DNA from: Candidatus Kapaibacterium sp.
Lineage (GTDB): Bacteria > Bacteroidota > Ignavibacteria > Kapaibacteriales > HRBIN21
Direction of reading: 5' to 3'
DNA: 64,000 nucleotides
Assembly: GCA_025059875.1 (NCBI GenBank)
Contig: JANXCT010000003.1
Span: forward strand, 68,176-132,175
The translations under genes were made by a program, and so were the position numbers. How positions within the stretch are numbered: position 1 is the stretch's first letter; each line of letters starts with the position of its first letter. Of this stretch, positions 1-64,000 are shown one piece after another. A model generated the notes under the pieces. That model saw nothing but the letters and a program-made list of their open reading frames with translations. It searched no databases and was not told the DNA's origin.

Positions 1-219
<219 letters not shown>

Positions 220-1917
220 CTACGGCATCCTGACGAGGACGCCCTCCGTACTCCAGCGTGGCTTCAGCTCTATCGGCCCCACTCGCACAAACCGTTCGGC
301 GAAGCGATAAGGGAAGGCCTGCCCAGCGCTGTAGCGTCCGTTGCGGTCCTCATCGCAGAAGGCCTCCAACTCGTAGAAGCCCGGTGGAAGCTCCCGAAAG
401 CGCCATGGACCAGGTTGGGGGAGCTCCTGCCGCCAGATTCCAGAAGCCCCGCGCGTAGCCCGCACCTCGAGGATGTAAGGACCACGACACCGGAGGCTGT
501 CCTGGAGTTCTCCGGCTAGGTCCGCATACTGGCGAGTATCCACGCTCCGGAAGGAGCGAACCAAGAGCGTATCGGCAAGCATGCGTCCGCCAGGAAGCTG
601 ACGGGAGCGGAAATGGACTCGGAGTTGCTGCCATTGCTCGCTGTCCCATCGCCCTTGAGGCCATAGCCGCCAGTGGTTCGGAGCCACCACTTCCCACCGG
701 TACGGCATTGCCCGGCCGCGTTCATCCCGAATGGAGACTTCTGCGGTTGTGCTATCCAACGGCGCTTCAGCAATGAGCTCGAGGGGCTGCCACGGGAGAA
801 GGGACTGGAAGCTGTCGGGCGGAACAGTAGCCCAGCGAACCCATGCGGTATCAAGCCCTCTGCGGAAGCGGAAACGTCGTTGCTGCGGTGCAACAACATT
901 CCCGGACGTGTCCCGAATCCCGCCTGGCAACAGGTGGAGAAACCACAAGCTCAAGGTGTCCATGACAGGCTGAGCCATCATGAGCTCCACCATTGCAGAG
1001 CTCCCCGGCACCAGGTATGCTGCCACGATTGGCAACCGCACCGAACCAGTGCTGTCCTCCACAACAACGGCCGATGCCTGCACCGACGCCGTGTCCAGCG
1101 GCTCGCTGAAAACCAAGCGCACGCGCTGCTGACTCTGCGGACGAACGTCCATAAGCTCTGGTGGGGCTTGGTCAAGAACAGGATTGAGTCGGAGGAGCGC
1201 TACGGCTGGGGTATCCGCTCGGACGAACACTGACTCAACCGTCGTCCCAATACCGTCTCGGCCCTCCGTGTAGAGGCCATCGCGGTCAGCGTCCCGCAGG
1301 GCGAAGAGCCGATACTCCCCATCTGGCAGCCCTTGGAGCCGAAAGGTCCCCGCAGTCCCAACCTGCGTCCAGTACCGGGCGCGCGTATGGGCTGGATTGA
1401 GGGTATCGGGTTGCAGATTGGCCAGAGGATATGCCAGCACGAAGACTCCAGCAGGCTGTGCGTCCACGAGCCGTCCCTCGATCTGGCCGCGATCGATGCG
1501 CTCGCCTGTGGAGAAGACGACACTAACGGCAGCCGCCGCTGTATTGCCAGCGATATCTCGGTAGTCAGTACCGAGCGTGAGCACGTACGTTGTGTTGGAG
1601 TCCAGCGGTTCAGTGAAGCGCAACGAGAGCGTCTTTCCGAGCCAATCCCACGTTGCTCTCCAGGGTTTCTGCGGCTGTAGCGAAAGAGAAGCCAATACGG
1701 AGGCCTTGTCCACGAATTCGCTGAAGCGGAGCACGATGGTATTGCCGCGGAAGTGCGTCGTCCCAGAGACAGGCTCAGTAGAGACCACTTGCGGCGGTTC
1801 CCGATCCGGAGGTCCCCCGGGGGGCAGCAATGGATTAGCGCAGCCTGCAAGGAACACCCCTACCGCACAGCAGAGTCCTAACACAGCCCACGTTCTATAG
1901 CCCCACCGTCGCCCCAT
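220..1917 (-). CDS. Ig-like (SbsA-type) domain lipoprotein
   Basis: Predicted outer-surface or periplasmic lipoprotein of about 565 residues. I placed the start at the ATG at 1917 because a signal peptide with lipobox follows directly (GVFLAGC, then a proline-rich linker PLLPPGGPPDREPP). The next segment has the SbsA-type Ig-like pattern of Bacteroidota envelope proteins (PVSGTTHFRGNTIVLRFSE ... LTLGTDYRDIAGN), and a second one begins near VRPQSQQRVRLVFSEPLD. The C-terminal half repeats short beta-rich segments, one ending in ELPPGFYELEAFCDEDRNGRY, a prealbumin-like pattern. The start lies 23 bases inside the end of the upstream flippase gene, so the two are probably co-transcribed. A longer start at 2001 would destroy the signal peptide. 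Function is unknown; an envelope structural or adhesive role is an inference. Confidence 0.8.
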   Translation of the reverse strand: MGRRWGYRTWAVLGLCCAVGVFLAGCANPLLPPGGPPDREPPQVVSTEPVSGTTHFRGNTIVLRFSEFVDKASVLASLSLQPQKPWRATWDWLGKTLSLRFTEPLDSNTTYVLTLGTDYRDIAGNTAAAAVSVVFSTGERIDRGQIEGRLVDAQPAGVFVLAYPLANLQPDTLNPAHTRARYWTQVGTAGTFRLQGLPDGEYRLFALRDADRDGLYTEGRDGIGTTVESVFVRADTPAVALLRLNPVLDQAPPELMDVRPQSQQRVRLVFSEPLDTASVQASAVVVEDSTGSVRLPIVAAYLVPGSSAMVELMMAQPVMDTLSLWFLHLLPGGIRDTSGNVVAPQQRRFRFRRGLDTAWVRWATVPPDSFQSLLPWQPLELIAEAPLDSTTAEVSIRDERGRAMPYRWEVVAPNHWRLWPQGRWDSEQWQQLRVHFRSRQLPGGRMLADTLLVRSFRSVDTRQYADLAGELQDSLRCRGPYILEVRATRGASGIWRQELPQPGPWRFRELPPGFYELEAFCDEDRNGRYSAGQAFPYRFAERFVRVGPIELKPRWSTEGVLVRMP

Positions 1918-3187
1918 GCCGCACCTTGCGACGCTGTCCCCAGACCATGAGCATGACCCCGAGAGCATAGAGCGTCTCCATGCCGACGTAGACGTATGCA
2001 ACGGCGATGCTCCCCCACGGAGGCAGCAACGATGCTGCCGACAGGAAGCCCAGCCCCAAGACTACCGCTGCCCACAGCACGATCTGGCGTTGTCGCCCTC
2101 GAAGGGTCAGACCGTAAGCTTCAGCAAGATGCGAGAGCATCACTCCCGGCAGTGCCCACGCCAATACTTGCAGCATCGCCACCGCTTCTGGTATCCGGAA
2201 GGTCCACTCTATGAGCCACGGCGCAGCACCGTAGATGCCAGCGGCGATCGGGACGCCTACAGCAGCACTCATTCCCACAGCCCAAAGCTCCGAGAACTGG
2301 TCGGGCAGCTTCGCGAACTGCGGGAGTAGGACCCGGAAGAAAGCGTTCGGGATCATCCGCAGGACCATCATGAATCGCTGTGCTGCGGAGTAAGCCCCGA
2401 TAGCGGCTGCCTCAGCCCCTACCCAACCGAGGAAGAGGACCCCAAAGCGCATGTAGCCATTCGTCACAAAGCCGAAGGCAATCCAATACCACCGCTCCCG
2501 AAGTACATCGAGGACAGCCTCCCACGTACCCCGCACCCCTCGAGCAAAGACATCGCGGAGGAACTCCACCGCATACGTCCGCCACAGAGGCCACCCTGGT
2601 TGCCAACGTCGAAGAGCAATCCCGAACCACACCCATGCAGAGAGTGCACCAACACCTCCTTGGACGAGAATCACAGGCACGAGCGGCCACCCAGCCACTA
2701 CCGCAGCAATCCCTGCCAAAGCCCCCAACGTGCTGCTGACGGCAATCACAGCCCCCAAGAGCTGTAGCGCCCCAAGTCCCTGGAGGAGAGCCGCGTAGCT
2801 ACTTACGAAGCTATGGAAGAGCGAGACGACAAACGCTGCCACCGTTGGCGCAAGCGCATCAGCCCTTCCCAGCCCAATCGTGAGTCCGACCCCCAGCGGA
2901 AACCCTATCAGCGCCAAGTACCACTTCGCAAGCTGTGCTTGGCGCAGTGGGGAGGCTATCGTGCCAGTACGGGCCACCTCCTGCGGCAGTGTCACAGCAA
3001 AGTTTGCCTCTACAAACAGCTGCAAAAGCAGCGCCTGCGCCATGCTGAACGAGTATAGCCCCAACTCCTCTGCCCCCCGAAGCCGCCCTAAGAGGATGGA
3101 GAAGAGCACAGCCCCAATGATCCCCAGTCCGTCAGCGATCAGGAATGAGGCTACCGACCTCAGCAGCTGCCGTGAGGCCCTCGGCAT
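1895..3187 (-). CDS. Polysaccharide/lipid-linked oligosaccharide flippase (Wzx/MATE-like)
   Basis: A 430-residue, almost wholly hydrophobic protein with about 12 predicted membrane spans. It begins with the pattern usual for oligosaccharide flippases: a short basic N-terminus (RASRQLLRSVASFLIADGLG), then FSILLGRLRGAEELGLYSFSMA. In this family the first helices contain such a LGR.LG.EE.G.Y motif. The family moves undecaprenyl-linked sugars across the inner membrane for surface polysaccharide assembly. No glycosyltransferase genes lie next to it here, so the glycan is unknown. The downstream lipoprotein gene overlaps its 3' end. A general MATE exporter is possible but the size and N-terminus favour the Wzx-type branch. 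Confidence 0.8.
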   Translation of the reverse strand: MPRASRQLLRSVASFLIADGLGIIGAVLFSILLGRLRGAEELGLYSFSMAQALLLQLFVEANFAVTLPQEVARTGTIASPLRQAQLAKWYLALIGFPLGVGLTIGLGRADALAPTVAAFVVSLFHSFVSSYAALLQGLGALQLLGAVIAVSSTLGALAGIAAVVAGWPLVPVILVQGGVGALSAWVWFGIALRRWQPGWPLWRTYAVEFLRDVFARGVRGTWEAVLDVLRERWYWIAFGFVTNGYMRFGVLFLGWVGAEAAAIGAYSAAQRFMMVLRMIPNAFFRVLLPQFAKLPDQFSELWAVGMSAAVGVPIAAGIYGAAPWLIEWTFRIPEAVAMLQVLAWALPGVMLSHLAEAYGLTLRGRQRQIVLWAAVVLGLGFLSAASLLPPWGSIAVAYVYVGMETLYALGVMLMVWGQRRKVRHGATVGL

Positions 3188-3238
3188 TCCGGAATCCGCC
3201 TACCACCGTATTTTTGCGAGCGAATTGACGTACAGCAT

Positions 3239-3310
3239 TCCACGGTAGCTCAACGGTAGAGCACCTGGCTGTTAACCAGGGGGCTGTGGGTTCGAATCCC
3301 ACCCGTGGAG
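3239..3310 (+). tRNA. tRNA-Asn (GTT)
   Basis: A 72-base cloverleaf can be drawn by eye. The 7-bp acceptor stem pairs TCCACGG (3239-3245) with CCGTGGA (3303-3309), and the discriminator base is G3310. The anticodon arm is CCTGG / loop CTGTTAA / CCAGG, with anticodon GTT at 3271-3273, which reads Asn codons. The T arm contains GGTTCGAATCC. CCA is not encoded. It sits 51 bases upstream of, and divergent to, the flippase gene. Confidence 0.97.
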
Positions 3311-4129
3311 CTGAGCTTCCGCTTCGCGCGTGGAGGTTTTGCACCACCCTCCGGTAGGCCCTTCCCAACAAGCTCAAGAACGAGCGCCGACAGCCGATAC
3401 ATTTGGCAGCTTGCCGACGGCGGCTACGGCATCCTCTACCAAGTCCACGCCCCAGAACTCGGCAAGTGGGACTTAGGGAGCTGAGGAAGCACATTCGTCC
3501 TCGCAGGTCCAATCATCGTCCTTGCCGGCACCATCACCAGACACATGCTGTAAAAGCAGGCGACCACCGGCCCCGTTCCAGAATCAGAGTTCGATTGACG
3601 GCCCAGTTCTTAGGGCCTTGTCACTGCTGTCGAATGTAGTAGCAAGCCACGAACAAGTCCGGCCTTCCACCCCCAGCTTTCAGGAGACGGAGAGGCCTCA
3701 AGCAGCATGGTTGCGAAGATGGCACAACCACGACAAGAAGGATTGACGGTCATTTGTCGCCGATCGTAGTGAACACTCTGGATATCACGGCAGAGCGTCG
3801 AAGGTGGCCTATACAGATTCGTTACCGCCGTGATGCGATTCCTCTGAGTTGTATGGAGCATGCAGCCCAGCGGGTCCGCTCGCAATGCCACCATCAGCCA
3901 TTCCACAAACCCAGAGCTTTAGCCTCCTAGCAAGCAAGCCACTTCCGAGACATCAGGACACACCCCGGAATGCTACGCACCCAGGAAAAGGTCAGACTGC
4001 TACAACAACTCCTCCAAACGCTGCGGGCCGCATTACGCCTTCCCGGGTCGAAGTAGGAGCGCCGATGTCAGCCTAGAGCAACACCCAACTGAAGACATTG
4101 CTCATGGCTTCATCTCCTGGTCCGAGGGC
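3311..4129. other. Intergenic stretch without a convincing gene
   Basis: About 820 bases between tRNA-Asn and the deoxyhypusine-synthase-like gene. No frame holds a recognisable protein. On the plus strand near 3398-3484 a short open stretch ending in GKWDLGS and a stop, followed by a hydrophobic stretch in another frame (VLAGPIIVLAGTIT), could be the remains of a decayed gene, but I cannot name it. No terminator or repeat was evident. Confidence 0.4.
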
Positions 4130-5197
4130 CTAAGGTAGGGAGAGCACCGCAGACCGCAGGACTTCGGGAGAGGTGAAAGCATCCATCCAGCGCTTCGGCT
4201 GCCGCTGCCTCCACACACCCCGATGGTAGACGTAGCCTACCAGGAGCGGAAGGGCCAATGTAGCTTCGGCGAAGACCATCTGCTCGTATGTTCCCGCAAC
4301 CTTCCCCCATGAGCTGGCCTCCCGGAGAGTAGAGCCCGAAAGCCCTCCATCACGCTCGTCAGCGACTGTGATCTGGATGGCGTACTTGTGCATCGGCACG
4401 GCATGTCCCAAGATATCTGCCGCGACCACCACGTCTTGCGCGAAGTTCTTCGGCACCCCACCGCCCACCATGACCAACCCTGTCTCACCCGCCCGGATCT
4501 TCAGGTAGGTGAGCTCCCGAAAGTCCTTCACGGAATCAATCGCCACATGCCGTTCTGGGTGGCGATGCTGGTGGAGTACCAGGCCAAATCCAGCTGAACA
4601 GTCAGAGAAGGCCGGAACGAAGATGGGCACGCCGTGCTCGTATGCCGTCCGCACGATGGACTCCTCTCCAATCCCTCGCGCAACCAAGTACTGTCCCATC
4701 GCAGCGATGAACTCCCGCGAGCTGTAGACGCCTGGAGGAAGCTGCTCTGCGAGTTCAGCGACGGTATGGTCGCACACCCGCAGTTCCTCCTCATCGATGA
4801 AGGTGTCGTAAATGCGGTCAATCATGAGCTCCCGCAGCTCGTCGTCGTCCACCCGCGGCGAACCTTGGTAGTGTCGGAAGCCCAGAGCCTCAAAGAAGTC
4901 TTGGTCCACGATGATGGCGCCGGTAGAGACGATGACATCCACCATCCGGAAACGGATGGCGTCGGCAATCACCCGTCGCAACCCCGCGCTGACCAACGAG
5001 CCAGCCAAGCAGAGGATAACCGTACAGCGCTCGTCTTGCAGCATCTGCTCGTAGATATGTGCAGCTTGGTGGAGGTTCCGAGCCTGGAACGCCATGCGCC
5101 CCATTGCCTCCACCAGAGGAGCAATGTCGGGGTAGCGTGTAATGTCAAGGTGCTCTATAGCGAGCTCCGGGCGGAGATATTCGTGCTTCGTTGGCAT
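4130..5197 (-). CDS. Deoxyhypusine synthase family protein
   Basis: A 355-residue protein of the deoxyhypusine synthase (DHS) fold, an NAD-dependent enzyme family that transfers the aminobutyl group of spermidine. In eukaryotes and archaea the acceptor is a lysine of eIF5A/aIF5A; bacteria lack that target, and bacterial members are often thought to make homospermidine or another polyamine. Visible family features are the N-terminal PTKHEYLRPE, the nucleotide-binding stretch TVILCLAGSLVSAGLRRVI, the IVSTGAI segment, GVPIFVPAFSDCSAG, and VMVGGGVPKNF near the C-terminus, where DHS proteins have a conserved GGG.PKN. I chose the ATG at 5197 because it has a good ribosome-binding site (GAGGTAGGAAAG); an ATG at 5248, 16 bases after the gmhA stop, is an alternative. 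It is the last gene of a minus-strand run after gmhA. Substrate in this organism is unknown. Confidence 0.85.
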   Translation of the reverse strand: MPTKHEYLRPELAIEHLDITRYPDIAPLVEAMGRMAFQARNLHQAAHIYEQMLQDERCTVILCLAGSLVSAGLRRVIADAIRFRMVDVIVSTGAIIVDQDFFEALGFRHYQGSPRVDDDELRELMIDRIYDTFIDEEELRVCDHTVAELAEQLPPGVYSSREFIAAMGQYLVARGIGEESIVRTAYEHGVPIFVPAFSDCSAGFGLVLHQHRHPERHVAIDSVKDFRELTYLKIRAGETGLVMVGGGVPKNFAQDVVVAADILGHAVPMHKYAIQITVADERDGGLSGSTLREASSWGKVAGTYEQMVFAEATLALPLLVGYVYHRGVWRQRQPKRWMDAFTSPEVLRSAVLSLP

Positions 5198-5262
5198 CTT
5201 TCCTACCTCGTGCAACTTTGAACGAGGGGCCAAGGACGAAGGGTCCATCAGAGTGTTGCACC

Positions 5263-5865
5263 CTACGCGAAGAGCTCCGGAAAGAGTGCCTCTTCCAGCA
5301 TCTCGCACCAGATGTGCCCCACGAGAATGTGGGCCTCCTGAATCCGCGCAGTCACGTGACTGGGCACCACAACAGCAGCAGTGCAGTACGGCAGGATTCG
5401 TCCACCACCAGCGCCTAACAGCCCAATGACACTCATCTGCTGCCGTTGCGCCTGCTGCACAGCGCGGAGCACATTCTCCGAGTTACCGCTGGTGGAGATA
5501 GCAATCAAGACATCCCCGGGACGCCCGTATGCTTCTACCTGACGGGCAAACACATTCTCGAAACCCAGGTCGTTTCCGCCCGCTGTTAGGATAGAGCTAT
5601 CCACAGTCAGCGCCATGGCGGCAATAGCGGCTCTGTTGACGTGTCCTCGCAGCCGTATGACCAATTCGGCAGCCAGGTGCTGGCTGTCAGCGGCACTACC
5701 TCCATTTCCACAGAGCAAGGCCTTCCCCCCACGGCGGTAGGTCTCTATGAGCAGTTCCCCACAGCGCTGGATGTCTTGACTACACTCCTCCAGGAGCCGA
5801 CGCTTCACGGCGATAGATTCGGTAATGGCTTCAGCAATTCGACTCTGGAAGGGGCAGCTCTCCAT
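5263..5865 (-). CDS. gmhA: SIS-domain sedoheptulose 7-phosphate isomerase (GmhA type)
   Basis: A 200-residue single SIS-domain protein, the usual length for GmhA, which converts D-sedoheptulose 7-phosphate to D-glycero-D-manno-heptose 7-phosphate, the first step to ADP- or GDP-heptose for surface glycans. Typical motifs are GKALLCGNGGSAADSQHLAAEL, where the SIS fold binds phosphate, ALTVDSSILTAGGNDLGF, and the second phosphate loop ISTSGNSENVL. Catalytic Glu (AAELV) and His (EAHILVGHIWCE) positions are present. The start ATG overlaps the TGA of the upstream gene (TGATG), implying translational coupling. It lies between a secreted T9SS protein and the DHS-like gene. No other heptose genes are in the window, so related SIS functions such as DiaA cannot be fully excluded. 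Confidence 0.85.
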   Translation of the reverse strand: MESCPFQSRIAEAITESIAVKRRLLEECSQDIQRCGELLIETYRRGGKALLCGNGGSAADSQHLAAELVIRLRGHVNRAAIAAMALTVDSSILTAGGNDLGFENVFARQVEAYGRPGDVLIAISTSGNSENVLRAVQQAQRQQMSVIGLLGAGGGRILPYCTAAVVVPSHVTARIQEAHILVGHIWCEMLEEALFPELFA

Positions 5866-8800
5866 CAGTACTTGACGACGTAGCACACAATCTGCCCTCG
5901 CCACCCGCCGAAGCGGACTGCATAGACCCCTGCAGGGAGCGACCGGACAGGCACAGTAGCATACTGCTTCCCCATCCTCTGCGCAGTCCCGCTCCACACC
6001 GTCCGACCGAGGACGTCGCTCAGCACCACCTGGGCCGTCTCAACTTCCTCTGGCAGCTCCACCCAGAGGAAGTCGCCAACAGGGTTCGGAACACACGGCG
6101 CCATCCCTCCAGGCTGCAGAGCCACACTGACAACGACCCCTATCGGATCGGACATGTTCCGACAGCCGTTGCTGTCTGTGATCTCCACGGCGTAGCTCCC
6201 CGAGAGTCGTGCCACCAGGCGGCGTCCTGTTGCACCGACAATCGGCTGTCCGTTGAGATACCATCGGTAAGCGGCTGCCTCCCGAGTGCAGATGAGCGTA
6301 TCGCCACGGCGCTCAATGTCCGGCTTCGGTGGCAGCGGATAGACCCGAATTGTCACCGAATCGGAAGCCCCTCTACAGCCTGCAGTAGAGACGACCTCCA
6401 CGTAGTAAGTCCCTGCACTCCGCACGACGATGCGACGTGTTGTATCACCAGTACTCCAGCGGTGGCGGAGATATCCCGCCGGTGCCTCTAGCACGGCACT
6501 ATCGCCCTCACAGAAGGCCGCACGACCGACAACCGTCACTGCCGGCCGTGGCAACGGATGGACGACCACCCGGAAGGTATCACTGAGGGCCTCGCATCCA
6601 TACTGGCTCCGCTGCCGCAGGAGCAGACGGCCTGTGCCAGGGGTTGTCCAGCGCACCAGTACCTCAGCCATCCCCTGGCCACGGAGGAGTTGACCTCCCA
6701 GCACCATCCACTCAAACCAGTCGCCCGCCTGTGGCAGAGTTGCACGGTATGACGCAGTATCTCCAGCACAGGCAGCGGACGGTCCTGTAACTTGTGCCTG
6801 GGGCAGTGGATACACTGTCACCACAACCGTATCCGAAGTCCCCCAACAGCCGAAAGCATCTTGTGCCATTACCCAGTATGGGCCACCACGGCGCACCGTC
6901 AGGACACGCACTGTATCACCCGTGTTCCAGCGATAGCGCTGGTAGCCTATCGGCGCAACCAGACGGACGCTATCACCCTCACAGAATGCCGTCTGCCCAA
7001 TGACTGAGAGCCTCGGCTCAGGCCGCGGACGTACGACAATGGTCACCGTATCTCGTGCCTGACACCCCCGAGCATCGGTAACGGTCAGCACGTACTGCTG
7101 TGAGGTCTCCAGCCGCGCCGTAGGGTTTGCACTCGTGGGGTCGTCCAGCCCTGTGGTGGGCTCCCAAGCATATTGGTAGGGGGCCGTCCCGCCCGAAGCC
7201 GTCGGAGCGCCCCCTAAACGGATGCTCTCACCAGGGCAGACGGCTCGATCTGTCCCTGCGTCTGCTACGGGCAATGGGTAGACCGTGATGTAGTTGGTAC
7301 GCACCAAGGTGTCACTACCGTACGAGTTGCTGACAATCAGCCGCACCGTGTACTGGCCAGGCTGCTGGTACGTGTGGACACAGTTGCGGGTCGTGTAATC
7401 AGTAGCCCCATCGCCATTTACATCCCACGCCCAGCTCGTGGCACCAGTGCTGGAATCCGAGAAGGCAACCGTCAGTGGAACGCAGCCTTGGCGTGGTTGT
7501 GCCCCAAAGCCAGCTACTGGACGGCCGACAACGCAAGTACTCGATGTCAACGGCACCATAGCCCCTGGACCGCACGGCGCACTAGCAGTGCTGAGCTGCA
7601 TAACCCGGAGTCCACCAGCTCTGTCCGTCTGTTCACCTAGAGTCCGTGTAGTCTGCCCTGGGCCGATGGCGTAGTGCATCAGCTGTCCTGCTGCAATGAT
7701 GTGCCCCAGCAGATGGGCATGCCCCAACTCGTGGAGCGCAACGGACTCGAAGTCGTACTGAGTGCTGCTCGGCAGCTGCGGGCCGAAGTTCCACCCCCCG
7801 CCTGGAGCCGTACGCCGAAAGACGAGGTCAAAACCGGCCCGCCTCCAGTACTGTTGGCCCCCCATGGAGCACGCAGTGTAGTAGTTGTAAGTTGCCCCTA
7901 GAACGCCACTCGGTAGCGAGCACGAGGTAGCGTCAAAGCTGACGATGTTCGTCCCGTCGTCGGAGGGACAGTTGATGTTGGTCGTTGTCTCCATGAGGCC
8001 AAAGTTCACGTACGTGCTACAGCGCCATGTCTGGAGCGCTTGCATGAACGCCTGGAATGCCGCCGTGTTTGCGGCGAAGTTGCTGTTTGGCACCAGCGTA
8101 TACCCACCACTGCCGTTGTGGTTCACTAGGCGCACTGGGTAGCGCACACCGCCGGAGGAAATCGTCAGCAGTGCGTAAGGGATGGTGACCTGGCTGGGGG
8201 AAGTGATGGTCTGGTTGGCAGAGGTTATGACTTGGAACGTGCCTGTTCCAGCCTGTGTTGGGACGATAACCCGAATCTCAGTATCGGTCCACAGCACGAT
8301 GTGGTTGCTCGGTACGCTAACCCACGAACTCCCGCCATCGTCTGGATTCCGGAAGCGGACACTTCCGGCAGTGCTCCCGAACCCAGAGCCCAAAATCCGT
8401 AGTGTGTCAAACGTGCCCGCAGGAATCGTGCTGGGAGTGAAGCTTGTGATGTTCGCCATCGGCTGCATTGGCTCCCCCTTCCGTAGGCCCTGGGGTTGGG
8501 GTACCGGAGCATACTCCCGGTAAGGCCGCCCCGTCAGCTGTTCTAGCTCCCGATAGAGCTCCAGTAGTGAATAAGTGGCGAAAGGATCATAACCCCTCTG
8601 CTCAGCAAGCTCGTACAGTATCACCCCCTGTGGACCTGCTGTGAGTGTGTACATCTGGCCTTCTATCGGCTCCAATGTAGGGAGGCGCTGCAAGAAGAAG
8701 AGCCCTACGCTCCCCAGCCGTAACGGCGCTGATGGCTCAACGACGACGGCTCGGTCCCCGAGGACCCCACCCTCCCGCGCTACACGTAGCCGTGGTCCTG

Positions 8801-9044
8801 GCAGCACCCCATGGAAATGCTTCGTCACAGCGAGCTCCCACACCGTGTAGAGCATCCGTCGGGATGGCTCTTCAACAACCCATTCTCGCACCAGCTGTCC
8901 CTCCACTACTAGCTCGCTTTCGGCCACCCGCTCCCAAAGTGGCACCGGATACAGTAGGCACTGAGCTACTGACTCATGCGCCACGGCAACTGTAAGGAAC
9001 AGGAACCCTAGCCACATCGGCATGCCCTCCATGCCGTTGAACAT
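5865..9044 (-). CDS. Secreted metalloprotease-like protein with IPT/TIG, PKD-type repeats and T9SS sorting tail
   Basis: A 1,059-residue exported protein. After a signal peptide (cleavage near VAHESVAQC) comes an N-terminal domain of about 170 residues. An IPT/TIG-like domain follows at about 198-290 (ITSFTPSTIPAG). A metzincin-like segment has HELGHAHLLGH at 438-448 and LMHY about eight residues later, which could be the Met-turn. The zinc ligands H438, H442 and H448 fit HExxHxxxxxH, but the glycine usually at the eighth position is Leu, with Gly two residues later. A PKD domain follows at about 508-588 (FSDSSTGATSWAWDVNGDG). The next 380 residues hold several PKD/SprB-like repeats with FCEGDS and ATDARGC-like turns. 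The last 80 residues (CVPNPVGDFLWVELP ... SLPAGVYAVRFGG) are a type A T9SS sorting domain, so the protein is expected on the cell surface or released. Proteolytic activity is an inference from the motif. Confidence 0.85.
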   Translation of the reverse strand: MFNGMEGMPMWLGFLFLTVAVAHESVAQCLLYPVPLWERVAESELVVEGQLVREWVVEEPSRRMLYTVWELAVTKHFHGVLPGPRLRVAREGGVLGDRAVVVEPSAPLRLGSVGLFFLQRLPTLEPIEGQMYTLTAGPQGVILYELAEQRGYDPFATYSLLELYRELEQLTGRPYREYAPVPQPQGLRKGEPMQPMANITSFTPSTIPAGTFDTLRILGSGFGSTAGSVRFRNPDDGGSSWVSVPSNHIVLWTDTEIRVIVPTQAGTGTFQVITSANQTITSPSQVTIPYALLTISSGGVRYPVRLVNHNGSGGYTLVPNSNFAANTAAFQAFMQALQTWRCSTYVNFGLMETTTNINCPSDDGTNIVSFDATSCSLPSGVLGATYNYYTACSMGGQQYWRRAGFDLVFRRTAPGGGWNFGPQLPSSTQYDFESVALHELGHAHLLGHIIAAGQLMHYAIGPGQTTRTLGEQTDRAGGLRVMQLSTASAPCGPGAMVPLTSSTCVVGRPVAGFGAQPRQGCVPLTVAFSDSSTGATSWAWDVNGDGATDYTTRNCVHTYQQPGQYTVRLIVSNSYGSDTLVRTNYITVYPLPVADAGTDRAVCPGESIRLGGAPTASGGTAPYQYAWEPTTGLDDPTSANPTARLETSQQYVLTVTDARGCQARDTVTIVVRPRPEPRLSVIGQTAFCEGDSVRLVAPIGYQRYRWNTGDTVRVLTVRRGGPYWVMAQDAFGCWGTSDTVVVTVYPLPQAQVTGPSAACAGDTASYRATLPQAGDWFEWMVLGGQLLRGQGMAEVLVRWTTPGTGRLLLRQRSQYGCEALSDTFRVVVHPLPRPAVTVVGRAAFCEGDSAVLEAPAGYLRHRWSTGDTTRRIVVRSAGTYYVEVVSTAGCRGASDSVTIRVYPLPPKPDIERRGDTLICTREAAAYRWYLNGQPIVGATGRRLVARLSGSYAVEITDSNGCRNMSDPIGVVVSVALQPGGMAPCVPNPVGDFLWVELPEEVETAQVVLSDVLGRTVWSGTAQRMGKQYATVPVRSLPAGVYAVRFGGWRGQIVCYVVKY

Positions 9045-9071
9045 CCAGCGCTGTATAGGGCCACCCGTGCC

Positions 9072-9437
9072 CTACCCCTCCAATAGCTCCTCGTCCCGGA
9101 TGAGCAGCAAGATAGAGGAATGAGGCACGACGACATACCGTTCCCCTTCTAACTCCAGCTCTAAGGCATCCCGCTGAAGGTAGATCGCCAAGTCCCCTTC
9201 TCGCGCCTGGAGCGGGAGGTACTGGACTTCACGAGGCTTCCACGGCTCCTCCCACTCCGGCGGGGCTGGAACTAAGTAGCCTGGGCCCACTTTGACGACG
9301 TAGCCAGTCTGTACCCTCTCGTTCTCCCGGACTCCCGGCGGCAGGTACAGCCCTGACTTTGTCCGTACTTCCCCAACCCGGGGTCTGATGAGCACGCGAT
9401 CACCAACAACAACAACCCGTTCCAATAGTGCTAACAT
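9072..9437 (-). CDS. GroES-like (Cpn10) co-chaperonin paralogue
   Basis: A 121-residue Cpn10-fold protein. The N-terminus VVVVGDRVLIRPRVGEVRTKSGLYLPP matches GroES, including the segment that becomes the mobile loop binding GroEL (EVRTKSGLYLPP). VVKVGPGY and the final VVVPHSSILLLI also fit. Classical GroES is about 95 residues; this one has extra residues after the first beta strands (VPAPPEWEEPWKPREV). No groEL lies next to it, so it is likely a second, specialised copy. Members of this type occur in Bacteroidota and Chlorobiota as GroES family proteins. Whether it caps GroEL is unknown. It is divergent from miaB. Confidence 0.85.
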   Translation of the reverse strand: MLALLERVVVVGDRVLIRPRVGEVRTKSGLYLPPGVRENERVQTGYVVKVGPGYLVPAPPEWEEPWKPREVQYLPLQAREGDLAIYLQRDALELELEGERYVVVPHSSILLLIRDEELLEG

Positions 9438-9523
9438 ATTCCCAGCATGGCGATACCCACATTCTCACGAAAGCCGGCAGTGCTTCGTTATACACCTTGC
9501 CGACGACTCGTGTTTCTAAGACG

Positions 9524-10933
9524 ATGATGCTGGAGCTTCCCGTGCTCTCTCAACTCGAGCCCTTCCAAGTCCCTAGCAAGGAACAGAGGGCACGCCGAGT
9601 CTACATCGAGACCTACGGCTGCCAGATGAATCTCAACGACTCCGAAATCGTGCTGGGTATTCTCCATGCCAATGGCTACGGCATCACTGAACATCCCGAA
9701 GACGCAGACGTCATCCTCATCAACACCTGTGCCGTCCGCGAGCACGCCGAGCAGCGAGTCTTCGAGCGGCTCAACCACCTGAAACCCTACAAGCGTCGCA
9801 AGCCCGAGCTTGTCGTCGGGATTCTGGGATGCATGGCTGAGCGGCTTCGCTCTCGACTCCTAGGCGAGAAGCGCTTGGTAGAGCTTGTGGTCGGTCCCGA
9901 CGAATACCGAAAGCTCCCACAGCTCCTAGAACAAGCCTTCGCTGGCGAACAAGGGATTGCCGTCCGCCTTAGCCGTGTCGAGACCTATGACGATATTGAG
10001 CCCCTGCGGACCGAGGGAATCAGTGCCTGGATCTCCATCATGCGCGGCTGCGACAAGTTCTGCACGTTCTGCATTGTGCCATTCACCCGTGGACGTGAGC
10101 GCTCTCGCCCGCTCCAGTCCATCGTCGCCGAGGTCCGTCGTCTCTGGCAGCGCGGCTTCAAGGAGGTCACCCTCCTGGGACAGAACGTCAACAGCTACCG
10201 TGATCCCATCACAGGGGCAGACTTTGCAGACCTCTTAGCCGCATGTGCCGAAGCAGCCCCGCAGATGCGCATCCGCTACCTCACCTCCCACCCGCGCGAC
10301 ATGAGCGACAAGCTCATCGACACAATGGCCGCATACCCCAACCTCTGCAAGTACATCCACCTGCCCGTCCAATCTGGCTCCAACCGCATCCTCGCCCTCA
10401 TGAACCGGGGATACACCGTAGAGCAGTACCTGGAGCGAGTAGAACGCATCCGCTCCGTCATGCCCGACTGTGCGCTCTCCACCGACATCATCGCTGGCTT
10501 CTGCACAGAGACCGAAGAAGACCACCAAGCGACGCTGGAGCTGCTGCGCACCGTTCGCTACGACGGCGCTTACATGTTCAAGTACTCCCCCCGTGAAGGC
10601 ACGAAAGCCTGGAAATGGGGCGATGACGTCCCAGAAGAGGTCAAAGTTCGCCGCCTCAATGAGATCATCGCTCTGCAGCAGCAGATCTCGTACGAGATCA
10701 ACCGAGAGAAGGAGATTGGCCGGCTCCACGAGGTCCTGGTTGAAGGCCCTAGCAAGCGCAACCCTGAGCAATGGCAGGGTCGGACCGATACGAACAAGGT
10801 CGTTATCTTCCCCAAGAGTCCAGAGATTGGCACCGGAAGCCTCATCCGCGTTCGAATCCGACAGGCGACTTCAGCAACGCTCTTCGGCGAGGTGGTCGCT
10901 ATCCTAGAACCCGCATCCCAGCAGTCAGCCTGA
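9524..10933 (+). CDS. miaB: tRNA-2-methylthio-N6-dimethylallyladenosine synthase MiaB
   Basis: A 469-residue methylthiotransferase that adds the 2-methylthio group to i6A37 in tRNAs reading UNN codons. It has the three expected parts. The N-terminal UPF0004 domain carries three cluster-binding Cys in GCQMNLNDSE, INTCAVRE and ILGCMAER. The radical-SAM domain has CDKFCTFC (CxxxCxxC) in RGCDKFCTFCIVPFTRGRE. A C-terminal TRAM domain begins near LHEVLVEGPSKR. RGCDKFCTFC with VPFTRGRERSRP is diagnostic for MiaB rather than MtaB or RimO. I use the tandem ATG at 9524/9527; an upstream in-frame start at 9428 would run into the divergent GroES-like gene. The 86-base gap at 9438-9523 must hold both promoters. 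Confidence 0.97.
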   Translation: MMLELPVLSQLEPFQVPSKEQRARRVYIETYGCQMNLNDSEIVLGILHANGYGITEHPEDADVILINTCAVREHAEQRVFERLNHLKPYKRRKPELVVGILGCMAERLRSRLLGEKRLVELVVGPDEYRKLPQLLEQAFAGEQGIAVRLSRVETYDDIEPLRTEGISAWISIMRGCDKFCTFCIVPFTRGRERSRPLQSIVAEVRRLWQRGFKEVTLLGQNVNSYRDPITGADFADLLAACAEAAPQMRIRYLTSHPRDMSDKLIDTMAAYPNLCKYIHLPVQSGSNRILALMNRGYTVEQYLERVERIRSVMPDCALSTDIIAGFCTETEEDHQATLELLRTVRYDGAYMFKYSPREGTKAWKWGDDVPEEVKVRRLNEIIALQQQISYEINREKEIGRLHEVLVEGPSKRNPEQWQGRTDTNKVVIFPKSPEIGTGSLIRVRIRQATSATLFGEVVAILEPASQQSA

Positions 10934-11040
10934 CCGCCTCCTCTGAGTGATGCTTCACGCATGCGTAACCTCCAGAACCAATCGCCGAGCAGGATGGCGT
11001 ATCTGCAGAGTAGCTGCCCAAAAGCCGAAGACGCACGCCG

Positions 11041-11448
11041 ATGGATTTCTTAGTCACCCTCCACGGACACAACCGCTGGCTCGTCGTTGTGGCGTGGATA
11101 GTAGCGCTTGTGGCTGTTCTCGCTAGCAGCCTGCAGAAGTCCAATCCATCCGTGCCACGCACGGCAGTAGCCCCTCTGCTTGTGCTGCTGGGACTCTTCG
11201 CCCTCCAGTTCCTCTTGGGGAGCGTGATCTTCATCCAGAAATGGACGGGCTGGGCGAACGTCCCACACTACCGCTGGGAGCATACGGCGCTCATGATAGG
11301 ATCCCTAGTCCTACTGCACTTGCCGCTCCGCTGGCGGAGACGCTTACCCGCATCCCAGTGGCATCTGCGGACTACTCTCCTCCTTCTCATCGTTGGCATA
11401 CTTGGATTCCTCGGCGTTGCCCGCCTCCCCGAAGGCTGGCTGGGATAA
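11041..11448 (+). CDS. Four-helix integral membrane protein of unknown function
   Basis: A 135-residue protein with four clear hydrophobic spans (about 13-30, 43-65, 84-100 and 112-130). The N-terminus has HGHNRWLVV just before the first span, and a second His-containing stretch, PHYRWEHTALMIG, opens the third. Paired histidines at the ends of helices recall cytochrome b561-like proteins, and small Bacteroidota membrane proteins with an H..NRW start are known; a haem role is only a guess. It lies alone between miaB and the integron-like region. The start at 11041 is the only ATG that keeps the whole first helix. Confidence 0.75.
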   Translation: MDFLVTLHGHNRWLVVVAWIVALVAVLASSLQKSNPSVPRTAVAPLLVLLGLFALQFLLGSVIFIQKWTGWANVPHYRWEHTALMIGSLVLLHLPLRWRRRLPASQWHLRTTLLLLIVGILGFLGVARLPEGWLG

Positions 11449-11461
11449 TCTCCTGGTCCAT

Positions 11462-11542
11462 GTCTAACGAGCTGCAGCTAAGCCGCACTACTAGAGCGAG
11501 CAAAGCAAGCCGAGGACTACTGAGTTGAGCTACACGTCAGAC
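11462..11542 (-). mobile_element. attC-like recombination site at the end of the nuclease-methylase cassette
   Basis: Read on the minus strand, the 81 bases just downstream of the methylase stop begin with GTCTGAC (R''-like, 11542-11536) and end with GTTAGAC (11468-11462), a perfect match to the integron core GTTRRRY. The two ends pair over seven bases with one G-T wobble. The next inner bases (AGCTCAA against TTAGCT) also pair with bulges, as in folded attC hairpins. Length, end sequences and position right after a stop codon all fit an attC. This is inferred by eye; single-strand folding should be tested. Confidence 0.5.
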
Positions 11543-11548
11543 AGCGGT

Positions 11549-12439
11549 CTATACAACGTTCGGCACAAGATGCAGAGGTGGTTGCTCCAGCAGATGTAGC
11601 TGAGTTGCCCTTTCAACGGGATAGTTTGTAATGACTAATTCCGTGATTCTGCCTCGCTTCGCGCCGTTGCAATTGATAGCGCGGTTTGCCAGTACTTCAC
11701 CTATGGTGAAGTAGGGCAAGCTATAGAGAGACCGGACGACTTCGGTATCAGAGTTAGAGAGCATAACATACACTCTGTTCTTGCTTAGCTCGACGCAGAC
11801 ATCACGCAAGCGTTTTTGGTCAGATAGTCCAAAGCCATTTGCGTGGTACGACCTGAAGTTAGCCGTCTGTGATAAGGGCACATACGGCGGGTCGAAATAC
11901 ACCCAATCGCCTGGAGCTGCCCTTTCCAGTACCGTTTCGAACGGTGCGCATAGAATGTCAACATCTTGTAATGCCCGAGAAACTGCAAGCAGATTCTCTC
12001 GGTCCAAGTACTTCGGGGACTTATACCGTCCAAACGGAACGTTGAATTTCCCCTGGCGATTCACGCGATACAGACCATTGTATCCCGTCTTGTTCAAGTA
12101 AATCATGCGAGCTGCCCGTTCTGGTAGGCCCAATTGCCAAGGGTCTTTTTCACGGATAGCATAATAAAACTCTCTGTCGTGAGGAAACTCGGAAAGAAGC
12201 CTGATGACTTCTGAAACACAGTCGCGAATGGCCAGGTACGTATCGATCAGCTCAGCGTTAAGATCGGAGAGAACTGCACGTCGTATTCTGCGCTCGCGGT
12301 AGAGGCGAAAGAAGAGAGCGCCGCTCCCTACAAAGGGCTCATGATAGACGTTAAACACAGGCGGCATGCGTTCCAGCAACGCATCCGCCAATTGTGTCTT
12401 GCCACCGGCCCACTTAATATAAACGCAACCACTCCTCAA
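11549..12439 (-). CDS. DNA adenine N6-methyltransferase, D12/Dam class
   Basis: A 296-residue methylase of the D12 class (Dam, M.DpnII/MboI family). The start region [10 protein letters not shown] is the family signature. EPFVGSG at 34-40 is SAM-binding motif [15 protein letters not shown] at about 114-127 is the conserved segment after it, and DPPY at 183-186 is the catalytic motif IV. Members usually methylate adenine in GATC, but the target here is not proven. The gene starts 26 bases before the end of the nuclease gene, so both are read from one mRNA, nuclease first. A stop followed within 7 bases by an attC-like site suggests both travel as one cassette. The probable role is protecting host DNA from the partner nuclease. 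Confidence 0.92.
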
Positions 12440-12791
12440 GTTCGCTATACCAAACTACTTTGCCGGTAGACATCAAGTAGTGCCGCATATTGGCAGAGAA
12501 GCCCTCTCCGTCTATTACAATCCCAGGGATCGGCCAGTGAGCAATGTCGTCAATTGTAGCAAGTATTTTCTCCTCTGCCGTTCCTGGTGTGGCTTGATAT
12601 TTGCATTCCACGCCCAAACGTTTGCCCGTTCTCTCGTCCGTAATGACCACATCAATGTAACGTCGCTGCCCCCAGAGTCTCCTGGCAGCCTCGACTTCCG
12701 TCTCCGCTTTCAAACCCATCCTCTGGGCGAGAGCAACTACTTTTCGCTTAAGTTCATCGCCGCTCTTTGGAGCAGCACCTTTTCCCGGCAT
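12414..12791 (-). CDS. Small PD-(D/E)XK nuclease, probable restriction partner of the methylase
   Basis: A 125-residue protein. It contains a nuclease core of the PD-(D/E)XK superfamily: RRYIDVVI with Asp47, then VECKYQ with Glu62 and Lys64, followed by a helix starting [11 protein letters not shown]. The spacing between Asp and ExK and the beta-strand pattern are as expected for this fold. An N-terminal basic helix ([19 protein letters not shown]) may contact DNA. Its overlap with a Dam-class methylase suggests a compact type II restriction-modification pair, although 125 residues is short for a restriction enzyme and it could be a DNA-repair or Holliday-junction-type nuclease. No recognition domain is obvious. 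The ATG at 12791 lies 63 bases after a GTTGGGT core site. Confidence 0.7.
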
Positions 12792-12853
12792 AGTTTACCC
12801 TCGCGCGTGATTTACTGCGATTTTACACCACCATTGCGCTACATGCTACTGTC

Positions 12854-12860
12854 ACCCAAC
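12854..12860 (-). mobile_element. Integron core site (possible attI or cassette junction)
   Basis: On the minus strand the heptamer is GTTGGGT, fitting the crossover consensus GTTRRRY. It lies between the integrase remnant (upstream on this strand) and the start codon of the nuclease, where the attI/first-cassette junction would sit in an inverted integron. A heptamer alone is weak evidence; the call rests on its position. Confidence 0.35.
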
Positions 12861-12880
12861 TATTGACTGAATGACTAGGG

Positions 12881-13112
12881 TCCTTTGCGGTCAACATCCT
12901 CAACATCGTCCTTGTCATCTTACAGGTTCTTATGCAGCCTCTGTACAACATCGTTCTCTGTACGGACAATGCGTCAATTGGGCTACGCGACGTACACTCT
13001 TCTCCGCCAGGGTTCAGAACGTGTGTATGTACCGTTCTCACGCCCTTATGTCCTACAAACTCCTGCATCGTGCCGACATTGCACCTGCCACGCAAAAACA
13101 CCTCATCGCTCT
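12881..13112 (-). pseudogene. Remnant of an integron-type tyrosine recombinase (copy A)
   Basis: Only the last part of the integrase is readable, from about 13112 to 12967: MQEFVGHKGVRT, then HTHVLNPGG and SRSPIDAL. In intact integron integrases this reads QELLGHxDVxTTMIYTHVLNRGG...RSPLDAL. The catalytic tyrosine segment MIY is lost: two residues are missing and His precedes THVLN, so this copy is dead. Bases 12881-12966 after the coding end also match the second copy at 20901-21112 (both hold a diverged ATGTTGxGGAxxTTGAxxGCAAAG), so the duplicated block includes the 3' flank. It lies in the same direction as the nuclease-methylase genes, as in inverted integrons. Confidence 0.65.
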
Positions 13113-13140
13113 AAATAACGGGATCAAAACCGCCCCGTGA

Positions 13141-13311
13141 CCATCCATAGCTGCCATTGACAATGCCCCTGGCCAGCTCTCCTATGCTCTTGGTAACGTA
13201 GAAAGAGTTTTTGTTCCACGTGACTACCACACATCAACACTACCACTGTGCGAAGTCGAAGACTATGCCAATATTCGATACTGCCGGCTCTCACCACCGG
13301 AGAAAATTTAG
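13141..13311 (+). pseudogene. Unidentified C-terminal gene fragment
   Basis: After a stop at 13138 a 56-codon frame runs to a TAG at 13309. It reads like real protein (NAPGQLSYALGNVERVFVPR, then CEVEDYANIRYCRLSPPEKI), with a codon use unlike random frames. No start codon or upstream continuation is visible, so it is probably the 3' end of a gene cut off by the rearrangement that left the integrase remnant. I do not recognise the family. Its end overlaps the 3' end of the convergent protease gene by 21 bases. Confidence 0.35.
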
Positions 13312-14784
13312 CTCATAGCCAAGCATTATGTAGGGCATCAGTGCTTCCACCGGAGTGCCTTTCTTCCCCGTGGCAGTCAACCCCATTCCCACGGTCCAGG
13401 GACTGCGGGGGATAAAGTCTATCGCGATTGTTGCCACATAGCGAAACGGAGGCCGTGGACCGCCGGATGACCCCTCTATGGAGCCAAAGCGCTCGCGCAC
13501 AACCGCACCAAGTGCAAGACGCACAAGACCACTAAATGCCATCCCGACTGATAGCTCATCCCGTTGCCATCCTGTCAGGGAGAACTGCCGAGTAAGCAGA
13601 AGACCGACTTTGTCGGCAACCACGACTTCGCCATCGCTATCGCGCACAAAACCAAAGCGATATGAAAGTCCCACCGCCGCCCGAGGGAGAAAGGACCTTC
13701 CGTATACTTCGTAACTCGATAGACCGATGCATTCAAGCGAGAAGCGTTCACCGAGCTTTTCGGTGATGGTGAATTCTTTTTCCTGGATCCAACGTTCGCG
13801 TCGTTCAAGCTCTCGCTTGCGTTCCTCCAACTCTTGCTCTCGGCGATTGAGGGAATTGGACTTGATCTCGTACTCTCGGAGAAATTCCTCTGCCTGCCTC
13901 TTTCTTGCCTCGAAAGCCGCTTTCTCCCTCTCAAAGTTCATCCGCTCCGAGCGTAGTCGCTCCCACTCACTGTCGAGCCGCTTCTGCTGCTCCTCTAGGC
14001 GTTGACTCTGCTCCTCCAACGCGCGCTGCTGTTTTTGAAGCAAACGAAACTGTTCTTCCAAACCCTGCGGGGTAGGGTAGAACAGGGGATCCGTGCTATA
14101 CGGGATACCATAGTAATCAAGCAGGCCTTTGAGAACGTCAGAACGCACTCCAAAGTTCGCAGTCTGTGCCAGAAGGACTATTTCCTGGGCTACCCCAACT
14201 ACTTGCCCCTGTGCGTTGATGAGCGGACCACCACTGTTGCCCGGATCAAGCGCAACGTTCAATTGCAGAAGGTCCTGGTAACTGTTGTTCGAAACAATCC
14301 CCTTCGTCGCATTCCACGGACTCCCGAGGGGATGACCTATTGCAACGATTTCCTCTCCTACTTCAGCGACAGTTGGCTTGATGGGCAAGACCGTTCTCTG
14401 CCGCGCCCGTACTTTGAGAACTGCAAGGTCAATTTGGGGATGATCACGGAAAGCGTTAACTTCAATGACCGGGATTGTTTCTCCTGACTTGAGATGCACA
14501 GTAATCTGATTGGGCGAGTAGTATGCTGTTTCGTACTTGCGCATATATGACTCTGCACCCCCCCCTCGCTCGATAACATGCTTGTTGGTGACAATGTATT
14601 GTGGGTGAATGAAGAATCCTGCCCCCACACCCTTCTCCGTCTCGATGCGGACAACGGCAGAGGCACATTTCTCAACAATTTTCCTTGCATCGAGCTGCTG
14701 CGCGTACACAGTACATGCAGCCCAGCACGGCGCGATGATCGCAAGGCGGATAGCAGCAACACCTCGCATCTTGCAGCTACCCAT
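13291..14784 (-). CDS. Secreted trypsin-like serine protease with coiled coil and C-terminal beta-barrel-like domain
   Basis: A 497-residue exported protein. A signal peptide ends near TVYAQQ. The trypsin/DegP-like domain (about 33-230) carries the triad His69 (VTNKHVIE), Asp119 (IDLAVLKV) and Ser184 (DPGNSGGPL), with oxyanion-loop glycines intact. No PDZ domain follows. Instead residues about 240-345 are highly charged heptad sequence (LLQKQQRALEEQSQRLEEQQ and EERKRELERRERW), a long coiled coil. The last 150 residues alternate polar and hydrophobic residues with aromatic turns (AAVGLSYRFGF, YIMLGYELNFLRW) and end in Trp, like an outer-membrane barrel. So the enzyme may be tethered to the outer membrane by its tail, held away by the coiled coil. 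Upstream at 14814-14983 lie three promoter-like repeats. Base composition is lower in GC than the core genes, consistent with acquisition. Confidence 0.85.
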   Translation of the reverse strand: MGSCKMRGVAAIRLAIIAPCWAACTVYAQQLDARKIVEKCASAVVRIETEKGVGAGFFIHPQYIVTNKHVIERGGGAESYMRKYETAYYSPNQITVHLKSGETIPVIEVNAFRDHPQIDLAVLKVRARQRTVLPIKPTVAEVGEEIVAIGHPLGSPWNATKGIVSNNSYQDLLQLNVALDPGNSGGPLINAQGQVVGVAQEIVLLAQTANFGVRSDVLKGLLDYYGIPYSTDPLFYPTPQGLEEQFRLLQKQQRALEEQSQRLEEQQKRLDSEWERLRSERMNFEREKAAFEARKRQAEEFLREYEIKSNSLNRREQELEERKRELERRERWIQEKEFTITEKLGERFSLECIGLSSYEVYGRSFLPRAAVGLSYRFGFVRDSDGEVVVADKVGLLLTRQFSLTGWQRDELSVGMAFSGLVRLALGAVVRERFGSIEGSSGGPRPPFRYVATIAIDFIPRSPWTVGMGLTATGKKGTPVEALMPYIMLGYELNFLRW

Positions 14785-14813
14785 TTTACTCTGCCACGCT
14801 GTTTATCGTACAG

Positions 14814-14983
14814 GTTGTCGGCAAATCTACTTTGTGACCAATCCGCAACCCATTGCCATTCGTGGGTCCACCTGCGACATGGTCGGCAAATCTACTTTGT
14901 GATCAATCCTCAACTCACCCACGCGTCGAACGCTAGTCGTGATGGTTGCTGGCAAATCTACATGGTTTGTAGCAATCCGCAAT
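14814..14983 (-). repeat. Three direct repeats, each carrying a Bacteroidota-type promoter motif
   Basis: Three copies of a 36-40 base unit sit at 14814-14849, 14879-14914 and 14944-14983, with a 65-base period. Read on the minus strand, each holds TTG, a spacer and TAGATTTG. TAGATTTG occupies 14829-14822, 14894-14887 and 14960-14953, and the upstream TTG is 16, 16 and 19 bases away. TAnnTTTG with an upstream TTG/TTTG is the primary promoter consensus of Bacteroidota. All three point at the protease start at 14784; the nearest would give a leader of only about 30 bases. The intervening 29-30 bases are not repeated. Confidence 0.6.
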
Positions 14984-17900
14984 TACTTTGCGGTCGTCCC
15001 CCGATGCACAACTTTGAGAGTTTCTCTACGCCCCTCGTTATACTGAATATGCACCAGGTACACCCCCGCTGCTAACCCGCTCATCGGCACCACTACCCGC
15101 TCCTCCACCACACCCCTGTACACCTCCCGCCCATCCACGGACACCACCCTTACCGTCCCCCGCTCTGGCAGTAGCACCGTCAGCATCTCCTCCACCGGGT
15201 TCGGGTACACTACCGCCCACTTCTGAAGAGGAACCTCGCCATGATGCCCTATCACTGTTGTATCATATCTGACGCGCATCAAAATCCGGCTCCCCCATGG
15301 TGCCACTTGCACACGCCCCCACACTACTTGACTATCCAACGTCATGTACACCCATCCCCGCGGTAGCTCAACTGTGCGAACCGTGTCCGATGGATTGATG
15401 AAGATTGGAAACAGCTCCTCAAACGACGGCACCGTCTGCGGGTCAATCTCCTCGACGTTGTAGTAGCTCAGCCACACGGTATCTCCCGGCTCCATAACCA
15501 CGTGCGGCATTGTCCAGAACTGCCGAAACCGCGGCTGGTAATACACCCGCAGTGTGTCCCCCTTGTACGGCTGTCGCACCGGCAGGGCAAAGTGGTAGGG
15601 AATGATGATAGTATCTCCTGTATTCGGGTGAATTGTCCGCGGCCACCACACCGACCAGTACTCCTTTCGCCGATTGCTTGCCCAAAGGAGACTCCACCGG
15701 TAAATTTCGTTCGGTGCTGTAAGAGTGGAATAGAACGGCTCTCCACTAACCATTACAAAGCCCGCCCAGTGATTGCGAGCAGTATCTGGATACCAGAGCA
15801 TGACCGCAGGACCTCCCAGCGGTGAATTTGCCACTCGCTCCATCTGAACTCCGCCGAATGGCCGGATTGGCAGCGGCTCTATTTCCAACACTGCATTCCG
15901 TATCAGTTGCCGCTTCACACGAGCTGTATCCCACGCTCTCAGCTGCACCCACTCCAGCCACCGGCTCAGTGGCGATTGCTCGTACGGCGTTCTGCTCCTG
16001 AGCTGCCCGAAACCGTACACAAAATCCCTTCGTTCCTCCGCACTCCAGTGAAAGTATGCCGGAGCGTAGGTCGGCAGGGCGTAGAGGTTCTCGTTGACGA
16101 GGTCAAATCTGTCAGCTCTTCCGTTTCGAGAGTAGTCAAGGGCAGCCACAGCTGCTGTCCCATGCATTGGTCCAAAAAACACATTTCCTCTCACCTCACA
16201 CCCGCGGATTTCTGTTCCCTCCCCTGCTACTGCATCGGCACCTTGCACTCTGCAGTTGTAGAAGGTATTCCGGTAAATCTTGATGTTCCGGACCGGACCG
16301 CCTCCATAGTAGTTGTGGCACCCCAAGTCGGTACCAATTACAGTGTTGCCGTCCCAGACGACATCATGCGGACCAACATCGCTGTAGATGCCTATCGCAA
16401 AGGGCCTCACGATGTAGGCATGGTGGGACTTATCCCCGTTGTGGCCCTTGATGAGAATGTTGTTGCGCACAATTCCGTTCCTGCAGTAAAAGCCGAGCTT
16501 GATTGCTGCGCAGTCGGAGTGATGCATACAGAAGTTCGTGATGAGGTTCTTTTCTATCACAAACGGGATGGTTCCCTTGTATGCACTGTCCCATCGAGCT
16601 TCTGTGACGTAGGATGCAAAGATTCCTGCTTGGTCGGAGCTGTCAATGACGTTGTAGCGTACAATGACACTGTCAATGTTATGGCCCACAATGATGCCAC
16701 CAGTCTCCACCACAAACCGCGAGCTATCGACGCTTGCGGTTTGCCATGACCATCGGTGTGGGAACCCAGTCCGTTTGATTGTGTTGTGCTCTACATACAC
16801 CTTCCGCGTCATGCATCCAGGATGGCCAAGGAGTCTCGCAGGAGTTCTCCCGTACACGCAGACGGGAAAAACACCAGTGTCGAAGAACTTGTTATTGACC
16901 ACCGAAAGTCCTTCTGCAAGGAAGTTCCAAACTCCTCGGAAGCAGTCTGTGAACATGCAGTTGCGAATCGTTACATCCTTGACCCCTGCCAGTCGGACAC
17001 CTTCAACGAGCCGGGAAAAGTGAATGTTTTCGATAACAACGTTCTGGAGAGGAAAACGCGGAAGAGTGTCATACGAGATTGTGAGCACTAGCCCTCGAGA
17101 GAGATAGTTGATGTTTCGATTCGCTTGGTTGATCCCGATGACCATCATTTCGTACTGCTGCGGCTCAAAGGGAAGCTCTGGCGGCAAAAGGTACAGCGTG
17201 TCGGTCTGCTCGTCATAGTACCACTCGCCGGGCTTGTCAATGAATTCCCTTTTGCCCTCAAGGTAAAACCGGGAGCCTCGCAAAGGATAAGCCCATCCCC
17301 AACTAAGCGTGATCAAGCTGTCGCCCGCCTGCCGGATTACCTTCGAGCAGCCCCACGAGTAGTCAGCCCCAACTGAAGCCCACACAAGCGCTCCAGCCGC
17401 GGAGGGCAACGCCCCCTGCCCCCTGGCAAGAACAAGCGTATCGGGTTGAGAAGGGTCTTGTGCTCGGACGTTTGAAAGGATGAGCATGGTGTCGTTCGGG
17501 AAGCGTGCGGGAGTAAGAGGAATGCCTTTGTAGAACACCCTCAGTGGCATCAGGCTGTCGTGTCCCCCAAATGGCTTTGCCACTCTGACGATACCATCTG
17601 TCCCCACAACAATACTGCGCGCCGAGTCGCTCAAGCGCCATGTTCCCGTAATCATTGGAAGCGGCGCATCTGGAGGTCCGTAAGCTGTAATCACCACTGG
17701 CAAGCCAGGCTGTGTCAGGAGCCTGCTGTGGAGGCTAATCCAGTACGCCAGCGGACCCCACGACTGCGCATACACAACTCTGAAGGTATCTCCTCGCAGC
17801 AATGCGATTGTGTCCCCTCGCTGCAGCGCATCACCCCCGATTGCACCACCCCACAACAGATGCTGCAACATCTGCACCGACCTCAACGCGGTTGCCGGCG

Positions 17901-18021
17901 TCTTGCCATCATTCCTGTCGTCCCCCTGCGACGACGAAAAGTACCACGTCCGTTGACCAAACGCCACGTGGACACACAACCACCAGCTAAGCACAACGAT
18001 CGCTTTCAGCCGCAGAGCCAT
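14983..18021 (-). CDS. Secreted right-handed beta-helix protein with T9SS sorting tail
   Basis: A protein of 1,012 residues. I start at the ATG at 18021: it has the ribosome-binding sequence GGGAGAG and gives a clean signal peptide (MALRLKAIVVLSWWLCVHVAFGQ). The mature N-terminus RTWYFSSSQGDDRNDGKTPATA is the usual opening of parallel beta-helix enzymes such as polysaccharide lyases and epimerases. From about 330 to 620 there are beta-helix rungs with repeated NxI..N/NNx patterns (VVIENIHFSRL, VTIRNCMFTDC, VRYNVIDSSDQAGIFA, IVRNNILIKGHNG). A later region of about 250 residues is beta-rich and unassigned. The final 75 residues (VVYPNPVEEMLTVLLPERG ... GLAAGVYLVHIQYN) are a T9SS type A sorting domain. 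A polysaccharide-degrading or binding role is likely, but no catalytic set can be fixed by eye. The stop codon lies inside the third promoter-like repeat. Confidence 0.85.
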   Translation of the reverse strand: MALRLKAIVVLSWWLCVHVAFGQRTWYFSSSQGDDRNDGKTPATALRSVQMLQHLLWGGAIGGDALQRGDTIALLRGDTFRVVYAQSWGPLAYWISLHSRLLTQPGLPVVITAYGPPDAPLPMITGTWRLSDSARSIVVGTDGIVRVAKPFGGHDSLMPLRVFYKGIPLTPARFPNDTMLILSNVRAQDPSQPDTLVLARGQGALPSAAGALVWASVGADYSWGCSKVIRQAGDSLITLSWGWAYPLRGSRFYLEGKREFIDKPGEWYYDEQTDTLYLLPPELPFEPQQYEMMVIGINQANRNINYLSRGLVLTISYDTLPRFPLQNVVIENIHFSRLVEGVRLAGVKDVTIRNCMFTDCFRGVWNFLAEGLSVVNNKFFDTGVFPVCVYGRTPARLLGHPGCMTRKVYVEHNTIKRTGFPHRWSWQTASVDSSRFVVETGGIIVGHNIDSVIVRYNVIDSSDQAGIFASYVTEARWDSAYKGTIPFVIEKNLITNFCMHHSDCAAIKLGFYCRNGIVRNNILIKGHNGDKSHHAYIVRPFAIGIYSDVGPHDVVWDGNTVIGTDLGCHNYYGGGPVRNIKIYRNTFYNCRVQGADAVAGEGTEIRGCEVRGNVFFGPMHGTAAVAALDYSRNGRADRFDLVNENLYALPTYAPAYFHWSAEERRDFVYGFGQLRSRTPYEQSPLSRWLEWVQLRAWDTARVKRQLIRNAVLEIEPLPIRPFGGVQMERVANSPLGGPAVMLWYPDTARNHWAGFVMVSGEPFYSTLTAPNEIYRWSLLWASNRRKEYWSVWWPRTIHPNTGDTIIIPYHFALPVRQPYKGDTLRVYYQPRFRQFWTMPHVVMEPGDTVWLSYYNVEEIDPQTVPSFEELFPIFINPSDTVRTVELPRGWVYMTLDSQVVWGRVQVAPWGSRILMRVRYDTTVIGHHGEVPLQKWAVVYPNPVEEMLTVLLPERGTVRVVSVDGREVYRGVVEERVVVPMSGLAAGVYLVHIQYNEGRRETLKVVHRGTTAK

Positions 18022-18182
18022 GGCATCTCTCCCGTTGTGGCACGAGAAGTGCACTGAGAATAGCATACTGCTGTTAATCAACGGCTTTTTCAGAGACCTC
18101 GTTCCACGCGTCACCCAAAAGCATAACAGCGGAACCGCCTGTTGCACTACTTTTCCTAACCACCTCTCCCACTCGTTCACTA

Positions 18183-18210
18183 CGTTGCCAGCAAATCCAA
18201 CCCGCAAACG
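18183..18210 (-). repeat. Degenerate fourth copy of the promoter-like repeat
   Basis: The minus strand reads TTTGCGGGTTG directly joined to GATTTGCTGGCAACG. These are the two ends of the repeat at 14944-14983 with the middle part, including the spacer, deleted. TAGATTTG has become TGGATTTG. It lies about 160 bases before the beta-helix start and is probably no longer a promoter of the same kind. Confidence 0.35.
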
Positions 18211-18349
18211 CCACGAAGTCACCGATCGAAAAACAAAGCTACATCTGGGCCTGTGGTCGCTAGAGAGGACAGTACTTGCGGCGACCACCAGCCCTCTCCC
18301 TAGGAAAACGGAAGCAGCATACGAATTTTCGCATAGCTTACACAACCTT

Positions 18350-18770
18350 CGCACGCACGAAGCTGCGATTCGCACTATTGAAAAAGGCCATGTCTATAAT
18401 CCCACCGATCGGGATCTTTGCAGCCAGTATACATGGTCGCTGTCCCCCTCATCCTTGGGTGTCTAACCGCAGTCTACTACGGAGACGGGGTTGCTACAGG
18501 TCCGCGTATTGATGTGCTACGGAGGAAGATTGTCTGCGCGCGAGATCCGCAGTTTGCCAAAGACTACCATGACCCGGAAAAATGCTCGCTCGCAAACAGC
18601 CTCACTGTTGGACTCAACGACGCCACCCTCCTCGACGAAGTAGCCGCCGAGTAACCAATTCGTCACAAACGCTGGCGCAAAGAAGGCATTCCCGAGCTGC
18701 TCCAAAAGTTCAAGACAAACCTAGCACGAAGGTTCCCTGGAAAACACTGGACTTTAACACCGTTGCATAG
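18350..18770 (+). pseudogene. prpD: Decayed 2-methylcitrate dehydratase (prpD) C-terminal fragment
   Basis: Three pieces of PrpD can be read in order on the plus strand. THEAAIRTIEKG...YNPTDRD lies near 18355-18420. After a frame change at about 18430 comes QYMVAVPLILG-type sequence followed by IDVLRRKIV, KDYHDPEK and LANSLTVGLNDATLLDEV. After an in-frame TAA at 18652 the same frame continues PIRHKRWRKEGIPELLQKFK and NLARRFP. Intact PrpD has RDYxDPEKRSxANALTVxxNDGT and GHRxRRxEGIPxLxxKFxxNLARRFP in these places. PrpD dehydrates 2-methylcitrate in propionate breakdown. The N-terminal three quarters of the gene are absent, so this is a dead remnant. Confidence 0.65.
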
Positions 18771-18903
18771 ATGCCTATCCACGAGTACACGGACCTATCT
18801 GGTGATTGAGGTGCCCACCAGCAGACAGGCTCTCAACACTGTGCACCACAAGCACTAATTCTCTGCCGTGAGCATGCACGTGAACTCGACTCAGCAGGTT
18901 TAG

Positions 18904-19255
18904 TTACCGAAGAGACAAACAGTGAAATGGCTGGCCCTCGCTTGAAGGAGTATAGACAACGCATACGAACTTCCGAAGCCCGATGTACTGCTCTTCTCCC
19001 TCAAGCTGCTCGAGCAAATCCTCACGCCTCTGGCGAAACTCATGTCATCGTTTCGATACCGCAGCTACCTGCTCTACGACGTTCCGCGTTCGGAGCACCT
19101 TGAAACCTGTACTCTGCAATAATCGCTCGTTTTCACCCAACAGCGTATACAAAGCCAATTGGGTTTCGATTTGCGATCTCGTCATCGGTCAGAATGGCGG
19201 TGACCACACTGAGTCGGTGACAGCGCCCCAGGTTATAAGACCCCGAACCACTCCT
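18904..19255 (-). pseudogene. Decayed class I SAM-dependent methyltransferase, C-terminal fragment
   Basis: On the minus strand one frame holds VVTAILTDDEIAN. A shifted frame continues LALYTLLGENERLLQSTGFK and VLRTRNVVEQVAAVSKR, then meets a TGA where the family has Trp, and goes on HEFRQRREDLLEQLEGEEQ and YIGLRKFVCVVYTPSSE. A final frame change gives ASHFTVCLF. Small-molecule methyltransferases end with GFxVLxxRDxTxxVAxxSxRWxxxR...EGExxFxGLxxFxxxVHxLSSERRLSRFxYLA, which this matches throughout. At least one nonsense and two frameshift lesions are present and the SAM-binding half is missing. Confidence 0.6.
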
Positions 19256-19363
19256 TGAACCAGCTTGGAGTTGACCGGTGTGACTCTCATCAGGATCAAC
19301 GGGTTCGTCATGGGAGATGGCTCTGAAGCAATACTCTATCTCCGTGAGAACACACATATCGCT

Positions 19364-19423
19364 GCCCAACGGTCAGGTTCGGCCGCATTGCGGAGCAACG
19401 TCAGTTGCAACCCGTTATTGGGT
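19364..19423 (-). mobile_element. attC-like site downstream of the rmuC remnant
   Basis: Sixty bases whose minus strand starts ACCCAATAAC and ends GTTGGGC (19370-19364), a match to the core GTTRRRY. The ends are inverted repeats interrupted by two extra bases (ACCCAA-TA-AC against GTTGGGC). The centre forms a CCGC/GCGG stem inside GCTCCGCAATGCGGC. It lies 40 bases after the rmuC stop, the normal place for an attC, but its R'' box is poor and the long arms pair badly. It gains weight from the parallel site at 11462-11542. Confidence 0.35.
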
Positions 19424-19462
19424 GGCCGGGTTGCCAACTTGACCAGATCGAAAGGGAATTTC

Positions 19463-20807
19463 CTACTGGTCGGCCATTCCTTCGTTTTCCGCACCCTCCG
19501 GTTCAACAATAACCTCCGCACCTCCGGCCGGTAATTGTAGGATCCGGATGGCTTCTTCCTCAGGCAACTGTTCGACGGAACGAAGTTTCCGCTCCATAGC
19601 ACGAGTCCGCATGCTGGTCTCTTCGATCGTGCGGCTAGCTGCATTGAGCTGTCTCTTTACCTTGTCTAGGACTTCGCCGAACTTTCCGAACTCCGTCTTT
19701 ATAGCTCCAAGGACTCTCCATACCTCCGCTGCACGTTGCTCGATCGCCAAGGTCTGGAAGCCCATGCGGAGGCTACTCAGAATGGCTGCCAAGGTTGTGG
19801 GACCGGCAACGACGACGCGATAGTTGTGGGACCGGCAACGACGACGCGATACCGGTGCAGGAGGTCCTCGACAAGGGCTGGCTGCCGAAGCACCTCGGCA
19901 TAAAGACCCTCGGTAGCGAGGAACATAATGCGAAATCAGTGGTAGCGGGTGGGTGTATGTACTTGTCGTGAGTTTCCTTCGCAGCCTTCCGGACAGTTTG
20001 TGCCAAGGCCTCTGTTGCCCTTTGAACCGCCTCAGCATCCGCGCTCTCCGCAGCCTCTTGCAAGCGGAGGTAGTCCTCCTGGGGGAACTTGGAGTCAATA
20101 GGAAGCCACACGCAGGCCCCGGGATTGTCCTTTGGCCCCGGCAACCGAATAGCGTACTCAACTGCTTCCGTTAATTCCTCATTCACGCGGACGTTCCTTT
20201 CGTACTGTCCATTTGTGAGAATCTGCTCCAAGATCGCTCCAAGCTGGACTTCACCCCACGTTCCGCGTGTTTTCACATTTGTCAGAACCCGCTTGAGATC
20301 TGCTACTCCAGTGGCCAAAGCCTGCATTTCGCCAAGACCCTTCTGGACCGCCTCCAATCTTTCACTAACGAGCAAGGACTCGCCAAGGCGCTTCTCAAGG
20401 GTATCGTGGAGCTTCTCATCCACTGTCTTGCGCATTTCTTCGAGCTTCTTTTCGTTGCCTTCCTGAAGTTCCTTGACGCGTATGTCGAAGGTCGTGCGGA
20501 TGTTCTCCAGTGCTCTCTGGCTAGAATCCGTGATTTCTTTCAACTGCTTCGTCATGCTCTCAAGCTGGTTCTCCTGGAGCTTGCCCATGCTCTCGAGCGT
20601 CTTCGAAAGCGTATCGTAGGCTGATTTCAAAGTGGCAGATATCTCTTCCCGAAGACTCTTTGCCTCCTCACGCCCCATACGGAGTTCATCGCGCAGTTCC
20701 TTCCCAGCGTTCTGGAAAGCCCACGACGAACGAACCAGCACGACGACCACGAGGACAACCGTGAGGGCCGTGCCGAGCAAGATCAGCCAAAGGAGGACCT
20801 CATTCAT
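19463..20807 (-). pseudogene. rmuC: Frameshifted rmuC (DNA recombination/rearrangement limiting protein)
   Basis: RmuC is a membrane-anchored, coiled-coil protein with a PD-(D/E)XK-like domain that limits DNA rearrangements at inverted repeats. The N-terminal part is intact: an anchor helix (LLWLILLGTALTVVLVVVVLV), about 170 residues of coiled coil, then the core TRGTWGEVQLGAILEQIL and VWLPIDSKFPQEDYLRL up to KYIHPPATTDFA. Two lesions follow. Near 19928-19932 one base is missing (GCATTATG where an in-frame GCA-ATT-ATG is expected). At 19794-19851 a 29-base unit is duplicated in tandem, changing frame again. Between and after these the correct protein can be read in other frames: TEGLYAEVLRQPALVEDLLH, RYRVVVAGPTTLAAILSSLR, GFQTLAIEQRAAEVWRVLG, EVLDKVKRQL. 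The gene therefore encodes no complete RmuC unless the lesions are assembly errors. Its ATG overlaps the stop of a small upstream ORF. Confidence 0.85.
19794..19851. repeat. 29-base perfect tandem duplication inside rmuC
   Basis: The unit at 19794-19822 (starting GTTGTGGGACC, ending GACGCGATA) is repeated exactly at 19823-19851. Both copies encode RYRVVVAGPTT in one frame. Because 29 is not a multiple of three, the duplication breaks the frame. Perfect identity of the copies indicates a recent event. Confidence 0.95.
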
Positions 20808-20971
20808 GACTTACTCCATGCCACATAGCGATTGAGTTTGTATAGTTCTATACAAGCCGCTTCCACCGCTTCACTGTTGGCATAAAACGTCTCTGGAGTA
20901 AGTTCTTTGCTATCAATGTCCCCAACATGGCTGTTGTCATCCCCGGGTCTCATTCGGTTTCCGTATGACAT
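20804..20971 (-). CDS. Small ORF translationally coupled to rmuC (unknown, possibly truncated)
   Basis: The 55-codon frame ends ELYKLNRYVAWSKS and its TGA overlaps the rmuC ATG (TGATG), the usual form of translational coupling. Upstream it runs without a stop into the integrase remnant, so its true beginning is unclear; the ATG at 20971 is only the first in-frame candidate before the integrase-like part. I do not recognise the sequence. It may be the C-terminus of a gene fused to the integrase fragment by deletion. Confidence 0.3.
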   Translation of the reverse strand: MSYGNRMRPGDDNSHVGDIDSKELTPETFYANSEAVEAACIELYKLNRYVAWSKS

Positions 20972-21112
20972 GCCTTCATTCTCTCGACTGTATCTTGTCC
21001 TACTGCGGTTCAGAACGTGCGTACATACCATCGTTGTTTTCACATCCTTACGTCCTACAGACTCCTGCGTTATGTGGATATTGTATCTGGCACGCGAAAA
21101 TATCTCGATGGA
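20901..21112 (-). pseudogene. Remnant of an integron-type tyrosine recombinase (copy B)
   Basis: The minus strand reads YNIHITQESVGRKDVKTTM then VCTHVLNRS. This matches the integron-integrase ending GYNIxTxQELLGHKDVxTTMIYTHVLNRGG more closely than copy A does. The catalytic tyrosine codon has become TGT (Cys), and the conserved HK pair is RK. The flank after the coding part matches that of copy A down to about 20901. Same strand and same relation to downstream genes as copy A, about 8 kb away. Confidence 0.65.
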
Positions 21113-21331
21113 CTACCACTCCAAATCACGAGAGTGAAATTGCCATAACTATTCATAACGGTCACGCAAAACGTATCGGGCACAAACGTACAATACACTC
21201 GCTCTCATGCTCGCAAATCCGTAGCGACCGCCCATGCATGTTGTTTGTTACATCACCTCCGCAGCAACCACTGAGCTACTGCAGCGTCAAACCGTTGTGG
21301 CTCCCGACGTGCTTTGTAGGGTTTCTTCCAG

Positions 21332-22422
21332 TTACTGCCCCAACACCTTCGCCACTAGCCGACAGAGGTGGTGAACGCCTTGTTCCTGCGAAGGAGAGAA
21401 GCGGCCAGCCTTGTAGAAACGTGATTGGATCCCCCGCTGGACTGCTTCCACCACCGCTTCTTCTTCGCGCTCCACGCGGTCCAGCTCCGCTCCCGCTCCG
21501 ACGCTGAGCTTGTCGGCTCGCCACACGTACGAACGAAAGCTCACCCGCGTCAGCCTTACCTCCAACGGCCGCACAATGTTCAGCGACAGTCCCCACGGAT
21601 AGAAGTTGAACATGATGTTCGGGAACAGCCAGAAGTAGTACGCGGCGATTTGCTGGCCAGCATCCTCGTGCTCGGGCGGGAGTTCGAAGACCTCCTCTCC
21701 TCCTCGCGCAATCCCAACCTGACAGCTCCCCCATGGCAGTAGCTCTGTCCGGTACGCTTCGCAGTCCAACGCCGCTGCAAGGCTGCGGTGCACAAACGGG
21801 ATGTGGAATCCCTCCAGGTAGTTGTCGCAGTAGAGCGCCCAGTGCGCCCGCACCAGGTAATCCCGCGAGCGGGCAGGATCAAAGCGGAACTCCTCGATGG
21901 GCAAAAACCACACCTTGCACTCCATTGCGGCAATCCATTCTTCAAACGGCACAAGAGGATCAAGCGAGGTGAACAGAAACTGCCGCCACCGTCCAAGGGG
22001 CAATTGCCGTAGGTTATCGGACTCGCATGGAAAGTTTTCCATCCCCTCTGTTGCAGGCATGTGGAGGAATCGCCCATCGAGCGCAAAACGTCTGCCGTGG
22101 TAGTTACACGTGATTACCCGTTGCAATCGCTGCGGATGCCACACAAGCAAATTCCCTCGGTGGGTGCATACGTTCGATAGACACCGAATCTGGTCGTGCT
22201 CATCTCGCACAAGCACGAGCGGCTCTTCCAGGAAACCTTCCATGAATACACAAACGGCAGCGCATCGCCCGGAACACGGACATAGTCTTCGGCTCCCACG
22301 ATCATCTGCCACGAGCGCGCGAAGATGCGCTCTCGGCATGCAGCGAACATCTCTGGCGAGCGGTAGAACTCTGCCGGCAGCGTCGCTGCGCGGCGAATGT
22401 CGTCGTGAATCTCAAGCTTCAT
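21332..22422 (-). pseudogene. Frameshifted Rieske aromatic-ring-hydroxylating oxygenase alpha subunit
   Basis: The protein starts at 22422 (LEIHDDIRRAATLPAEFYRS) and follows the Rieske oxygenase pattern to PGDALPFV near 22245. There the frame breaks: two extra bases, or one missing, in GTGTATTCATG. It continues in another frame as FMEGFLEEPLVLVRDE. That part holds the Rieske cluster ligands CTH...CNYHG and the mononuclear iron site NYLEGFHIPFVH, and runs to the stop at 21332. Both cofactor sites are intact, so loss of function is due to the single frameshift, which would be silent if it were a sequencing error. The family hydroxylates aromatics, choline-like compounds or carnitine; substrate unknown. 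No reductase gene is nearby. Confidence 0.75.
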
Positions 22423-22486
22423 CGTCCATACAGTCGCTGGGAACGACGGCCTCGCATAACGGCTCAGCAGCTCAATCGTGGACTCG

Positions 22487-24424
22487 CTACTGAGAGACCA
22501 CCACCGAACAACACATGCGCCCCTGAATCCTCAGGCATAGGAAGTATGCTCCCGAGGGCAAATTCCCTAGTCCCAGACGATACACCCCTGGGCGGAGCTC
22601 AGTCAAGGAGGCCCGGTAGCTTATAGCCTGTCCCAGGAGATTGTAGAGGCGCACGCTCACTCCTGGATCGGCAAGACTGCTTGGTTGGTCGGTGACGATG
22701 GTAACGCTCTCCCCGTCATAGTCAAATGCTAGACAGTCAAGGCCGGATCGGATTGCTTCTACCGACTGTGGCGAATCGGCGCAGTTGGTGATATAGCGCA
22801 GCGTCGCAGAGAGCTTGGGAGCTGGTACTTGTGCTGTGTCCTGATGGAGGTCTTCCAGCAAGCCCCACGAGCCATACTGGGCACTGCGCCCAAACACAAG
22901 CGTGAAGTTCATCAGCAACCAGGGATGAACTCCCCGGTGAATGCGTTTTAGGTACTCGTAGTTCTCTACGTACAGGTTGTACATCGCTGTGTCGCGTTGG
23001 ATGTCCAGTAGCACCTGGTCGTAGGAAGACGGCACACCAAATGGAATGGGCGTGATGTGTTGCCCACCTTCGTAGAAGTACACCTTCTTGCCCAGCGGCA
23101 CGGCAATGGAGTCCACAATCTCCTTGATCCAGACCCATTCCCGCTCAGCGCGGTCGCGGCGCACACGTTCGGCAAGGAGCGCGACCGTCGCGTTACTACC
23201 CAAGGAATCCAGCAGCGCATCGCTCTCCTCGCTAATGCCGAAGTAGTACGTCGGCGCAACAGCATCGAAGCTGCCGGGACGAAGGTTGACAGCAATCCGC
23301 CGGCTTACATCCAGCCATGAGGTGAACATCCCAACAGCTCGTGTGATGCGGTGGAGCTGCCCGGCATACTCTTCCGTCCAGATATCCAGCGCCTGCTGGA
23401 TTGCCGGCACAAGGCATTCGGGCCAATAGTTTCCTCCCTGTTCGCAGTGGTATCGCTCCCACAGCCAATGGGATTGCCCGAAGATGGCGTTCCAAATTTC
23501 ATTGCTGAACTCCACCACCAGATGGCGCTGTGGCTCAAGATTATCCCGGAAGAATCGAGCCATCGCACGGATGTAGCCTGGGCTGGCATTGTGTGGAACG
23601 CAGACCCAACCATCCAGGTCGTAGTCGTTCATCAGCTTGACCATGTACTCGTAGGGCACGCCCTTTGAGTGAGTGAACGTGTAGTAGCCCGGTTTGGAGC
23701 GTTCTTCCCACTCGAACGTCTTCTGGGGGTTGATGCTGTCCGGATGGGGTTGTCCCCAATTGTTGGTATGTCCCCAGTCCATAAAGCGCACAGCTTTGAA
23801 CTTTCTCACCCACTGCAACCAGCGAGGATTGAACGGCTGCTGGCGATACGTTGCCACATGTCCTGGCATAATGAGCCGCACATTCCGCACGGGATTAAGG
23901 GAATCCGACCGCAGGATACACAGCTCAAGCTGTGCCCCGCGCGGAGCAGGGAAGTCGAACGTAATCGTGGAATCATTGACCTGGCGCCAATTCTCGATCG
24001 GGCCGGTCATCTGGAATTCCCCACGTCCTTCCCATAGCAGCGTGTAGGTACCCGGCTCCCAGCTATCGGTAACCGACCAAATTGTGCAAACATACTGCGG
24101 CAAGGGATGATGGGGAGTTCGCTGGGGGAGATGCGTGGGATAGCCATTGGTGTCGTATTGCAGATACCGCGCTTGCTGAGTATCAAATTCATAGTCTGGG
24201 TCATTCAGCGCTTTCGTGTACCACTGGCGGCACACCTTCATCATGTCCACGAAGGGAATCTCTGTGGCCCAGTCAAACAGCCCACTGAGGTTCGTGCCCA
24301 GCCGTAAGCGGCAGGTATCGGGCAATTGGGCAAAGACTACAACACTTCCTTCCAATATGCACAGAGCAAGCGCATACAAAATAAGGTACCGAGGCAATAG
24401 GAATCTTGAACGTTGACTTCTCAT
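22487..24424 (-). CDS. Secreted glycoside-hydrolase-like (TIM-barrel) protein with T9SS sorting tail
   Basis: A 645-residue exported protein. The signal peptide ends near VVVFAQ. The mature start LRLGTNLSGLFDWATEIPFVD resembles secreted cellulose- or glycan-binding glycosidase-like proteins of Bacteroidota and Planctomycetes. The central 400 residues have features of a clan GH-A barrel: EFSNEIWN with Glu309 as possible acid/base and VYFYEGGQH with Glu451 as possible nucleophile. VRFMDWGHTNNWGQ lies on an earlier strand. The last 80 residues (VSVRLYNLLGQAISYRASL ... LPSGAYFLCLRIQG) form a T9SS type A sorting domain. Substrate unknown. It lies in the accessory region next to the HAF protein; both are likely surface proteins but no operon signal is visible. 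Confidence 0.75.
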   Translation of the reverse strand: MRSQRSRFLLPRYLILYALALCILEGSVVVFAQLPDTCRLRLGTNLSGLFDWATEIPFVDMMKVCRQWYTKALNDPDYEFDTQQARYLQYDTNGYPTHLPQRTPHHPLPQYVCTIWSVTDSWEPGTYTLLWEGRGEFQMTGPIENWRQVNDSTITFDFPAPRGAQLELCILRSDSLNPVRNVRLIMPGHVATYRQQPFNPRWLQWVRKFKAVRFMDWGHTNNWGQPHPDSINPQKTFEWEERSKPGYYTFTHSKGVPYEYMVKLMNDYDLDGWVCVPHNASPGYIRAMARFFRDNLEPQRHLVVEFSNEIWNAIFGQSHWLWERYHCEQGGNYWPECLVPAIQQALDIWTEEYAGQLHRITRAVGMFTSWLDVSRRIAVNLRPGSFDAVAPTYYFGISEESDALLDSLGSNATVALLAERVRRDRAEREWVWIKEIVDSIAVPLGKKVYFYEGGQHITPIPFGVPSSYDQVLLDIQRDTAMYNLYVENYEYLKRIHRGVHPWLLMNFTLVFGRSAQYGSWGLLEDLHQDTAQVPAPKLSATLRYITNCADSPQSVEAIRSGLDCLAFDYDGESVTIVTDQPSSLADPGVSVRLYNLLGQAISYRASLTELRPGVYRLGLGNLPSGAYFLCLRIQGRMCCSVVVSQ

Positions 24425-24629
24425 TACCTAAATGGACCAAGTGGCTTCGGCATTGTCGTTGATGTTGGCACCCCGGCGCAGTTCAAAGAAGGAAGCTTAA
24501 CGTAAAGTGGGATACAGCAATCGAGCGTTTCATTTTTCTCTCCACCGTAGTTCAGCAGTACAAAGAAAACAAGACAGTACACGCTTCCATTCACCCAACA
24601 CCAACGTCTCCAGCACCAGAACGGGTGTA

Positions 24630-25961
24630 TTACCGTCCGATAATCACCGGTCGTGCAAGTGTTGCAGACGTCGTCCGCAAAACGGCGACATACACACCTG
24701 CACAAAGATCACTCGGTATTGGTACAGCATAGCTACCGGCATCATGGTACCCTTCCAATACCACACCAGCATGTCTGCCCTGCACGTCGAAGAGCAACAG
24801 GCTAATAGCGCCCGGCTCTGGCAGAGTAAAGAGAATGTGAGAACCGTTGACGACAAGCGTTTCGCTCGAGGCAGGAAGCTGAACATCTGCAGAACTGACA
24901 GCGCTCGTACTGAGAATCCACCCAAGCATACGATTGAGGGATGCATTATATCCCCGACCAACAATGTATCGGCCATTCGGCGAAACCGCATATGCCTGCA
25001 TGAGACGAGAACCATCAGCAACAACACTGGGGTAGAGCAGCTCGATAAGTTTCATGCCGTCCTGTTCGGTCCACACAAATGCGCTGGTCTGGTTATTGTC
25101 GAACGTGATCTGTCCCACAACAGTTTTCCCATCAGCACTCACATCGTATGCTCGCCCGTATGCACCAATTGTCTGGATGTCGCGCATTCCACTGCTTGCT
25201 GTCCAGCGAAACGGACGCTCAACATTGGCAACGTTTGCAGACCAGCCGACAATGACACTTCCATCAGCAGAGGCAGCACGCGCTTCGCTGAGTGATCCTC
25301 CAAGCGTACCGAGGGTGTCATATGTACCCGCATACCAACGAAAGGCGATGCTCCGGGTGTTGTCGAGCGTTGTTGCATTCCCAACAATCGTTGTCCCATC
25401 TCCGGAAACGCCATGAGCAATGCTCCCTGCAAACTCGGTCGCTGGCAGTATCCGGGCAGCATCGCTCCCAACCCAGCGAACCGCATGGAAAACGCCGGTA
25501 TTGTCCGCGTTTGAGTAGCCTACAGGAATGTCTCCCCGGGCAGAGAGAGCCACTGCACCCGCTTGGTATCCGTTTGGTCTGATTGCGTGGAGCACTTCCG
25601 GTTCGCTCTCAGTCCACAGGGCACCGCGCTCGCCATTCGGCGTTGCGATGATGCCAGCTATCACCTGTCCATCAGCGCTAATAGCACGGGCTTCGTCGGA
25701 GGGAGACTGCGCAATTGAATCAAGTATCTGGAGCCCTGTTGCAGCCGACCACCGGACTGCACGACGGATCTCTGTTGCTAAGTTCGCTGGGTTTGGATAA
25801 GCTATCATACCAACCGCAACCCCTGCATCATTGACATCCCAAGCGGTGCTATTGGTAATAACCCTCGTCTGCTCAAAAAGCCACCACAACTGCTGTGCGG
25901 TAGCTGTACCCGATAGCAGAAGCACAGCAGCGACTGCTGTATAAACAAAAGCACGCGTCAT
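24630..25961 (-). CDS. HAF-repeat secreted protein with T9SS sorting tail
   Basis: A 443-residue exported protein. The ATG at 25961 opens a signal peptide (FVYTAVAAVLLLSGTATAQQ). About seven repeats follow, each built around ARAISADGQVIAG/ VSADGKTVVG and FRW or VRW pairs. This is the HAF-family extracellular repeat, thought to form a beta-propeller. The last 80 residues (LPEPGAISLLLFDVQGR ... DLCAGVYVAVLRTTS) are a T9SS sorting domain. A paralogue lies decayed at 38010-39288. HAF proteins have no established function; surface display is inferred from the sorting tail. Confidence 0.85.
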   Translation of the reverse strand: MTRAFVYTAVAAVLLLSGTATAQQLWWLFEQTRVITNSTAWDVNDAGVAVGMIAYPNPANLATEIRRAVRWSAATGLQILDSIAQSPSDEARAISADGQVIAGIIATPNGERGALWTESEPEVLHAIRPNGYQAGAVALSARGDIPVGYSNADNTGVFHAVRWVGSDAARILPATEFAGSIAHGVSGDGTTIVGNATTLDNTRSIAFRWYAGTYDTLGTLGGSLSEARAASADGSVIVGWSANVANVERPFRWTASSGMRDIQTIGAYGRAYDVSADGKTVVGQITFDNNQTSAFVWTEQDGMKLIELLYPSVVADGSRLMQAYAVSPNGRYIVGRGYNASLNRMLGWILSTSAVSSADVQLPASSETLVVNGSHILFTLPEPGAISLLLFDVQGRHAGVVLEGYHDAGSYAVPIPSDLCAGVYVAVLRTTSATLARPVIIGR

Positions 25962-26735
25962 GGCAACACTTGGTCTACGAGTGAGACAGCAACTCTGCAC
26001 AAACTTTTTGTACAAACTTATGAACGACGCTTTGCTTCCCTGCAACAATTCCATCGGTGATACGGGGACAGTCGTCGCGATAGGATATTTTCAATAATCG
26101 CTCGATGTGCGAAAAGAATTCCTCCGCCGGTGGACAGCCCCTATCTTCCTGTAGCAAGGGGAGAGATTGGAGAGGCCCCGGACGCTGCCAGCACAGAAGC
26201 AATGTCCACAGAGCATCCAACACAACCCCATGGCACATCTCACTAACAGCTCCAACCCCCGAATGCCCACGAGATCATAGAGCACCCATCAAGCTAAGAC
26301 AGCACTGTAGGCTCTGTCGCCCCAGAGGAGCCTCGATTTTCTGGCTATACTGTAAGTTTGCGTGTGTTTTCATAACACACGGGTGAACTTCTTCGCTTTT
26401 GAGAGAGCTGAAGGCAACACGCTAACACCGGTTCAGGGCCGTGCTGGTGATACATGCCCCTTCCAGAAGTGCAGGAAGCTCCCAGCGATGCCGAGGGAAT
26501 GGCCCTAACGGGGCAGGTGTAAGGTGATCAGGGCTCTTGCTCGCTAAGACCGTATAGTATGGGCATTGCGTACATATTGCTCACCCAGAGGGTTGAGACC
26601 CACCAAACGACTACAGGGGCGGTGGACCTCCCTCACCGAGACAGCGAGTCCCCTCCCATATCTCATCGGAACCCTGCAAAGCAGCACAGAGTTCTATCAC
26701 CGTGGTTGTGTCCCATCCTCGCAGGAAGCTGTTCC
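25962..26735. other. Long intergenic leader region before the barrel/giant-protein module
   Basis: About 770 bases without a recognisable gene. Two small signals are visible on the plus strand: a TAAGTTTG at 26353-26360 that fits the -7 element of Bacteroidota promoters, and directly after it a perfect 7-bp hairpin GTGTGTT/AACACAC (26362-26380, loop TTCAT). The hairpin lacks a T-run, so it is not a standard terminator. Either could belong to the control of the downstream three-gene module, with a leader of over 350 bases, but this is conjecture. Confidence 0.35.
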
Positions 26736-28355
26736 ATGTGGTGGATTTTTCTCGCTTTCTTGGGCCTCCTCAGCATTCCTTCCACAGCTCAGTGGATTCG
26801 CGCCAGCGGCTCACTTGGCGCCTCTGCTGACATGTACCGAACCTTTGGCAGCAGCACACGGTTGCCGTCACAGAGCTACCGTGCAATCGCTCGGTTCACT
26901 GTTCACCTGTTCGACCAGGTTGACCTGCCCTTTGAGGTATACCTGAACAGTGGTCGGATTGGCTACCTGCAGCCCTTCAACCAGTTCGGTGTCACCCCAC
27001 GCATCGGAAACTGGCTGCAACTGTTCGGTGGGTGGTACTCCACCCGCATCTCCGACTATACTTTCGGCGACCAGCGCATCCTTGGAGGCGGTGTAGAGCT
27101 GACCCCCGGCAACCTCCGTCTCGCCTTCCACTACGGCTACACGCGGCAGGCGCGGAACCCAGACATCGCTTACCGCTTCTACGGGGAGTACCGGCGCCGC
27201 ACCATCATCGGCAAGCTGGGCTATGAAGCCCCCGGAGGGAGCTTTTTGACACTCCAAGCGATGGCCTCACGGGATGAGGCAGGCTCTATCCGCCGCGATA
27301 GCCTCACCCCGCCACCGCAGGCGAACGCCGTCTTCTCGATTGCGGGCGGAGTCGGAATTCTGGAGGGCACAGTGCGCTTCCGCGGCGAGCTCGCCTTTAG
27401 TCTCTTCACGAACAACACAGGGGCTGAGCCCGATAGCGCAGGTATCCTCAATCTCCCATCCTTCACACAACGCCTTCTCCCCATCAATACCACCTCCCAC
27501 ATTGATGGGGCTGCCCGTGTCAACCTGGCCGTCACTCCCAGTCCGCTCTGGGGTATCACGCTCGATGGACAGTGGATTGGCCCTGGCTTCGTGACGCTCG
27601 GCTTCACTCAACTGTTCAACGATGTCTTGGACTTGGGCGCCTCCCCATACGTGCGCCTGTTCAACGGAAGGCTCCTCGTACGGGCGACGGTGAGCCGAAG
27701 GACCAACAACCTACGCCAGACCCGCATCGCCACTACCGAACGCTGGACCACAACCGGTGGCATCTCCTGGCAGCTTACGGACGCTCTCTCTCTGGACGTG
27801 CAGGCAGCACAGTATACGATGAGTTCCGACCACGCCAACGACACGCTGCGGGCGGACAACCGTACCCGCACCCTGACTCTGACCCCGTCTTGGCGCTTCC
27901 GGGCGTGGGGAGCCGATCAGTTCCTCTCTGCCGCCGTGACATACCAGCACGCGAGTGACCGCAACATCCTCAGCGGTCGCTACGGCACGAGCTCCGCGCT
28001 CAGCGCCTCCCTCTCGCACTCGCTTCAATTTCGCTCCAAGCTCAACCTGAACACCTCCCTCAACGTCAGCCGCACGGATACCTACTTCCAAGACATCACC
28101 TTCGCGACCCTCAGCGAGTCGCTGACCTACCCCTTTGCTGAGCGCCTCGCCCTCCGTGCATCCCTGAGCTTTGGGATGACGAGCGCAGCCCTCACGGCTT
28201 TCCAGCTATCCCTCCGCAGTGGCTTGACCTACTCTTTGGAAGAGTGGGGTAGCTTTACGCTCTATCTGACGAGCAACACCTATGACCTGACAGCTCGGCA
28301 CGGCAACCGCTACACTGAGCTGTTCGGAAGCTTGCAGTACTCTGTCAACTTCTGA
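26736..28355 (+). CDS. Outer-membrane beta-barrel protein (first gene of giant-protein module)
   Basis: A 539-residue protein. I start at the ATG at 26736, preceded by GCAGGAAG and followed by a signal peptide (MWWIFLAFLGLLSIPSTAQ). The whole mature chain consists of alternating amphipathic strands with aromatic girdle residues and short turns (IGKLGYEAPGGSFLTLQAMA, LFGGWYSTRISDYTFGDQR, SLRSGLTYSLEEWGSFTLYL) and ends in the C-terminal Phe (LQYSVNF) typical of BAM substrates. I count enough strands for a large barrel but cannot fix the number. No plug or TonB-box is evident. It is 35 bases upstream of the giant protein gene, which suggests co-expression and perhaps an anchor or export role for it. 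Confidence 0.8.
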   Translation: MWWIFLAFLGLLSIPSTAQWIRASGSLGASADMYRTFGSSTRLPSQSYRAIARFTVHLFDQVDLPFEVYLNSGRIGYLQPFNQFGVTPRIGNWLQLFGGWYSTRISDYTFGDQRILGGGVELTPGNLRLAFHYGYTRQARNPDIAYRFYGEYRRRTIIGKLGYEAPGGSFLTLQAMASRDEAGSIRRDSLTPPPQANAVFSIAGGVGILEGTVRFRGELAFSLFTNNTGAEPDSAGILNLPSFTQRLLPINTTSHIDGAARVNLAVTPSPLWGITLDGQWIGPGFVTLGFTQLFNDVLDLGASPYVRLFNGRLLVRATVSRRTNNLRQTRIATTERWTTTGGISWQLTDALSLDVQAAQYTMSSDHANDTLRADNRTRTLTLTPSWRFRAWGADQFLSAAVTYQHASDRNILSGRYGTSSALSASLSHSLQFRSKLNLNTSLNVSRTDTYFQDITFATLSESLTYPFAERLALRASLSFGMTSAALTAFQLSLRSGLTYSLEEWGSFTLYLTSNTYDLTARHGNRYTELFGSLQYSVNF

Positions 28356-28390
28356 AGTCGGAGATGTCCAACACCAGTAGCAGGGCAGCT

Positions 28391-31300
28391 ATGAACCTCC
28401 GACGCCTCGCATCGGCTCTCTTCTGTGCCGCCACCCTCTGGGGGCAGCCATTTGAGGTCGTCGTCAACGTGCGGAATCCCGCGCCGTTGTCGCTGGAGAC
28501 CTGGCGCACTGATCCGAGAGTCGTAACCCTCCAGGTCTTCAACCAGGGCACGTCTGAACGCCGAATCGTCCTCGGGATTGAGCTCATCAATCGCACGACG
28601 AACCAGAGTGCAAAGACCAACATCTGGCATCCCTGCATGCCAGTCTTCACAATCCCGGCACGAGGGATGACGACCATCTTCGGTCCACAGCTTATCTGCG
28701 AAGCCTCTCTGGAGATTGACCCAGGAATCCGCACAGCCGTCGCCACCGCCGGAGCTATCCCTGAGGGCGACTACCAGTTCTGTGTGACTGTCTACGATGC
28801 CGACAACCGGAACATCCGCTATACGGACGTCGGCCAATTCTGTGCCACCACACGGGTAACCTGGCCTGAGCCGCCGGTCCTCATCTACCCCTTGAGCAGC
28901 GATCCTGCCCAGCGGTGTGACCAGCCCATTATCCTCCGGTGGCAGCCCCTCTCGCCCCCACCGCCGACCCCGGTCCGGTACCGAGTCCGCGCCGTTGGGA
29001 TGTTCGAGGGACAGACCCCAAGGCAAGCCCTGGACGCGGCCACGCCGACCGAGACCGTCGTTGACGATGTCACGTTGGAGACGAACTACCGAATCGCGCC
29101 CAACAATTCGGTGCTCCTGGACTTGGCGCAGCGGCGCGCCCCACGCCTCGTCGGGATTGCTTGGCAGGTAGAGGCACAGGACGAGAACGGCACTCCGATT
29201 CCCACGCGCGGCGGTACACGCGGCAGAAGCGACATCGGCTCGTTCGCTGTGGAGTGCCCGAATGCGGGCTCCACAGCTTCTTGCACCGGTCCGATGACGC
29301 TCGGGGCCTACTATCCCCTCAACGCCGATACCATCCCTTGGGTCCCACCGCTCATGGTGGTGCAGTGGGGGCCATACTGTGAAGACGTCGTGCAGATGCA
29401 GTACCACCTCATCGTCATGGACATCCGCGAAGGGGGGCCTGTATACGACAATGAGCGCGTCCTCCGCTGGCCGCGTGGCCCAATTGACGGCCAAGGCCTG
29501 ACAGGGCAGCCCAACGCCCAGGAGCGCGCGCGCCTCATCATCGTCAACCAGTGGGACGAGGGAGGCAACTTCGTTGCGTGGAACCGTGATCTCCGCCGCG
29601 GGACCACCTACCGCTGGGGCGTCAACGCTCGCCTCACCCGCCGCGAAGGGCGCGATGAACGAGAGCACTCTGTCACAACCGGCGTCCACACCTTCAATCT
29701 TGGCTTGCGCATGCCGACGAACCCCAACCCACCGAACGGCGCCACCGTAACGGAGCGCCGTGGCTTGTCTCTCTCGTGGCACATCCCGGAGCCTGCCGGC
29801 TTGACGCGCGAGTTCATCGCCGAGCTCTTAACCCTGCGAGGCGGAGGACGTGCTGGTATGGCGTTCGCTGAAGCTGCAGAGGTCGTCCGGGTCGTCGTAT
29901 CGCGCGACTCCACCTTCCGCACCCCTGTTGCAAGTCGCACGCTGAGATTCCCCGCCAGTGGCAACTACATTAGCTTCGATGAGCGGGTCCGGGAGATATT
30001 CGGCACCAAGCGCGCGGAGTGGCGCGACCTGAACCTCAGCGACGGTGTCTACTACTGGCGCGTCGAGTACTACGATCCCTCCGATACGCTCACCCCGTAC
30101 CGCAGGGGACCTATCTGGCGCTTCCAGGTCGGCTCCGGGGTGACGGCTGAAGAGTGCTTCCGCCTGCGCCCGAGCAACCCAGCGCACCGAGCGACCATCT
30201 CCGTACCGCGCGGCGGAGCGCAGATACCTTTCGAGGTCACCGCCGAACCCCCGATACGCCTCTCGGAGGTGACTGTCTGCCGGTTCCGCATCTGGGAAAT
30301 GACCCGTCCCGATGAAGACCCCGCCACAGTCCGCTCCCGGTCGCCGCTGCTGGATATCACGCAGAACCGCCGCGATGGCTCCCTCCAGCTCCGCGAACTC
30401 AGCAACAACGGTTCAATACAACGCATCGCGCTGGAGTTGATTAACACCCCTGCCGCACGACACACCTTCACGCCCACGATTGGGCGGACTTACCTCTGGG
30501 AGTGCGAGTTGCAGTTCCAGGGCGAACGGATCCGCGCCGACGGCACCCCCTGCACTCTGCGGGAGAAGCGGTGTGAGGCCGTCTTCACCGTCCGTTCCAG
30601 CGAATGCGACGACCCCTGCGTGGCAACCCCCCCGAGCAACACCACACCGTTCAGCGGCAGCCTCAACCCCGGAGACATCATCCGTATTGGGCACTTTGAG
30701 GCAGTTCTGGAGCAGGTCTCCGGTTCCCCTTCCCGCCTTTCGGGCCAGGCGCTGGTGCGGCTGCCGTGGTTTGACCTCCGCGTGCGGGCCCGCTTTGAAA
30801 ATATCGCCGTCAACACTGACCGCCAAGTCTACGAAGGTGAGCTCGAGGCAGTGCAGGAGGAGGACTCCCCCATCCCTGAAGAGCTCGCGAATCGTTTGAC
30901 CGGCGGCCTCGGGCTGGACTCAGCCCAGTTAGCCCGCATCCATGAGTACATCACCTCCCGACGACGGCTCGTGAGCTTGTTCGTGGACCGAGAGGTGAAG
31001 CTCCCGCTGGGCTTTGACCGCACGATTGACGGCTTCCAGTATACAATTGGGCTCATCGGCATGGTCTTCCGACCCGACGGCGCTTACCTCAACGCCGTGC
31101 AGGTCATCCGGCTGAATCTCCTTGACCGCGAGCACACCTTCGGGGTAGGTGCCCGGAACATCTGCTTCTCGCCGAACGGCATCGGCCGCTCGGTGGAGTT
31201 GTACCTCGCCGAGGACCGCGTCTACACGACCGATGGCGAATTCGTCGTCAAAGTCAAAGCACAGCAGAGGGATGGTGGTGGGGGCGCACCAGCAGACTCC

Positions 31301-34300
31301 GGTACCTATGTCCGCTTCTCCTGTGCTGGCTTTGAGTTCCTGCGTGTCGCCGTAGATGTGGAGTTCCCCCGCTCCTGGATGCTCCCCTCACCCGACAACG
31401 GGCGGGACAAGGTTACTCTACGCCTGCGCGCCCATGTGCGGAATACTGGTGACTTCCTCGCCACCGGCACTATCACGCCCTTCAGCCCCTCCGGTGCGCC
31501 CGGCTTCGTGTTTACGTGCGACAACGTCGCCGTTGACTGCTCCGATCGGGATAACCCACCGGACATCAGCTTCCCACCGGGATACAGGGGGGAGACCACC
31601 ACGCGATGGCGCGGCTTCTACCTGAACCGCCTCAGCATGCGCTTCCCCGAGGGGATTCGCGGCTGGAGGGGCCCAGAGCCGCCGAGCGTCGGCATCCAGA
31701 ACGTCATCATCGACCAGAGTGGCGTCAACTTTGACATCGTAGCGCTCAACATCCTCCGCTACCCCGAAGGCAACCTCGGCGGCTGGGGCGGGAGCATTGA
31801 TACGATTGGCCTACGTGTGCTGAACTCCTCTCTGGAGAGCGGCTGGATGAGCGGGAGCATCCGGGTGCCGGTGAGCGACTCGGCACTGGCGTACTCCGCA
31901 ATCCTGCGTGACACCACTGGCGGTATTCGCTTTGAGTTCACCGTGCGCCCACGTGGACGCCTCAACATCCCCATGTGGGCAGGGACGCTGGAGTTGGAGA
32001 ACACCTCCTGGGTCCGTATTGAAGCGGGCGCAGGCACCCGTGGTGGATTCGCAGCCCGGGCGAACTTCACCGGGCGCATCTCCTTCGGTGGAACCCGTGA
32101 CATTCCTCTCAACATGGGTGGGATTAGCTTCCAAGAGATGCAGATTCAGACGCACCAGCGTCCATACATCACCGTACGACACTGGTCGTTTGCTTCTCCG
32201 CCGCACAACATCTTAGGTTCTCCTGAACCCGAGCCGCCTCCGAGCGGCGGAAGCGGCTCAGGCAGTAGGAGCGCCGGCGGCTTCCCCATCAGTATTCGGG
32301 GATTTGATCTCGTCAGCGGTGACCGCCGTGAAGGCCCAGGAATTGGAGTCCGCATTGGCATAGATGTCAACCTCCAGCCCGGTGGAGCTGGCATCAGTGG
32401 TGGAACGACGATCTCCATCTGGGGTGCTCTCAGTACCGGCCGCGACAGCCCGCCATCGTTCGTGTTCAGCGGGATAGACCTGGACTCCATCGGCATCCGC
32501 GCCGACATGGGGGCAGTTGAGATCGAAGGCTCGGTCCGGTTTTACAACAACGATCGCACGTACGGGAACGGCTTTCGCGGAGCGGTGCAGGCAAACTTCG
32601 TCCGCATGGTCCGAGTGGAGGCAACGGTACAGTTCGGCTCTATCAGCGCACCGCAGGCATATCGGTATTGGTACGTTGATGCCCGTGCCCTCATTGCCAG
32701 CGGGATACCGGTGTTCAGCGGCGTCGCTATCTACGGATTCGGTGGAGGCGCATGGTACAACATGGTGCGGGCAAGCGATCCTTCAGCCATCAATCCTACC
32801 GGCGGTAGCGAAACAAGAACGACCGCCAGCAGTGCCTCACCAGGCTCGACGAACTCAGGCGCTCGGTATGTGCCCTCTTATTCGGATCGTGGTGAGACCT
32901 TTGGGTTCTATGCGCTGGTTACAATCGGGACCCATCCAGAGCCCAAGGCCTTCAACTGCGACGTGCGGCTGGAGGTGAGCTTCGCTGGTGGGGGGATCCG
33001 CGAAATCAGCTTGCGGGGTGATGGCTGGATGCTGGCAGGCCTGATGGAGCGGGGTCAAGCCCCTGTGAGGGCCACTGCCGAAATCTCGTATAACTTCCCT
33101 GAGCGCACTTTCTTTGGTCAGTTCGGCCTGTCGGTGAACCTTGAAGCAGCAACAGCATCAGGCAGAATGGTCCTGTTCTTCTCCCCCGAGACGTGGCACA
33201 TCAAGATTGGCGATCCTGAGGGAGAGCGGATTCGGGTAGAGGTACTTCGCATCATTACCTTGCAGGCGTACTTCATGGCGGGAATGAACCTGCCGTCCAT
33301 CCCACCAATTCCCCCTGAGGTCCTTGAGCTTACTGGGCCAGTCCCGGCCCCGGTGCGTCCTGAGGCGTTGGGACGCGGGAACGGCTTCGCCTTCGGCGCA
33401 ATGGCAGACTTCAACCCTGGAGAACTCCGCTTCCTCATCTTCTACGCCTCCATGCGATTCCTCGTAGGGTTTGACATGGCATTGCTGGACTATGGCATCA
33501 CAGCCCGATGCGCCGACGGCCGTCCGATGGGTGCTAACGGGTGGTACGCCACTGGGCAGATGTATTCTCGGCTGGATGCCTCCATTGGCCTCTTCGTTGA
33601 CCTCTGGTTCGTGTCGGGCAAGTTTGAGATTCTTGGGATGAGGGTAGGCAGCGTGCTGCAGGCAGGGCTGCCGAACCCAACCTGGATTGCGGGCGCCGTT
33701 GGTGGCCACTACAGCATCCTCGGTGGGGCCGTCAGTGGGTACTGTAACTTCCGGTTCACGCTCGGCGAGCGCTGTGTCCCTCTGACGGAATCGCCGCTGG
33801 CAAGCCTGGAGATGATCAGCGATGTTGCCCCGAGCGACGGCTCGGAGGATGTCTCTGTCTTCGCCGAACCGACGGCGTTCTTCAACCTGAAACCGGACCG
33901 TCCGTTCGCGCTGGAGGAGATGCGCGACGACGGCAGCCGAGCCACGAAGGTGTACCGGATCCGTGTCGGGACCTTCCGGCTGCTTCGGCAGGACACCCGA
34001 GGGAACTTCAGCGTCACTGTGCCTACAACTCAAGTAGACCGTTCAACGCCGGAAGCCCCAGCGGTTGCGCTCGTTCCGAACGAACCGCTGCTGGGGTTGA
34101 CCCGCTACCGAGTTGAGGTCTCCGCCTACGGACAGGAGTACACGGGCAGCGGCTTTGCACGCCGGGAAGGCGAGACGGTTGAGCAGGCAAGCGAGCGGGC
34201 TGCACGCGAGCTGGCAAGCTCTACAGCGTGGAGCGACGTACGGTACAGAAGGGGCGACCGCGCAGGGCAGCGGATTGAACAACGGGTTACTGCAACATTC

Positions 34301-35752
34301 ACCACCCAGCCGCGGCCAGATACGATCATGCCCCAGTGGGTCTATATGGGCTATCCGCGCCCGCAGCAGCGCTTCTTCCTGCAGGATGAGTGCCGCGAGG
34401 GCTCCATTACTCTGCTGACGAACCCGGACTGGCTCTTCCCCAGTAGAGGGAGCGAGGTACGAGCAGGAGACACCATCCGACTCTACCGCGTACGCCTCGT
34501 CAACCTTCGCACGGGCGAGCGCACGGAGGTGCCGCTGACCTACACTCGGATTCCACGCCCCCTGGCGCTTGGGGAGACGAGCCCCTCGGGCTCCTCTGGC
34601 GGGCGGATCCTGTTCTCCATCCCACGGTTGGAGAACAGCGCTATCTATGCCGTCCAAGTCATCCGACGCGATTCCGTCATACGTCGGGCTGCAGCGAGTG
34701 GCCCCGAAGGTGGGACACCGCGCATAGACGAGCGGTACCTCCGCGGTACGGGCGTTGGGGGACCAGCCGGATCCCAGTACACGGGCATCGTCCAGCAGCG
34801 GATGATGGACCGCCTCGGAGCTACTCTGGTCATTCGGCGGGTCTACCGTCCCTCGGGCTTTGACGTTGGGCGCGCCGTCGCCAGCAACGAGAAGCTCCTC
34901 TACGCCTACTTCTTCCGAACGAGCCAGTACAACCGCCTGCAGGAGAAGCTCCGCCACCTGACAGTCCAGCGAGTTGACTCGGTCCGAGTAATTGCAGCCT
35001 TCGTCCCCATCGTTGGTCTGGTCTGCCACGTCTCCTCCCCTGAGGGCTTTGACCCCTATGACGTGCAGAAACAGACTATCACCGCGGCGCCGGACGGCAG
35101 GACGGAGCGGGAGTACCTCATCCCACCGCTCATTCACGTCTCCGGCACTGACCGGAGTGGGCTCTGGCACCGACTCTTCGTCAATCCGAGCGTGTACGAC
35201 GAACTGAGATGGGTATCGGGACTCCCGCCCAGCAGCTCCACCGTTGCCCAAGCCAATTGGGACTGGACTCGTGCGGTATTGCGAGGCTACTGGATGGTCT
35301 CCATCCCTCAGACCAGCCACCGGCCGCTTAGCACGGTAGAGATTGGAGCAGCGACTGGCGATCCGACGTACACTCGCCTGCTTGCTCTCCGGGACATGGC
35401 AAGAATGCTGCGCATTCGGCTTGACGATGGTGGTATCGGAGGAATTGACATCCGGCCCCCAGCGGCTGCAACGACAAGCTTCTTCTATGCACAGCCGACT
35501 TACGTGCTCTTTGACCTGGGGCGCCTCACACGCGAGGCTTCCAGACTGCTGTCGCTTGAGGGCGTCTGTAGCCGAAACAGCTTAGGGGTCGGTCCCCTCC
35601 TCAACAGAGAGCAATGCAGCCGTCTGCGGAGTATTGCCGCACAGCAGTTCGTCTTCCCAATCCGCGCTGCCGACTACCTCATGCACTTCACGTACTCAGA
35701 ATGCGTAGATCCTGACCGTGTCGCCAGCTACCCACTCCGTATTCCGTACTGA
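28391..35752 (+). CDS. Giant secreted multidomain surface protein (2,453 residues), function unknown
   Basis: The longest gene in the window. The ATG at 28391 starts a signal peptide (MNLRRLASALFCAATLWGQ). A first domain of about 120 residues (FEVVVNVRNPAP, then IPARGMTTIFGPQL) is followed by four Ig/fibronectin-like domains to about residue 750, with openings such as PVLIYPLSSDPAQ and NPPNGATVTERRGLSLSW. Near 760 lies a new domain (GDIIRIGHFEAVLEQVSG ... VNTDRQVYEGELEAV). A long beta-rich stretch runs to about 1270 (SIDTIGLRVLNSSLESGWMS). A Gly/Ser/Pro linker at about 1277-1297 leads to a second beta-rich block (about 1300-1800, many GGG and aromatic strands, almost phage- or barrel-like). 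An SbsA-type Ig domain at about 1800 (VAPSDGSEDVSVFAEPTAFF) and a 600-residue tail ending RVASYPLRIPY complete it. There is no T9SS tail. Giant proteins of this general build next to fibronectin-III proteins occur in Bacteroidota; I recall no proven function. Confidence 0.85.
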   Translation: MNLRRLASALFCAATLWGQPFEVVVNVRNPAPLSLETWRTDPRVVTLQVFNQGTSERRIVLGIELINRTTNQSAKTNIWHPCMPVFTIPARGMTTIFGPQLICEASLEIDPGIRTAVATAGAIPEGDYQFCVTVYDADNRNIRYTDVGQFCATTRVTWPEPPVLIYPLSSDPAQRCDQPIILRWQPLSPPPPTPVRYRVRAVGMFEGQTPRQALDAATPTETVVDDVTLETNYRIAPNNSVLLDLAQRRAPRLVGIAWQVEAQDENGTPIPTRGGTRGRSDIGSFAVECPNAGSTASCTGPMTLGAYYPLNADTIPWVPPLMVVQWGPYCEDVVQMQYHLIVMDIREGGPVYDNERVLRWPRGPIDGQGLTGQPNAQERARLIIVNQWDEGGNFVAWNRDLRRGTTYRWGVNARLTRREGRDEREHSVTTGVHTFNLGLRMPTNPNPPNGATVTERRGLSLSWHIPEPAGLTREFIAELLTLRGGGRAGMAFAEAAEVVRVVVSRDSTFRTPVASRTLRFPASGNYISFDERVREIFGTKRAEWRDLNLSDGVYYWRVEYYDPSDTLTPYRRGPIWRFQVGSGVTAEECFRLRPSNPAHRATISVPRGGAQIPFEVTAEPPIRLSEVTVCRFRIWEMTRPDEDPATVRSRSPLLDITQNRRDGSLQLRELSNNGSIQRIALELINTPAARHTFTPTIGRTYLWECELQFQGERIRADGTPCTLREKRCEAVFTVRSSECDDPCVATPPSNTTPFSGSLNPGDIIRIGHFEAVLEQVSGSPSRLSGQALVRLPWFDLRVRARFENIAVNTDRQVYEGELEAVQEEDSPIPEELANRLTGGLGLDSAQLARIHEYITSRRRLVSLFVDREVKLPLGFDRTIDGFQYTIGLIGMVFRPDGAYLNAVQVIRLNLLDREHTFGVGARNICFSPNGIGRSVELYLAEDRVYTTDGEFVVKVKAQQRDGGGGAPADSGTYVRFSCAGFEFLRVAVDVEFPRSWMLPSPDNGRDKVTLRLRAHVRNTGDFLATGTITPFSPSGAPGFVFTCDNVAVDCSDRDNPPDISFPPGYRGETTTRWRGFYLNRLSMRFPEGIRGWRGPEPPSVGIQNVIIDQSGVNFDIVALNILRYPEGNLGGWGGSIDTIGLRVLNSSLESGWMSGSIRVPVSDSALAYSAILRDTTGGIRFEFTVRPRGRLNIPMWAGTLELENTSWVRIEAGAGTRGGFAARANFTGRISFGGTRDIPLNMGGISFQEMQIQTHQRPYITVRHWSFASPPHNILGSPEPEPPPSGGSGSGSRSAGGFPISIRGFDLVSGDRREGPGIGVRIGIDVNLQPGGAGISGGTTISIWGALSTGRDSPPSFVFSGIDLDSIGIRADMGAVEIEGSVRFYNNDRTYGNGFRGAVQANFVRMVRVEATVQFGSISAPQAYRYWYVDARALIASGIPVFSGVAIYGFGGGAWYNMVRASDPSAINPTGGSETRTTASSASPGSTNSGARYVPSYSDRGETFGFYALVTIGTHPEPKAFNCDVRLEVSFAGGGIREISLRGDGWMLAGLMERGQAPVRATAEISYNFPERTFFGQFGLSVNLEAATASGRMVLFFSPETWHIKIGDPEGERIRVEVLRIITLQAYFMAGMNLPSIPPIPPEVLELTGPVPAPVRPEALGRGNGFAFGAMADFNPGELRFLIFYASMRFLVGFDMALLDYGITARCADGRPMGANGWYATGQMYSRLDASIGLFVDLWFVSGKFEILGMRVGSVLQAGLPNPTWIAGAVGGHYSILGGAVSGYCNFRFTLGERCVPLTESPLASLEMISDVAPSDGSEDVSVFAEPTAFFNLKPDRPFALEEMRDDGSRATKVYRIRVGTFRLLRQDTRGNFSVTVPTTQVDRSTPEAPAVALVPNEPLLGLTRYRVEVSAYGQEYTGSGFARREGETVEQASERAARELASSTAWSDVRYRRGDRAGQRIEQRVTATFTTQPRPDTIMPQWVYMGYPRPQQRFFLQDECREGSITLLTNPDWLFPSRGSEVRAGDTIRLYRVRLVNLRTGERTEVPLTYTRIPRPLALGETSPSGSSGGRILFSIPRLENSAIYAVQVIRRDSVIRRAAASGPEGGTPRIDERYLRGTGVGGPAGSQYTGIVQQRMMDRLGATLVIRRVYRPSGFDVGRAVASNEKLLYAYFFRTSQYNRLQEKLRHLTVQRVDSVRVIAAFVPIVGLVCHVSSPEGFDPYDVQKQTITAAPDGRTEREYLIPPLIHVSGTDRSGLWHRLFVNPSVYDELRWVSGLPPSSSTVAQANWDWTRAVLRGYWMVSIPQTSHRPLSTVEIGAATGDPTYTRLLALRDMARMLRIRLDDGGIGGIDIRPPAAATTSFFYAQPTYVLFDLGRLTREASRLLSLEGVCSRNSLGVGPLLNREQCSRLRSIAAQQFVFPIRAADYLMHFTYSECVDPDRVASYPLRIPY

Positions 35753-35766
35753 GGGAGGGAACGGCC

Positions 35767-37899
35767 ATGAAGGGCGTACTGCTCTGGCTTGTGTGGCTCC
35801 TGACCTTAGCAGCTTCGAGCATTGCCCAAGAGAGGACGACGACCAGAAGGCCAGCAGAGATGGCGCCACCAGACACAGCGGCCCTCCAGGAGTACCGCGA
35901 GCTTATAGCGCCGAAGCTGCATCTTCTGGCACAGTCATATGGGGATTCGGTCGTGCTGCGCTGGGCACCCTCCAACGCCCCGGCGTGGCGTGCGTACAAC
36001 CGTATTGGGTACATCGTGGAGCGGGCGCTTGTGGACACCACTGAGAGCGGTCCGCTCCGGTACGAACGGCTCACCCCGGAGCCCTTGAAGCCCTGGACGC
36101 TGGAGGAGTGGAGACGCCGCAGCCGGCCCGAGCAACAGTTCGCTGCCATTGCGGTGCAGTGCCTCTACGGGGCGCTCTCCATCCCGAACCCAAACACGAT
36201 GCAGAACTTCATTGACGCGGCCAGCGAGCTGGAGAACCGCTTCGGATTTGCCCTCTTCGCCGCTGACTGCGATGCGCACACGGCCAATGGTTTAGGGCTC
36301 AGGTGGGTGGACCGTGCCGTCCGCCAGGGGCAGGTGTGGGCGTACCGCGTCTTCCCGGCGCGGTTGGACTCCGTGTTCCTGCTGGACACTGCCTACGTGG
36401 TGGTCCACATTACCCCGTACCGACCCTGGCCGCCTGTGCTGGAGCTTACCGCCGAAGGGCAGGACCGCGAGATCACGCTCCGCTGGAAGAACTTCCCTGA
36501 GGGGGGCTACACGGGCTTCAACGTGTACCGCAGCGAACCAGGTGGCCGCCGCACGAAGCTCAATACTATGCCGATCGTACCGGCCACTCCCCGCGGCTGG
36601 TCCCAACGCATCGAGCCTTGGTTCAGCGACACAACGGCCCGCTGGGGCGTGGAGTACACCTACGAAGTCCGGGGCATCAACCCCTTCGGCGAAGAGGGCG
36701 AGCCTGCCGTGGTCCGCGCCAGTCTGCGCGACCGCACGCCACCCCCACTGCCTGTGCTGAAAAAGCCCATCCTCTACGGCATGACGATGGTGCGCCTGGA
36801 GTGGGAGATCAAGGAGACGCCCGACCTCAAGGGCTTCTTCGTGCTCAAGAGCGACAAGCCAGATCAAAACTGGCGCCTGCTCCACGACCAGCCCCTACCG
36901 CGCACGCAGCGAAGCTTCCTGGATACCCTTGCAGACCCCGACTTCCCCCACTACACCGTCATTGCCATTGACACGGCTAATAACTTCAGCGACTACCTGC
37001 CCATCTACGTGGACATCTACGACACTATCCCGCCAGCGCCCCCTACGGGCGTCCGCGGCACGATTGACACCAACGGTGTCGTCCGGCTGGAGTGGAACTT
37101 GGGCACAGAGCGTGACCTCCTGGGGTACCGCGTCCTCTGGGCCAACGACACCACGCACGAATTCACGCAGCGCACAAACCTCGTCTGGACCGACACCGTC
37201 TTCTACGACACGGTTGCCATCAACACGCTGACGGAGTACGTGTACTACCGCGTTGTGGCGGTGGACAACCGGTACTTCCACTCCGATCCATCGCCCATCA
37301 TTGCGCTGAAGCGGCCAGACGTTGTCCCGCCGGTAGCACCCGTCTTTACGGATGTGCGTGTCTTCGCAGACCGCGTCGTCCTGACGTGGAACCCTTCCAC
37401 CAGCACGGACGTTGCCAAGCACGTCCTCTACCGCCGTGCCCGAGGCGACACGGGCTGGACCGTCCGCGCCGAGCTCCCTGCTACCGCACAGCAGTTTACC
37501 GACACTGCCGTCGTTGAACGGGTGACGTACGACTACACCCTGGAGGCGGTGGACCGCACTGGCCTCCGTTCGGAACGGGCACTGCCGGTCCCGGCGCGCC
37601 CCTACGGCACCGTGGAGCGGCCGCCCGTGGAAAGTGTCCGCGCGGCGTATGATAGCGCCCGAGGGGTTGTTGTCGTGGAATGGAGCTACACCCCACGTTC
37701 CACCGAGCGCCACTGGTACGTCCTCTACCGCGCCGTTGACGACAACCCGCTGCAGATGTACCGCACCATCGATCCTCCGGCGCAGCGCTTCGTGGATGCC
37801 GAATTGGTCGGGCGTGGGCGCTACCGGTATGCCGTCCGTGTCATGACGGCGAACGGACAGTCCCCGCTGTCGGAGGAACAAGAGGTCGAAGTGCGGTAG
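35767..37899 (+). CDS. Secreted fibronectin type III repeat protein, partner of the giant protein
   Basis: A 710-residue protein with a signal peptide (MKGVLLWLVWLLTLAASSIAQ) and a very strong ribosome-binding site (GAGGGAGGGAACGGCC) 14 bases after the giant gene stop. An N-terminal domain reads DSVVLRWAPSNAPAWRAYNRI followed by IVERAL, a fibronectin-like start. Five or so typical fibronectin III domains follow from about 225 to the end, each with a VxLxW strand and YxYxVxA/VD element (ITLRWKNFPEGGYTGFNVYR, VVRLEWNLGTERDLLGYRVL, VVLTWNPSTSTDVAKHVLYR). PP(A/L)P linkers separate them. No catalytic domain and no T9SS tail. Tight spacing to the giant gene makes joint expression almost certain; a complex with it and the barrel is an inference. 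Confidence 0.88.
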   Translation: MKGVLLWLVWLLTLAASSIAQERTTTRRPAEMAPPDTAALQEYRELIAPKLHLLAQSYGDSVVLRWAPSNAPAWRAYNRIGYIVERALVDTTESGPLRYERLTPEPLKPWTLEEWRRRSRPEQQFAAIAVQCLYGALSIPNPNTMQNFIDAASELENRFGFALFAADCDAHTANGLGLRWVDRAVRQGQVWAYRVFPARLDSVFLLDTAYVVVHITPYRPWPPVLELTAEGQDREITLRWKNFPEGGYTGFNVYRSEPGGRRTKLNTMPIVPATPRGWSQRIEPWFSDTTARWGVEYTYEVRGINPFGEEGEPAVVRASLRDRTPPPLPVLKKPILYGMTMVRLEWEIKETPDLKGFFVLKSDKPDQNWRLLHDQPLPRTQRSFLDTLADPDFPHYTVIAIDTANNFSDYLPIYVDIYDTIPPAPPTGVRGTIDTNGVVRLEWNLGTERDLLGYRVLWANDTTHEFTQRTNLVWTDTVFYDTVAINTLTEYVYYRVVAVDNRYFHSDPSPIIALKRPDVVPPVAPVFTDVRVFADRVVLTWNPSTSTDVAKHVLYRRARGDTGWTVRAELPATAQQFTDTAVVERVTYDYTLEAVDRTGLRSERALPVPARPYGTVERPPVESVRAAYDSARGVVVVEWSYTPRSTERHWYVLYRAVDDNPLQMYRTIDPPAQRFVDAELVGRGRYRYAVRVMTANGQSPLSEEQEVEVR

Positions 37900-38009
37900 C
37901 AACACGAACGCATTCCTTTTGGGGCCTTACCCCTACGGTCTCAGCAGGACCCCACAAGCCACCGAAGGATGCCTGCCCTTTGCAGTGTCCTCGTAGCCTC
38001 TTGCGGCCC

Positions 38010-39288
38010 TCACCGCACGACTACGAACCGTTCAGCGGCCACCATCTCCCCGGCACGGGCGACGACCGTGACACCCCCGCAGGCAATGCCGGCAGCAGCA
38101 GCGACGCTATGCCGAAGGCTGGGACGTCACATCCTACCCCAGCAACACAACGCCCCAGCGTGTCCACGACTTCTACTCGCTCCAAGGTCCCCTCGTGCTG
38201 GACACGCACCTACCCCTGCCCCTCCACGGGTTGGGGTTCCACCCGCAGCAGAAGCAATGCCGCAGGGCTATTTGCCACCGGAGTTACTTCCTCCCGTATC
38301 CAGCAGGTAGGCCTCTAACCGCCTAGCCCTGGCGTTGTAGCCAGCACCGACGATGAAGCGACCATTCGAGGAGATCCCTCTCGGCCGATGTCAACCTGGA
38401 GCCATCCTGCAACAGACCGGCATAGAGGACGTTGAGGTCCTGCATCCCTGTCCCCTGCGTCCAGCGGAAGGCACGGGATTCATCTGATGTCACCTCCGCC
38501 GCTCCCACAACGACGCTGCCATCACCCGAGACATCGAGGGCACGACTATTCCCACCCCCAAGGCTGCCCAAATCTTGCATAGTTCCATTCCGCCAACGAA
38601 AGGCACGCCAGCGCGCTCCCGTTGCATCCATGGCCTCTCCAACGATGACCGAACCGTCCTGCGAGATACCGTTCGCCCGACTCATCCCATACCCCGGCAG
38701 CGAGCCGAGCGTTTGCATACCCGCCTCTGTCCATCGGAAGGCGGTGATGGAGAAACTGGTCGGGTCGAGCATATGGCCTGCAACGACAGCTCCATTCCCA
38801 GAAACCCCCCGGGCTTCACCTACCCTATCGCCTGAGATACTTCGCATCTCCCTAGCCCCGCCACCGAAAGGCCCGCTGCATTGGGACGGAGGTCCCCCCG
38901 TTGATACACCCACAATAACCGAGCCGTCGTCAGAAACATCGTACGCCACACTGGGGCTTACACCGAGCGTCCCCAAGTCTACCATCCCCGTCTGTGCTGT
39001 CCAACGAAAGGCCCGGATGGCACCATTAGCGCTGTCGGCCTCGCCGACGATGACCAGGCCGTTTGCCGAAACTGCGCGGGCGACACTACCCCGTCCCCCG
39101 AAAGTCCCCAGCTCCTGAATGCCCGTTGCCGCAGTCCAGCGGAATGCCTGTGCAAGTTCCGCGCCATCTGTCAGGTATCCGACGACCACCGAGCCATCGG
39201 CTGAGACGTCCAGAGCAACGCTGTACGGCTGGTTGCCCGTCCCCAGCCACACTAAGCGCTGCCCTACTGCCTCAGCGCAGAGCATCAA
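38010..39288 (-). pseudogene. Decayed HAF-repeat/T9SS protein
   Basis: Up to about 38385 the frame encodes seven HAF repeats (VSADGSVVVGY, ISQDGSVIVGEAMDATGARW, VSGDGSVVVGAAEV). An extra base near 38382 then shifts the frame. In the next frame the expected GISSNGRFIVGAGYNARARR and AYLLDTG are readable. A further shift near 38268 leads to NSPAALLLLRVEP, and then VEVVDTLGRCVAG and LPAG in another frame. A last shift near 38085 gives VTVVARAGEMVAAERFVVVR and a stop at 38010. These last parts are a T9SS sorting tail. The signal peptide is also interrupted by an in-frame TGA about 24 bases upstream of the 39288 start. With at least three frameshifts the gene is dead, unlike its paralogue at 24630-25961. 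Confidence 0.8.
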
Positions 39289-39445
39289 GACAGCTACTCA
39301 AAGCCCTGCCGCGCACCTCATTGGACCCTCCACGAGTTTGGTGGAACACCTCACGACGCCGTAAAAATTGTTGAGCGCGAAGCCCGTGGGGCAAATCTGC
39401 GCTTTCTCCTCTAGGAAAACGCTGCGGACCCGTTCCGCAGGAGCC

Positions 39446-40045
<600 letters not shown>

Positions 40046-40048
40046 CGC

Positions 40049-40369
40049 CTACAGCCGTGCCAGGTAGTCCACGCCCGCTGGGAACAGATGCTCCAGCGGC
40101 CTCAGCGTCTGCTGCACCATCTCCTGCGCTGCTTCCAGGGCCTTGTTGATGCCAGTAACGAGGAGGTGTTCCAGCGTCTGGGGGTCTTCCAGCGCATTAG
40201 GGGCAATGACGATATGGCGAACACGCAGATCGCCCCCGACGGTGACGCGCACCGCCCCTGCTCCGACATCAATGGTGACCGTTCTATGCACTGCTTCTGC
40301 TCGCAAGCGGGCAGCTTCCTGCTGCAGGCGCTGAATCTGTCCCAAGAGATGTCCCGGCGGGAAGATCAT
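40049..40369 (-). CDS. YbaB/EbfC nucleoid-associated protein
   Basis: A protein of 106 residues with the YbaB fold. The N-terminal helix GHLLGQIQRLQQEAARLRAEA is followed by VTIDVGAGAVRVTVGGDLRVRHIVI, the two-strand dimer core, then a long C-terminal helix (LEHLLVTGINKALEAAQEMV). These dimers bind DNA and help shape the nucleoid. I use the ATG at 40369; a GTG at 40387 would add six residues. Operon with recR. Confidence 0.9.
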   Translation of the reverse strand: MIFPPGHLLGQIQRLQQEAARLRAEAVHRTVTIDVGAGAVRVTVGGDLRVRHIVIAPNALEDPQTLEHLLVTGINKALEAAQEMVQQTLRPLEHLFPAGVDYLARL

Positions 40370-40441
40370 CGCAGCAGTGGACCTCACATGCCAACCACCC
40401 CAAAAATAGCACGCCTCTTTAGCTCACCGCCGTGACGCAGC

Positions 40442-40936
40442 TCAGTCTTCTGCCTCCCGCTCACCCAGCCGCCGGTCTACGAGGTAGAGTCCCAGGCCCG
40501 TATCTCCCGCCAGTCGAAGCTCCTCCAGCACCTGCCGAGCCTGGCTCTCTTCCTCCACCTGCTCTTCCACGAACCACTGCAAGAAGACCTGCGCCGAGTA
40601 GTCCTGCAGCTCGACAGCCCTCCGATACAGCTCGTGGATGCTTCTACTCACCCTCTGCTCGTGGGCAAGGGCTTGTTCAAAGAGCTTCCGAGGGGACTCC
40701 CACTCGGCTGGGGGTTGTTCTAACGCCATTAGGCGCGGAGCAACTCCGCGCTCCAGCAGGAAGTCAAAGATTTTGAGCGCGTGCTTGAGCTCCTCCTCCC
40801 ACTGCAGCCGGAGCCAATGCGCCATTCCTTGGAGTCCCTGTGAGGCACAGTACCCGGCCATTGCGAGGTAAGTATAGGCCGAGGTGAACTCCAACTGCAT
40901 CTGCTGCCGGAAGCCCTCTTGGAGCTCGGGATGCAT
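40442..40936 (-). CDS. Ferritin (Ftn-type iron storage protein)
   Basis: A 164-residue four-helix ferritin. Iron-centre ligands are visible: LEFTSAYTYLAMA with Glu near 17, WEEELKHALKIFDFL with the Glu and His of helix B, and helix C/D residues in LAHEQRVSRSIHEL and QWFVEEQVEEESQARQVL. There is no haem Met as in bacterioferritin, so I call it Ftn. The start at 40936 has GGGGAATTCGGC before it and matches the family N-terminus. It oxidises and stores iron and so limits hydroxyl radical formation. Confidence 0.93.
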   Translation of the reverse strand: MHPELQEGFRQQMQLEFTSAYTYLAMAGYCASQGLQGMAHWLRLQWEEELKHALKIFDFLLERGVAPRLMALEQPPAEWESPRKLFEQALAHEQRVSRSIHELYRRAVELQDYSAQVFLQWFVEEQVEEESQARQVLEELRLAGDTGLGLYLVDRRLGEREAED

Positions 40937-41064
40937 GCCGAATTCCCCACGCATTCTCACACAGCGGTAGAAACGCAGACGGCTACTCGTTATTGGTGGC
41001 ATGCCCGAAAAGCCACCATGGGCGCGTAATTTCGTACGTGGTGCCACAGAAAAGCTGCACAGTG

Positions 41065-42205
41065 ATGTTCGAGCCCTTCAAGCAGCGCCTCCAGGAGCTG
41101 TCCGAGCGCGTAGAGTCACTACGAGGCTATCTTTGACCCCGCAGCGTTGGCAGACCGCGAAGCTGCATGCGAGGCTGAACTCCATTCATCCGAGGTCTGG
41201 GAGAACCCTCGCCGCCTCCAGAAGCTCCATCGCCAACTCCGGGTCCTCCGCGAAGAGCGACAGCAGTGGGAACGCGTCCAACGCCTCCTCAGCGACGTTG
41301 CAGCGCTCATTGAGCTGGCCGAAGAAGCGCGGGACTTGAGCCTCAGCGCGGAGTTGGAGCGGGAACTCGGCAAGCTGAGACAAGTCGTCGAAGCATTGGA
41401 GCTCCGCTACCTCCTCTCGGACCCCGATGACTCCCGCGATGCTCTACTGACGATCCACGCCGGAGCTGGCGGGACGGAAGCCCAAGACTGGGCTGAGATG
41501 CTGTTGCGGATGTACACCCGCTGGGCAGAACGCCACGGCTACACGGTAGAGCTGGTGGACCTGCTGGAAGGAGAGGAGGCGGGGATTAAGTCAGCTACTC
41601 TGGAGATCCGCGGACCCTACGCCTACGGCTACCTGAAGGCAGAGAGTGGCGTCCATCGGCTCGTACGTATCTCACCCTTCGATGCTAATGCGCGTCGGCA
41701 CACTTCCTTTGCCTCCGTCTTTGTCTACCCACTGGTGGAGATCGACGACACCATCGTCATTCGCCCGGAGGAGCTGGAGATTGAGACCTTCCGTGCTAGC
41801 GGGCATGGTGGGCAGAACGTTAACAAAGTAGAGACGGCCGTCCGCATCCGCCACATCCCCACGGGAATTGTCGTCACCTGCCAGCAGGAACGTTCCCAAC
41901 ACCAGAACCGCGAACGAGCGCTGAAGATTCTGCGGGCGAAGCTGTACCAGAAGAAGTTGGAAGAGCAGGCTGCTGCGCGGGCAGCGCTGGAGAAGACGAA
42001 GCGGAAGATTGAGTGGGGGAGCCAAATCCGTTCCTACGTCCTCCACCCGTACCTGATGGTGGCAGACCACCGGACAGACTTCAAGACCAGCGACGCCTAT
42101 GCCGTTCTCGACGGGGAGCTGGACGAGCTTATCAAGGCGTATCTCCTGGCCCAGGCAGCCGAGCGCTCTCAAGCCAATCCTTCTGACACTGAGTCAGTAC
42201 GCTAG
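41065..42205 (+). CDS. prfB: Peptide chain release factor 2, expressed by programmed +1 frameshift
   Basis: RF2 recognises UGA/UAA stop codons. The gene consists of a 23-codon opening frame (41065-41133, [18 protein letters not shown] then LRGYL) ending at a TGA (41134-41136), and a second part in the +1 frame from GAC at 41135 to 42205, 379 residues in total. The second part carries the SPF stop-codon recognition tripeptide ([13 protein letters not shown]) and the catalytic GGQ ([14 protein letters not shown]). LRGYL-(frameshift)-D is the same junction as in E. coli prfB. A GTG directly before the ATG could also start translation. It is convergent with ftsZ, with 7 bases between the stops. 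Confidence 0.96.
41122..41137 (+). promoter_or_regulatory. Programmed +1 frameshift signal of prfB
   Basis: CGAGGC, a Shine-Dalgarno-like element inside the gene, is followed by TAT, then the slippery CTT-TGA-C. When RF2 is scarce, ribosomes pause at the UGA and slip from CUU to UUU, continuing with GAC; when RF2 is plentiful they stop. The layout is the classical autoregulatory one, with a weaker internal Shine-Dalgarno than the AGGGGG of E. coli. Confidence 0.93.
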
Positions 42206-42212
42206 CCCGTGC

Positions 42213-43436
42213 TCAGTCAACGAGCTTCCGCAAGAACGCAGGCTGCTCTAACACACTGCTACTGGCTGAGACGACCCGTACGCTACCGCGCCGCAAGAAA
42301 GCAGGCTCGTCGTACATCTGAAGCTCCTGCGCGCCGACGGGACTGGAAGCAGGGATGGCTTGACGAGGATAGCCTCCGCTAGTAGCGACAGCAGCAGCCT
42401 CTTGCATCGCAGGGAATGCTTCCTGGACGTGCAGCTCAGAGACCGATACAGCAGACGTCGCAAAGCCCGTCGCTACCAAGGTGATGCTAATCTCCTCGCA
42501 GGGTTCATCCCTCATGACGATGCCGTGGATGATGTTAGCTTCACTGCCAGCAGCTTCCTCAATGAGCTGCATAGCCTCCGAGACTTCATACATCGCCAGG
42601 TCCGAGCCGCCAGTAATGTTGACCAGCACTCCACGCGCCCCTGCAATGGTAATCCCCTCCAGGAGCGGTGAATTGAGAGCAGCCTGAACTGCCTCAATAG
42701 CCCGGTGTTCACCGCGTCCCCAGCCCATCCCCATGAGGGCATCTCCCATGCCCTTCATGATCGTCCGCACATCGGCGAAATCGACGTTGATGTAGCCGCA
42801 GCCCGCGACGATATCTGCAATTCCGCGGGTTGCGTTGTAGAGCACCTCGTCAACCCGCTGGAAGGCCTCCCGGACGCTGGTATTCCGGTCAATGATGCTG
42901 AGGAGACGCTGGTTGGGCACGATGATGAGAGCATCCACATGCTTCCGCAGCTCAGCGATCCCAGCCTCTGCAACTTGCATCCGATGCCGTGCCTCCCACT
43001 GGAAGGGCTTCGTCACAATAGCCACCACTAATGCACCCAGCTCCTGCGCAATACGGGCCACAACCGGTGCTCCCCCTGTTCCTGTACCGCCCCCCATACC
43101 AGCCGTAATGAAGACCATATCGCTGCCAACCAGAGCATCGCGAATCTCGTCAGCGCTCTCCTCCGTTGCCTGCCGCCCTACAGCAGGATCAGAACCTGAT
43201 CCCAGGCCTCGCGTTAACTCTTTGCCCAGTTGGATTTTGACCGGTGCCCGATTGACTGCCAACGCTTGGATATCCGTGTTCGCCGCGATGAAATCAACGC
43301 TCCGAAGGCCACGTTCAATCATCGTATTGATGGCATTCCCGCCAGCGCCTCCAATACCGATCACTCGAAGGCAGGCACCATGCCGTATCGTTGGTTCCAA
43401 AGCGATCATGGCGCCCTCGGTTTGTAGGTTGGACAT
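42213..43436 (-). CDS. ftsZ: Cell division protein FtsZ
   Basis: A 407-residue tubulin homologue that polymerises with GTP to form the division ring. The T1 loop region is VIGIGGAGGNAINTMI, the tubulin signature GGGTGTGGAP is at about 115-124, and the T7 loop is near YINVDFADVRTIM. After a variable linker of about 50 residues comes the C-terminal peptide. Two similar copies of it occur, DEPAFLRR and EQPAFLRKLVD; the last is the normal binding site for FtsA and other partners. Last gene of the ftsQ-ftsA-ftsZ run, 4 bases after ftsA. Confidence 0.98.
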   Translation of the reverse strand: MSNLQTEGAMIALEPTIRHGACLRVIGIGGAGGNAINTMIERGLRSVDFIAANTDIQALAVNRAPVKIQLGKELTRGLGSGSDPAVGRQATEESADEIRDALVGSDMVFITAGMGGGTGTGGAPVVARIAQELGALVVAIVTKPFQWEARHRMQVAEAGIAELRKHVDALIIVPNQRLLSIIDRNTSVREAFQRVDEVLYNATRGIADIVAGCGYINVDFADVRTIMKGMGDALMGMGWGRGEHRAIEAVQAALNSPLLEGITIAGARGVLVNITGGSDLAMYEVSEAMQLIEEAAGSEANIIHGIVMRDEPCEEISITLVATGFATSAVSVSELHVQEAFPAMQEAAAVATSGGYPRQAIPASSPVGAQELQMYDEPAFLRRGSVRVVSASSSVLEQPAFLRKLVD

Positions 43437-43440
43437 ACCG

Positions 43441-44679
43441 CTACCACTCCGTGAAGAGTGCTTTCAGACGCTGGAAGAGTGAGCGCTTCCGAGGCTGTGG
43501 CTGGTTTCGCTGCTCTAAAGCAAACAAGACCAGCCCAACAGCGGTTGAGTACATTGGATGAGCTATCTCCGAGGCTAGGCCGCCACAGGCCGTCGGGAAG
43601 CCAATCTTGACCGGCATCTGGAGGACCCGTTGCGCTAACTCGTCGACGCCTCGTAGAAGAGCTGTCCCGCCCGTCAGCACCACCCCAGCCGGCAGCCGGT
43701 TGAGATATCCAGCACGGTGTATCTCTCCGAGCACGAACTCCAGGATCTCCTCCACGCGCGGTTGGATGATCTGGCAGAGGAGGCTCTTGCTAATCTCCAT
43801 CGGCCTCCGTCCCCCGATGCCGGGGATAGAGAAGAGCTCGTCGTGGAGGATGCTCTCCGACAGAGCGTGTCCGTAGCGCTGCTTGATCTCCTCAGCCTGC
43901 GCTGCAATAATCCCGAGGCCACGTCGGATGTCATCGGTGATCTGTCGCCCGGCAATCCCAAACATTGCCGTATACCGCAACACCCCCTCCTCGAAAATGG
44001 CGATGTCGGTCGTGCCCCCACCAATGTCCACTAGCGCCACTCCAACCTCGCGCTCCTCAGGCTCTAAGACAGCATAACTGCTGGCAAGGGGCTGAAGCAC
44101 GACGTGCTCCACGTGGAGTCCAGCACGCTCAACACACCGAAAGAGGTTCTGGAGTGCTGTCGATAATGCCGTAACGATGCAGACTCGCGCTTCCATACGG
44201 ACTCCGCTCATTCCGACCGGATCGGAGATGCCGTCCTGGCCGTCCACGATGTACTCTTGGGGGATGAGGTGGAGAATCACCCGATCCGGTGGCAATGCAA
44301 CCCTCCGGGCCTCCTCCAACAGCCGGGCAACGTCATCGGCTGTGATGACTCGATGGGGATTGGAGATGGCAACGACGCTGTGCGTCTGCTGAGCCCGCAC
44401 ATGGTCTCCGGCAATCCCAACGGTGACGCGCTCAATTCGAATACCCGAGCGCTGCTCGGCCTGTTCTACCGCCCGCGTAATCGAGTGGATGGTCTTCTCG
44501 ATGTTGACGACCACACCGCGGTTTAGACCTTCACTGGCAGCAGTACCGATACCAAGCACTTGTAGCTCCCTGCTCTCTGGCTGGCGCTGGGCAACCAAGG
44601 CGCAGACCTTTGTGGTGCCGATATCTAAGCCGACAACGATATCCTGCGTCTGCTGTTGGCGGTTCATCTCGCGCCTCAT
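43441..44679 (-). CDS. ftsA: Cell division protein FtsA
   Basis: A 412-residue actin-like ATPase tethering FtsZ to the membrane. Motifs are IVVGLDIGTTKVCALVA (phosphate 1), ALVDIGGGTTDIAIFEEG (phosphate 2) and GVVLTGGTALLRGVDELA (adenosine). The C-terminal end RSLFQRLKALFTEW is the amphipathic membrane-targeting helix. I start at the ATG at 44679, which overlaps the ftsQ stop as ATGA, in preference to the ATG four codons later or far upstream starts. Translational coupling to ftsQ is likely. Confidence 0.97.
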   Translation of the reverse strand: MRREMNRQQQTQDIVVGLDIGTTKVCALVAQRQPESRELQVLGIGTAASEGLNRGVVVNIEKTIHSITRAVEQAEQRSGIRIERVTVGIAGDHVRAQQTHSVVAISNPHRVITADDVARLLEEARRVALPPDRVILHLIPQEYIVDGQDGISDPVGMSGVRMEARVCIVTALSTALQNLFRCVERAGLHVEHVVLQPLASSYAVLEPEEREVGVALVDIGGGTTDIAIFEEGVLRYTAMFGIAGRQITDDIRRGLGIIAAQAEEIKQRYGHALSESILHDELFSIPGIGGRRPMEISKSLLCQIIQPRVEEILEFVLGEIHRAGYLNRLPAGVVLTGGTALLRGVDELAQRVLQMPVKIGFPTACGGLASEIAHPMYSTAVGLVLFALEQRNQPQPRKRSLFQRLKALFTEW

Positions 44680-45467
44680 TGCAATGCTGTCTCCTGTTGG
44701 ACTAGTGGCCGTACGACGACAACCCCTCGCCAGCGCAGGTCCACCCACAGTGGCAGATCAGAGGCAGCGAACCGTCGAAAGTGCAGCCACTGGCGCCATT
44801 TGCTGAGCACCCGCCCAGTATCGCCGATGCAGAGGACAGTTCCATTACGCAGCTGGACATTCCAGCCGCAGAACTCATCCCAACGGATGACGGCAACAGA
44901 GTCACGTGGAACGTGACGGAGGAGGTGGAGGACAGCATCCCTTGCCGCTGTCCCCTCTGAAGGAAGCTCAACCCTCGGAATCTGGGTCAGAAGCCACTGG
45001 GACGGCACAGGCAGCACCGCTCCCGTCGCATCCAGCAGCCGAACACCGTTGGCCACCTGAAGTGCAGCCACGATGTCCCGCTCCTGGACAGCCACTTGGA
45101 CTACCCCAGGAGCACTCCAGTAAACATCAACGGAGGCAATCAACGGGTGTTGCTGGAGCGCCGCACGCCACTGTTCTAAGTCTACCTGCCCGTGGAGACG
45201 CTGTGCTGTTGGCAACAGCGCCAGCAGCTCCGTTGTATCTACGTGGTGAACACCCTCGAAGGAAACCCGCTGGATGGGCTGCCGCTGCCACCAAGCAACG
45301 GCCACGAGAATGGCCACTGCGACGAGTCCTACAGCCGCCCCCACGTAAGGTAGCACCCCCCTCTTCTGGGTCTTTCGCCCAGAAGGGGCCACCCTCGAAC
45401 GGGATGCGCCCTCCACCCCTCGCAGACGCGAGCTGTATTCTCGCCACTCCCTCATCTGCTGCTGCAT
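44676..45467 (-). CDS. ftsQ: Cell division protein FtsQ/DivIB
   Basis: A 263-residue bitopic protein of the divisome. A basic cytoplasmic N-terminus is followed by one membrane span (VGAAVGLVAVAILVAVAWW), then a POTRA domain (IQRVSFEGVHHVDTTELL ... HPLIASVDVYWSAPGVVQV) and a beta domain to the end. The sequence is only weakly conserved, as usual for FtsQ; position just before ftsA supports the call. The SRP RNA gene lies 113 bases upstream on the same strand. Confidence 0.9.
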   Translation of the reverse strand: MQQQMREWREYSSRLRGVEGASRSRVAPSGRKTQKRGVLPYVGAAVGLVAVAILVAVAWWQRQPIQRVSFEGVHHVDTTELLALLPTAQRLHGQVDLEQWRAALQQHPLIASVDVYWSAPGVVQVAVQERDIVAALQVANGVRLLDATGAVLPVPSQWLLTQIPRVELPSEGTAARDAVLHLLRHVPRDSVAVIRWDEFCGWNVQLRNGTVLCIGDTGRVLSKWRQWLHFRRFAASDLPLWVDLRWRGVVVVRPLVQQETALQ

Positions 45468-45580
45468 ACCTACAGGAGTGCTGCAGCTCCTGCAGGCATT
45501 GAAGAAGACGCCACAAATTTAGCACAACAGGCACAAACCGTCAAGGCCCTGGCATGCCAGAAGATAGAAAGAACAAGGGG

Positions 45581-45674
45581 ACCAAGCCGACCGCGTCGCG
45601 CCGCCTCCAGGCCTACCGTTGCTTCCTTCCGGACCTGGCGGGGTTGAGCCTGTAGCAGCCGCGCGGGACTCGGT
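45581..45674 (-). ncRNA. ffs: Bacterial small signal recognition particle RNA (4.5S type)
   Basis: On the minus strand the highly conserved apical part reads CCAGGTCCGGAAGGAAGCA followed by ACGGTAGGCCTGG, with GGAAG tetraloop-type end and the two symmetric internal loops that bind Ffh. The ends pair (ACCGAG with CTTGGT), giving a single hairpin of about 94 bases, the short form without an Alu domain. The boundaries are set by that outer stem and may be off by a few bases. Confidence 0.93.
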
Positions 45675-45681
45675 CCCAGTG

Positions 45682-45742
45682 CGAAATTAGCTGATCCACG
45701 CCTCTCGCGGCTCTATTGCCTTCGGCGGCTTTGCTAATTTCG
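45682..45742. other. Long-range inverted repeat between SRP RNA and thyX
   Basis: CGAAATTAGC (45682-45691) is perfectly complementary to GCTAATTTCG (45733-45742). The 41-base loop itself contains a smaller GCC-TTCG-GCGGC hairpin. It lies only 22 bases before the thyX start codon and 7 bases from the start of the SRP RNA. It could be a leader element of thyX, part of a divergent promoter or the terminator of neither; I recognise no known riboswitch. Confidence 0.5.
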
Positions 45743-45764
45743 TCGCTAGCAGTAGGCTCAGACC

Positions 45765-46634
45765 ATGCGACCTGAGGTTGCCGCCCTCTTAGGCAAAGAA
45801 TTCCGCTGCCTCGACAAGGGCTTCGTGCGGCTCGTGGATGTTATGGGAGATGACGCTGCAGTAGTCCAGGCTGCCCGTGTCTCATACGGCGAAGGAACTC
45901 GCACCGTTAGCGATGACCGCAAGCTTATTCGCTACCTCATGCGCCACCGCCACACTTCTCCGTTCGAGATGGTGGAGTTCAAGTTCCACGTCAAGCTCCC
46001 CATCTTCGTAGCGCGGCAGTGGATTCGGCACCGGACTGCGAACGTCAACGAGTACAGCGGTCGCTACTCCGTTATGCGGGAGGAGTTCTACGTGCCGGAG
46101 CTCTCCCAGCTCCGTCCACAACATCCCATCAACAAGCAAGGCCGTGCCGAAGAACCCTTTCCCCTAGAGATTGCCCGAGCACTGCAGGAACGGATTCAGC
46201 ACACACAGGCTCAGCTATATGCCGAGTACCAGTTCCTGCTGCAGCAAAACCTTGCCCGCGAACTCGCCCGGATTACGCTGCCCCTGTCGGTGTACACGGA
46301 GTGGTACTGGAAGATCGACCTGCACAACCTCTTCCACTTCCTGCGCCTGCGGTTGGATGACCATGCCCAGTATGAGCTCCGCGTCTACGCACAGGCAATT
46401 GCCGAGATCGTCAAGGTCGTCGTCCCCCTCTGTTGGGAGGCTTTTGAGGACTACGTCCTCAACGCCCTCACCTTCTCCCGCCTCGAGCAGCGGGCGTTAG
46501 CCCGTCTACTCCGCGGAGAACCTCTCACGGAACAGCTTCTAGAGGAATCTGGACTCCAGGGGCGTGAAGCCCGGGAATTCCGGGCAAAGGTACACCAAAT
46601 CCTCAGCATGAACGATGAGGGAGGCACTCCGTAG
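45765..46634 (+). CDS. thyX: Flavin-dependent thymidylate synthase ThyX
   Basis: A 289-residue ThyX, which makes dTMP from dUMP using FAD, NADPH and methylene-tetrahydrofolate. The ThyX signature is present as RHRTANVNEYSGRYS, where the common motif is RHRxxSxNExSxR; the first Ser position is Ala here. The Ser and Arg of the substrate site (SGRYS) are kept. MRHRHTSPFEMVEFKFHVKLP and the C-terminal LHNLFHFLRLRLDDHAQYELR also match the family. The end of the gene overlaps the next one by 20 bases. Confidence 0.96.
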   Translation: MRPEVAALLGKEFRCLDKGFVRLVDVMGDDAAVVQAARVSYGEGTRTVSDDRKLIRYLMRHRHTSPFEMVEFKFHVKLPIFVARQWIRHRTANVNEYSGRYSVMREEFYVPELSQLRPQHPINKQGRAEEPFPLEIARALQERIQHTQAQLYAEYQFLLQQNLARELARITLPLSVYTEWYWKIDLHNLFHFLRLRLDDHAQYELRVYAQAIAEIVKVVVPLCWEAFEDYVLNALTFSRLEQRALARLLRGEPLTEQLLEESGLQGREAREFRAKVHQILSMNDEGGTP

Positions 46635-47643
46635 CGGCCCCGTCTTGCTTGCTGCGGTTATCGGCCTCCACTGCTCGTATCCCTCGCTACCTCCCACAGA
46701 AGCCCCGGAATTCGCAGAAGTTCGCCCTCCCGCAGGCTTCCCTCCCATCCCGGTACCACCAGACAACCCGCTAACACCCGAACGGATCGCCCTCGGACGC
46801 CTTCTCTTCTACGACTCAGCCCTATCGCCGACCGGGACTGTGGCCTGCGCCTCATGCCACCGACAGCAGTATGCCTTTGCTGATTCTAGATCCCTTAGCC
46901 CCGGCACTCACGGCCGTAAGCACTGGCGGAATACCCCCTCATTAGCAAACGCTGTTTACGTCCCCACGCTCCTACGGGACGGGGCATCCAACAGCTTGGA
47001 GCAGGAAATCCTTGCAGTCCTCACCTCACCCCTCGGGTTTGGCTGGACAGACACCACCGCGCTATCGAACCGGCTACAGCGGCATCCAAGCTACAGAGAA
47101 GCGTTCCGCCGTGCCTTTGGGACCGCCCCTTCAGCAATGCTGGCAGCAAAAGCATTAGCAGCTTTCGTCCGAGCGCTTTTGAGCGGAAGTTCGCCCTATG
47201 ACCGCTTCCGCGCTGGGGATTCTTCCGCGCTGAGTCCTCAGCAACACCAGGGCATGCAGCTCTTCTTCCGCGTGGGTTGTGCTGAGTGCCATCCCCCACC
47301 CCTCTTTACTGACCACCGTTTTCACTGCAATGGACTGCTGGCCCACTACTGGGACGCGGGCCGAGCTGGCGTTACAGGCCGGCCGGCTGACTACGCTCGC
47401 TTCCGCACTCCCAGCCTCCGTAACGTCGCAGTTACCGCTCCGTACCTACACGATGGCTCTCTCGGCACTCTCCATGAGGTCCTACAGCGCTACAACCGTG
47501 GCGGCTATCCCGTCGCCTCCAAGGACCCGCGCATTCGCCCCTTGGGACTCTCAGCGGAAGAAGTAGAGGCCCTCGCAGCGTTTCTGCACAGCCTCACGGA
47601 TTCCTCGCTCCTCCACAATCCCCTCTATGGCCCACCACGGTAA
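46615..47643 (+). CDS. Di-heme cytochrome c peroxidase (CcpA/MauG family)
   Basis: A 342-residue exported di-heme protein. It has two c-type haem sites, CASCH (VACASCHRQQYAFAD) and CAECH (VGCAECHPPPLFTD), in the spacing of bacterial cytochrome c peroxidases. Family segments are NPLTPERIALGRLLFYDSAL, RNTPSLANAVY, RTPSLRNVAVTAPYLHDGSL and the final EVEALAAFLHSL. The N-terminus (LLAAVIGLHCSY) is a signal peptide, possibly with a lipobox. It reduces hydrogen peroxide in the periplasm with electrons from cytochromes. It starts inside the end of thyX and converges on a Crp/Fnr regulator gene, with 5 bases between stops. Confidence 0.92.
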   Translation: MREALRSGPVLLAAVIGLHCSYPSLPPTEAPEFAEVRPPAGFPPIPVPPDNPLTPERIALGRLLFYDSALSPTGTVACASCHRQQYAFADSRSLSPGTHGRKHWRNTPSLANAVYVPTLLRDGASNSLEQEILAVLTSPLGFGWTDTTALSNRLQRHPSYREAFRRAFGTAPSAMLAAKALAAFVRALLSGSSPYDRFRAGDSSALSPQQHQGMQLFFRVGCAECHPPPLFTDHRFHCNGLLAHYWDAGRAGVTGRPADYARFRTPSLRNVAVTAPYLHDGSLGTLHEVLQRYNRGGYPVASKDPRIRPLGLSAEEVEALAAFLHSLTDSSLLHNPLYGPPR

Positions 47644-47648
47644 GGCCG

Positions 47649-48356
47649 TCAGTCGTAGAGCTCTGCCACGTGTGCCAAGCCTACTGGGTCCAGTACCCGA
47701 ATGTGGCGATGATCAACCGACACCAGTCCCTTCCGCTGGAAGTCGCTCAGCAAACGGATGACCGTCTCGGGAGCGGTACCAACCAACTCTGCTAACTCGC
47801 GACGCGTCATGCTGGTCTTGAGGGCTCCCGACTCGTCCTCGCCGAAAAGCTCCCGAAGGTAGAGGAGGATTTCGGCCAGACGCTGCGGTACTGTCTTCTG
47901 GGCCAACGAGGCCAGCCGGCTTTCGGCCGTACGTAGGTCGCGTGCTAACAGCTCCGTTATAGCAGCCATTAGGCCTGCATTGCGGCGGAGTACCTCGAAG
48001 AAAGTCGGCCGTGGGATGAAGCAGACGATGCAGTCCTCCAGCGCTTCAGCCGTGGCTGTGTAATGCTCGTTGCTGAGTAGGGCACGGTAGCCTAAGAGGT
48101 CCCCTTGCTTGGCAAGGCGCACAATGACCAAGTTCCCGAGCGCGTCGCTCCGGTAGAGCTTCACAGCACCTTGGTGGACGCAGTAGATGCCAGCCGGATA
48201 GCTCCCCTCGCGAAAGATAATCTCACCACGCCGGTAGAAATAACACCCTTTGACCTCGTCTAGTGCAGTAGCCTCACCCTGCTCAAGGGTCCGGAGAGCG
48301 TTGTGGGAGCGTAGGGGACAGTACTCACACGTTGGGACGGCAACCTGCCGCGCCAT
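47649..48356 (-). CDS. Crp/Fnr family transcriptional regulator
   Basis: A 235-residue regulator with an N-terminal cyclic-nucleotide-binding-type beta roll (GEIIFREGSYPAGIYCVHQG, LLGYRALLSNEHYTATAEAL), a dimer helix, and a winged helix-turn-helix (MTRRELAELVGTAPETVIRL then LSDFQRKGLV). The N-terminus holds Cys10 and Cys13 (PTCEYCPLRS), and Cys112 (IVCFIPRPTF) lines up with the fourth cluster ligand of FNR; Cys38 is also near. So an iron-sulfur, oxygen- or redox-sensing form is possible, though the exact FNR spacing is absent. The Arg-Ser pair that binds cAMP in Crp is not evident. The neighbouring peroxidase may be a target. Confidence 0.92.
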   Translation of the reverse strand: MARQVAVPTCEYCPLRSHNALRTLEQGEATALDEVKGCYFYRRGEIIFREGSYPAGIYCVHQGAVKLYRSDALGNLVIVRLAKQGDLLGYRALLSNEHYTATAEALEDCIVCFIPRPTFFEVLRRNAGLMAAITELLARDLRTAESRLASLAQKTVPQRLAEILLYLRELFGEDESGALKTSMTRRELAELVGTAPETVIRLLSDFQRKGLVSVDHRHIRVLDPVGLAHVAELYD

Positions 48357-48437
48357 GAGCCGGCTTCTGCGAGCGCTCTCCGCAAAAATACGCGACGCTC
48401 GCTGAAACGTCCGATGTACTTAGTCCCCAACCTCCTG

Positions 48438-49694
48438 TCACCACCTGTACAAAACTCCGAAGCTGAGCAGCGGGAACTTGCTGAGACTGCCATCCACTGC
48501 CACGGTGACCGGCCCTATAGGCTGGGCAACGCCAAGAGTCAGCTTCCAGTTGGTATCCGTCAGCAGAGGACGCACTACCTGGGGCTTTGTATCGCCAGGC
48601 TGTTCAGGTGTAGGCCGCTTATCCTCCGGCAGTAACCCCAGCCGGAGCTGTACTTCTATGGGCAACACGAAGGTGTACTCCGACTCAATCTGTATCCGCT
48701 CCCAGGCAGCACCGAGGTAGAGCAGCGTCCCTAGCCGAGGAAGGACATAGGCAGCATGCACGTTCGCACTCCATATCGCCGCCCAAGCACGGAGGCGGGC
48801 TCCTGTCTCCCCAATGGTATTCCGGAGCGCCGTACCCTGGTACACAACCTGAACCGCCGCTTGCACTGGCGCTCCCGCAGCCTCCCAGTACTGGGACAGC
48901 GAGTGCGTCAACCCAATCCCCCAGAAGGCAAAGTGCCCGACGTTACGGTCCCACTGTACAGGCGGGATGAGACGAAGTAGAAGCTCTGTCCCCCACAGAG
49001 CGCCGAGCTCGACCTGCGGCACAGCAGCGAAGATAGTGTGCATATTCTGGCCCGGTGGAAGCTCAAAGCGGACAGCAGGGACACGTGCCAACGCCGAATC
49101 CAGTGTTGCTCGTGCTGCTGGAGAGAGCATCTGGTACAGCGGATCACGCTGAATTCGCCGGATGAGGTAGTCCCGGGGAATCACAATCCCCGCCGGCAGG
49201 TACCCGAAGACCGTCGCTGCCCGCTCTGGGAGTCTGATGCTATCCTCCCGAATGCCCTCGTAGAAGAGATACCGCAGGATGCTAGCGATGAGCCCAGCCG
49301 TATCCACGATCACCAGCACGGGCTGGTTGTTGACAAATCGCAGCTGGGCATAGGGCTCCAGCCGCAGCACGCTGTCGTTTGGTGCCCGTGGAACGTAGGT
49401 ACGCTGGCTTTCGCGAACCAGCCCCACCATGGAGTGGAAACCAAAGCGGAAGTAGAAGCTCTGCTTGCTGGGTGGGAGCGGCGCATGTCGGAAGAAGCGC
49501 GAGTTAGAGATGGCATTCACTGTTGTCACGAGGGGCTGCATGAATGGAATGGCATTCAACTCCATGAGGTCACGGGCAAACCACCGCGCTACCTCCACAG
49601 TCAAAGAATCAGCACGACGCTGAGCTGCCGCGCTCCCTATTACCACAGTAAGGAGAACCACCGCGCGCCACCGCATCCCAGCACCCCACCACAT
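48438..49694 (-). CDS. Predicted outer-membrane beta-barrel protein, unknown function
   Basis: A 418-residue exported protein. The start at 49694 has GAGGCTGC before it; the signal peptide is MRWRAVVLLTVVIGSAAAQ with a six-residue extension. It has a mixed N-terminal part with helices (EVARWFARDLMELNAIPFMQ, LSPAARATLDSALARV) and then a strand-rich C-terminal region (VELGALWGTELLLRLIP, HFAFWGIGLTHSLSQYWEAA, YVLPRLGTLLYLGAAWERI) ending in Trp (SFGVLYRW). Similar proteins in Bacteroidota are annotated only as hypothetical. It begins 7 bases after the stop of the small membrane protein gene. Confidence 0.7.
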   Translation of the reverse strand: MWWGAGMRWRAVVLLTVVIGSAAAQRRADSLTVEVARWFARDLMELNAIPFMQPLVTTVNAISNSRFFRHAPLPPSKQSFYFRFGFHSMVGLVRESQRTYVPRAPNDSVLRLEPYAQLRFVNNQPVLVIVDTAGLIASILRYLFYEGIREDSIRLPERAATVFGYLPAGIVIPRDYLIRRIQRDPLYQMLSPAARATLDSALARVPAVRFELPPGQNMHTIFAAVPQVELGALWGTELLLRLIPPVQWDRNVGHFAFWGIGLTHSLSQYWEAAGAPVQAAVQVVYQGTALRNTIGETGARLRAWAAIWSANVHAAYVLPRLGTLLYLGAAWERIQIESEYTFVLPIEVQLRLGLLPEDKRPTPEQPGDTKPQVVRPLLTDTNWKLTLGVAQPIGPVTVAVDGSLSKFPLLSFGVLYRW

Positions 49695-49701
49695 TGCAGC
49701 C

Positions 49702-49932
49702 TCAGAACACCTTCTTGCGAAGCACCAAGTAGATAGGCACCGCGACGATGCCGAGCAGGATGAGGAAGGCAAGATTCAGGGTAAACTCTACGACGAAGCC
49801 TAGTACCCAGCCTACCAGGCGGAGGACGCCGTATGCCAAGAACAGCGAGAGCGCTATTGCCGCAGCCGTCCTGAGAGATTCTCGCACTGCTGTAGCCTCC
49901 AGTTCAACAAAAAGAGGAGGCGGGCTTTGCAA
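49702..49932 (-). CDS. Small two-helix membrane protein
   Basis: A 76-residue protein with two hydrophobic helices (IALSLFLAYGVLRLVGWVLG and LNLAFLILLGIVAVPIYLVL) and a basic C-terminus (RKKVF). I recognise no family. Codon use is as in the neighbours and it is closely followed by the barrel gene, which supports it being real. Confidence 0.6.
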   Translation of the reverse strand: MQSPPPLFVELEATAVRESLRTAAAIALSLFLAYGVLRLVGWVLGFVVEFTLNLAFLILLGIVAVPIYLVLRKKVF

Positions 49933-49951
49933 CCCGACCTCCTCATCATCG

Positions 49952-50024
49952 TAGCGGGGGCAGGACTTGAACCTGCAACCTCCAGGTTATGAGCCTGGCG
50001 AGCTACCCATTGCTCCACCCCGCG
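49952..50024 (-). tRNA. tRNA-Met (CAT), initiator type
   Basis: A 73-base cloverleaf on the minus strand. The acceptor stem pairs GCGGGG with CCCCGC, leaving position 1 (C) and 72 (T) unpaired, a hallmark of bacterial initiator tRNA. The D stem GAGC/GCTC has the A11-T24 pair also typical of initiators. The anticodon loop is CTCATAA (CAT). The anticodon stem is CCAGG/CCTGG, so only two of the three G-C pairs usual for initiators are present. Discriminator A; CCA is not encoded. Confidence 0.9.
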
Positions 50025-50076
50025 ATCATCCGGAGCACAAAATTACAAACTGGCAGCGATACAATGGTAGCTCCCT

Positions 50077-51627
50077 TCACAAGCCACGTGTATAGTCCAA
50101 GGCTGCTGCAACGTGCCGCCGGAAGAGCTCGCGAAATACCGGAGCGGCCGGGGTTGGATGTTCCGGACTGAGCCACCAGAACCAATCGGAGCCTTCAGCG
50201 ACAAGGAGGTGCTCGTATGCCCTCTTCCACACCTCGGGTGGTAGACGATGGCGAGTCGCTTCCAGCTCCTCACGCGCAGTACGTAGTAGCTCCCAAGCCT
50301 CATTGTGTTGCTCTGTCCCTATCCAGATGCGCAGAGATCCCTCTACCCAGGAACCAGTGTGGAACCGCGGTAGCTTCGGCAATTCTCCCTCCTCAGCCTC
50401 CTTCAGCACATCTTGGCAAGTTGCTGTCGTTACCCATGGCTCTGTTCTAAAGCGCTCAACGAGAGCCCGCAAGAAGGACACCCCATCGTCTGGATAGCTA
50501 TCCCAGCAGTTCTCTCCGTCCACAGCGATCATGACGCTTGCAACCCTCATGATGCCTTCTCCATACGTCCGCAGCAATTCGCTGCGGATGTCCCAAAGGT
50601 GGCGGAAGAGGTCTTCAACAGCCCTTTCGGGTCCCCACTCCCAGTACCGGAAGCTGATTACGTCCGAGAGTTCACGATCGCGGAAGAATACAACGAGTGG
50701 CCCTGCTGGGGTCAGTATGCGATGCGGCAGGTACTTCTGTAGCGTCGGTGCAGAAGGCAGCGAACGGAAGAGCTGGACTTCATCTGTAGCTGTCCATCGA
50801 ACCCCGGAGGCTGCCATCCAGTGGAGTGCCTCTGTGCTGAGTGCGCCCTCCGGAGGCCACATTCCCTCAGGAACTCTGCCGAGCAGCATCCAACAGAGCT
50901 GCCGTGCCCGGACGCAGTGCATCCACGTGTCAGCCGGAAAGCGGAAAGGAGGATGCGGAAGAGGCAACTCGGGATCGCTCTCCCTGGCAGCGTCGGTATC
51001 GCACACCAGAGGCAGCACCGGATGGTAGAACGGCGAGCAGCTCAGTTCAATACCGCCGTTCCCGATTGCCCAACGCAAGGCTGACAATGCTTCTCCCGCC
51101 AGTGCCCGCTGCAGACGGACGAGCATGCAGAGGTCATCTCCACGAAAGCCTCGGGCCCGCCGAAACCATTCGTCCACAACGGGCATAGCAGAGCGGTGCG
51201 GAGCCATCCACACCAACTGAAGCCACATCTGGAGATCACGCCACTCCTGCTCTTCGAGCAGCTCACCCGCCTGCCAGCGTTGCCATATGGCTTCCAACTC
51301 TGGAAAGCGCCGGAGGAGCGGGCGCGGCGGTTCAACCATCTTCCAGTATGGCTGGCGCTGTTGCTCAGGACCACCCGCACTTGCCCAAAGGCTCAGCTCT
51401 TCCATCGTGTCCAAGGGATGCCCAGCAGCATAGTCCACCAGTTGCTGCAGCAGGGAAGGCACGACGTTGAAGACGCAGCGGAAATCCGCAAGTTCAGCGA
51501 AGAAGCGGAATAGCGGTAGGTAGTCCTTCACTGCCCGCAGCCGCACCCATGGCAGCAGCGCTCGCCCCTGCCAGCGGTAGTCCGGCTGATGGTAGTGCCA
51601 CAGGAAGACAACACGTAATGGCAACAT
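50077..51627 (-). CDS. Glycoside hydrolase family 57 protein
   Basis: A 516-residue GH57 enzyme, a family including alpha-amylases, 4-alpha-glucanotransferases and amylopullulanases, common in thermophiles. Conserved regions are the N-terminal FLWHYHQPDYR (motif 1), NGGIELSCSPFYHPVLPL (motif 2), GMWPPEGALS with Glu260 as nucleophile (motif 3) and MIAVDGENCWDSYPDDG with Asp370 as acid/base (motif 4). WFWWLSPEH lies near the C-terminus (motif 5). All five are intact. Intracellular, since no signal peptide is seen. It probably acts on alpha-glucans such as glycogen; exact activity cannot be set from motifs. It is 5 bases after mutS2. Confidence 0.92.
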   Translation of the reverse strand: MLPLRVVFLWHYHQPDYRWQGRALLPWVRLRAVKDYLPLFRFFAELADFRCVFNVVPSLLQQLVDYAAGHPLDTMEELSLWASAGGPEQQRQPYWKMVEPPRPLLRRFPELEAIWQRWQAGELLEEQEWRDLQMWLQLVWMAPHRSAMPVVDEWFRRARGFRGDDLCMLVRLQRALAGEALSALRWAIGNGGIELSCSPFYHPVLPLVCDTDAARESDPELPLPHPPFRFPADTWMHCVRARQLCWMLLGRVPEGMWPPEGALSTEALHWMAASGVRWTATDEVQLFRSLPSAPTLQKYLPHRILTPAGPLVVFFRDRELSDVISFRYWEWGPERAVEDLFRHLWDIRSELLRTYGEGIMRVASVMIAVDGENCWDSYPDDGVSFLRALVERFRTEPWVTTATCQDVLKEAEEGELPKLPRFHTGSWVEGSLRIWIGTEQHNEAWELLRTAREELEATRHRLPPEVWKRAYEHLLVAEGSDWFWWLSPEHPTPAAPVFRELFRRHVAAALDYTRGL

Positions 51628-51632
51628 TAGCG

Positions 51633-53993
51633 TCAGCGCAGCGTCACGATCGTCACCCCCGCTCCCCCTTCAGTGGCGTCAGCTAAGCGATACTCTGCCA
51701 CAGCCGGGTGGGTTGCCAGAAACTGGTGGAGTGCCTGGCGGAGAGCTCCTGTACCCTTGCCATGGATGATTCGCACCTGGAGGGCATTGCCTTGGAGCGC
51801 TTTGGCCAGAAAGCGGTCAACAGTCGAAATCGCCTCAATTGCCCGCATCCCACGGACATCGACACTAGTAGGGGCAATGACGAGTGGGACATCGTCCGTC
51901 GGACGGGCTGTTCCTTCGCGCGGAGGCTTTGCCGGCTGGAGCTTTTCAACACCAACGTGCAGCTTCAGGCCATCGAACTCCACAACTGCCATCCGACGGT
52001 GCTCATCAAGTTCCAAGATGCGCCCTGGTGTCTGCATCCCCTCCATTCGCACCCACATCCCAGGAGCAAATGAAGCCGCTACCTCCGAAGCCACCCCTGA
52101 AGGCTCCTCTTCTGGAACGCTTAGAGCTTGAAGGATGGCCTCTCGCTTCTGGAGGAACTCCTGGCGGATTTCATTCAAGGGGCGCTGCTGCTCCCGAATC
52201 TCCCGGATTGTCCGCTCGATGAGACTCTGAGCTTGTTGGAAGAGCTGGCGTACTTCTTGCCGGGTCTGGCCGAGAAGCTCTGTCCGGCGCTGCTGGAGAT
52301 GGCGGAGCTGCTCTTCGTAGCGCTGGAGGAGCTGCTGGGCCCGCTCTGCACGCTCTCGTGCCTCCCGCTCTAACTGCTGCCACTGCTGGCGAAGGGCCTG
52401 TACGGCAGCAATCCCCTCCTCCAGCTCCCGATGGCGACTGCCTAAGAAGGCCTCAGCTCGACGGATCAACGACTCTGGGAGACCAAAGTTTGCAGCAATC
52501 GCAAAAGCATAGCTGTTGCCAGGAACTCCAGGCAGGAAGCGGTACGTGGGCTGCAACCGTGCTTGGTCGAACTCCAGCGAATCGTTCTGAATCCCCTCCC
52601 GATGGAGCGCGAAGACTTTGAGGGACGATTGGTGCGTGGTCACCACGAAGTAAGCCTGGCGATGAAGGAGCTCTTCGATGATGGCTGAAGCTAGCGCTGC
52701 GCCCTCAGTCGGATCCGTACCAGCACAGATCTCGTCAATCAGCACCAACGTTCTGGGGCCACTACACTGGAGGATGTCACGAATCCGCACTACCTGCCAG
52801 CTGAACGTACTCAGGTTCTGCTCGATCGACTGTTGGTCCCCAATAGCCGTCAGCACTGTGAGAACGGGTGTTCGGCAGTAGCCCAAGGGGAAGATACCAC
52901 TGAGCGCCAGCAAGATGTTGAGTCCTACACTCTTCAGCGCTACCGTCTTCCCACCGGCGTTTGGGCCAGAGATGAGATGTCCGCGAACAGTGCTCCGGAA
53001 CTCTATGTCCAAAGGGACCACGGCGCTACGCCCACGAGCAGCCACTAACAGGGGGTGGACGATCTGCTGCAGTACAATCTCGCCATCTTCAGCAATCGTT
53101 GGCTTCTGCCCTCCGTAGAGCACGGCGTAGCGGGCACGGGCGTAGAGGCTGTCCAGAAGGGCTAGTATCTCCAGGGAGTGCAGAAGCTCAGCCGCGCATG
53201 AACCAACCTCCGCCGTCAAGACACGGAGAATCCGCTCTATTTCTCGCCGTTCTGCATCGGCTAAGAGTGCCAGCTCATTGTTGAGCTCAAAGATTTCCGC
53301 TGGTTCGAGGAAAACGGTTGCCCCTGTCTGGGAAACGCCGTGGATAATGCCGGGAATATGGTTTTTGTGCTCCACGCGGATGGGCACGACGAAACGACCC
53401 TCACGCTGTGTGATGAACTCGTCCATCGCCAGCTCGTCTTCAACGAAGCGGCGTAGGATGCGCCGCAGGCGTGTCCGCAAGGACGCTGCCACACGCTGCA
53501 TCTCGGCGCGAATCCGTGCCAGCTCCCGAGAAGCAGCGTCCCGAACGCCGCCGGTTTCATCAACCGCATCGCTGATGTGTCGCTCCAGCAAGCGGTTCTG
53601 GTACAACTGCTCACCGAGTGCCCGCAGCAGAGGTAGCTCTGCCTGCCGAATCAGCTCTTGGCGTACGGCGCGCGAGAGCTGCAGTAACTCCCGAACATCC
53701 ACCAGCTCCGTCGGCAGCAGCATCGCGTTCTCGATAGTTGACTTCCGGAGCTGCCGCCGTACGTCGGGTACAGGAGTCCATGGGAACGGTACCCCCTGCC
53801 GGAGGAGCCTTACCATCTCCTCCAGTATCCCGTGCTCCCGCTGCAACCACTCAAGGTCCGTCGTCGGACGGAGTTCTAAGACCTTCTCTCGTCCCAGCTC
53901 TGACAGGCAGAGCGAGGCAATCTGCTGGATGACCTTCGGGAACTCGAGCTCTGTCAGTGCTGCTTGGACCAACTCCTGCTCGACCTGCTTCAT
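51633..53993 (-). CDS. mutS2: Endonuclease MutS2
   Basis: A 786-residue MutS2. I start at the ATG at 53993, preceded by GGAAGG. It has MutS core helices, Walker A GPNAGGKTVALKSVGL (about residue 340), Walker B LVLIDEICAGTDPTEGAALA and the conserved VVTTHQSSLK. A long coiled coil follows (about 510-630, rich in Gln, Arg, Glu). A KOW-like segment GMWVRMEGMQTPGRILELD precedes the C-terminal Smr nuclease domain (VDVRGMRAIEAI, IIHGKGTGALRQALH). It lacks the MutS mismatch-recognition domains. The family suppresses homologous recombination and rescues collided ribosomes in some bacteria. Confidence 0.97.
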   Translation of the reverse strand: MKQVEQELVQAALTELEFPKVIQQIASLCLSELGREKVLELRPTTDLEWLQREHGILEEMVRLLRQGVPFPWTPVPDVRRQLRKSTIENAMLLPTELVDVRELLQLSRAVRQELIRQAELPLLRALGEQLYQNRLLERHISDAVDETGGVRDAASRELARIRAEMQRVAASLRTRLRRILRRFVEDELAMDEFITQREGRFVVPIRVEHKNHIPGIIHGVSQTGATVFLEPAEIFELNNELALLADAERREIERILRVLTAEVGSCAAELLHSLEILALLDSLYARARYAVLYGGQKPTIAEDGEIVLQQIVHPLLVAARGRSAVVPLDIEFRSTVRGHLISGPNAGGKTVALKSVGLNILLALSGIFPLGYCRTPVLTVLTAIGDQQSIEQNLSTFSWQVVRIRDILQCSGPRTLVLIDEICAGTDPTEGAALASAIIEELLHRQAYFVVTTHQSSLKVFALHREGIQNDSLEFDQARLQPTYRFLPGVPGNSYAFAIAANFGLPESLIRRAEAFLGSRHRELEEGIAAVQALRQQWQQLEREARERAERAQQLLQRYEEQLRHLQQRRTELLGQTRQEVRQLFQQAQSLIERTIREIREQQRPLNEIRQEFLQKREAILQALSVPEEEPSGVASEVAASFAPGMWVRMEGMQTPGRILELDEHRRMAVVEFDGLKLHVGVEKLQPAKPPREGTARPTDDVPLVIAPTSVDVRGMRAIEAISTVDRFLAKALQGNALQVRIIHGKGTGALRQALHQFLATHPAVAEYRLADATEGGAGVTIVTLR

Positions 53994-54159
53994 GCCTTCC
54001 GCGAATCCCGCAGTAGCGAACGAACTACACGCTCCCAATAGGTCTCAACGCCGCGACCCTGCCCTCCTATCCCTTCCCTGGCAACCCTGCAGAGGTTGGA
54101 CGATTGGAGCGCTACAGCAGCTAACGGAGCACACCACCGAACCGACACAGCTCCGCCCC

Positions 54160-55365
54160 TCATGCCCGACGCAGTATCAACAGGGCAATCTCCGGTGGAA
54201 TGCCCATCCGCACGGCGGGTCCAACGAAGCCGAGTCCTCGGTTGACGTAGAGCCACTGCTGACCTGTCTGATAGAGCCCTGCCCAGTACCGATAGACCAA
54301 CTGCGCGACACTCCACTCTTGTCCCAAGAGCTGTAAGCCTACCTGTCCCCCATGGGTATGCCCACAGAGGCCCAACGTCACAGGGGCTTTGCCCTCCACT
54401 TCCCACTCCCAGAAGCGGGGATCATGGAAGAGCAGAATTGTCGGCACTTCCGAGCTCAACCCCGCCAGCGCCCGGTCTAAGTCACCAAACCGCTGCCCAG
54501 AACCTGTGTTGTCCGTACCAGCAAGCTGTAGCTTCGCACCCCGTATGGTGAGCATCCGCCCTTCATTGACCAGCAGCTCGATCCCTACCTGCTCCAGACG
54601 ATGCCGCAATTGGCGGTGCCCAGTATCGGTCATGTAGTGGTCATGGTTCCCAAGGCAGCCATAAACCCCAAACGGAGCCGAGAGTTGGCGCAATGGGGCC
54701 TCCGCTCGTCGGAGTTCGTCGGGATGGAAGTTGACGTAGTCACCCGTAAACACGATGAGCTCTGGACGAAGTTGCTGGATCTGCTCGACGACCTGCCAGA
54801 AGAAGTCTTCTCGTGAGAAGGAGCCGGCATGGATGTCAGAGAGATGAACGATACGGAGTCCGTCCAGCTCTGGCGCAAGTCCCGGGATGGGGATCTCCGT
54901 AGTGAAAAGCCGGGGACGGTAGGTTGTACGGGCCATCCCTTCAGCAACGGACAAGAAAGGAAGCGCCGCGATCCCCAGACCCGCCAGTGACAGAACTTGT
55001 CGGCGCTGCAGATCAACGGCAGAAGCTACCGGCCGTGGCCACAAGCGACTCAACCGATGACGCAGCCAGCCAACGAGGTCAGTGAGGAGTAGCACAGGGA
55101 AAAGCAGCATTTTGGGTAGATACCACAGCGTCAACAGTGCGTAGATAACAGCCCCTTCTGGTGTCAAGACGGGCCCAACCCATCGCCGGTAGGCAAAGAA
55201 GGCAATCGCTGCGATGAACATCACGGCCCCCATCCCCCAAGCAACCCGGTAAAGCCAGGATGGTGCCCCTTGCTTTTGCACCCAGCGCATCCAGCGCCAG
55301 AGGACGTACGCATCAATAGCCCCCTGGAGGAGGGCCAGCACGACGATGAAGAGTGCCCAACGCAT
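54160..55365 (-). CDS. Membrane-anchored metallophosphoesterase (YaeI/YkuE-like)
   Basis: A 401-residue protein. Three or four N-terminal membrane helices (about 2-20, 43-62 and 70-95), then a Tat-like stretch QRRQVLSLAGLGIAALPFLS, then a calcineurin-like phosphoesterase domain. Metal ligands are seen in HLSDIHAG, VFTGDYVN, GNHDHY, FHDPRFW and GHTHGGQ. Proteins of this form act on phosphodiesters of lipids or nucleotides at the membrane; the YaeI/LpxG type cleaves UDP-diacylglucosamine or similar. Substrate is not certain. Confidence 0.9.
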   Translation of the reverse strand: MRWALFIVVLALLQGAIDAYVLWRWMRWVQKQGAPSWLYRVAWGMGAVMFIAAIAFFAYRRWVGPVLTPEGAVIYALLTLWYLPKMLLFPVLLLTDLVGWLRHRLSRLWPRPVASAVDLQRRQVLSLAGLGIAALPFLSVAEGMARTTYRPRLFTTEIPIPGLAPELDGLRIVHLSDIHAGSFSREDFFWQVVEQIQQLRPELIVFTGDYVNFHPDELRRAEAPLRQLSAPFGVYGCLGNHDHYMTDTGHRQLRHRLEQVGIELLVNEGRMLTIRGAKLQLAGTDNTGSGQRFGDLDRALAGLSSEVPTILLFHDPRFWEWEVEGKAPVTLGLCGHTHGGQVGLQLLGQEWSVAQLVYRYWAGLYQTGQQWLYVNRGLGFVGPAVRMGIPPEIALLILRRA

Positions 55366-55408
55366 CTGCTACGGATTCCGCGCGATGCTTCACAGACTAC
55401 CGCATAAG

Positions 55409-58400
55409 CTACGGCAGTATCACGAAGGAACCCGTCTGGACCGTAGGCCCAACGCGCAGGCGATAGAAGTAGACCCCACTGCCGAATGAATGCGTTGGCA
55501 ACCAGAACTCATGCTCACCCGCTGGGAGTGCTTCCTGTCGTAGCGAGGCCACCGACCGACCCATAGCGGTGAAGAGCTCCAACTCCACAGTCGCTGGCTC
55601 GGTGAGCCAGGCAACGATACGGATCGGTGCTCCGCGCTCTACTGGGTTCGGCTCCACTTGTAGCATGCCTGCTGTACCCGAGAGGCGTACCTGCCGCCCG
55701 TTCATGAAGCAGACATTTGCCAGGTGAACTCTGGGAGCGCGAACGACCGGTACCAAGCACCGTGGGAGCAGCGAGCCTGGACACAACTCCACTTCCAACG
55801 CACGTTCCGTCGGCAGGGTTAGGTATGCCAGGAAGGTCAGTCCTAACCTCATCGGCGGCACGTTCGGACCAGTCCTGCCCTGACCACGAAGCAGCAGCTC
55901 ACCTTCAGCGATTGGCTGTACCTGCCATACCCACGAGGGATGCCCCTCCAGCATGCTCCATTGGCGGAACTGGAGGAAGTCTGGGGCATACCGTACCCGC
56001 AAGCACAGGTCCTGCGTCTCCTGTGGTGCCCCAGTAATCTGAGGCTCAACCCGCAGCGCCAGCGGGACCGTTACCTCGCTCCCTGGCAGCACGCGGTCCA
56101 CCACCGTCCCGTCACCAATCTGGAGCGACACCACTACTCCCTCGCCTCGCAACGAGAACCCAACTGGCACGCCCTGCTCGTTCTCTAACTGCACCGTCGC
56201 CGCGTAGGAGCGGGCTTCCGTTGGAGAAAAGCGAACCCGAAGTTCCTGCACCCTACCAGCTGGCACCTCAAACGGCGGCTGTGGGGTAATGGAGAAGGCT
56301 GCGGCATCCCCAGTGATGCGGTACGCTATCACCCGCAGCGGAGCCGTGGCGGAGCCGTTGACAAGAGTGACTGTCGTATCCCCCGAGAAGCAGGTCAAGA
56401 CTCGGCCGAAGTCCGTTGTTGCCGGAGTAACAGTAACGCCGATACCATCGCCCAGGAGCTCGACGGTATCAGCAACTCGGGGATTCAGCTCGGGCCCAGG
56501 CGCAGCGTCGGTAACTACCAGGACACGCGCACTCCGACGCCCTGCCACCTGAGGCTGGAAGGCCACGGGAATGCGCAGCACCTCGCCGACTGCTAAGACG
56601 CGGTTCTGCGCTTCTGCCAGGGCTGCGGCATCGGGTGGGAACTCTGTAGTCCCGTCCAAGTATCGCACCTCCGCGATGAATAGCGGTGCGAGCGTGTCAA
56701 CGTTCCGGATCTCGATGCTACCGAGTTCGGCCGAACGCTGCCCCACGGGGGTAGGCTGGAAGCGGTAGCCACGGGCTTCGACCTTCGGAAGTACTCCCAC
56801 CCCCCGCAACTCCCCGATGAGTCGCTCCTGAGCACCTTCCACCTCTACCTCCACCTGCGCCCTCAGCGACCCCTCGCGCTGCGGCTGGAACTCGACTGGT
56901 ACGGAGAGGACCTCACCCGGCGCCAAGACCCGAGGCAACGCTGGCGGCTGCAGACTGAAGGAAGCAGCATCTACTCCGGCCAGAGCTACCCGCAGAATGC
57001 GGGCTGACAGGCTACCATCACTGTTGCGGATGTCTACTGTAGCAGGGGTGACCGTCCGAAGGCGGCGGTAGCCCCAGTCGACTGAGCTGATCTGCACTGC
57101 TGCTGTAGCCCCTTCACCCTGCAGCTGAGAGGGCCGGACCTGACATTCGGGACCAAGGTCAAACTCCAGCCATGCTCGCCGCAATCCTGGTGCAGCCGGG
57201 CGGAACTCTACCCGCAGCGTCAGGCACTCCCCCGGAGCCAACGTGAAGCCTCCCAGGGGCGAGACGGTGAAGTCTGCAGCATGCGGTCCCACCAAACGGA
57301 CTGTACCTGAAAGCGTCCGCGTCGTACTCACGTTCCGAAGCACGCAGACATTCTGCTGCTGCGCACTCCCTATGGCTACCCGCGCAAACGACACGTCGTT
57401 TCCGACGACCTCACATGGCGGATATCCGACTCCCCACACCGTCATCTGTGCAGGGTTGCCACAGTCCCCCTCTACGATGAGCGTTGCCTCCCGTCGTCCG
57501 ATTACCTGTGGCGTGAAACGGACTTCTACCCCTACGCACTCTCCAGGCCTGAGCACTCGGCCTATTAGGGACTGCACTAAGGAGAATTCGCCCGGATTTG
57601 CCCCAGCGAACGATGTGCGAACGACAACGACCGGGTAGTTCCCTCGGTTGCATAGCACACCACCGAAGAGACTATCCACGCTGACGCCCACCGGAGCCGA
57701 ACCCACGTAGAAGAGGACCGCTGGTAGCTGTAGCTGTGGGGCAGCAACGACGAAACTCGTATCACTGATGTCCGACGTAGCAGGGACGTAAGCCCGCTTG
57801 CTGATGTAGCCATCGGTCCCGCCACCACTGGAGATGCGCAGCGTCCCAAAGGTTCGTGAGCCGGAGAATTCACCACCTTCGTAGGAGTTCCCATAGCCGT
57901 CCTGTACTGAAGTCCCACTGTACGTCGGACGCGGGGTGAAGGTTCCCACCATCGCCCCCAGCACCTGGTTGCTCGCGCGGTACCAGCCCGTGAAAGTGGA
58001 GTAGAAGTTCGGGCTGGGGCTCTGGAGCTGTACGATTCCTCCACCAGGCGCAGCTCCAAAGTGGGCATGCCGGCGGAAGCGACCCTCTACGAAGACAGTG
58101 TCGTTGCGCAGAGCTACGCGATCAGCGAAAACCCGTCCACTGTTGTCCCACGTACCACCAATCCGGTATGCCCAGCGGTAGACCGGGGTCGATGTCGAGC
58201 CATCAAGGGCAATCAAGAAGGCGTTCGTCGTGTCCAAGCTGTTACCCAGCGCAAGGAACTGGGTGGAACCAATGTAACACTGCGGGCTCTCGTACCAGCC
58301 TACCACGTACGCGTTGCAGCTAGCATCTGTGACAACTCCCGTAGCCTCGTCGTTGAGTGTCCCGCCGATTTGGAAGAGCCACACTAAAGATCCCTCTGCG

Positions 58401-60046
58401 TCAAGGCGAGCAACGAAGGCATCCTTGCTGCCACGACTCACCAGCGTCTGGTTCCCCCACCGGAGCGTATCCTCGAAGGAGCCAACCACGTAGAGGCATG
58501 AGCCATCGAGCGCCACTGCTACGCTCGTCACCCGATCATTGCCCCGTCCTCCAACCGGCAGCGCCCAGGCCCAGAAACTCTGGCTGGGAGCGGAAACCCG
58601 AACCCGGTAGCGCCCTGGCGCAGGCGGCACCCACTGATAGGACAGCCCACGTACGCTGCTTGCCAGCGCGTTCCACGTACGCCCCTCATCAGTGCTGTAA
58701 GCTAGGTCCACAGGCTGGGTCGGCTCCACTCCCGCCCAGAGAATCCGCACAGTGTCACATACCGAGATTGTATCGCCACCGTTGGGCTGCAAGAGGATGA
58801 CCCGACCTGGACCGCCGACGAGCGGGATCTGCGGTCCGCAAGGCTCACCGTCAACAATCAGCGTTGCCTGACGATAGGCCCGCGCAGGCCCTTGGCGGAA
58901 CTCGACTGTGATCTGCAGTTCCTGCCCTGGTAGTACGACGGTTGGCAGCGCCGGTCTAACGCTCACCACACGGTAGTACGCCGAAGGCCGAACCTCTACC
59001 TGGCGGACCGTAAACGGAGCTACCAGCGGCCGGACGGTGACATCCTGCTGAACACTCGTATTCGGATCGGGATTGCCGAAGTACACCAGTCCTGGTGCCT
59101 GGAGGCGCGCCACGCTGTTCTCCGGCGCTGTGTACCCTGTCGTGACGCGAGCATTTGTCCGCACGAACGTCACCTCCAGCCGTCGGTACCGACTCTGCTC
59201 CGTACAGCCGTATGGAGCAGTCCAGCTTATCTCGCACACCTGCCGACTCTGCGCCTCCAGCGCTACCTGCCGGTAGATCCCCTCCAACTCCTGCTTGGTG
59301 GTAGCAACAAAGGCCTTACCACCTGTACCCCGGGCAATCCGATCCAGGCTTGGGTGCATAGGCATGTTAACCGTGATAGCGTAGACGACCGCTCCCAAGG
59401 CCTGGGCCCGAGCCAGGATAGTATCGGTCTGCGGCGGGACATTCGGCTCCCCGTCAGTCAAGAAGATGACGATCCGGCGGACGTCTGGTGGGCGTGTCGC
59501 CAGCAGCGGCAAAGCTCCAACGTTCGGCTTGAGGAAGGCTGGGTCATACCGCGTCCCCCCGCGGGCCAGGAGTGTATCAATCCCCGTAATGAGGTCCACT
59601 CGCCGGTTCGTGAATGGCACAATGAGCTCAGCATCAGCATCGAAAGCAACAACGGCGATAGCTGTACGGCCTACGAAGTTGACAGCTTCGATGAACACCT
59701 TCGCAGCGTACTTCACCCAGTCCCAGCGCGTCTCTCGGCGGACAGGGTCTACCAGCTCGTTCATAGACCCACTCCGATCCAACACCAGGACAGCGCTGAA
59801 CTCAGGATCCCCGACCAGCGTCGTGCAGCGAACGCTCACTGTTGGGTCGACCGAGACTCCATTGTCCACAATGCGGAAGTCCGCTGGCCTCAAGTTGGGG
59901 TACGGCTGCCCATTGACATCAAGAGCCACAAAGTTCGCCCGCACTGTAGGAAAACCACTTGGGTCAATGCCGTAGACTGAGAAACTCTGCCCAAAAGCCG
60001 GCATCACTCCAAGTGCCCACAGCACTACAGCTGGCAGCAATGCCAT
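55409..60046 (-). CDS. Giant secreted von Willebrand A protein with choice-of-anchor repeats and T9SS tail
   Basis: A 1,545-residue exported protein with a strong ribosome-binding site (GGAGGGAGCC). The signal peptide ends at MPAFGQ. A von Willebrand A domain at about 80-270 has an intact metal site DRSGS (90-94), RGGTRYDPAF and FLTDGEPN. From about 340 several ASH/choice-of-anchor D type domains follow (VVLPGQELQITVEFRQGPAR; LRPGECVGVEVRFTPQVIGR; LAPGECLTLRVEFRPAAPG; LAPGEVLSVPVEFQPQREG; VAGRRSARVLVVTDA). An SBBP-like beta-propeller stretch lies at about 490-760 (DGSCLYVVGSFEDTLRWGN, DASCNAYVVGWYESP). The final 90 residues (VEPNPVERGAPIRIVAWLT ... FGSGVYFYRLRVG) are a T9SS type A sorting domain. 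It is likely an adhesin or surface-layer protein. It sits 14 bases after the LD-carboxypeptidase gene, an unusual neighbour for a surface giant. Confidence 0.9.
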   Translation of the reverse strand: MALLPAVVLWALGVMPAFGQSFSVYGIDPSGFPTVRANFVALDVNGQPYPNLRPADFRIVDNGVSVDPTVSVRCTTLVGDPEFSAVLVLDRSGSMNELVDPVRRETRWDWVKYAAKVFIEAVNFVGRTAIAVVAFDADAELIVPFTNRRVDLITGIDTLLARGGTRYDPAFLKPNVGALPLLATRPPDVRRIVIFLTDGEPNVPPQTDTILARAQALGAVVYAITVNMPMHPSLDRIARGTGGKAFVATTKQELEGIYRQVALEAQSRQVCEISWTAPYGCTEQSRYRRLEVTFVRTNARVTTGYTAPENSVARLQAPGLVYFGNPDPNTSVQQDVTVRPLVAPFTVRQVEVRPSAYYRVVSVRPALPTVVLPGQELQITVEFRQGPARAYRQATLIVDGEPCGPQIPLVGGPGRVILLQPNGGDTISVCDTVRILWAGVEPTQPVDLAYSTDEGRTWNALASSVRGLSYQWVPPAPGRYRVRVSAPSQSFWAWALPVGGRGNDRVTSVAVALDGSCLYVVGSFEDTLRWGNQTLVSRGSKDAFVARLDAEGSLVWLFQIGGTLNDEATGVVTDASCNAYVVGWYESPQCYIGSTQFLALGNSLDTTNAFLIALDGSTSTPVYRWAYRIGGTWDNSGRVFADRVALRNDTVFVEGRFRRHAHFGAAPGGGIVQLQSPSPNFYSTFTGWYRASNQVLGAMVGTFTPRPTYSGTSVQDGYGNSYEGGEFSGSRTFGTLRISSGGGTDGYISKRAYVPATSDISDTSFVVAAPQLQLPAVLFYVGSAPVGVSVDSLFGGVLCNRGNYPVVVVRTSFAGANPGEFSLVQSLIGRVLRPGECVGVEVRFTPQVIGRREATLIVEGDCGNPAQMTVWGVGYPPCEVVGNDVSFARVAIGSAQQQNVCVLRNVSTTRTLSGTVRLVGPHAADFTVSPLGGFTLAPGECLTLRVEFRPAAPGLRRAWLEFDLGPECQVRPSQLQGEGATAAVQISSVDWGYRRLRTVTPATVDIRNSDGSLSARILRVALAGVDAASFSLQPPALPRVLAPGEVLSVPVEFQPQREGSLRAQVEVEVEGAQERLIGELRGVGVLPKVEARGYRFQPTPVGQRSAELGSIEIRNVDTLAPLFIAEVRYLDGTTEFPPDAAALAEAQNRVLAVGEVLRIPVAFQPQVAGRRSARVLVVTDAAPGPELNPRVADTVELLGDGIGVTVTPATTDFGRVLTCFSGDTTVTLVNGSATAPLRVIAYRITGDAAAFSITPQPPFEVPAGRVQELRVRFSPTEARSYAATVQLENEQGVPVGFSLRGEGVVVSLQIGDGTVVDRVLPGSEVTVPLALRVEPQITGAPQETQDLCLRVRYAPDFLQFRQWSMLEGHPSWVWQVQPIAEGELLLRGQGRTGPNVPPMRLGLTFLAYLTLPTERALEVELCPGSLLPRCLVPVVRAPRVHLANVCFMNGRQVRLSGTAGMLQVEPNPVERGAPIRIVAWLTEPATVELELFTAMGRSVASLRQEALPAGEHEFWLPTHSFGSGVYFYRLRVGPTVQTGSFVILP

Positions 60047-60060
60047 GGCTCCCTCCGACC

Positions 60061-61101
60061 TTATGCTACGTTGTTTGCGACAGACGGTTCAGCAAGGCAT
60101 ATGGTGTGCGTGTGAGTGTTGACTTCTGCCCAGACTCCAAGCGGCAATGTCAGTTTGCTCCGGATATGCCCCAAAGGGATGCCAGCCAGGACTGGAATCC
60201 GTAGCGGGGTAAGCTTCTCCCGTAGGATTTCGGCCACCGTTGGCTGCCACGAAACATCCCGCCGTGTCCTCTTTGTGGAGATCCGGAAATTACCGATCAA
60301 CACTGCTACGCACTGCTGTAGCTTGCCAGCCAAGAGGAGCTGTGTCAGCATGCGGTCTATTCGGTACGGCTCCTCCCCGACGTCCTCAAGGAAGAGCACC
60401 GCTCCCCTTAGGTCGGGTTCATACGGAGTTCCCAGCAGGCTCACCAACAGCGTCAAGTTCCCACCGATGAGTGGGCCGCACGCAACCCCCGGTGAGAGCA
60501 CCTCCCAGCTCGGATTCTGCAGACTCCACGGATGAAGGGCTGCCTCCGGTAGGTAGAGCGTCCGTCGAAAGTACTCCAGTGTGAAAGCGTCGAACTCTGA
60601 AACCGCTACTGGACCATGGTACGTCACGACGCGGGCTTTCGTCGTGATAGCAAGGAGGAGCGCTGTGATATCGCTGAAGCCGATGATTGGCTTTGGGTGC
60701 TGGCGGAAGAGCTCCCAGTCTAGTAGTGGCAATAATCGCATAGTTCCATAGCCGCCTCGGGCGCAGAGGATGGCATCCACCCGCGGATTGGCCACCAGTT
60801 CTTGAAGCTCGCGCGCACGCTCCTCGTCCGATGCCGCTAGGTACCGCCGTCCGCGACGCTGCACGGTTGCCCCGAAGATAACCTGGCATCCTAGCTGCTG
60901 CAGCGCTTTTACAGCTGACCCCATCTCGCTCGGATGTGCAGGGCTGGCAGGCGCCGTAATCGCCACTACCGCTCCCGAACGCAGCCCTCTCGGATACAGA
61001 AGCGGTAGAGGCTCAGCGAGCGATGGGATCCGGCGTAGAGGGCCTACCCCTAATGGCAGTGTCCCCACGATGCGTAGCCACTCCCGTCGTGTCCAGCCCA
61101 T
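60061..61101 (-). CDS. Muramoyltetrapeptide LD-carboxypeptidase (peptidase S66)
   Basis: A 346-residue S66 peptidase, which removes the terminal D-Ala from the tetrapeptide of peptidoglycan during recycling. Family segments are VVAITAPASPAHPSE, the loop ILCARGGYGTMRLLPLL, GFSDITALLLAI (the serine next to the fold's nucleophile elbow), GGNLTLLVSLLGTPYEPDL, FLEDVGEEPYRIDRML with the catalytic Glu, and GHIRSKLTLPLG with the catalytic His. The N-terminus TRREWLRIVGTLPLGVGPL looks like a twin-arginine signal, suggesting export. No substrate is proven. Confidence 0.93.
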   Translation of the reverse strand: MGWTRREWLRIVGTLPLGVGPLRRIPSLAEPLPLLYPRGLRSGAVVAITAPASPAHPSEMGSAVKALQQLGCQVIFGATVQRRGRRYLAASDEERARELQELVANPRVDAILCARGGYGTMRLLPLLDWELFRQHPKPIIGFSDITALLLAITTKARVVTYHGPVAVSEFDAFTLEYFRRTLYLPEAALHPWSLQNPSWEVLSPGVACGPLIGGNLTLLVSLLGTPYEPDLRGAVLFLEDVGEEPYRIDRMLTQLLLAGKLQQCVAVLIGNFRISTKRTRRDVSWQPTVAEILREKLTPLRIPVLAGIPLGHIRSKLTLPLGVWAEVNTHTHTICLAEPSVANNVA

Positions 61102-61112
61102 GGCGATTGCTC

Positions 61113-61727
61113 TCAGCCTAGGAACTTGTTGCGCTCCCGCTGAAGTAGCGTCACCAGCTGCTTGAGCCGCGGATCATCGTACTGCTGAGCCAGCGGTATG
61201 TAGCGCTCCCACGTCTGCTGGATGTAGCGGAAAGGGTTGCGCTTGAGGTCGTAACCCAGACAGCGGAAGTTATCCAGCCGCGTTGCAAGCCGAATGAGGA
61301 GGCACTCGGGCCCTGCATGGCGGAGCCGCTCCACATGCTCCCAATCCACGGCATCGGGATCCCGCTCGTGCGCCTGAAGGTCCTTTGTCAGCGTCTGCAC
61401 TATTGCTGCAACTCGGGGGCCGAAGTTGTACTCCAGAATCCCGACCGTCAGTTCTTGGGAGTCCTCTAGTACGTCGTGGAGGAGTGCTGCAATGAGCGTG
61501 TCTGGGTCTGCTACCCCAAGCTCGTCGATGAGAATCTTGCACACGCGTGTGACGTGGTAGAAGTAGGGGCTGCCATCCTGCCGGAGCTGCAGCTCATGGA
61601 CGCTCGCTGCCACGTCGTAGGCACTGAGGATTCGGTTGAGATCGCGCGGGTCCACCTTGCCTTTGAGACGCTCCACCAGCTCTTGCCGTGACAGGTACGT
61701 CAGGTTGTACGGAACTTCGGTGGCCAA
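61113..61727 (-). CDS. HD-domain (p)ppGpp hydrolase-like protein (small alarmone hydrolase)
   Basis: A 204-residue HD-domain protein similar to the hydrolase domain of RelA/SpoT. The fold's metal residues are visible as YFYHVTRV (His58), ALLHDVLEDS (His84-Asp85) and LATRLDNFRCL (Asp near 152). There is no synthetase, TGS or ACT domain, so it would only hydrolyse (p)ppGpp, like small alarmone hydrolases (Mesh1-type). A nucleotide other than ppGpp is possible. It stands between recN and the LD-carboxypeptidase gene. Confidence 0.85.
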   Translation of the reverse strand: MATEVPYNLTYLSRQELVERLKGKVDPRDLNRILSAYDVAASVHELQLRQDGSPYFYHVTRVCKILIDELGVADPDTLIAALLHDVLEDSQELTVGILEYNFGPRVAAIVQTLTKDLQAHERDPDAVDWEHVERLRHAGPECLLIRLATRLDNFRCLGYDLKRNPFRYIQQTWERYIPLAQQYDDPRLKQLVTLLQRERNKFLG

Positions 61728-61751
61728 TGGCGTCCTCCTGCTTTGTTCTAC

Positions 61752-63461
61752 CTACTGCTCAACTGCAAGGAGCTCACGCGCTGTTTGGAGGGCAGTCTCG
61801 GTGACTTGCTCGCCACTGACGAGCCGTGCAATCTCGTACGCCCGCTCCTCTGGCCGCAGGCGTCGGGCGGTAACGATCGTGCGCCCGGCACGCTCTTGCT
61901 TTTCCACCACGATGTGCTCGGTACCGCGAGCTGCTATCTGCGGTAGATGGGTGATGAGGAGCACCTGGTGGTACTGCGCTAATGCCCGCAGCGCCTGTCC
62001 GACCCGATGGGCTATCCGGCCGCTGATGCCAGCGTCAATCTCATCGAAGACTAGCAGCGGCAGCCGATCGGACTTGGCCAGTATGCTCTTGAGCGCCAGC
62101 ATAATCCGAGAGATTTCCCCACCGGAAGCAACCTTAACGAGCGGTCGGGGCTCTTCACCACGGTTCGTGGTGATCAGGAACTCCACACGGTCAATCCCCG
62201 TGGAAAATGCCCGATAGCGCCGGCCGCTGAGCTCTACCCAGAGCTCCTCTCCCGGGGAAGCCTCCTCCATGGCAAGCTGAACGACGAAGCGGCTGTAAGG
62301 AATGCCTAACTCCGCGAGGAGTGATACAACCTCTCGCTCCAGCCATCGGGCGACGTCCTCGCGCTTGTTGTGGAGCCGCTGAGCAGAGCGGGCAAGCTCA
62401 CGCCGGCAGCGTTCTACTTGCTGCGCTGCCTGCTCCAGGTAGTACTCTACCTGATCGGCTAACTGGAGCTCTTCCTCCCACTTCTGCTTCTGGCGGAGCG
62501 CTTCCTCCACGGAACCGTACCGACGCCGTAGGAGCTGGAACTGCGCCATTCGCTGCCGGATCTGCTCCAAGCGCTCCGGGTCGAAGTCTAATCGTGCCGA
62601 GTAGCTCTGTAGAGAACGGGCCAGCTCTTCCACCCCCACAATCCAGGATTGGGCCTCTGTGACGACTTCGGTGAAGCGTCGGTCAATTCGCGCCAGTTCC
62701 TCCAGCAAGTTGCGCACCCGCAACAAACGGTCCCGGACGGCATCGTCGTCTCCGTAAAGCAGCCCGTAGATCTGCGTCGCCAAAGCATAGAGCCGCTCGG
62801 CGTGTTCGCTGAGCTGGAGCTCTGTTTGCAATGTTTCCTCTTCCCCCGGCTTCGGATCGATCGAGGCAATCTCTTGCAAGCGCAGCCGGAGCCACTCCCG
62901 TCGTTCGCGCAGCTCATGCTGGCGTGCCTGTAGGTCTCGGTAGACTGCGATAGCCTGCTGTAGGCGCTGGTATGCTTCTGCATACTCCTGGCGGAGTGCC
63001 TCCAATCCACCAGCATCGTCCAAGAGGCGGCCGTGGGTCTCCACCCGCAACAGCGACTGCTGCTCATGCTGCCCGTGGAAGTCCACGAGCTGCTCCCCAA
63101 CGAGGCGCACCAGCGAGAGTGGGGCAGGAGAGTCGTTGATGAAGCACCGCGTCGTCCCCCGAGAGCTAATCTCACGCCGCAGGAGCAGCTCCTCCCCTTC
63201 CAACGGATATCCCTGCTCCGCTAGGAAACTCGCCAAAGGTCCCTGGGGGTCCACGCGGAAGAGTGCCTCTACGATCCCCTTAGTAGCACCCCGCCGCACG
63301 ACGTCTGCACCAGCCCGTTCCCCTAAGACGAGCAAGAGAGAGTCCACCAGCAGTGACTTCCCTGCTCCTGTCTCGCCTGTGATGACGTTCAACCCTGGAC
63401 CAAACGTCAGCTCCAAGCGCTCAAAGAGCGCAACGTCCTGGATGAAGAGGCGGCACAGCAC
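61752..63461 (-). CDS. recN: DNA repair protein RecN
   Basis: A 569-residue SMC-like ATPase that holds broken DNA ends together during double-strand break repair. The N-terminal Walker A is VITGETGAGKSLLVDSLLL, followed by DVVRRGATKG and the family segment ISSRGTTRCFINDSP. A coiled coil runs from about 150 to 370. The C-terminal part has the ABC signature KVASGGEISRIMLALK and Walker B LLVFDEIDAGISGRIA, then LLITHLPQIAARG. Full normal length. Confidence 0.97.
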   Translation of the reverse strand: MLCRLFIQDVALFERLELTFGPGLNVITGETGAGKSLLVDSLLLVLGERAGADVVRRGATKGIVEALFRVDPQGPLASFLAEQGYPLEGEELLLRREISSRGTTRCFINDSPAPLSLVRLVGEQLVDFHGQHEQQSLLRVETHGRLLDDAGGLEALRQEYAEAYQRLQQAIAVYRDLQARQHELRERREWLRLRLQEIASIDPKPGEEETLQTELQLSEHAERLYALATQIYGLLYGDDDAVRDRLLRVRNLLEELARIDRRFTEVVTEAQSWIVGVEELARSLQSYSARLDFDPERLEQIRQRMAQFQLLRRRYGSVEEALRQKQKWEEELQLADQVEYYLEQAAQQVERCRRELARSAQRLHNKREDVARWLEREVVSLLAELGIPYSRFVVQLAMEEASPGEELWVELSGRRYRAFSTGIDRVEFLITTNRGEEPRPLVKVASGGEISRIMLALKSILAKSDRLPLLVFDEIDAGISGRIAHRVGQALRALAQYHQVLLITHLPQIAARGTEHIVVEKQERAGRTIVTARRLRPEERAYEIARLVSGEQVTETALQTARELLAVEQ

Positions 63462-63520
63462 CGTACCCTTTCGAGCCGGGAGGCCCTACACAGCACCCAA
63501 CGCTAGGATTGGCGGCAAAA

Positions 63521-64000
63521 TTATAGGATGCCCTCCAATTCCGATTCGCTCCGCAGGAGCACTGTTCGGGCACGGCTACCGTCCGCAGGCCCAACGATGC
63601 CTGCCGCTTCCAGCTCGTCCATGATGCGGGCCGCGCGGGAGTACCCGACTTTAAGCCGCCGCTGGAGCAAAGAGACTGAGCCCTGCTGATGGCGAACCAC
63701 TAGGCGTGCTGCTTCGGCGAAGAGAGGATCGCGGCCGCCTGCACCCCCCTTACTCCCCTCTTCGGCGCGCTCTGACACCGTCGGCAACAGGTACGGTTCT
63801 GGGAAGCCAGGCTGCTGTGCGATAAAGTTACAGACTGCCTCTACTTCTTCGGTGCTGACGTACGCGTTCTGCAGCCGTATCGGCTTCGGGAGGCCTCCGG
63901 GTAGGAAGAGCATGTCACCACTACCCAGGAGCTGCTCTGCCCCTGCCATGTCCAAGATGACCCGGGAGTCCACGCGGGAAGCCACTTGGTAGGCAATTCG
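63521..64000 (-). CDS. ftsK: DNA translocase FtsK, C-terminal part (partial)
   Basis: The gene runs past the right end of the window; 159 C-terminal residues are visible. The segment RIAYQVASRVDSRVILDMAG, then EQLLGSGDMLFLPG is the end of the RecA-like motor domain of FtsK/SpoIIIE. The last 70 residues (DPLFAEAARLVVRHQQGSVS and LLQRRLKVGYSRAARIMDEL) are the winged-helix gamma domain that reads KOPS-like polar sequences in chromosomes. FtsK pumps DNA at the closing septum. Confidence 0.97.
   Translation of the reverse strand, partial: RIAYQVASRVDSRVILDMAGAEQLLGSGDMLFLPGGLPKPIRLQNAYVSTEEVEAVCNFIAQQPGFPEPYLLPTVSERAEEGSKGGAGGRDPLFAEAARLVVRHQQGSVSLLQRRLKVGYSRAARIMDELEAAGIVGPADGSRARTVLLRSESELEGIL

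Follow-up and report, generated by a model that had tools for sequence, protein, structure and literature searches.

A barrel, giant and fibronectin-III gene module of Kapaibacteria with a TANFOR-like domain and a possible role in surface display

In the genome of Candidatus Kapaibacterium sp., a hot-spring bacterium, the gene for an exported protein of 2,453 residues (the giant) stands between the genes of a putative outer-membrane barrel and of a protein with fibronectin-III (FN3) domains. The locus raises the question of how such a giant could reach the cell surface and stay there. Known T9SS cargo need a CTD, and NCBIfam scans found no T9SS sorting domain of type A or B on the barrel, the giant or the FN3 protein. 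The scans agree with the first-pass annotation, which had seen no T9SS tail on the three proteins though such tails occur elsewhere in the window (the whole 64,000-nucleotide stretch of DNA analysed). Type A tails are encoded there at 14983-18375 (above the cut-off) and at 24630-26054 and 55409-60046 (both just below it), and no SprB repeat was seen in the window proteins scanned. The gene for the SprA translocon is present in the source genome.

The three genes and the parts of the giant

The window is part of a 1.97-Mb genome (G000), to which one other genome (G005) is nearly identical. The locus has the following features.

26736..28355, + strand: barrel gene (A3), ORF of 539 aa with a C-terminal Phe; signal peptide at 26736-26792
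28391..35752, + strand: giant gene, ORF of 2453 aa, exported protein
28391..29290, + strand: giant residues 1-300, N-terminal domain (A2), related to TANFOR by profile and including the signal peptide (alignment A2)
29291..30625, + strand: giant residues 301-745, insert confined to the closest families (from blockwise identity along the giant alignment)
30626..33910, + strand: giant residues 746-1840, core (A1) of ~1,095 residues with VNTDRQVYEG near its start (alignment A1)
33911..35749, + strand: giant residues 1841-2453, C-terminal tail, no toxin domain (blockwise identity)
35753-35759, + strand: strong Shine-Dalgarno sequence GGGAGGG, 7 bases 5' of the FN3 protein start
35767..37899, + strand: FN3 gene (A4), 710 aa with signal peptide (Pfam fn3 5e-9, alignment A4, FN3 tandems by PDB profile)

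The ORFs, the gaps of 35 bases (barrel to giant) and 14 bases (giant to FN3) and the strong ribosome-binding site described in the first-pass annotation were all confirmed, and the three genes are co-directional. An alternative ATG upstream, at 28364, would give a giant of 2462 aa. The short gaps, and the strength of the ribosome-binding site that precedes the FN3 gene, suggest a single transcript for barrel, giant and FN3 protein. Inspection by eye identified an apparent Sec signal peptide on all three proteins (...IPSTAQ before W, ...ATLWGQ before P and ...ASSIAQ before E), none with a lipobox cysteine. Giant orthologues in two related genomes (G031 and G051) align over almost their full length at 63-65% identity, and comparison with G031 gave identities of 65% for the giant, 78% for the FN3 protein and 66% for the barrel. 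The genes are under strong purifying selection (dN/dS ~0.09-0.13 against G031, at a dS near saturation). Downstream on the minus strand, a HAF-repeat gene (38072-39321) is apparently frameshifted, with the break near 38290-38380; a 439-residue orthologue of the HAF-repeat protein (L051) matches this region in two frames.

The window giant matched no Pfam or NCBIfam model up to E=1 and no toxin domain was found in it. Its core carries 68 invariant columns across 14 aligned sequences and is conserved across the order in the giant alignment, and none of the aligned members has a Pfam family in this region. Neither the core nor the N-domain had a significant PDB profile match. The insert probably adopts an Ig/FN3-like fold, an assignment made by inference. 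Blockwise alignment identity of the tail declines gradually between genera, and an abrupt swap is absent. The segment containing VNTDRQVYEG, for which a family search had been recommended, falls close to where the conserved core begins; the core family is present in 27 of the 248 genomes sampled.

Weak matches of the A3 family to OMP_b-brl, OMP_b-brl_3 and DUF2490, together with aromatic C-termini (F in 42 and W in 3 of 56 relatives, or 45/56), suggest that the protein encoded upstream of the giant is a barrel-like outer-membrane protein. One A3 relative also matched DUF5777 above the cut-off. The window barrel itself had no Pfam or NCBIfam match up to E=1, its profile search of the PDB returned nothing, and an AlphaFold2 model from the single sequence without alignment was discarded (pLDDT 31). 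An LptD-like barrel, suggested by weak profile matches to ~900-residue proteins, was rejected once those examined turned out to be N-terminally extended barrel relatives (800-910 aa), encoded between FecR-domain and CHASE2 genes (L112:1518-4244, L116:2380-4782) and with no LptD match. Weak matches of this kind recur in many of the genomes sampled from the phylum. Neither the core profile nor the barrel profile matched anything in viral contigs.

The FN3 protein had been annotated correctly. Pfam and NCBIfam found fn3 domains alone in it and the PDB profile search returned FN3 tandems alone; the AlphaFold2 model, again from the single sequence without alignment, was discarded (pLDDT 34). In several lineages a TPR protein of ~650-695 residues adjoins the FN3 protein (L117:14665-16695, L118:2951-4963, L121:2931-5015, L126:1357-3315, L136:14750-16831) and is possibly a fourth component. 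In one family (f5), a core-type giant is followed by a different protein of ~659 residues in the place of the FN3 protein (L037:3295-5271, L039:4187-6163, L040:5011-6864), with OmpA-like segments discernible by eye.

Co-occurrence and gene order in the phylum

A phylum sample of 248 genomes was searched with one profile each for the core (A1), the N-domain (A2), the barrel (A3) and the FN3 protein (A4); few candidates were scored per genome, so that absences are soft. The core was found in 27/248 genomes, every one of which (27/27) also had the other three. Thus, giant homologues do not occur mostly without the barrel or the FN3 protein, and the proposal of a dedicated three-gene surface module is supported. 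The N-domain was more widespread (57/248 genomes) and was accompanied by the barrel in 57/57. The barrel profile matched in 97/248 genomes, 60 of them with the stronger matches used for the tally, and the FN3 protein in 29/248 at E<1e-60. Hypergeometric tests gave log10 P of about -33 and -29 for co-occurrence, values uncorrected for phylogeny and computed over related genomes that are not independent.

Neighborhood conservation, proposed earlier as a check, was found throughout the phylum. In a tally of all listed matches from the four profile searches, 30/30 core loci have an FN3 gene that lies no more than 20 kb away and shares their strand. Similarly, a barrel lies within 20 kb of 81/100 N-domain loci, on the same strand in 81/81. 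Of the 63 giants fetched, 40 have the barrel immediately upstream and 41 have the FN3 protein immediately downstream, fractions that are biased by loci having been picked from matches rather than blindly and by contig ends cutting some of them. The usual order is barrel, giant, FN3 protein and at times giant, FN3 protein, barrel.

The same gene order surrounds giants of 2,000-4,100 residues that have the N-domain and lack the core. For this reason the constant set is the N-domain, the barrel and the FN3 protein, with the core as one of several bodies. N-domain and core are separate proteins of one locus in G229 (L115), Persicobacter and Emticicia, and the fusion of the two in one chain in Kapaibacteria links what these others encode separately. 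In another genome (G243), a SprB-repeat protein with a Por_Secre_tail is encoded between the FN3 protein and an N-domain giant.

The link to TANFOR proteins

The first-pass annotation described similar giants paired with FN3 proteins in Bacteroidota as being without a known role. This no longer holds, as relatives of the N-domain group with TANFOR, a described class of polymorphic toxins that have Fn3, SprB and CTD neighbors (Jana, Salomon and Bosis 2020, PMC7073777). Relatives in the A2 alignment match the TANFOR model (TIGR02542) at up to 1.5e-13, under its curated cut-off, and those with the same core score at most 53 bits, where the cut-off is 67. The window giant gave no match up to E=10, and a TIGR02542 search of the phylum sample returned two matches, both weak. 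In the reverse direction, proteins identified independently by TIGR02542 (L054, L057, L059, L060, L062, L140, L141) fit the A2 profile at 1e-57 to 1e-72. The N-domain of the giant is, by these profile comparisons, a distant homolog of TANFOR.

The two systems share large Sec-exported Bacteroidota proteins with related N-domains, Fn3 neighbors and T9SS in the genome. SprB and CTD proteins are present at some TANFOR-like loci, and the window itself has CTD proteins and an adjacent Fn3 gene. The window giant differs from TANFOR toxins in falling below TIGR02542 detection and in having a 1,100-residue core, a linked barrel and no toxin tail. Genomes with TANFOR proteins encode T9SS in >95% of cases, and T9SS export of these toxins was offered as a guess in the 2020 paper, whose text does not contain the word 'barrel' (PMC7073777).

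Plasmid records provide examples of the link. On pEMTOL03 of Emticicia oligotrophica, the barrel directly precedes a 2719-residue N-domain giant that contains FN3 and an SprB repeat and ends in a WHH nuclease, which is followed by a SUKH immunity gene, a transposase gene and then a protein matching the core. Persicobacter sp. JZB09 has a barrel, a core protein, an FN3 protein and a separate N-domain giant, and Runella sp. SP2 has a barrel, a giant and an FN3 protein. Fragments on pQD2021 of Bergeyella porcorum match all four profiles, and genes annotated with a deaminase domain, SprB repeats and T9SS tails lie among them.

A putative anchor or shuttle for the giant

The model that we favor, to which we give an even chance, is that barrel, giant and FN3 protein form one surface-display module in which the barrel serves as the giant's anchor or shuttle with T9SS, in a toxin-free version here. 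It starts from what was observed: gene order, signal peptides, purifying selection, co-occurrence, the split between N-domain and core, and a toxin with its immunity gene in relatives. From there the model predicts a physical complex, a docking site, an export route and an extracellular position. Sec would export all three proteins and the barrel would insert in the outer membrane as the giant's cognate anchor or shuttle. The TANFOR-like N-domain may then dock on the barrel, and the giant would cross the outer membrane with the aid of T9SS (or of the barrel itself) and remain attached outside, where the 1,100-residue core and the FN3 protein may build an extracellular structure. The module could thus be the chassis of TANFOR-type systems, the same parts carrying or accompanying C-terminal toxins elsewhere in Bacteroidota. 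The version in the source genome, with N-domain and core fused, would be toxin-free and structural or adhesive, a role proposed because the window giant has no recognizable toxin.

A T9SS-linked anchor or shuttle is favored because the genetic relation resembles that of SprB and SprF and because SprA is present in 57/57 sampled module genomes, a count that may reflect phylogeny. Each type B T9SS adhesin relies on a cognate barrel, a member of the PorP/SprF family that is often encoded adjacent to it (PMC9143113, PMC12618676). Both systems occur in T9SS genomes and place the gene of a giant surface protein beside that of its cognate barrel of the outer membrane. Unlike SprB, the window giant has no type B CTD, and the module has an extra FN3 partner. 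Furthermore, A3 barrels are larger than PorP/SprF (~540-600 aa versus ~300 residues) and lack a match to the PorP/SprF model, both among 14 A3 members (Pfam, E up to 1) and for the window barrel (NCBIfam). The relation is most likely analogous, not homologous. Several findings weaken the model. The giant has no CTD of the kind that known T9SS cargo require, some barrels lack a neighboring giant (L098, L099 and the second barrel of the source genome itself), family f5 encodes a barrel and a giant with no adjoining FN3 protein, and distant barrel relatives sit between FecR and CHASE2 genes.

The first-pass annotation had supposed that the giant reaches or keeps its place by a different means, possibly via the barrel. 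Barrel and giant did prove very strongly linked, but with SprA present in all sampled module genomes, passage via T9SS or alongside it is no less likely than export via the barrel. In its fullest form, this alternative makes the barrel a T9SS-independent pore that exports both the giant and the FN3 protein, neither of which has a T9SS tail. The adjacent and co-directional barrel and giant genes found throughout the phylum are consistent with it, and recall two-partner secretion (TpsB/Omp85) in that a barrel gene adjoins one for a giant exported protein. However, Pfam searches for POTRA, Omp85 and TPS domains found none in the barrel family or the window proteins, no other transporter domain was found in the family, and a self-sufficient exporter would not need the SprA of every module genome. 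We consider such a pore unlikely.

A second alternative, which we regard as improbable, is a structural adhesin or matrix apparatus with no tie to toxins, from which toxin loci merely borrow a display domain. It would account for the toxin-free window and for most mapped loci, at which no toxin was seen (family searches for toxin domains covered a few relatives), and is in keeping with the FN3 and Ig-like architecture and with the T9SS cargo in the upstream flank. What chiefly separates it from the anchor or shuttle model is whether the link to toxins is a functional one. Least probable, and hardly tenable for this locus, is that the giant is itself a TANFOR-class polymorphic toxin with delivery and immunity parts as neighbors: its N-domain is related to TANFOR, one relative ends in a nuclease toxin with an immunity gene next to it, and Fn3 and SprB are enriched in TANFOR neighborhoods (PMC7073777), but a toxin role was rejected for the window giant on the absence of a toxin domain and a tail conserved, not swapped, between genera, and the gene directly 3' encodes the FN3 protein and nothing immunity-like.

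Returning to the anchor or shuttle model, we tentatively suggest an extension of it, with less confidence than the model itself, in which the barrel is a third T9SS-linked partner beside PorV and PorP/SprF and reads a TANFOR-like domain at the N-terminus rather than a tail at the C-terminus. If true, Bacteroidota would have a route for displaying CTD-less giants and toxins. The module points to a way of bringing giant proteins to the surface that lacks a description in the open-access literature. Conservation of the core and the barrel extends across the phylum, yet their window representatives lie outside Pfam and NCBIfam families. Present in every sampled N-domain genome and adjacent at most loci, the A3 barrel is a concrete candidate partner for CTD-less giants and addresses the question of how these proteins, TANFOR toxins included, are exported. 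Its role can be tested by single gene deletions in cultured Emticicia oligotrophica, Runella and Persicobacter.

The source genome has a second set comprising a 1770-residue N-domain giant, an FN3 protein and a triple-rotamase-domain protein (L147:2978-12434, G000:C1), and its second barrel lies ~87 kb from this set, beside a GWxTD-domain gene (L097:6909-10034, G000:C1). In family f4, a divergent gene encoding an IgGFc-binding protein (PF17517) flanks the module, together with one for a protein of ~255 residues (L033:2269-5435, L036:1233-4426).
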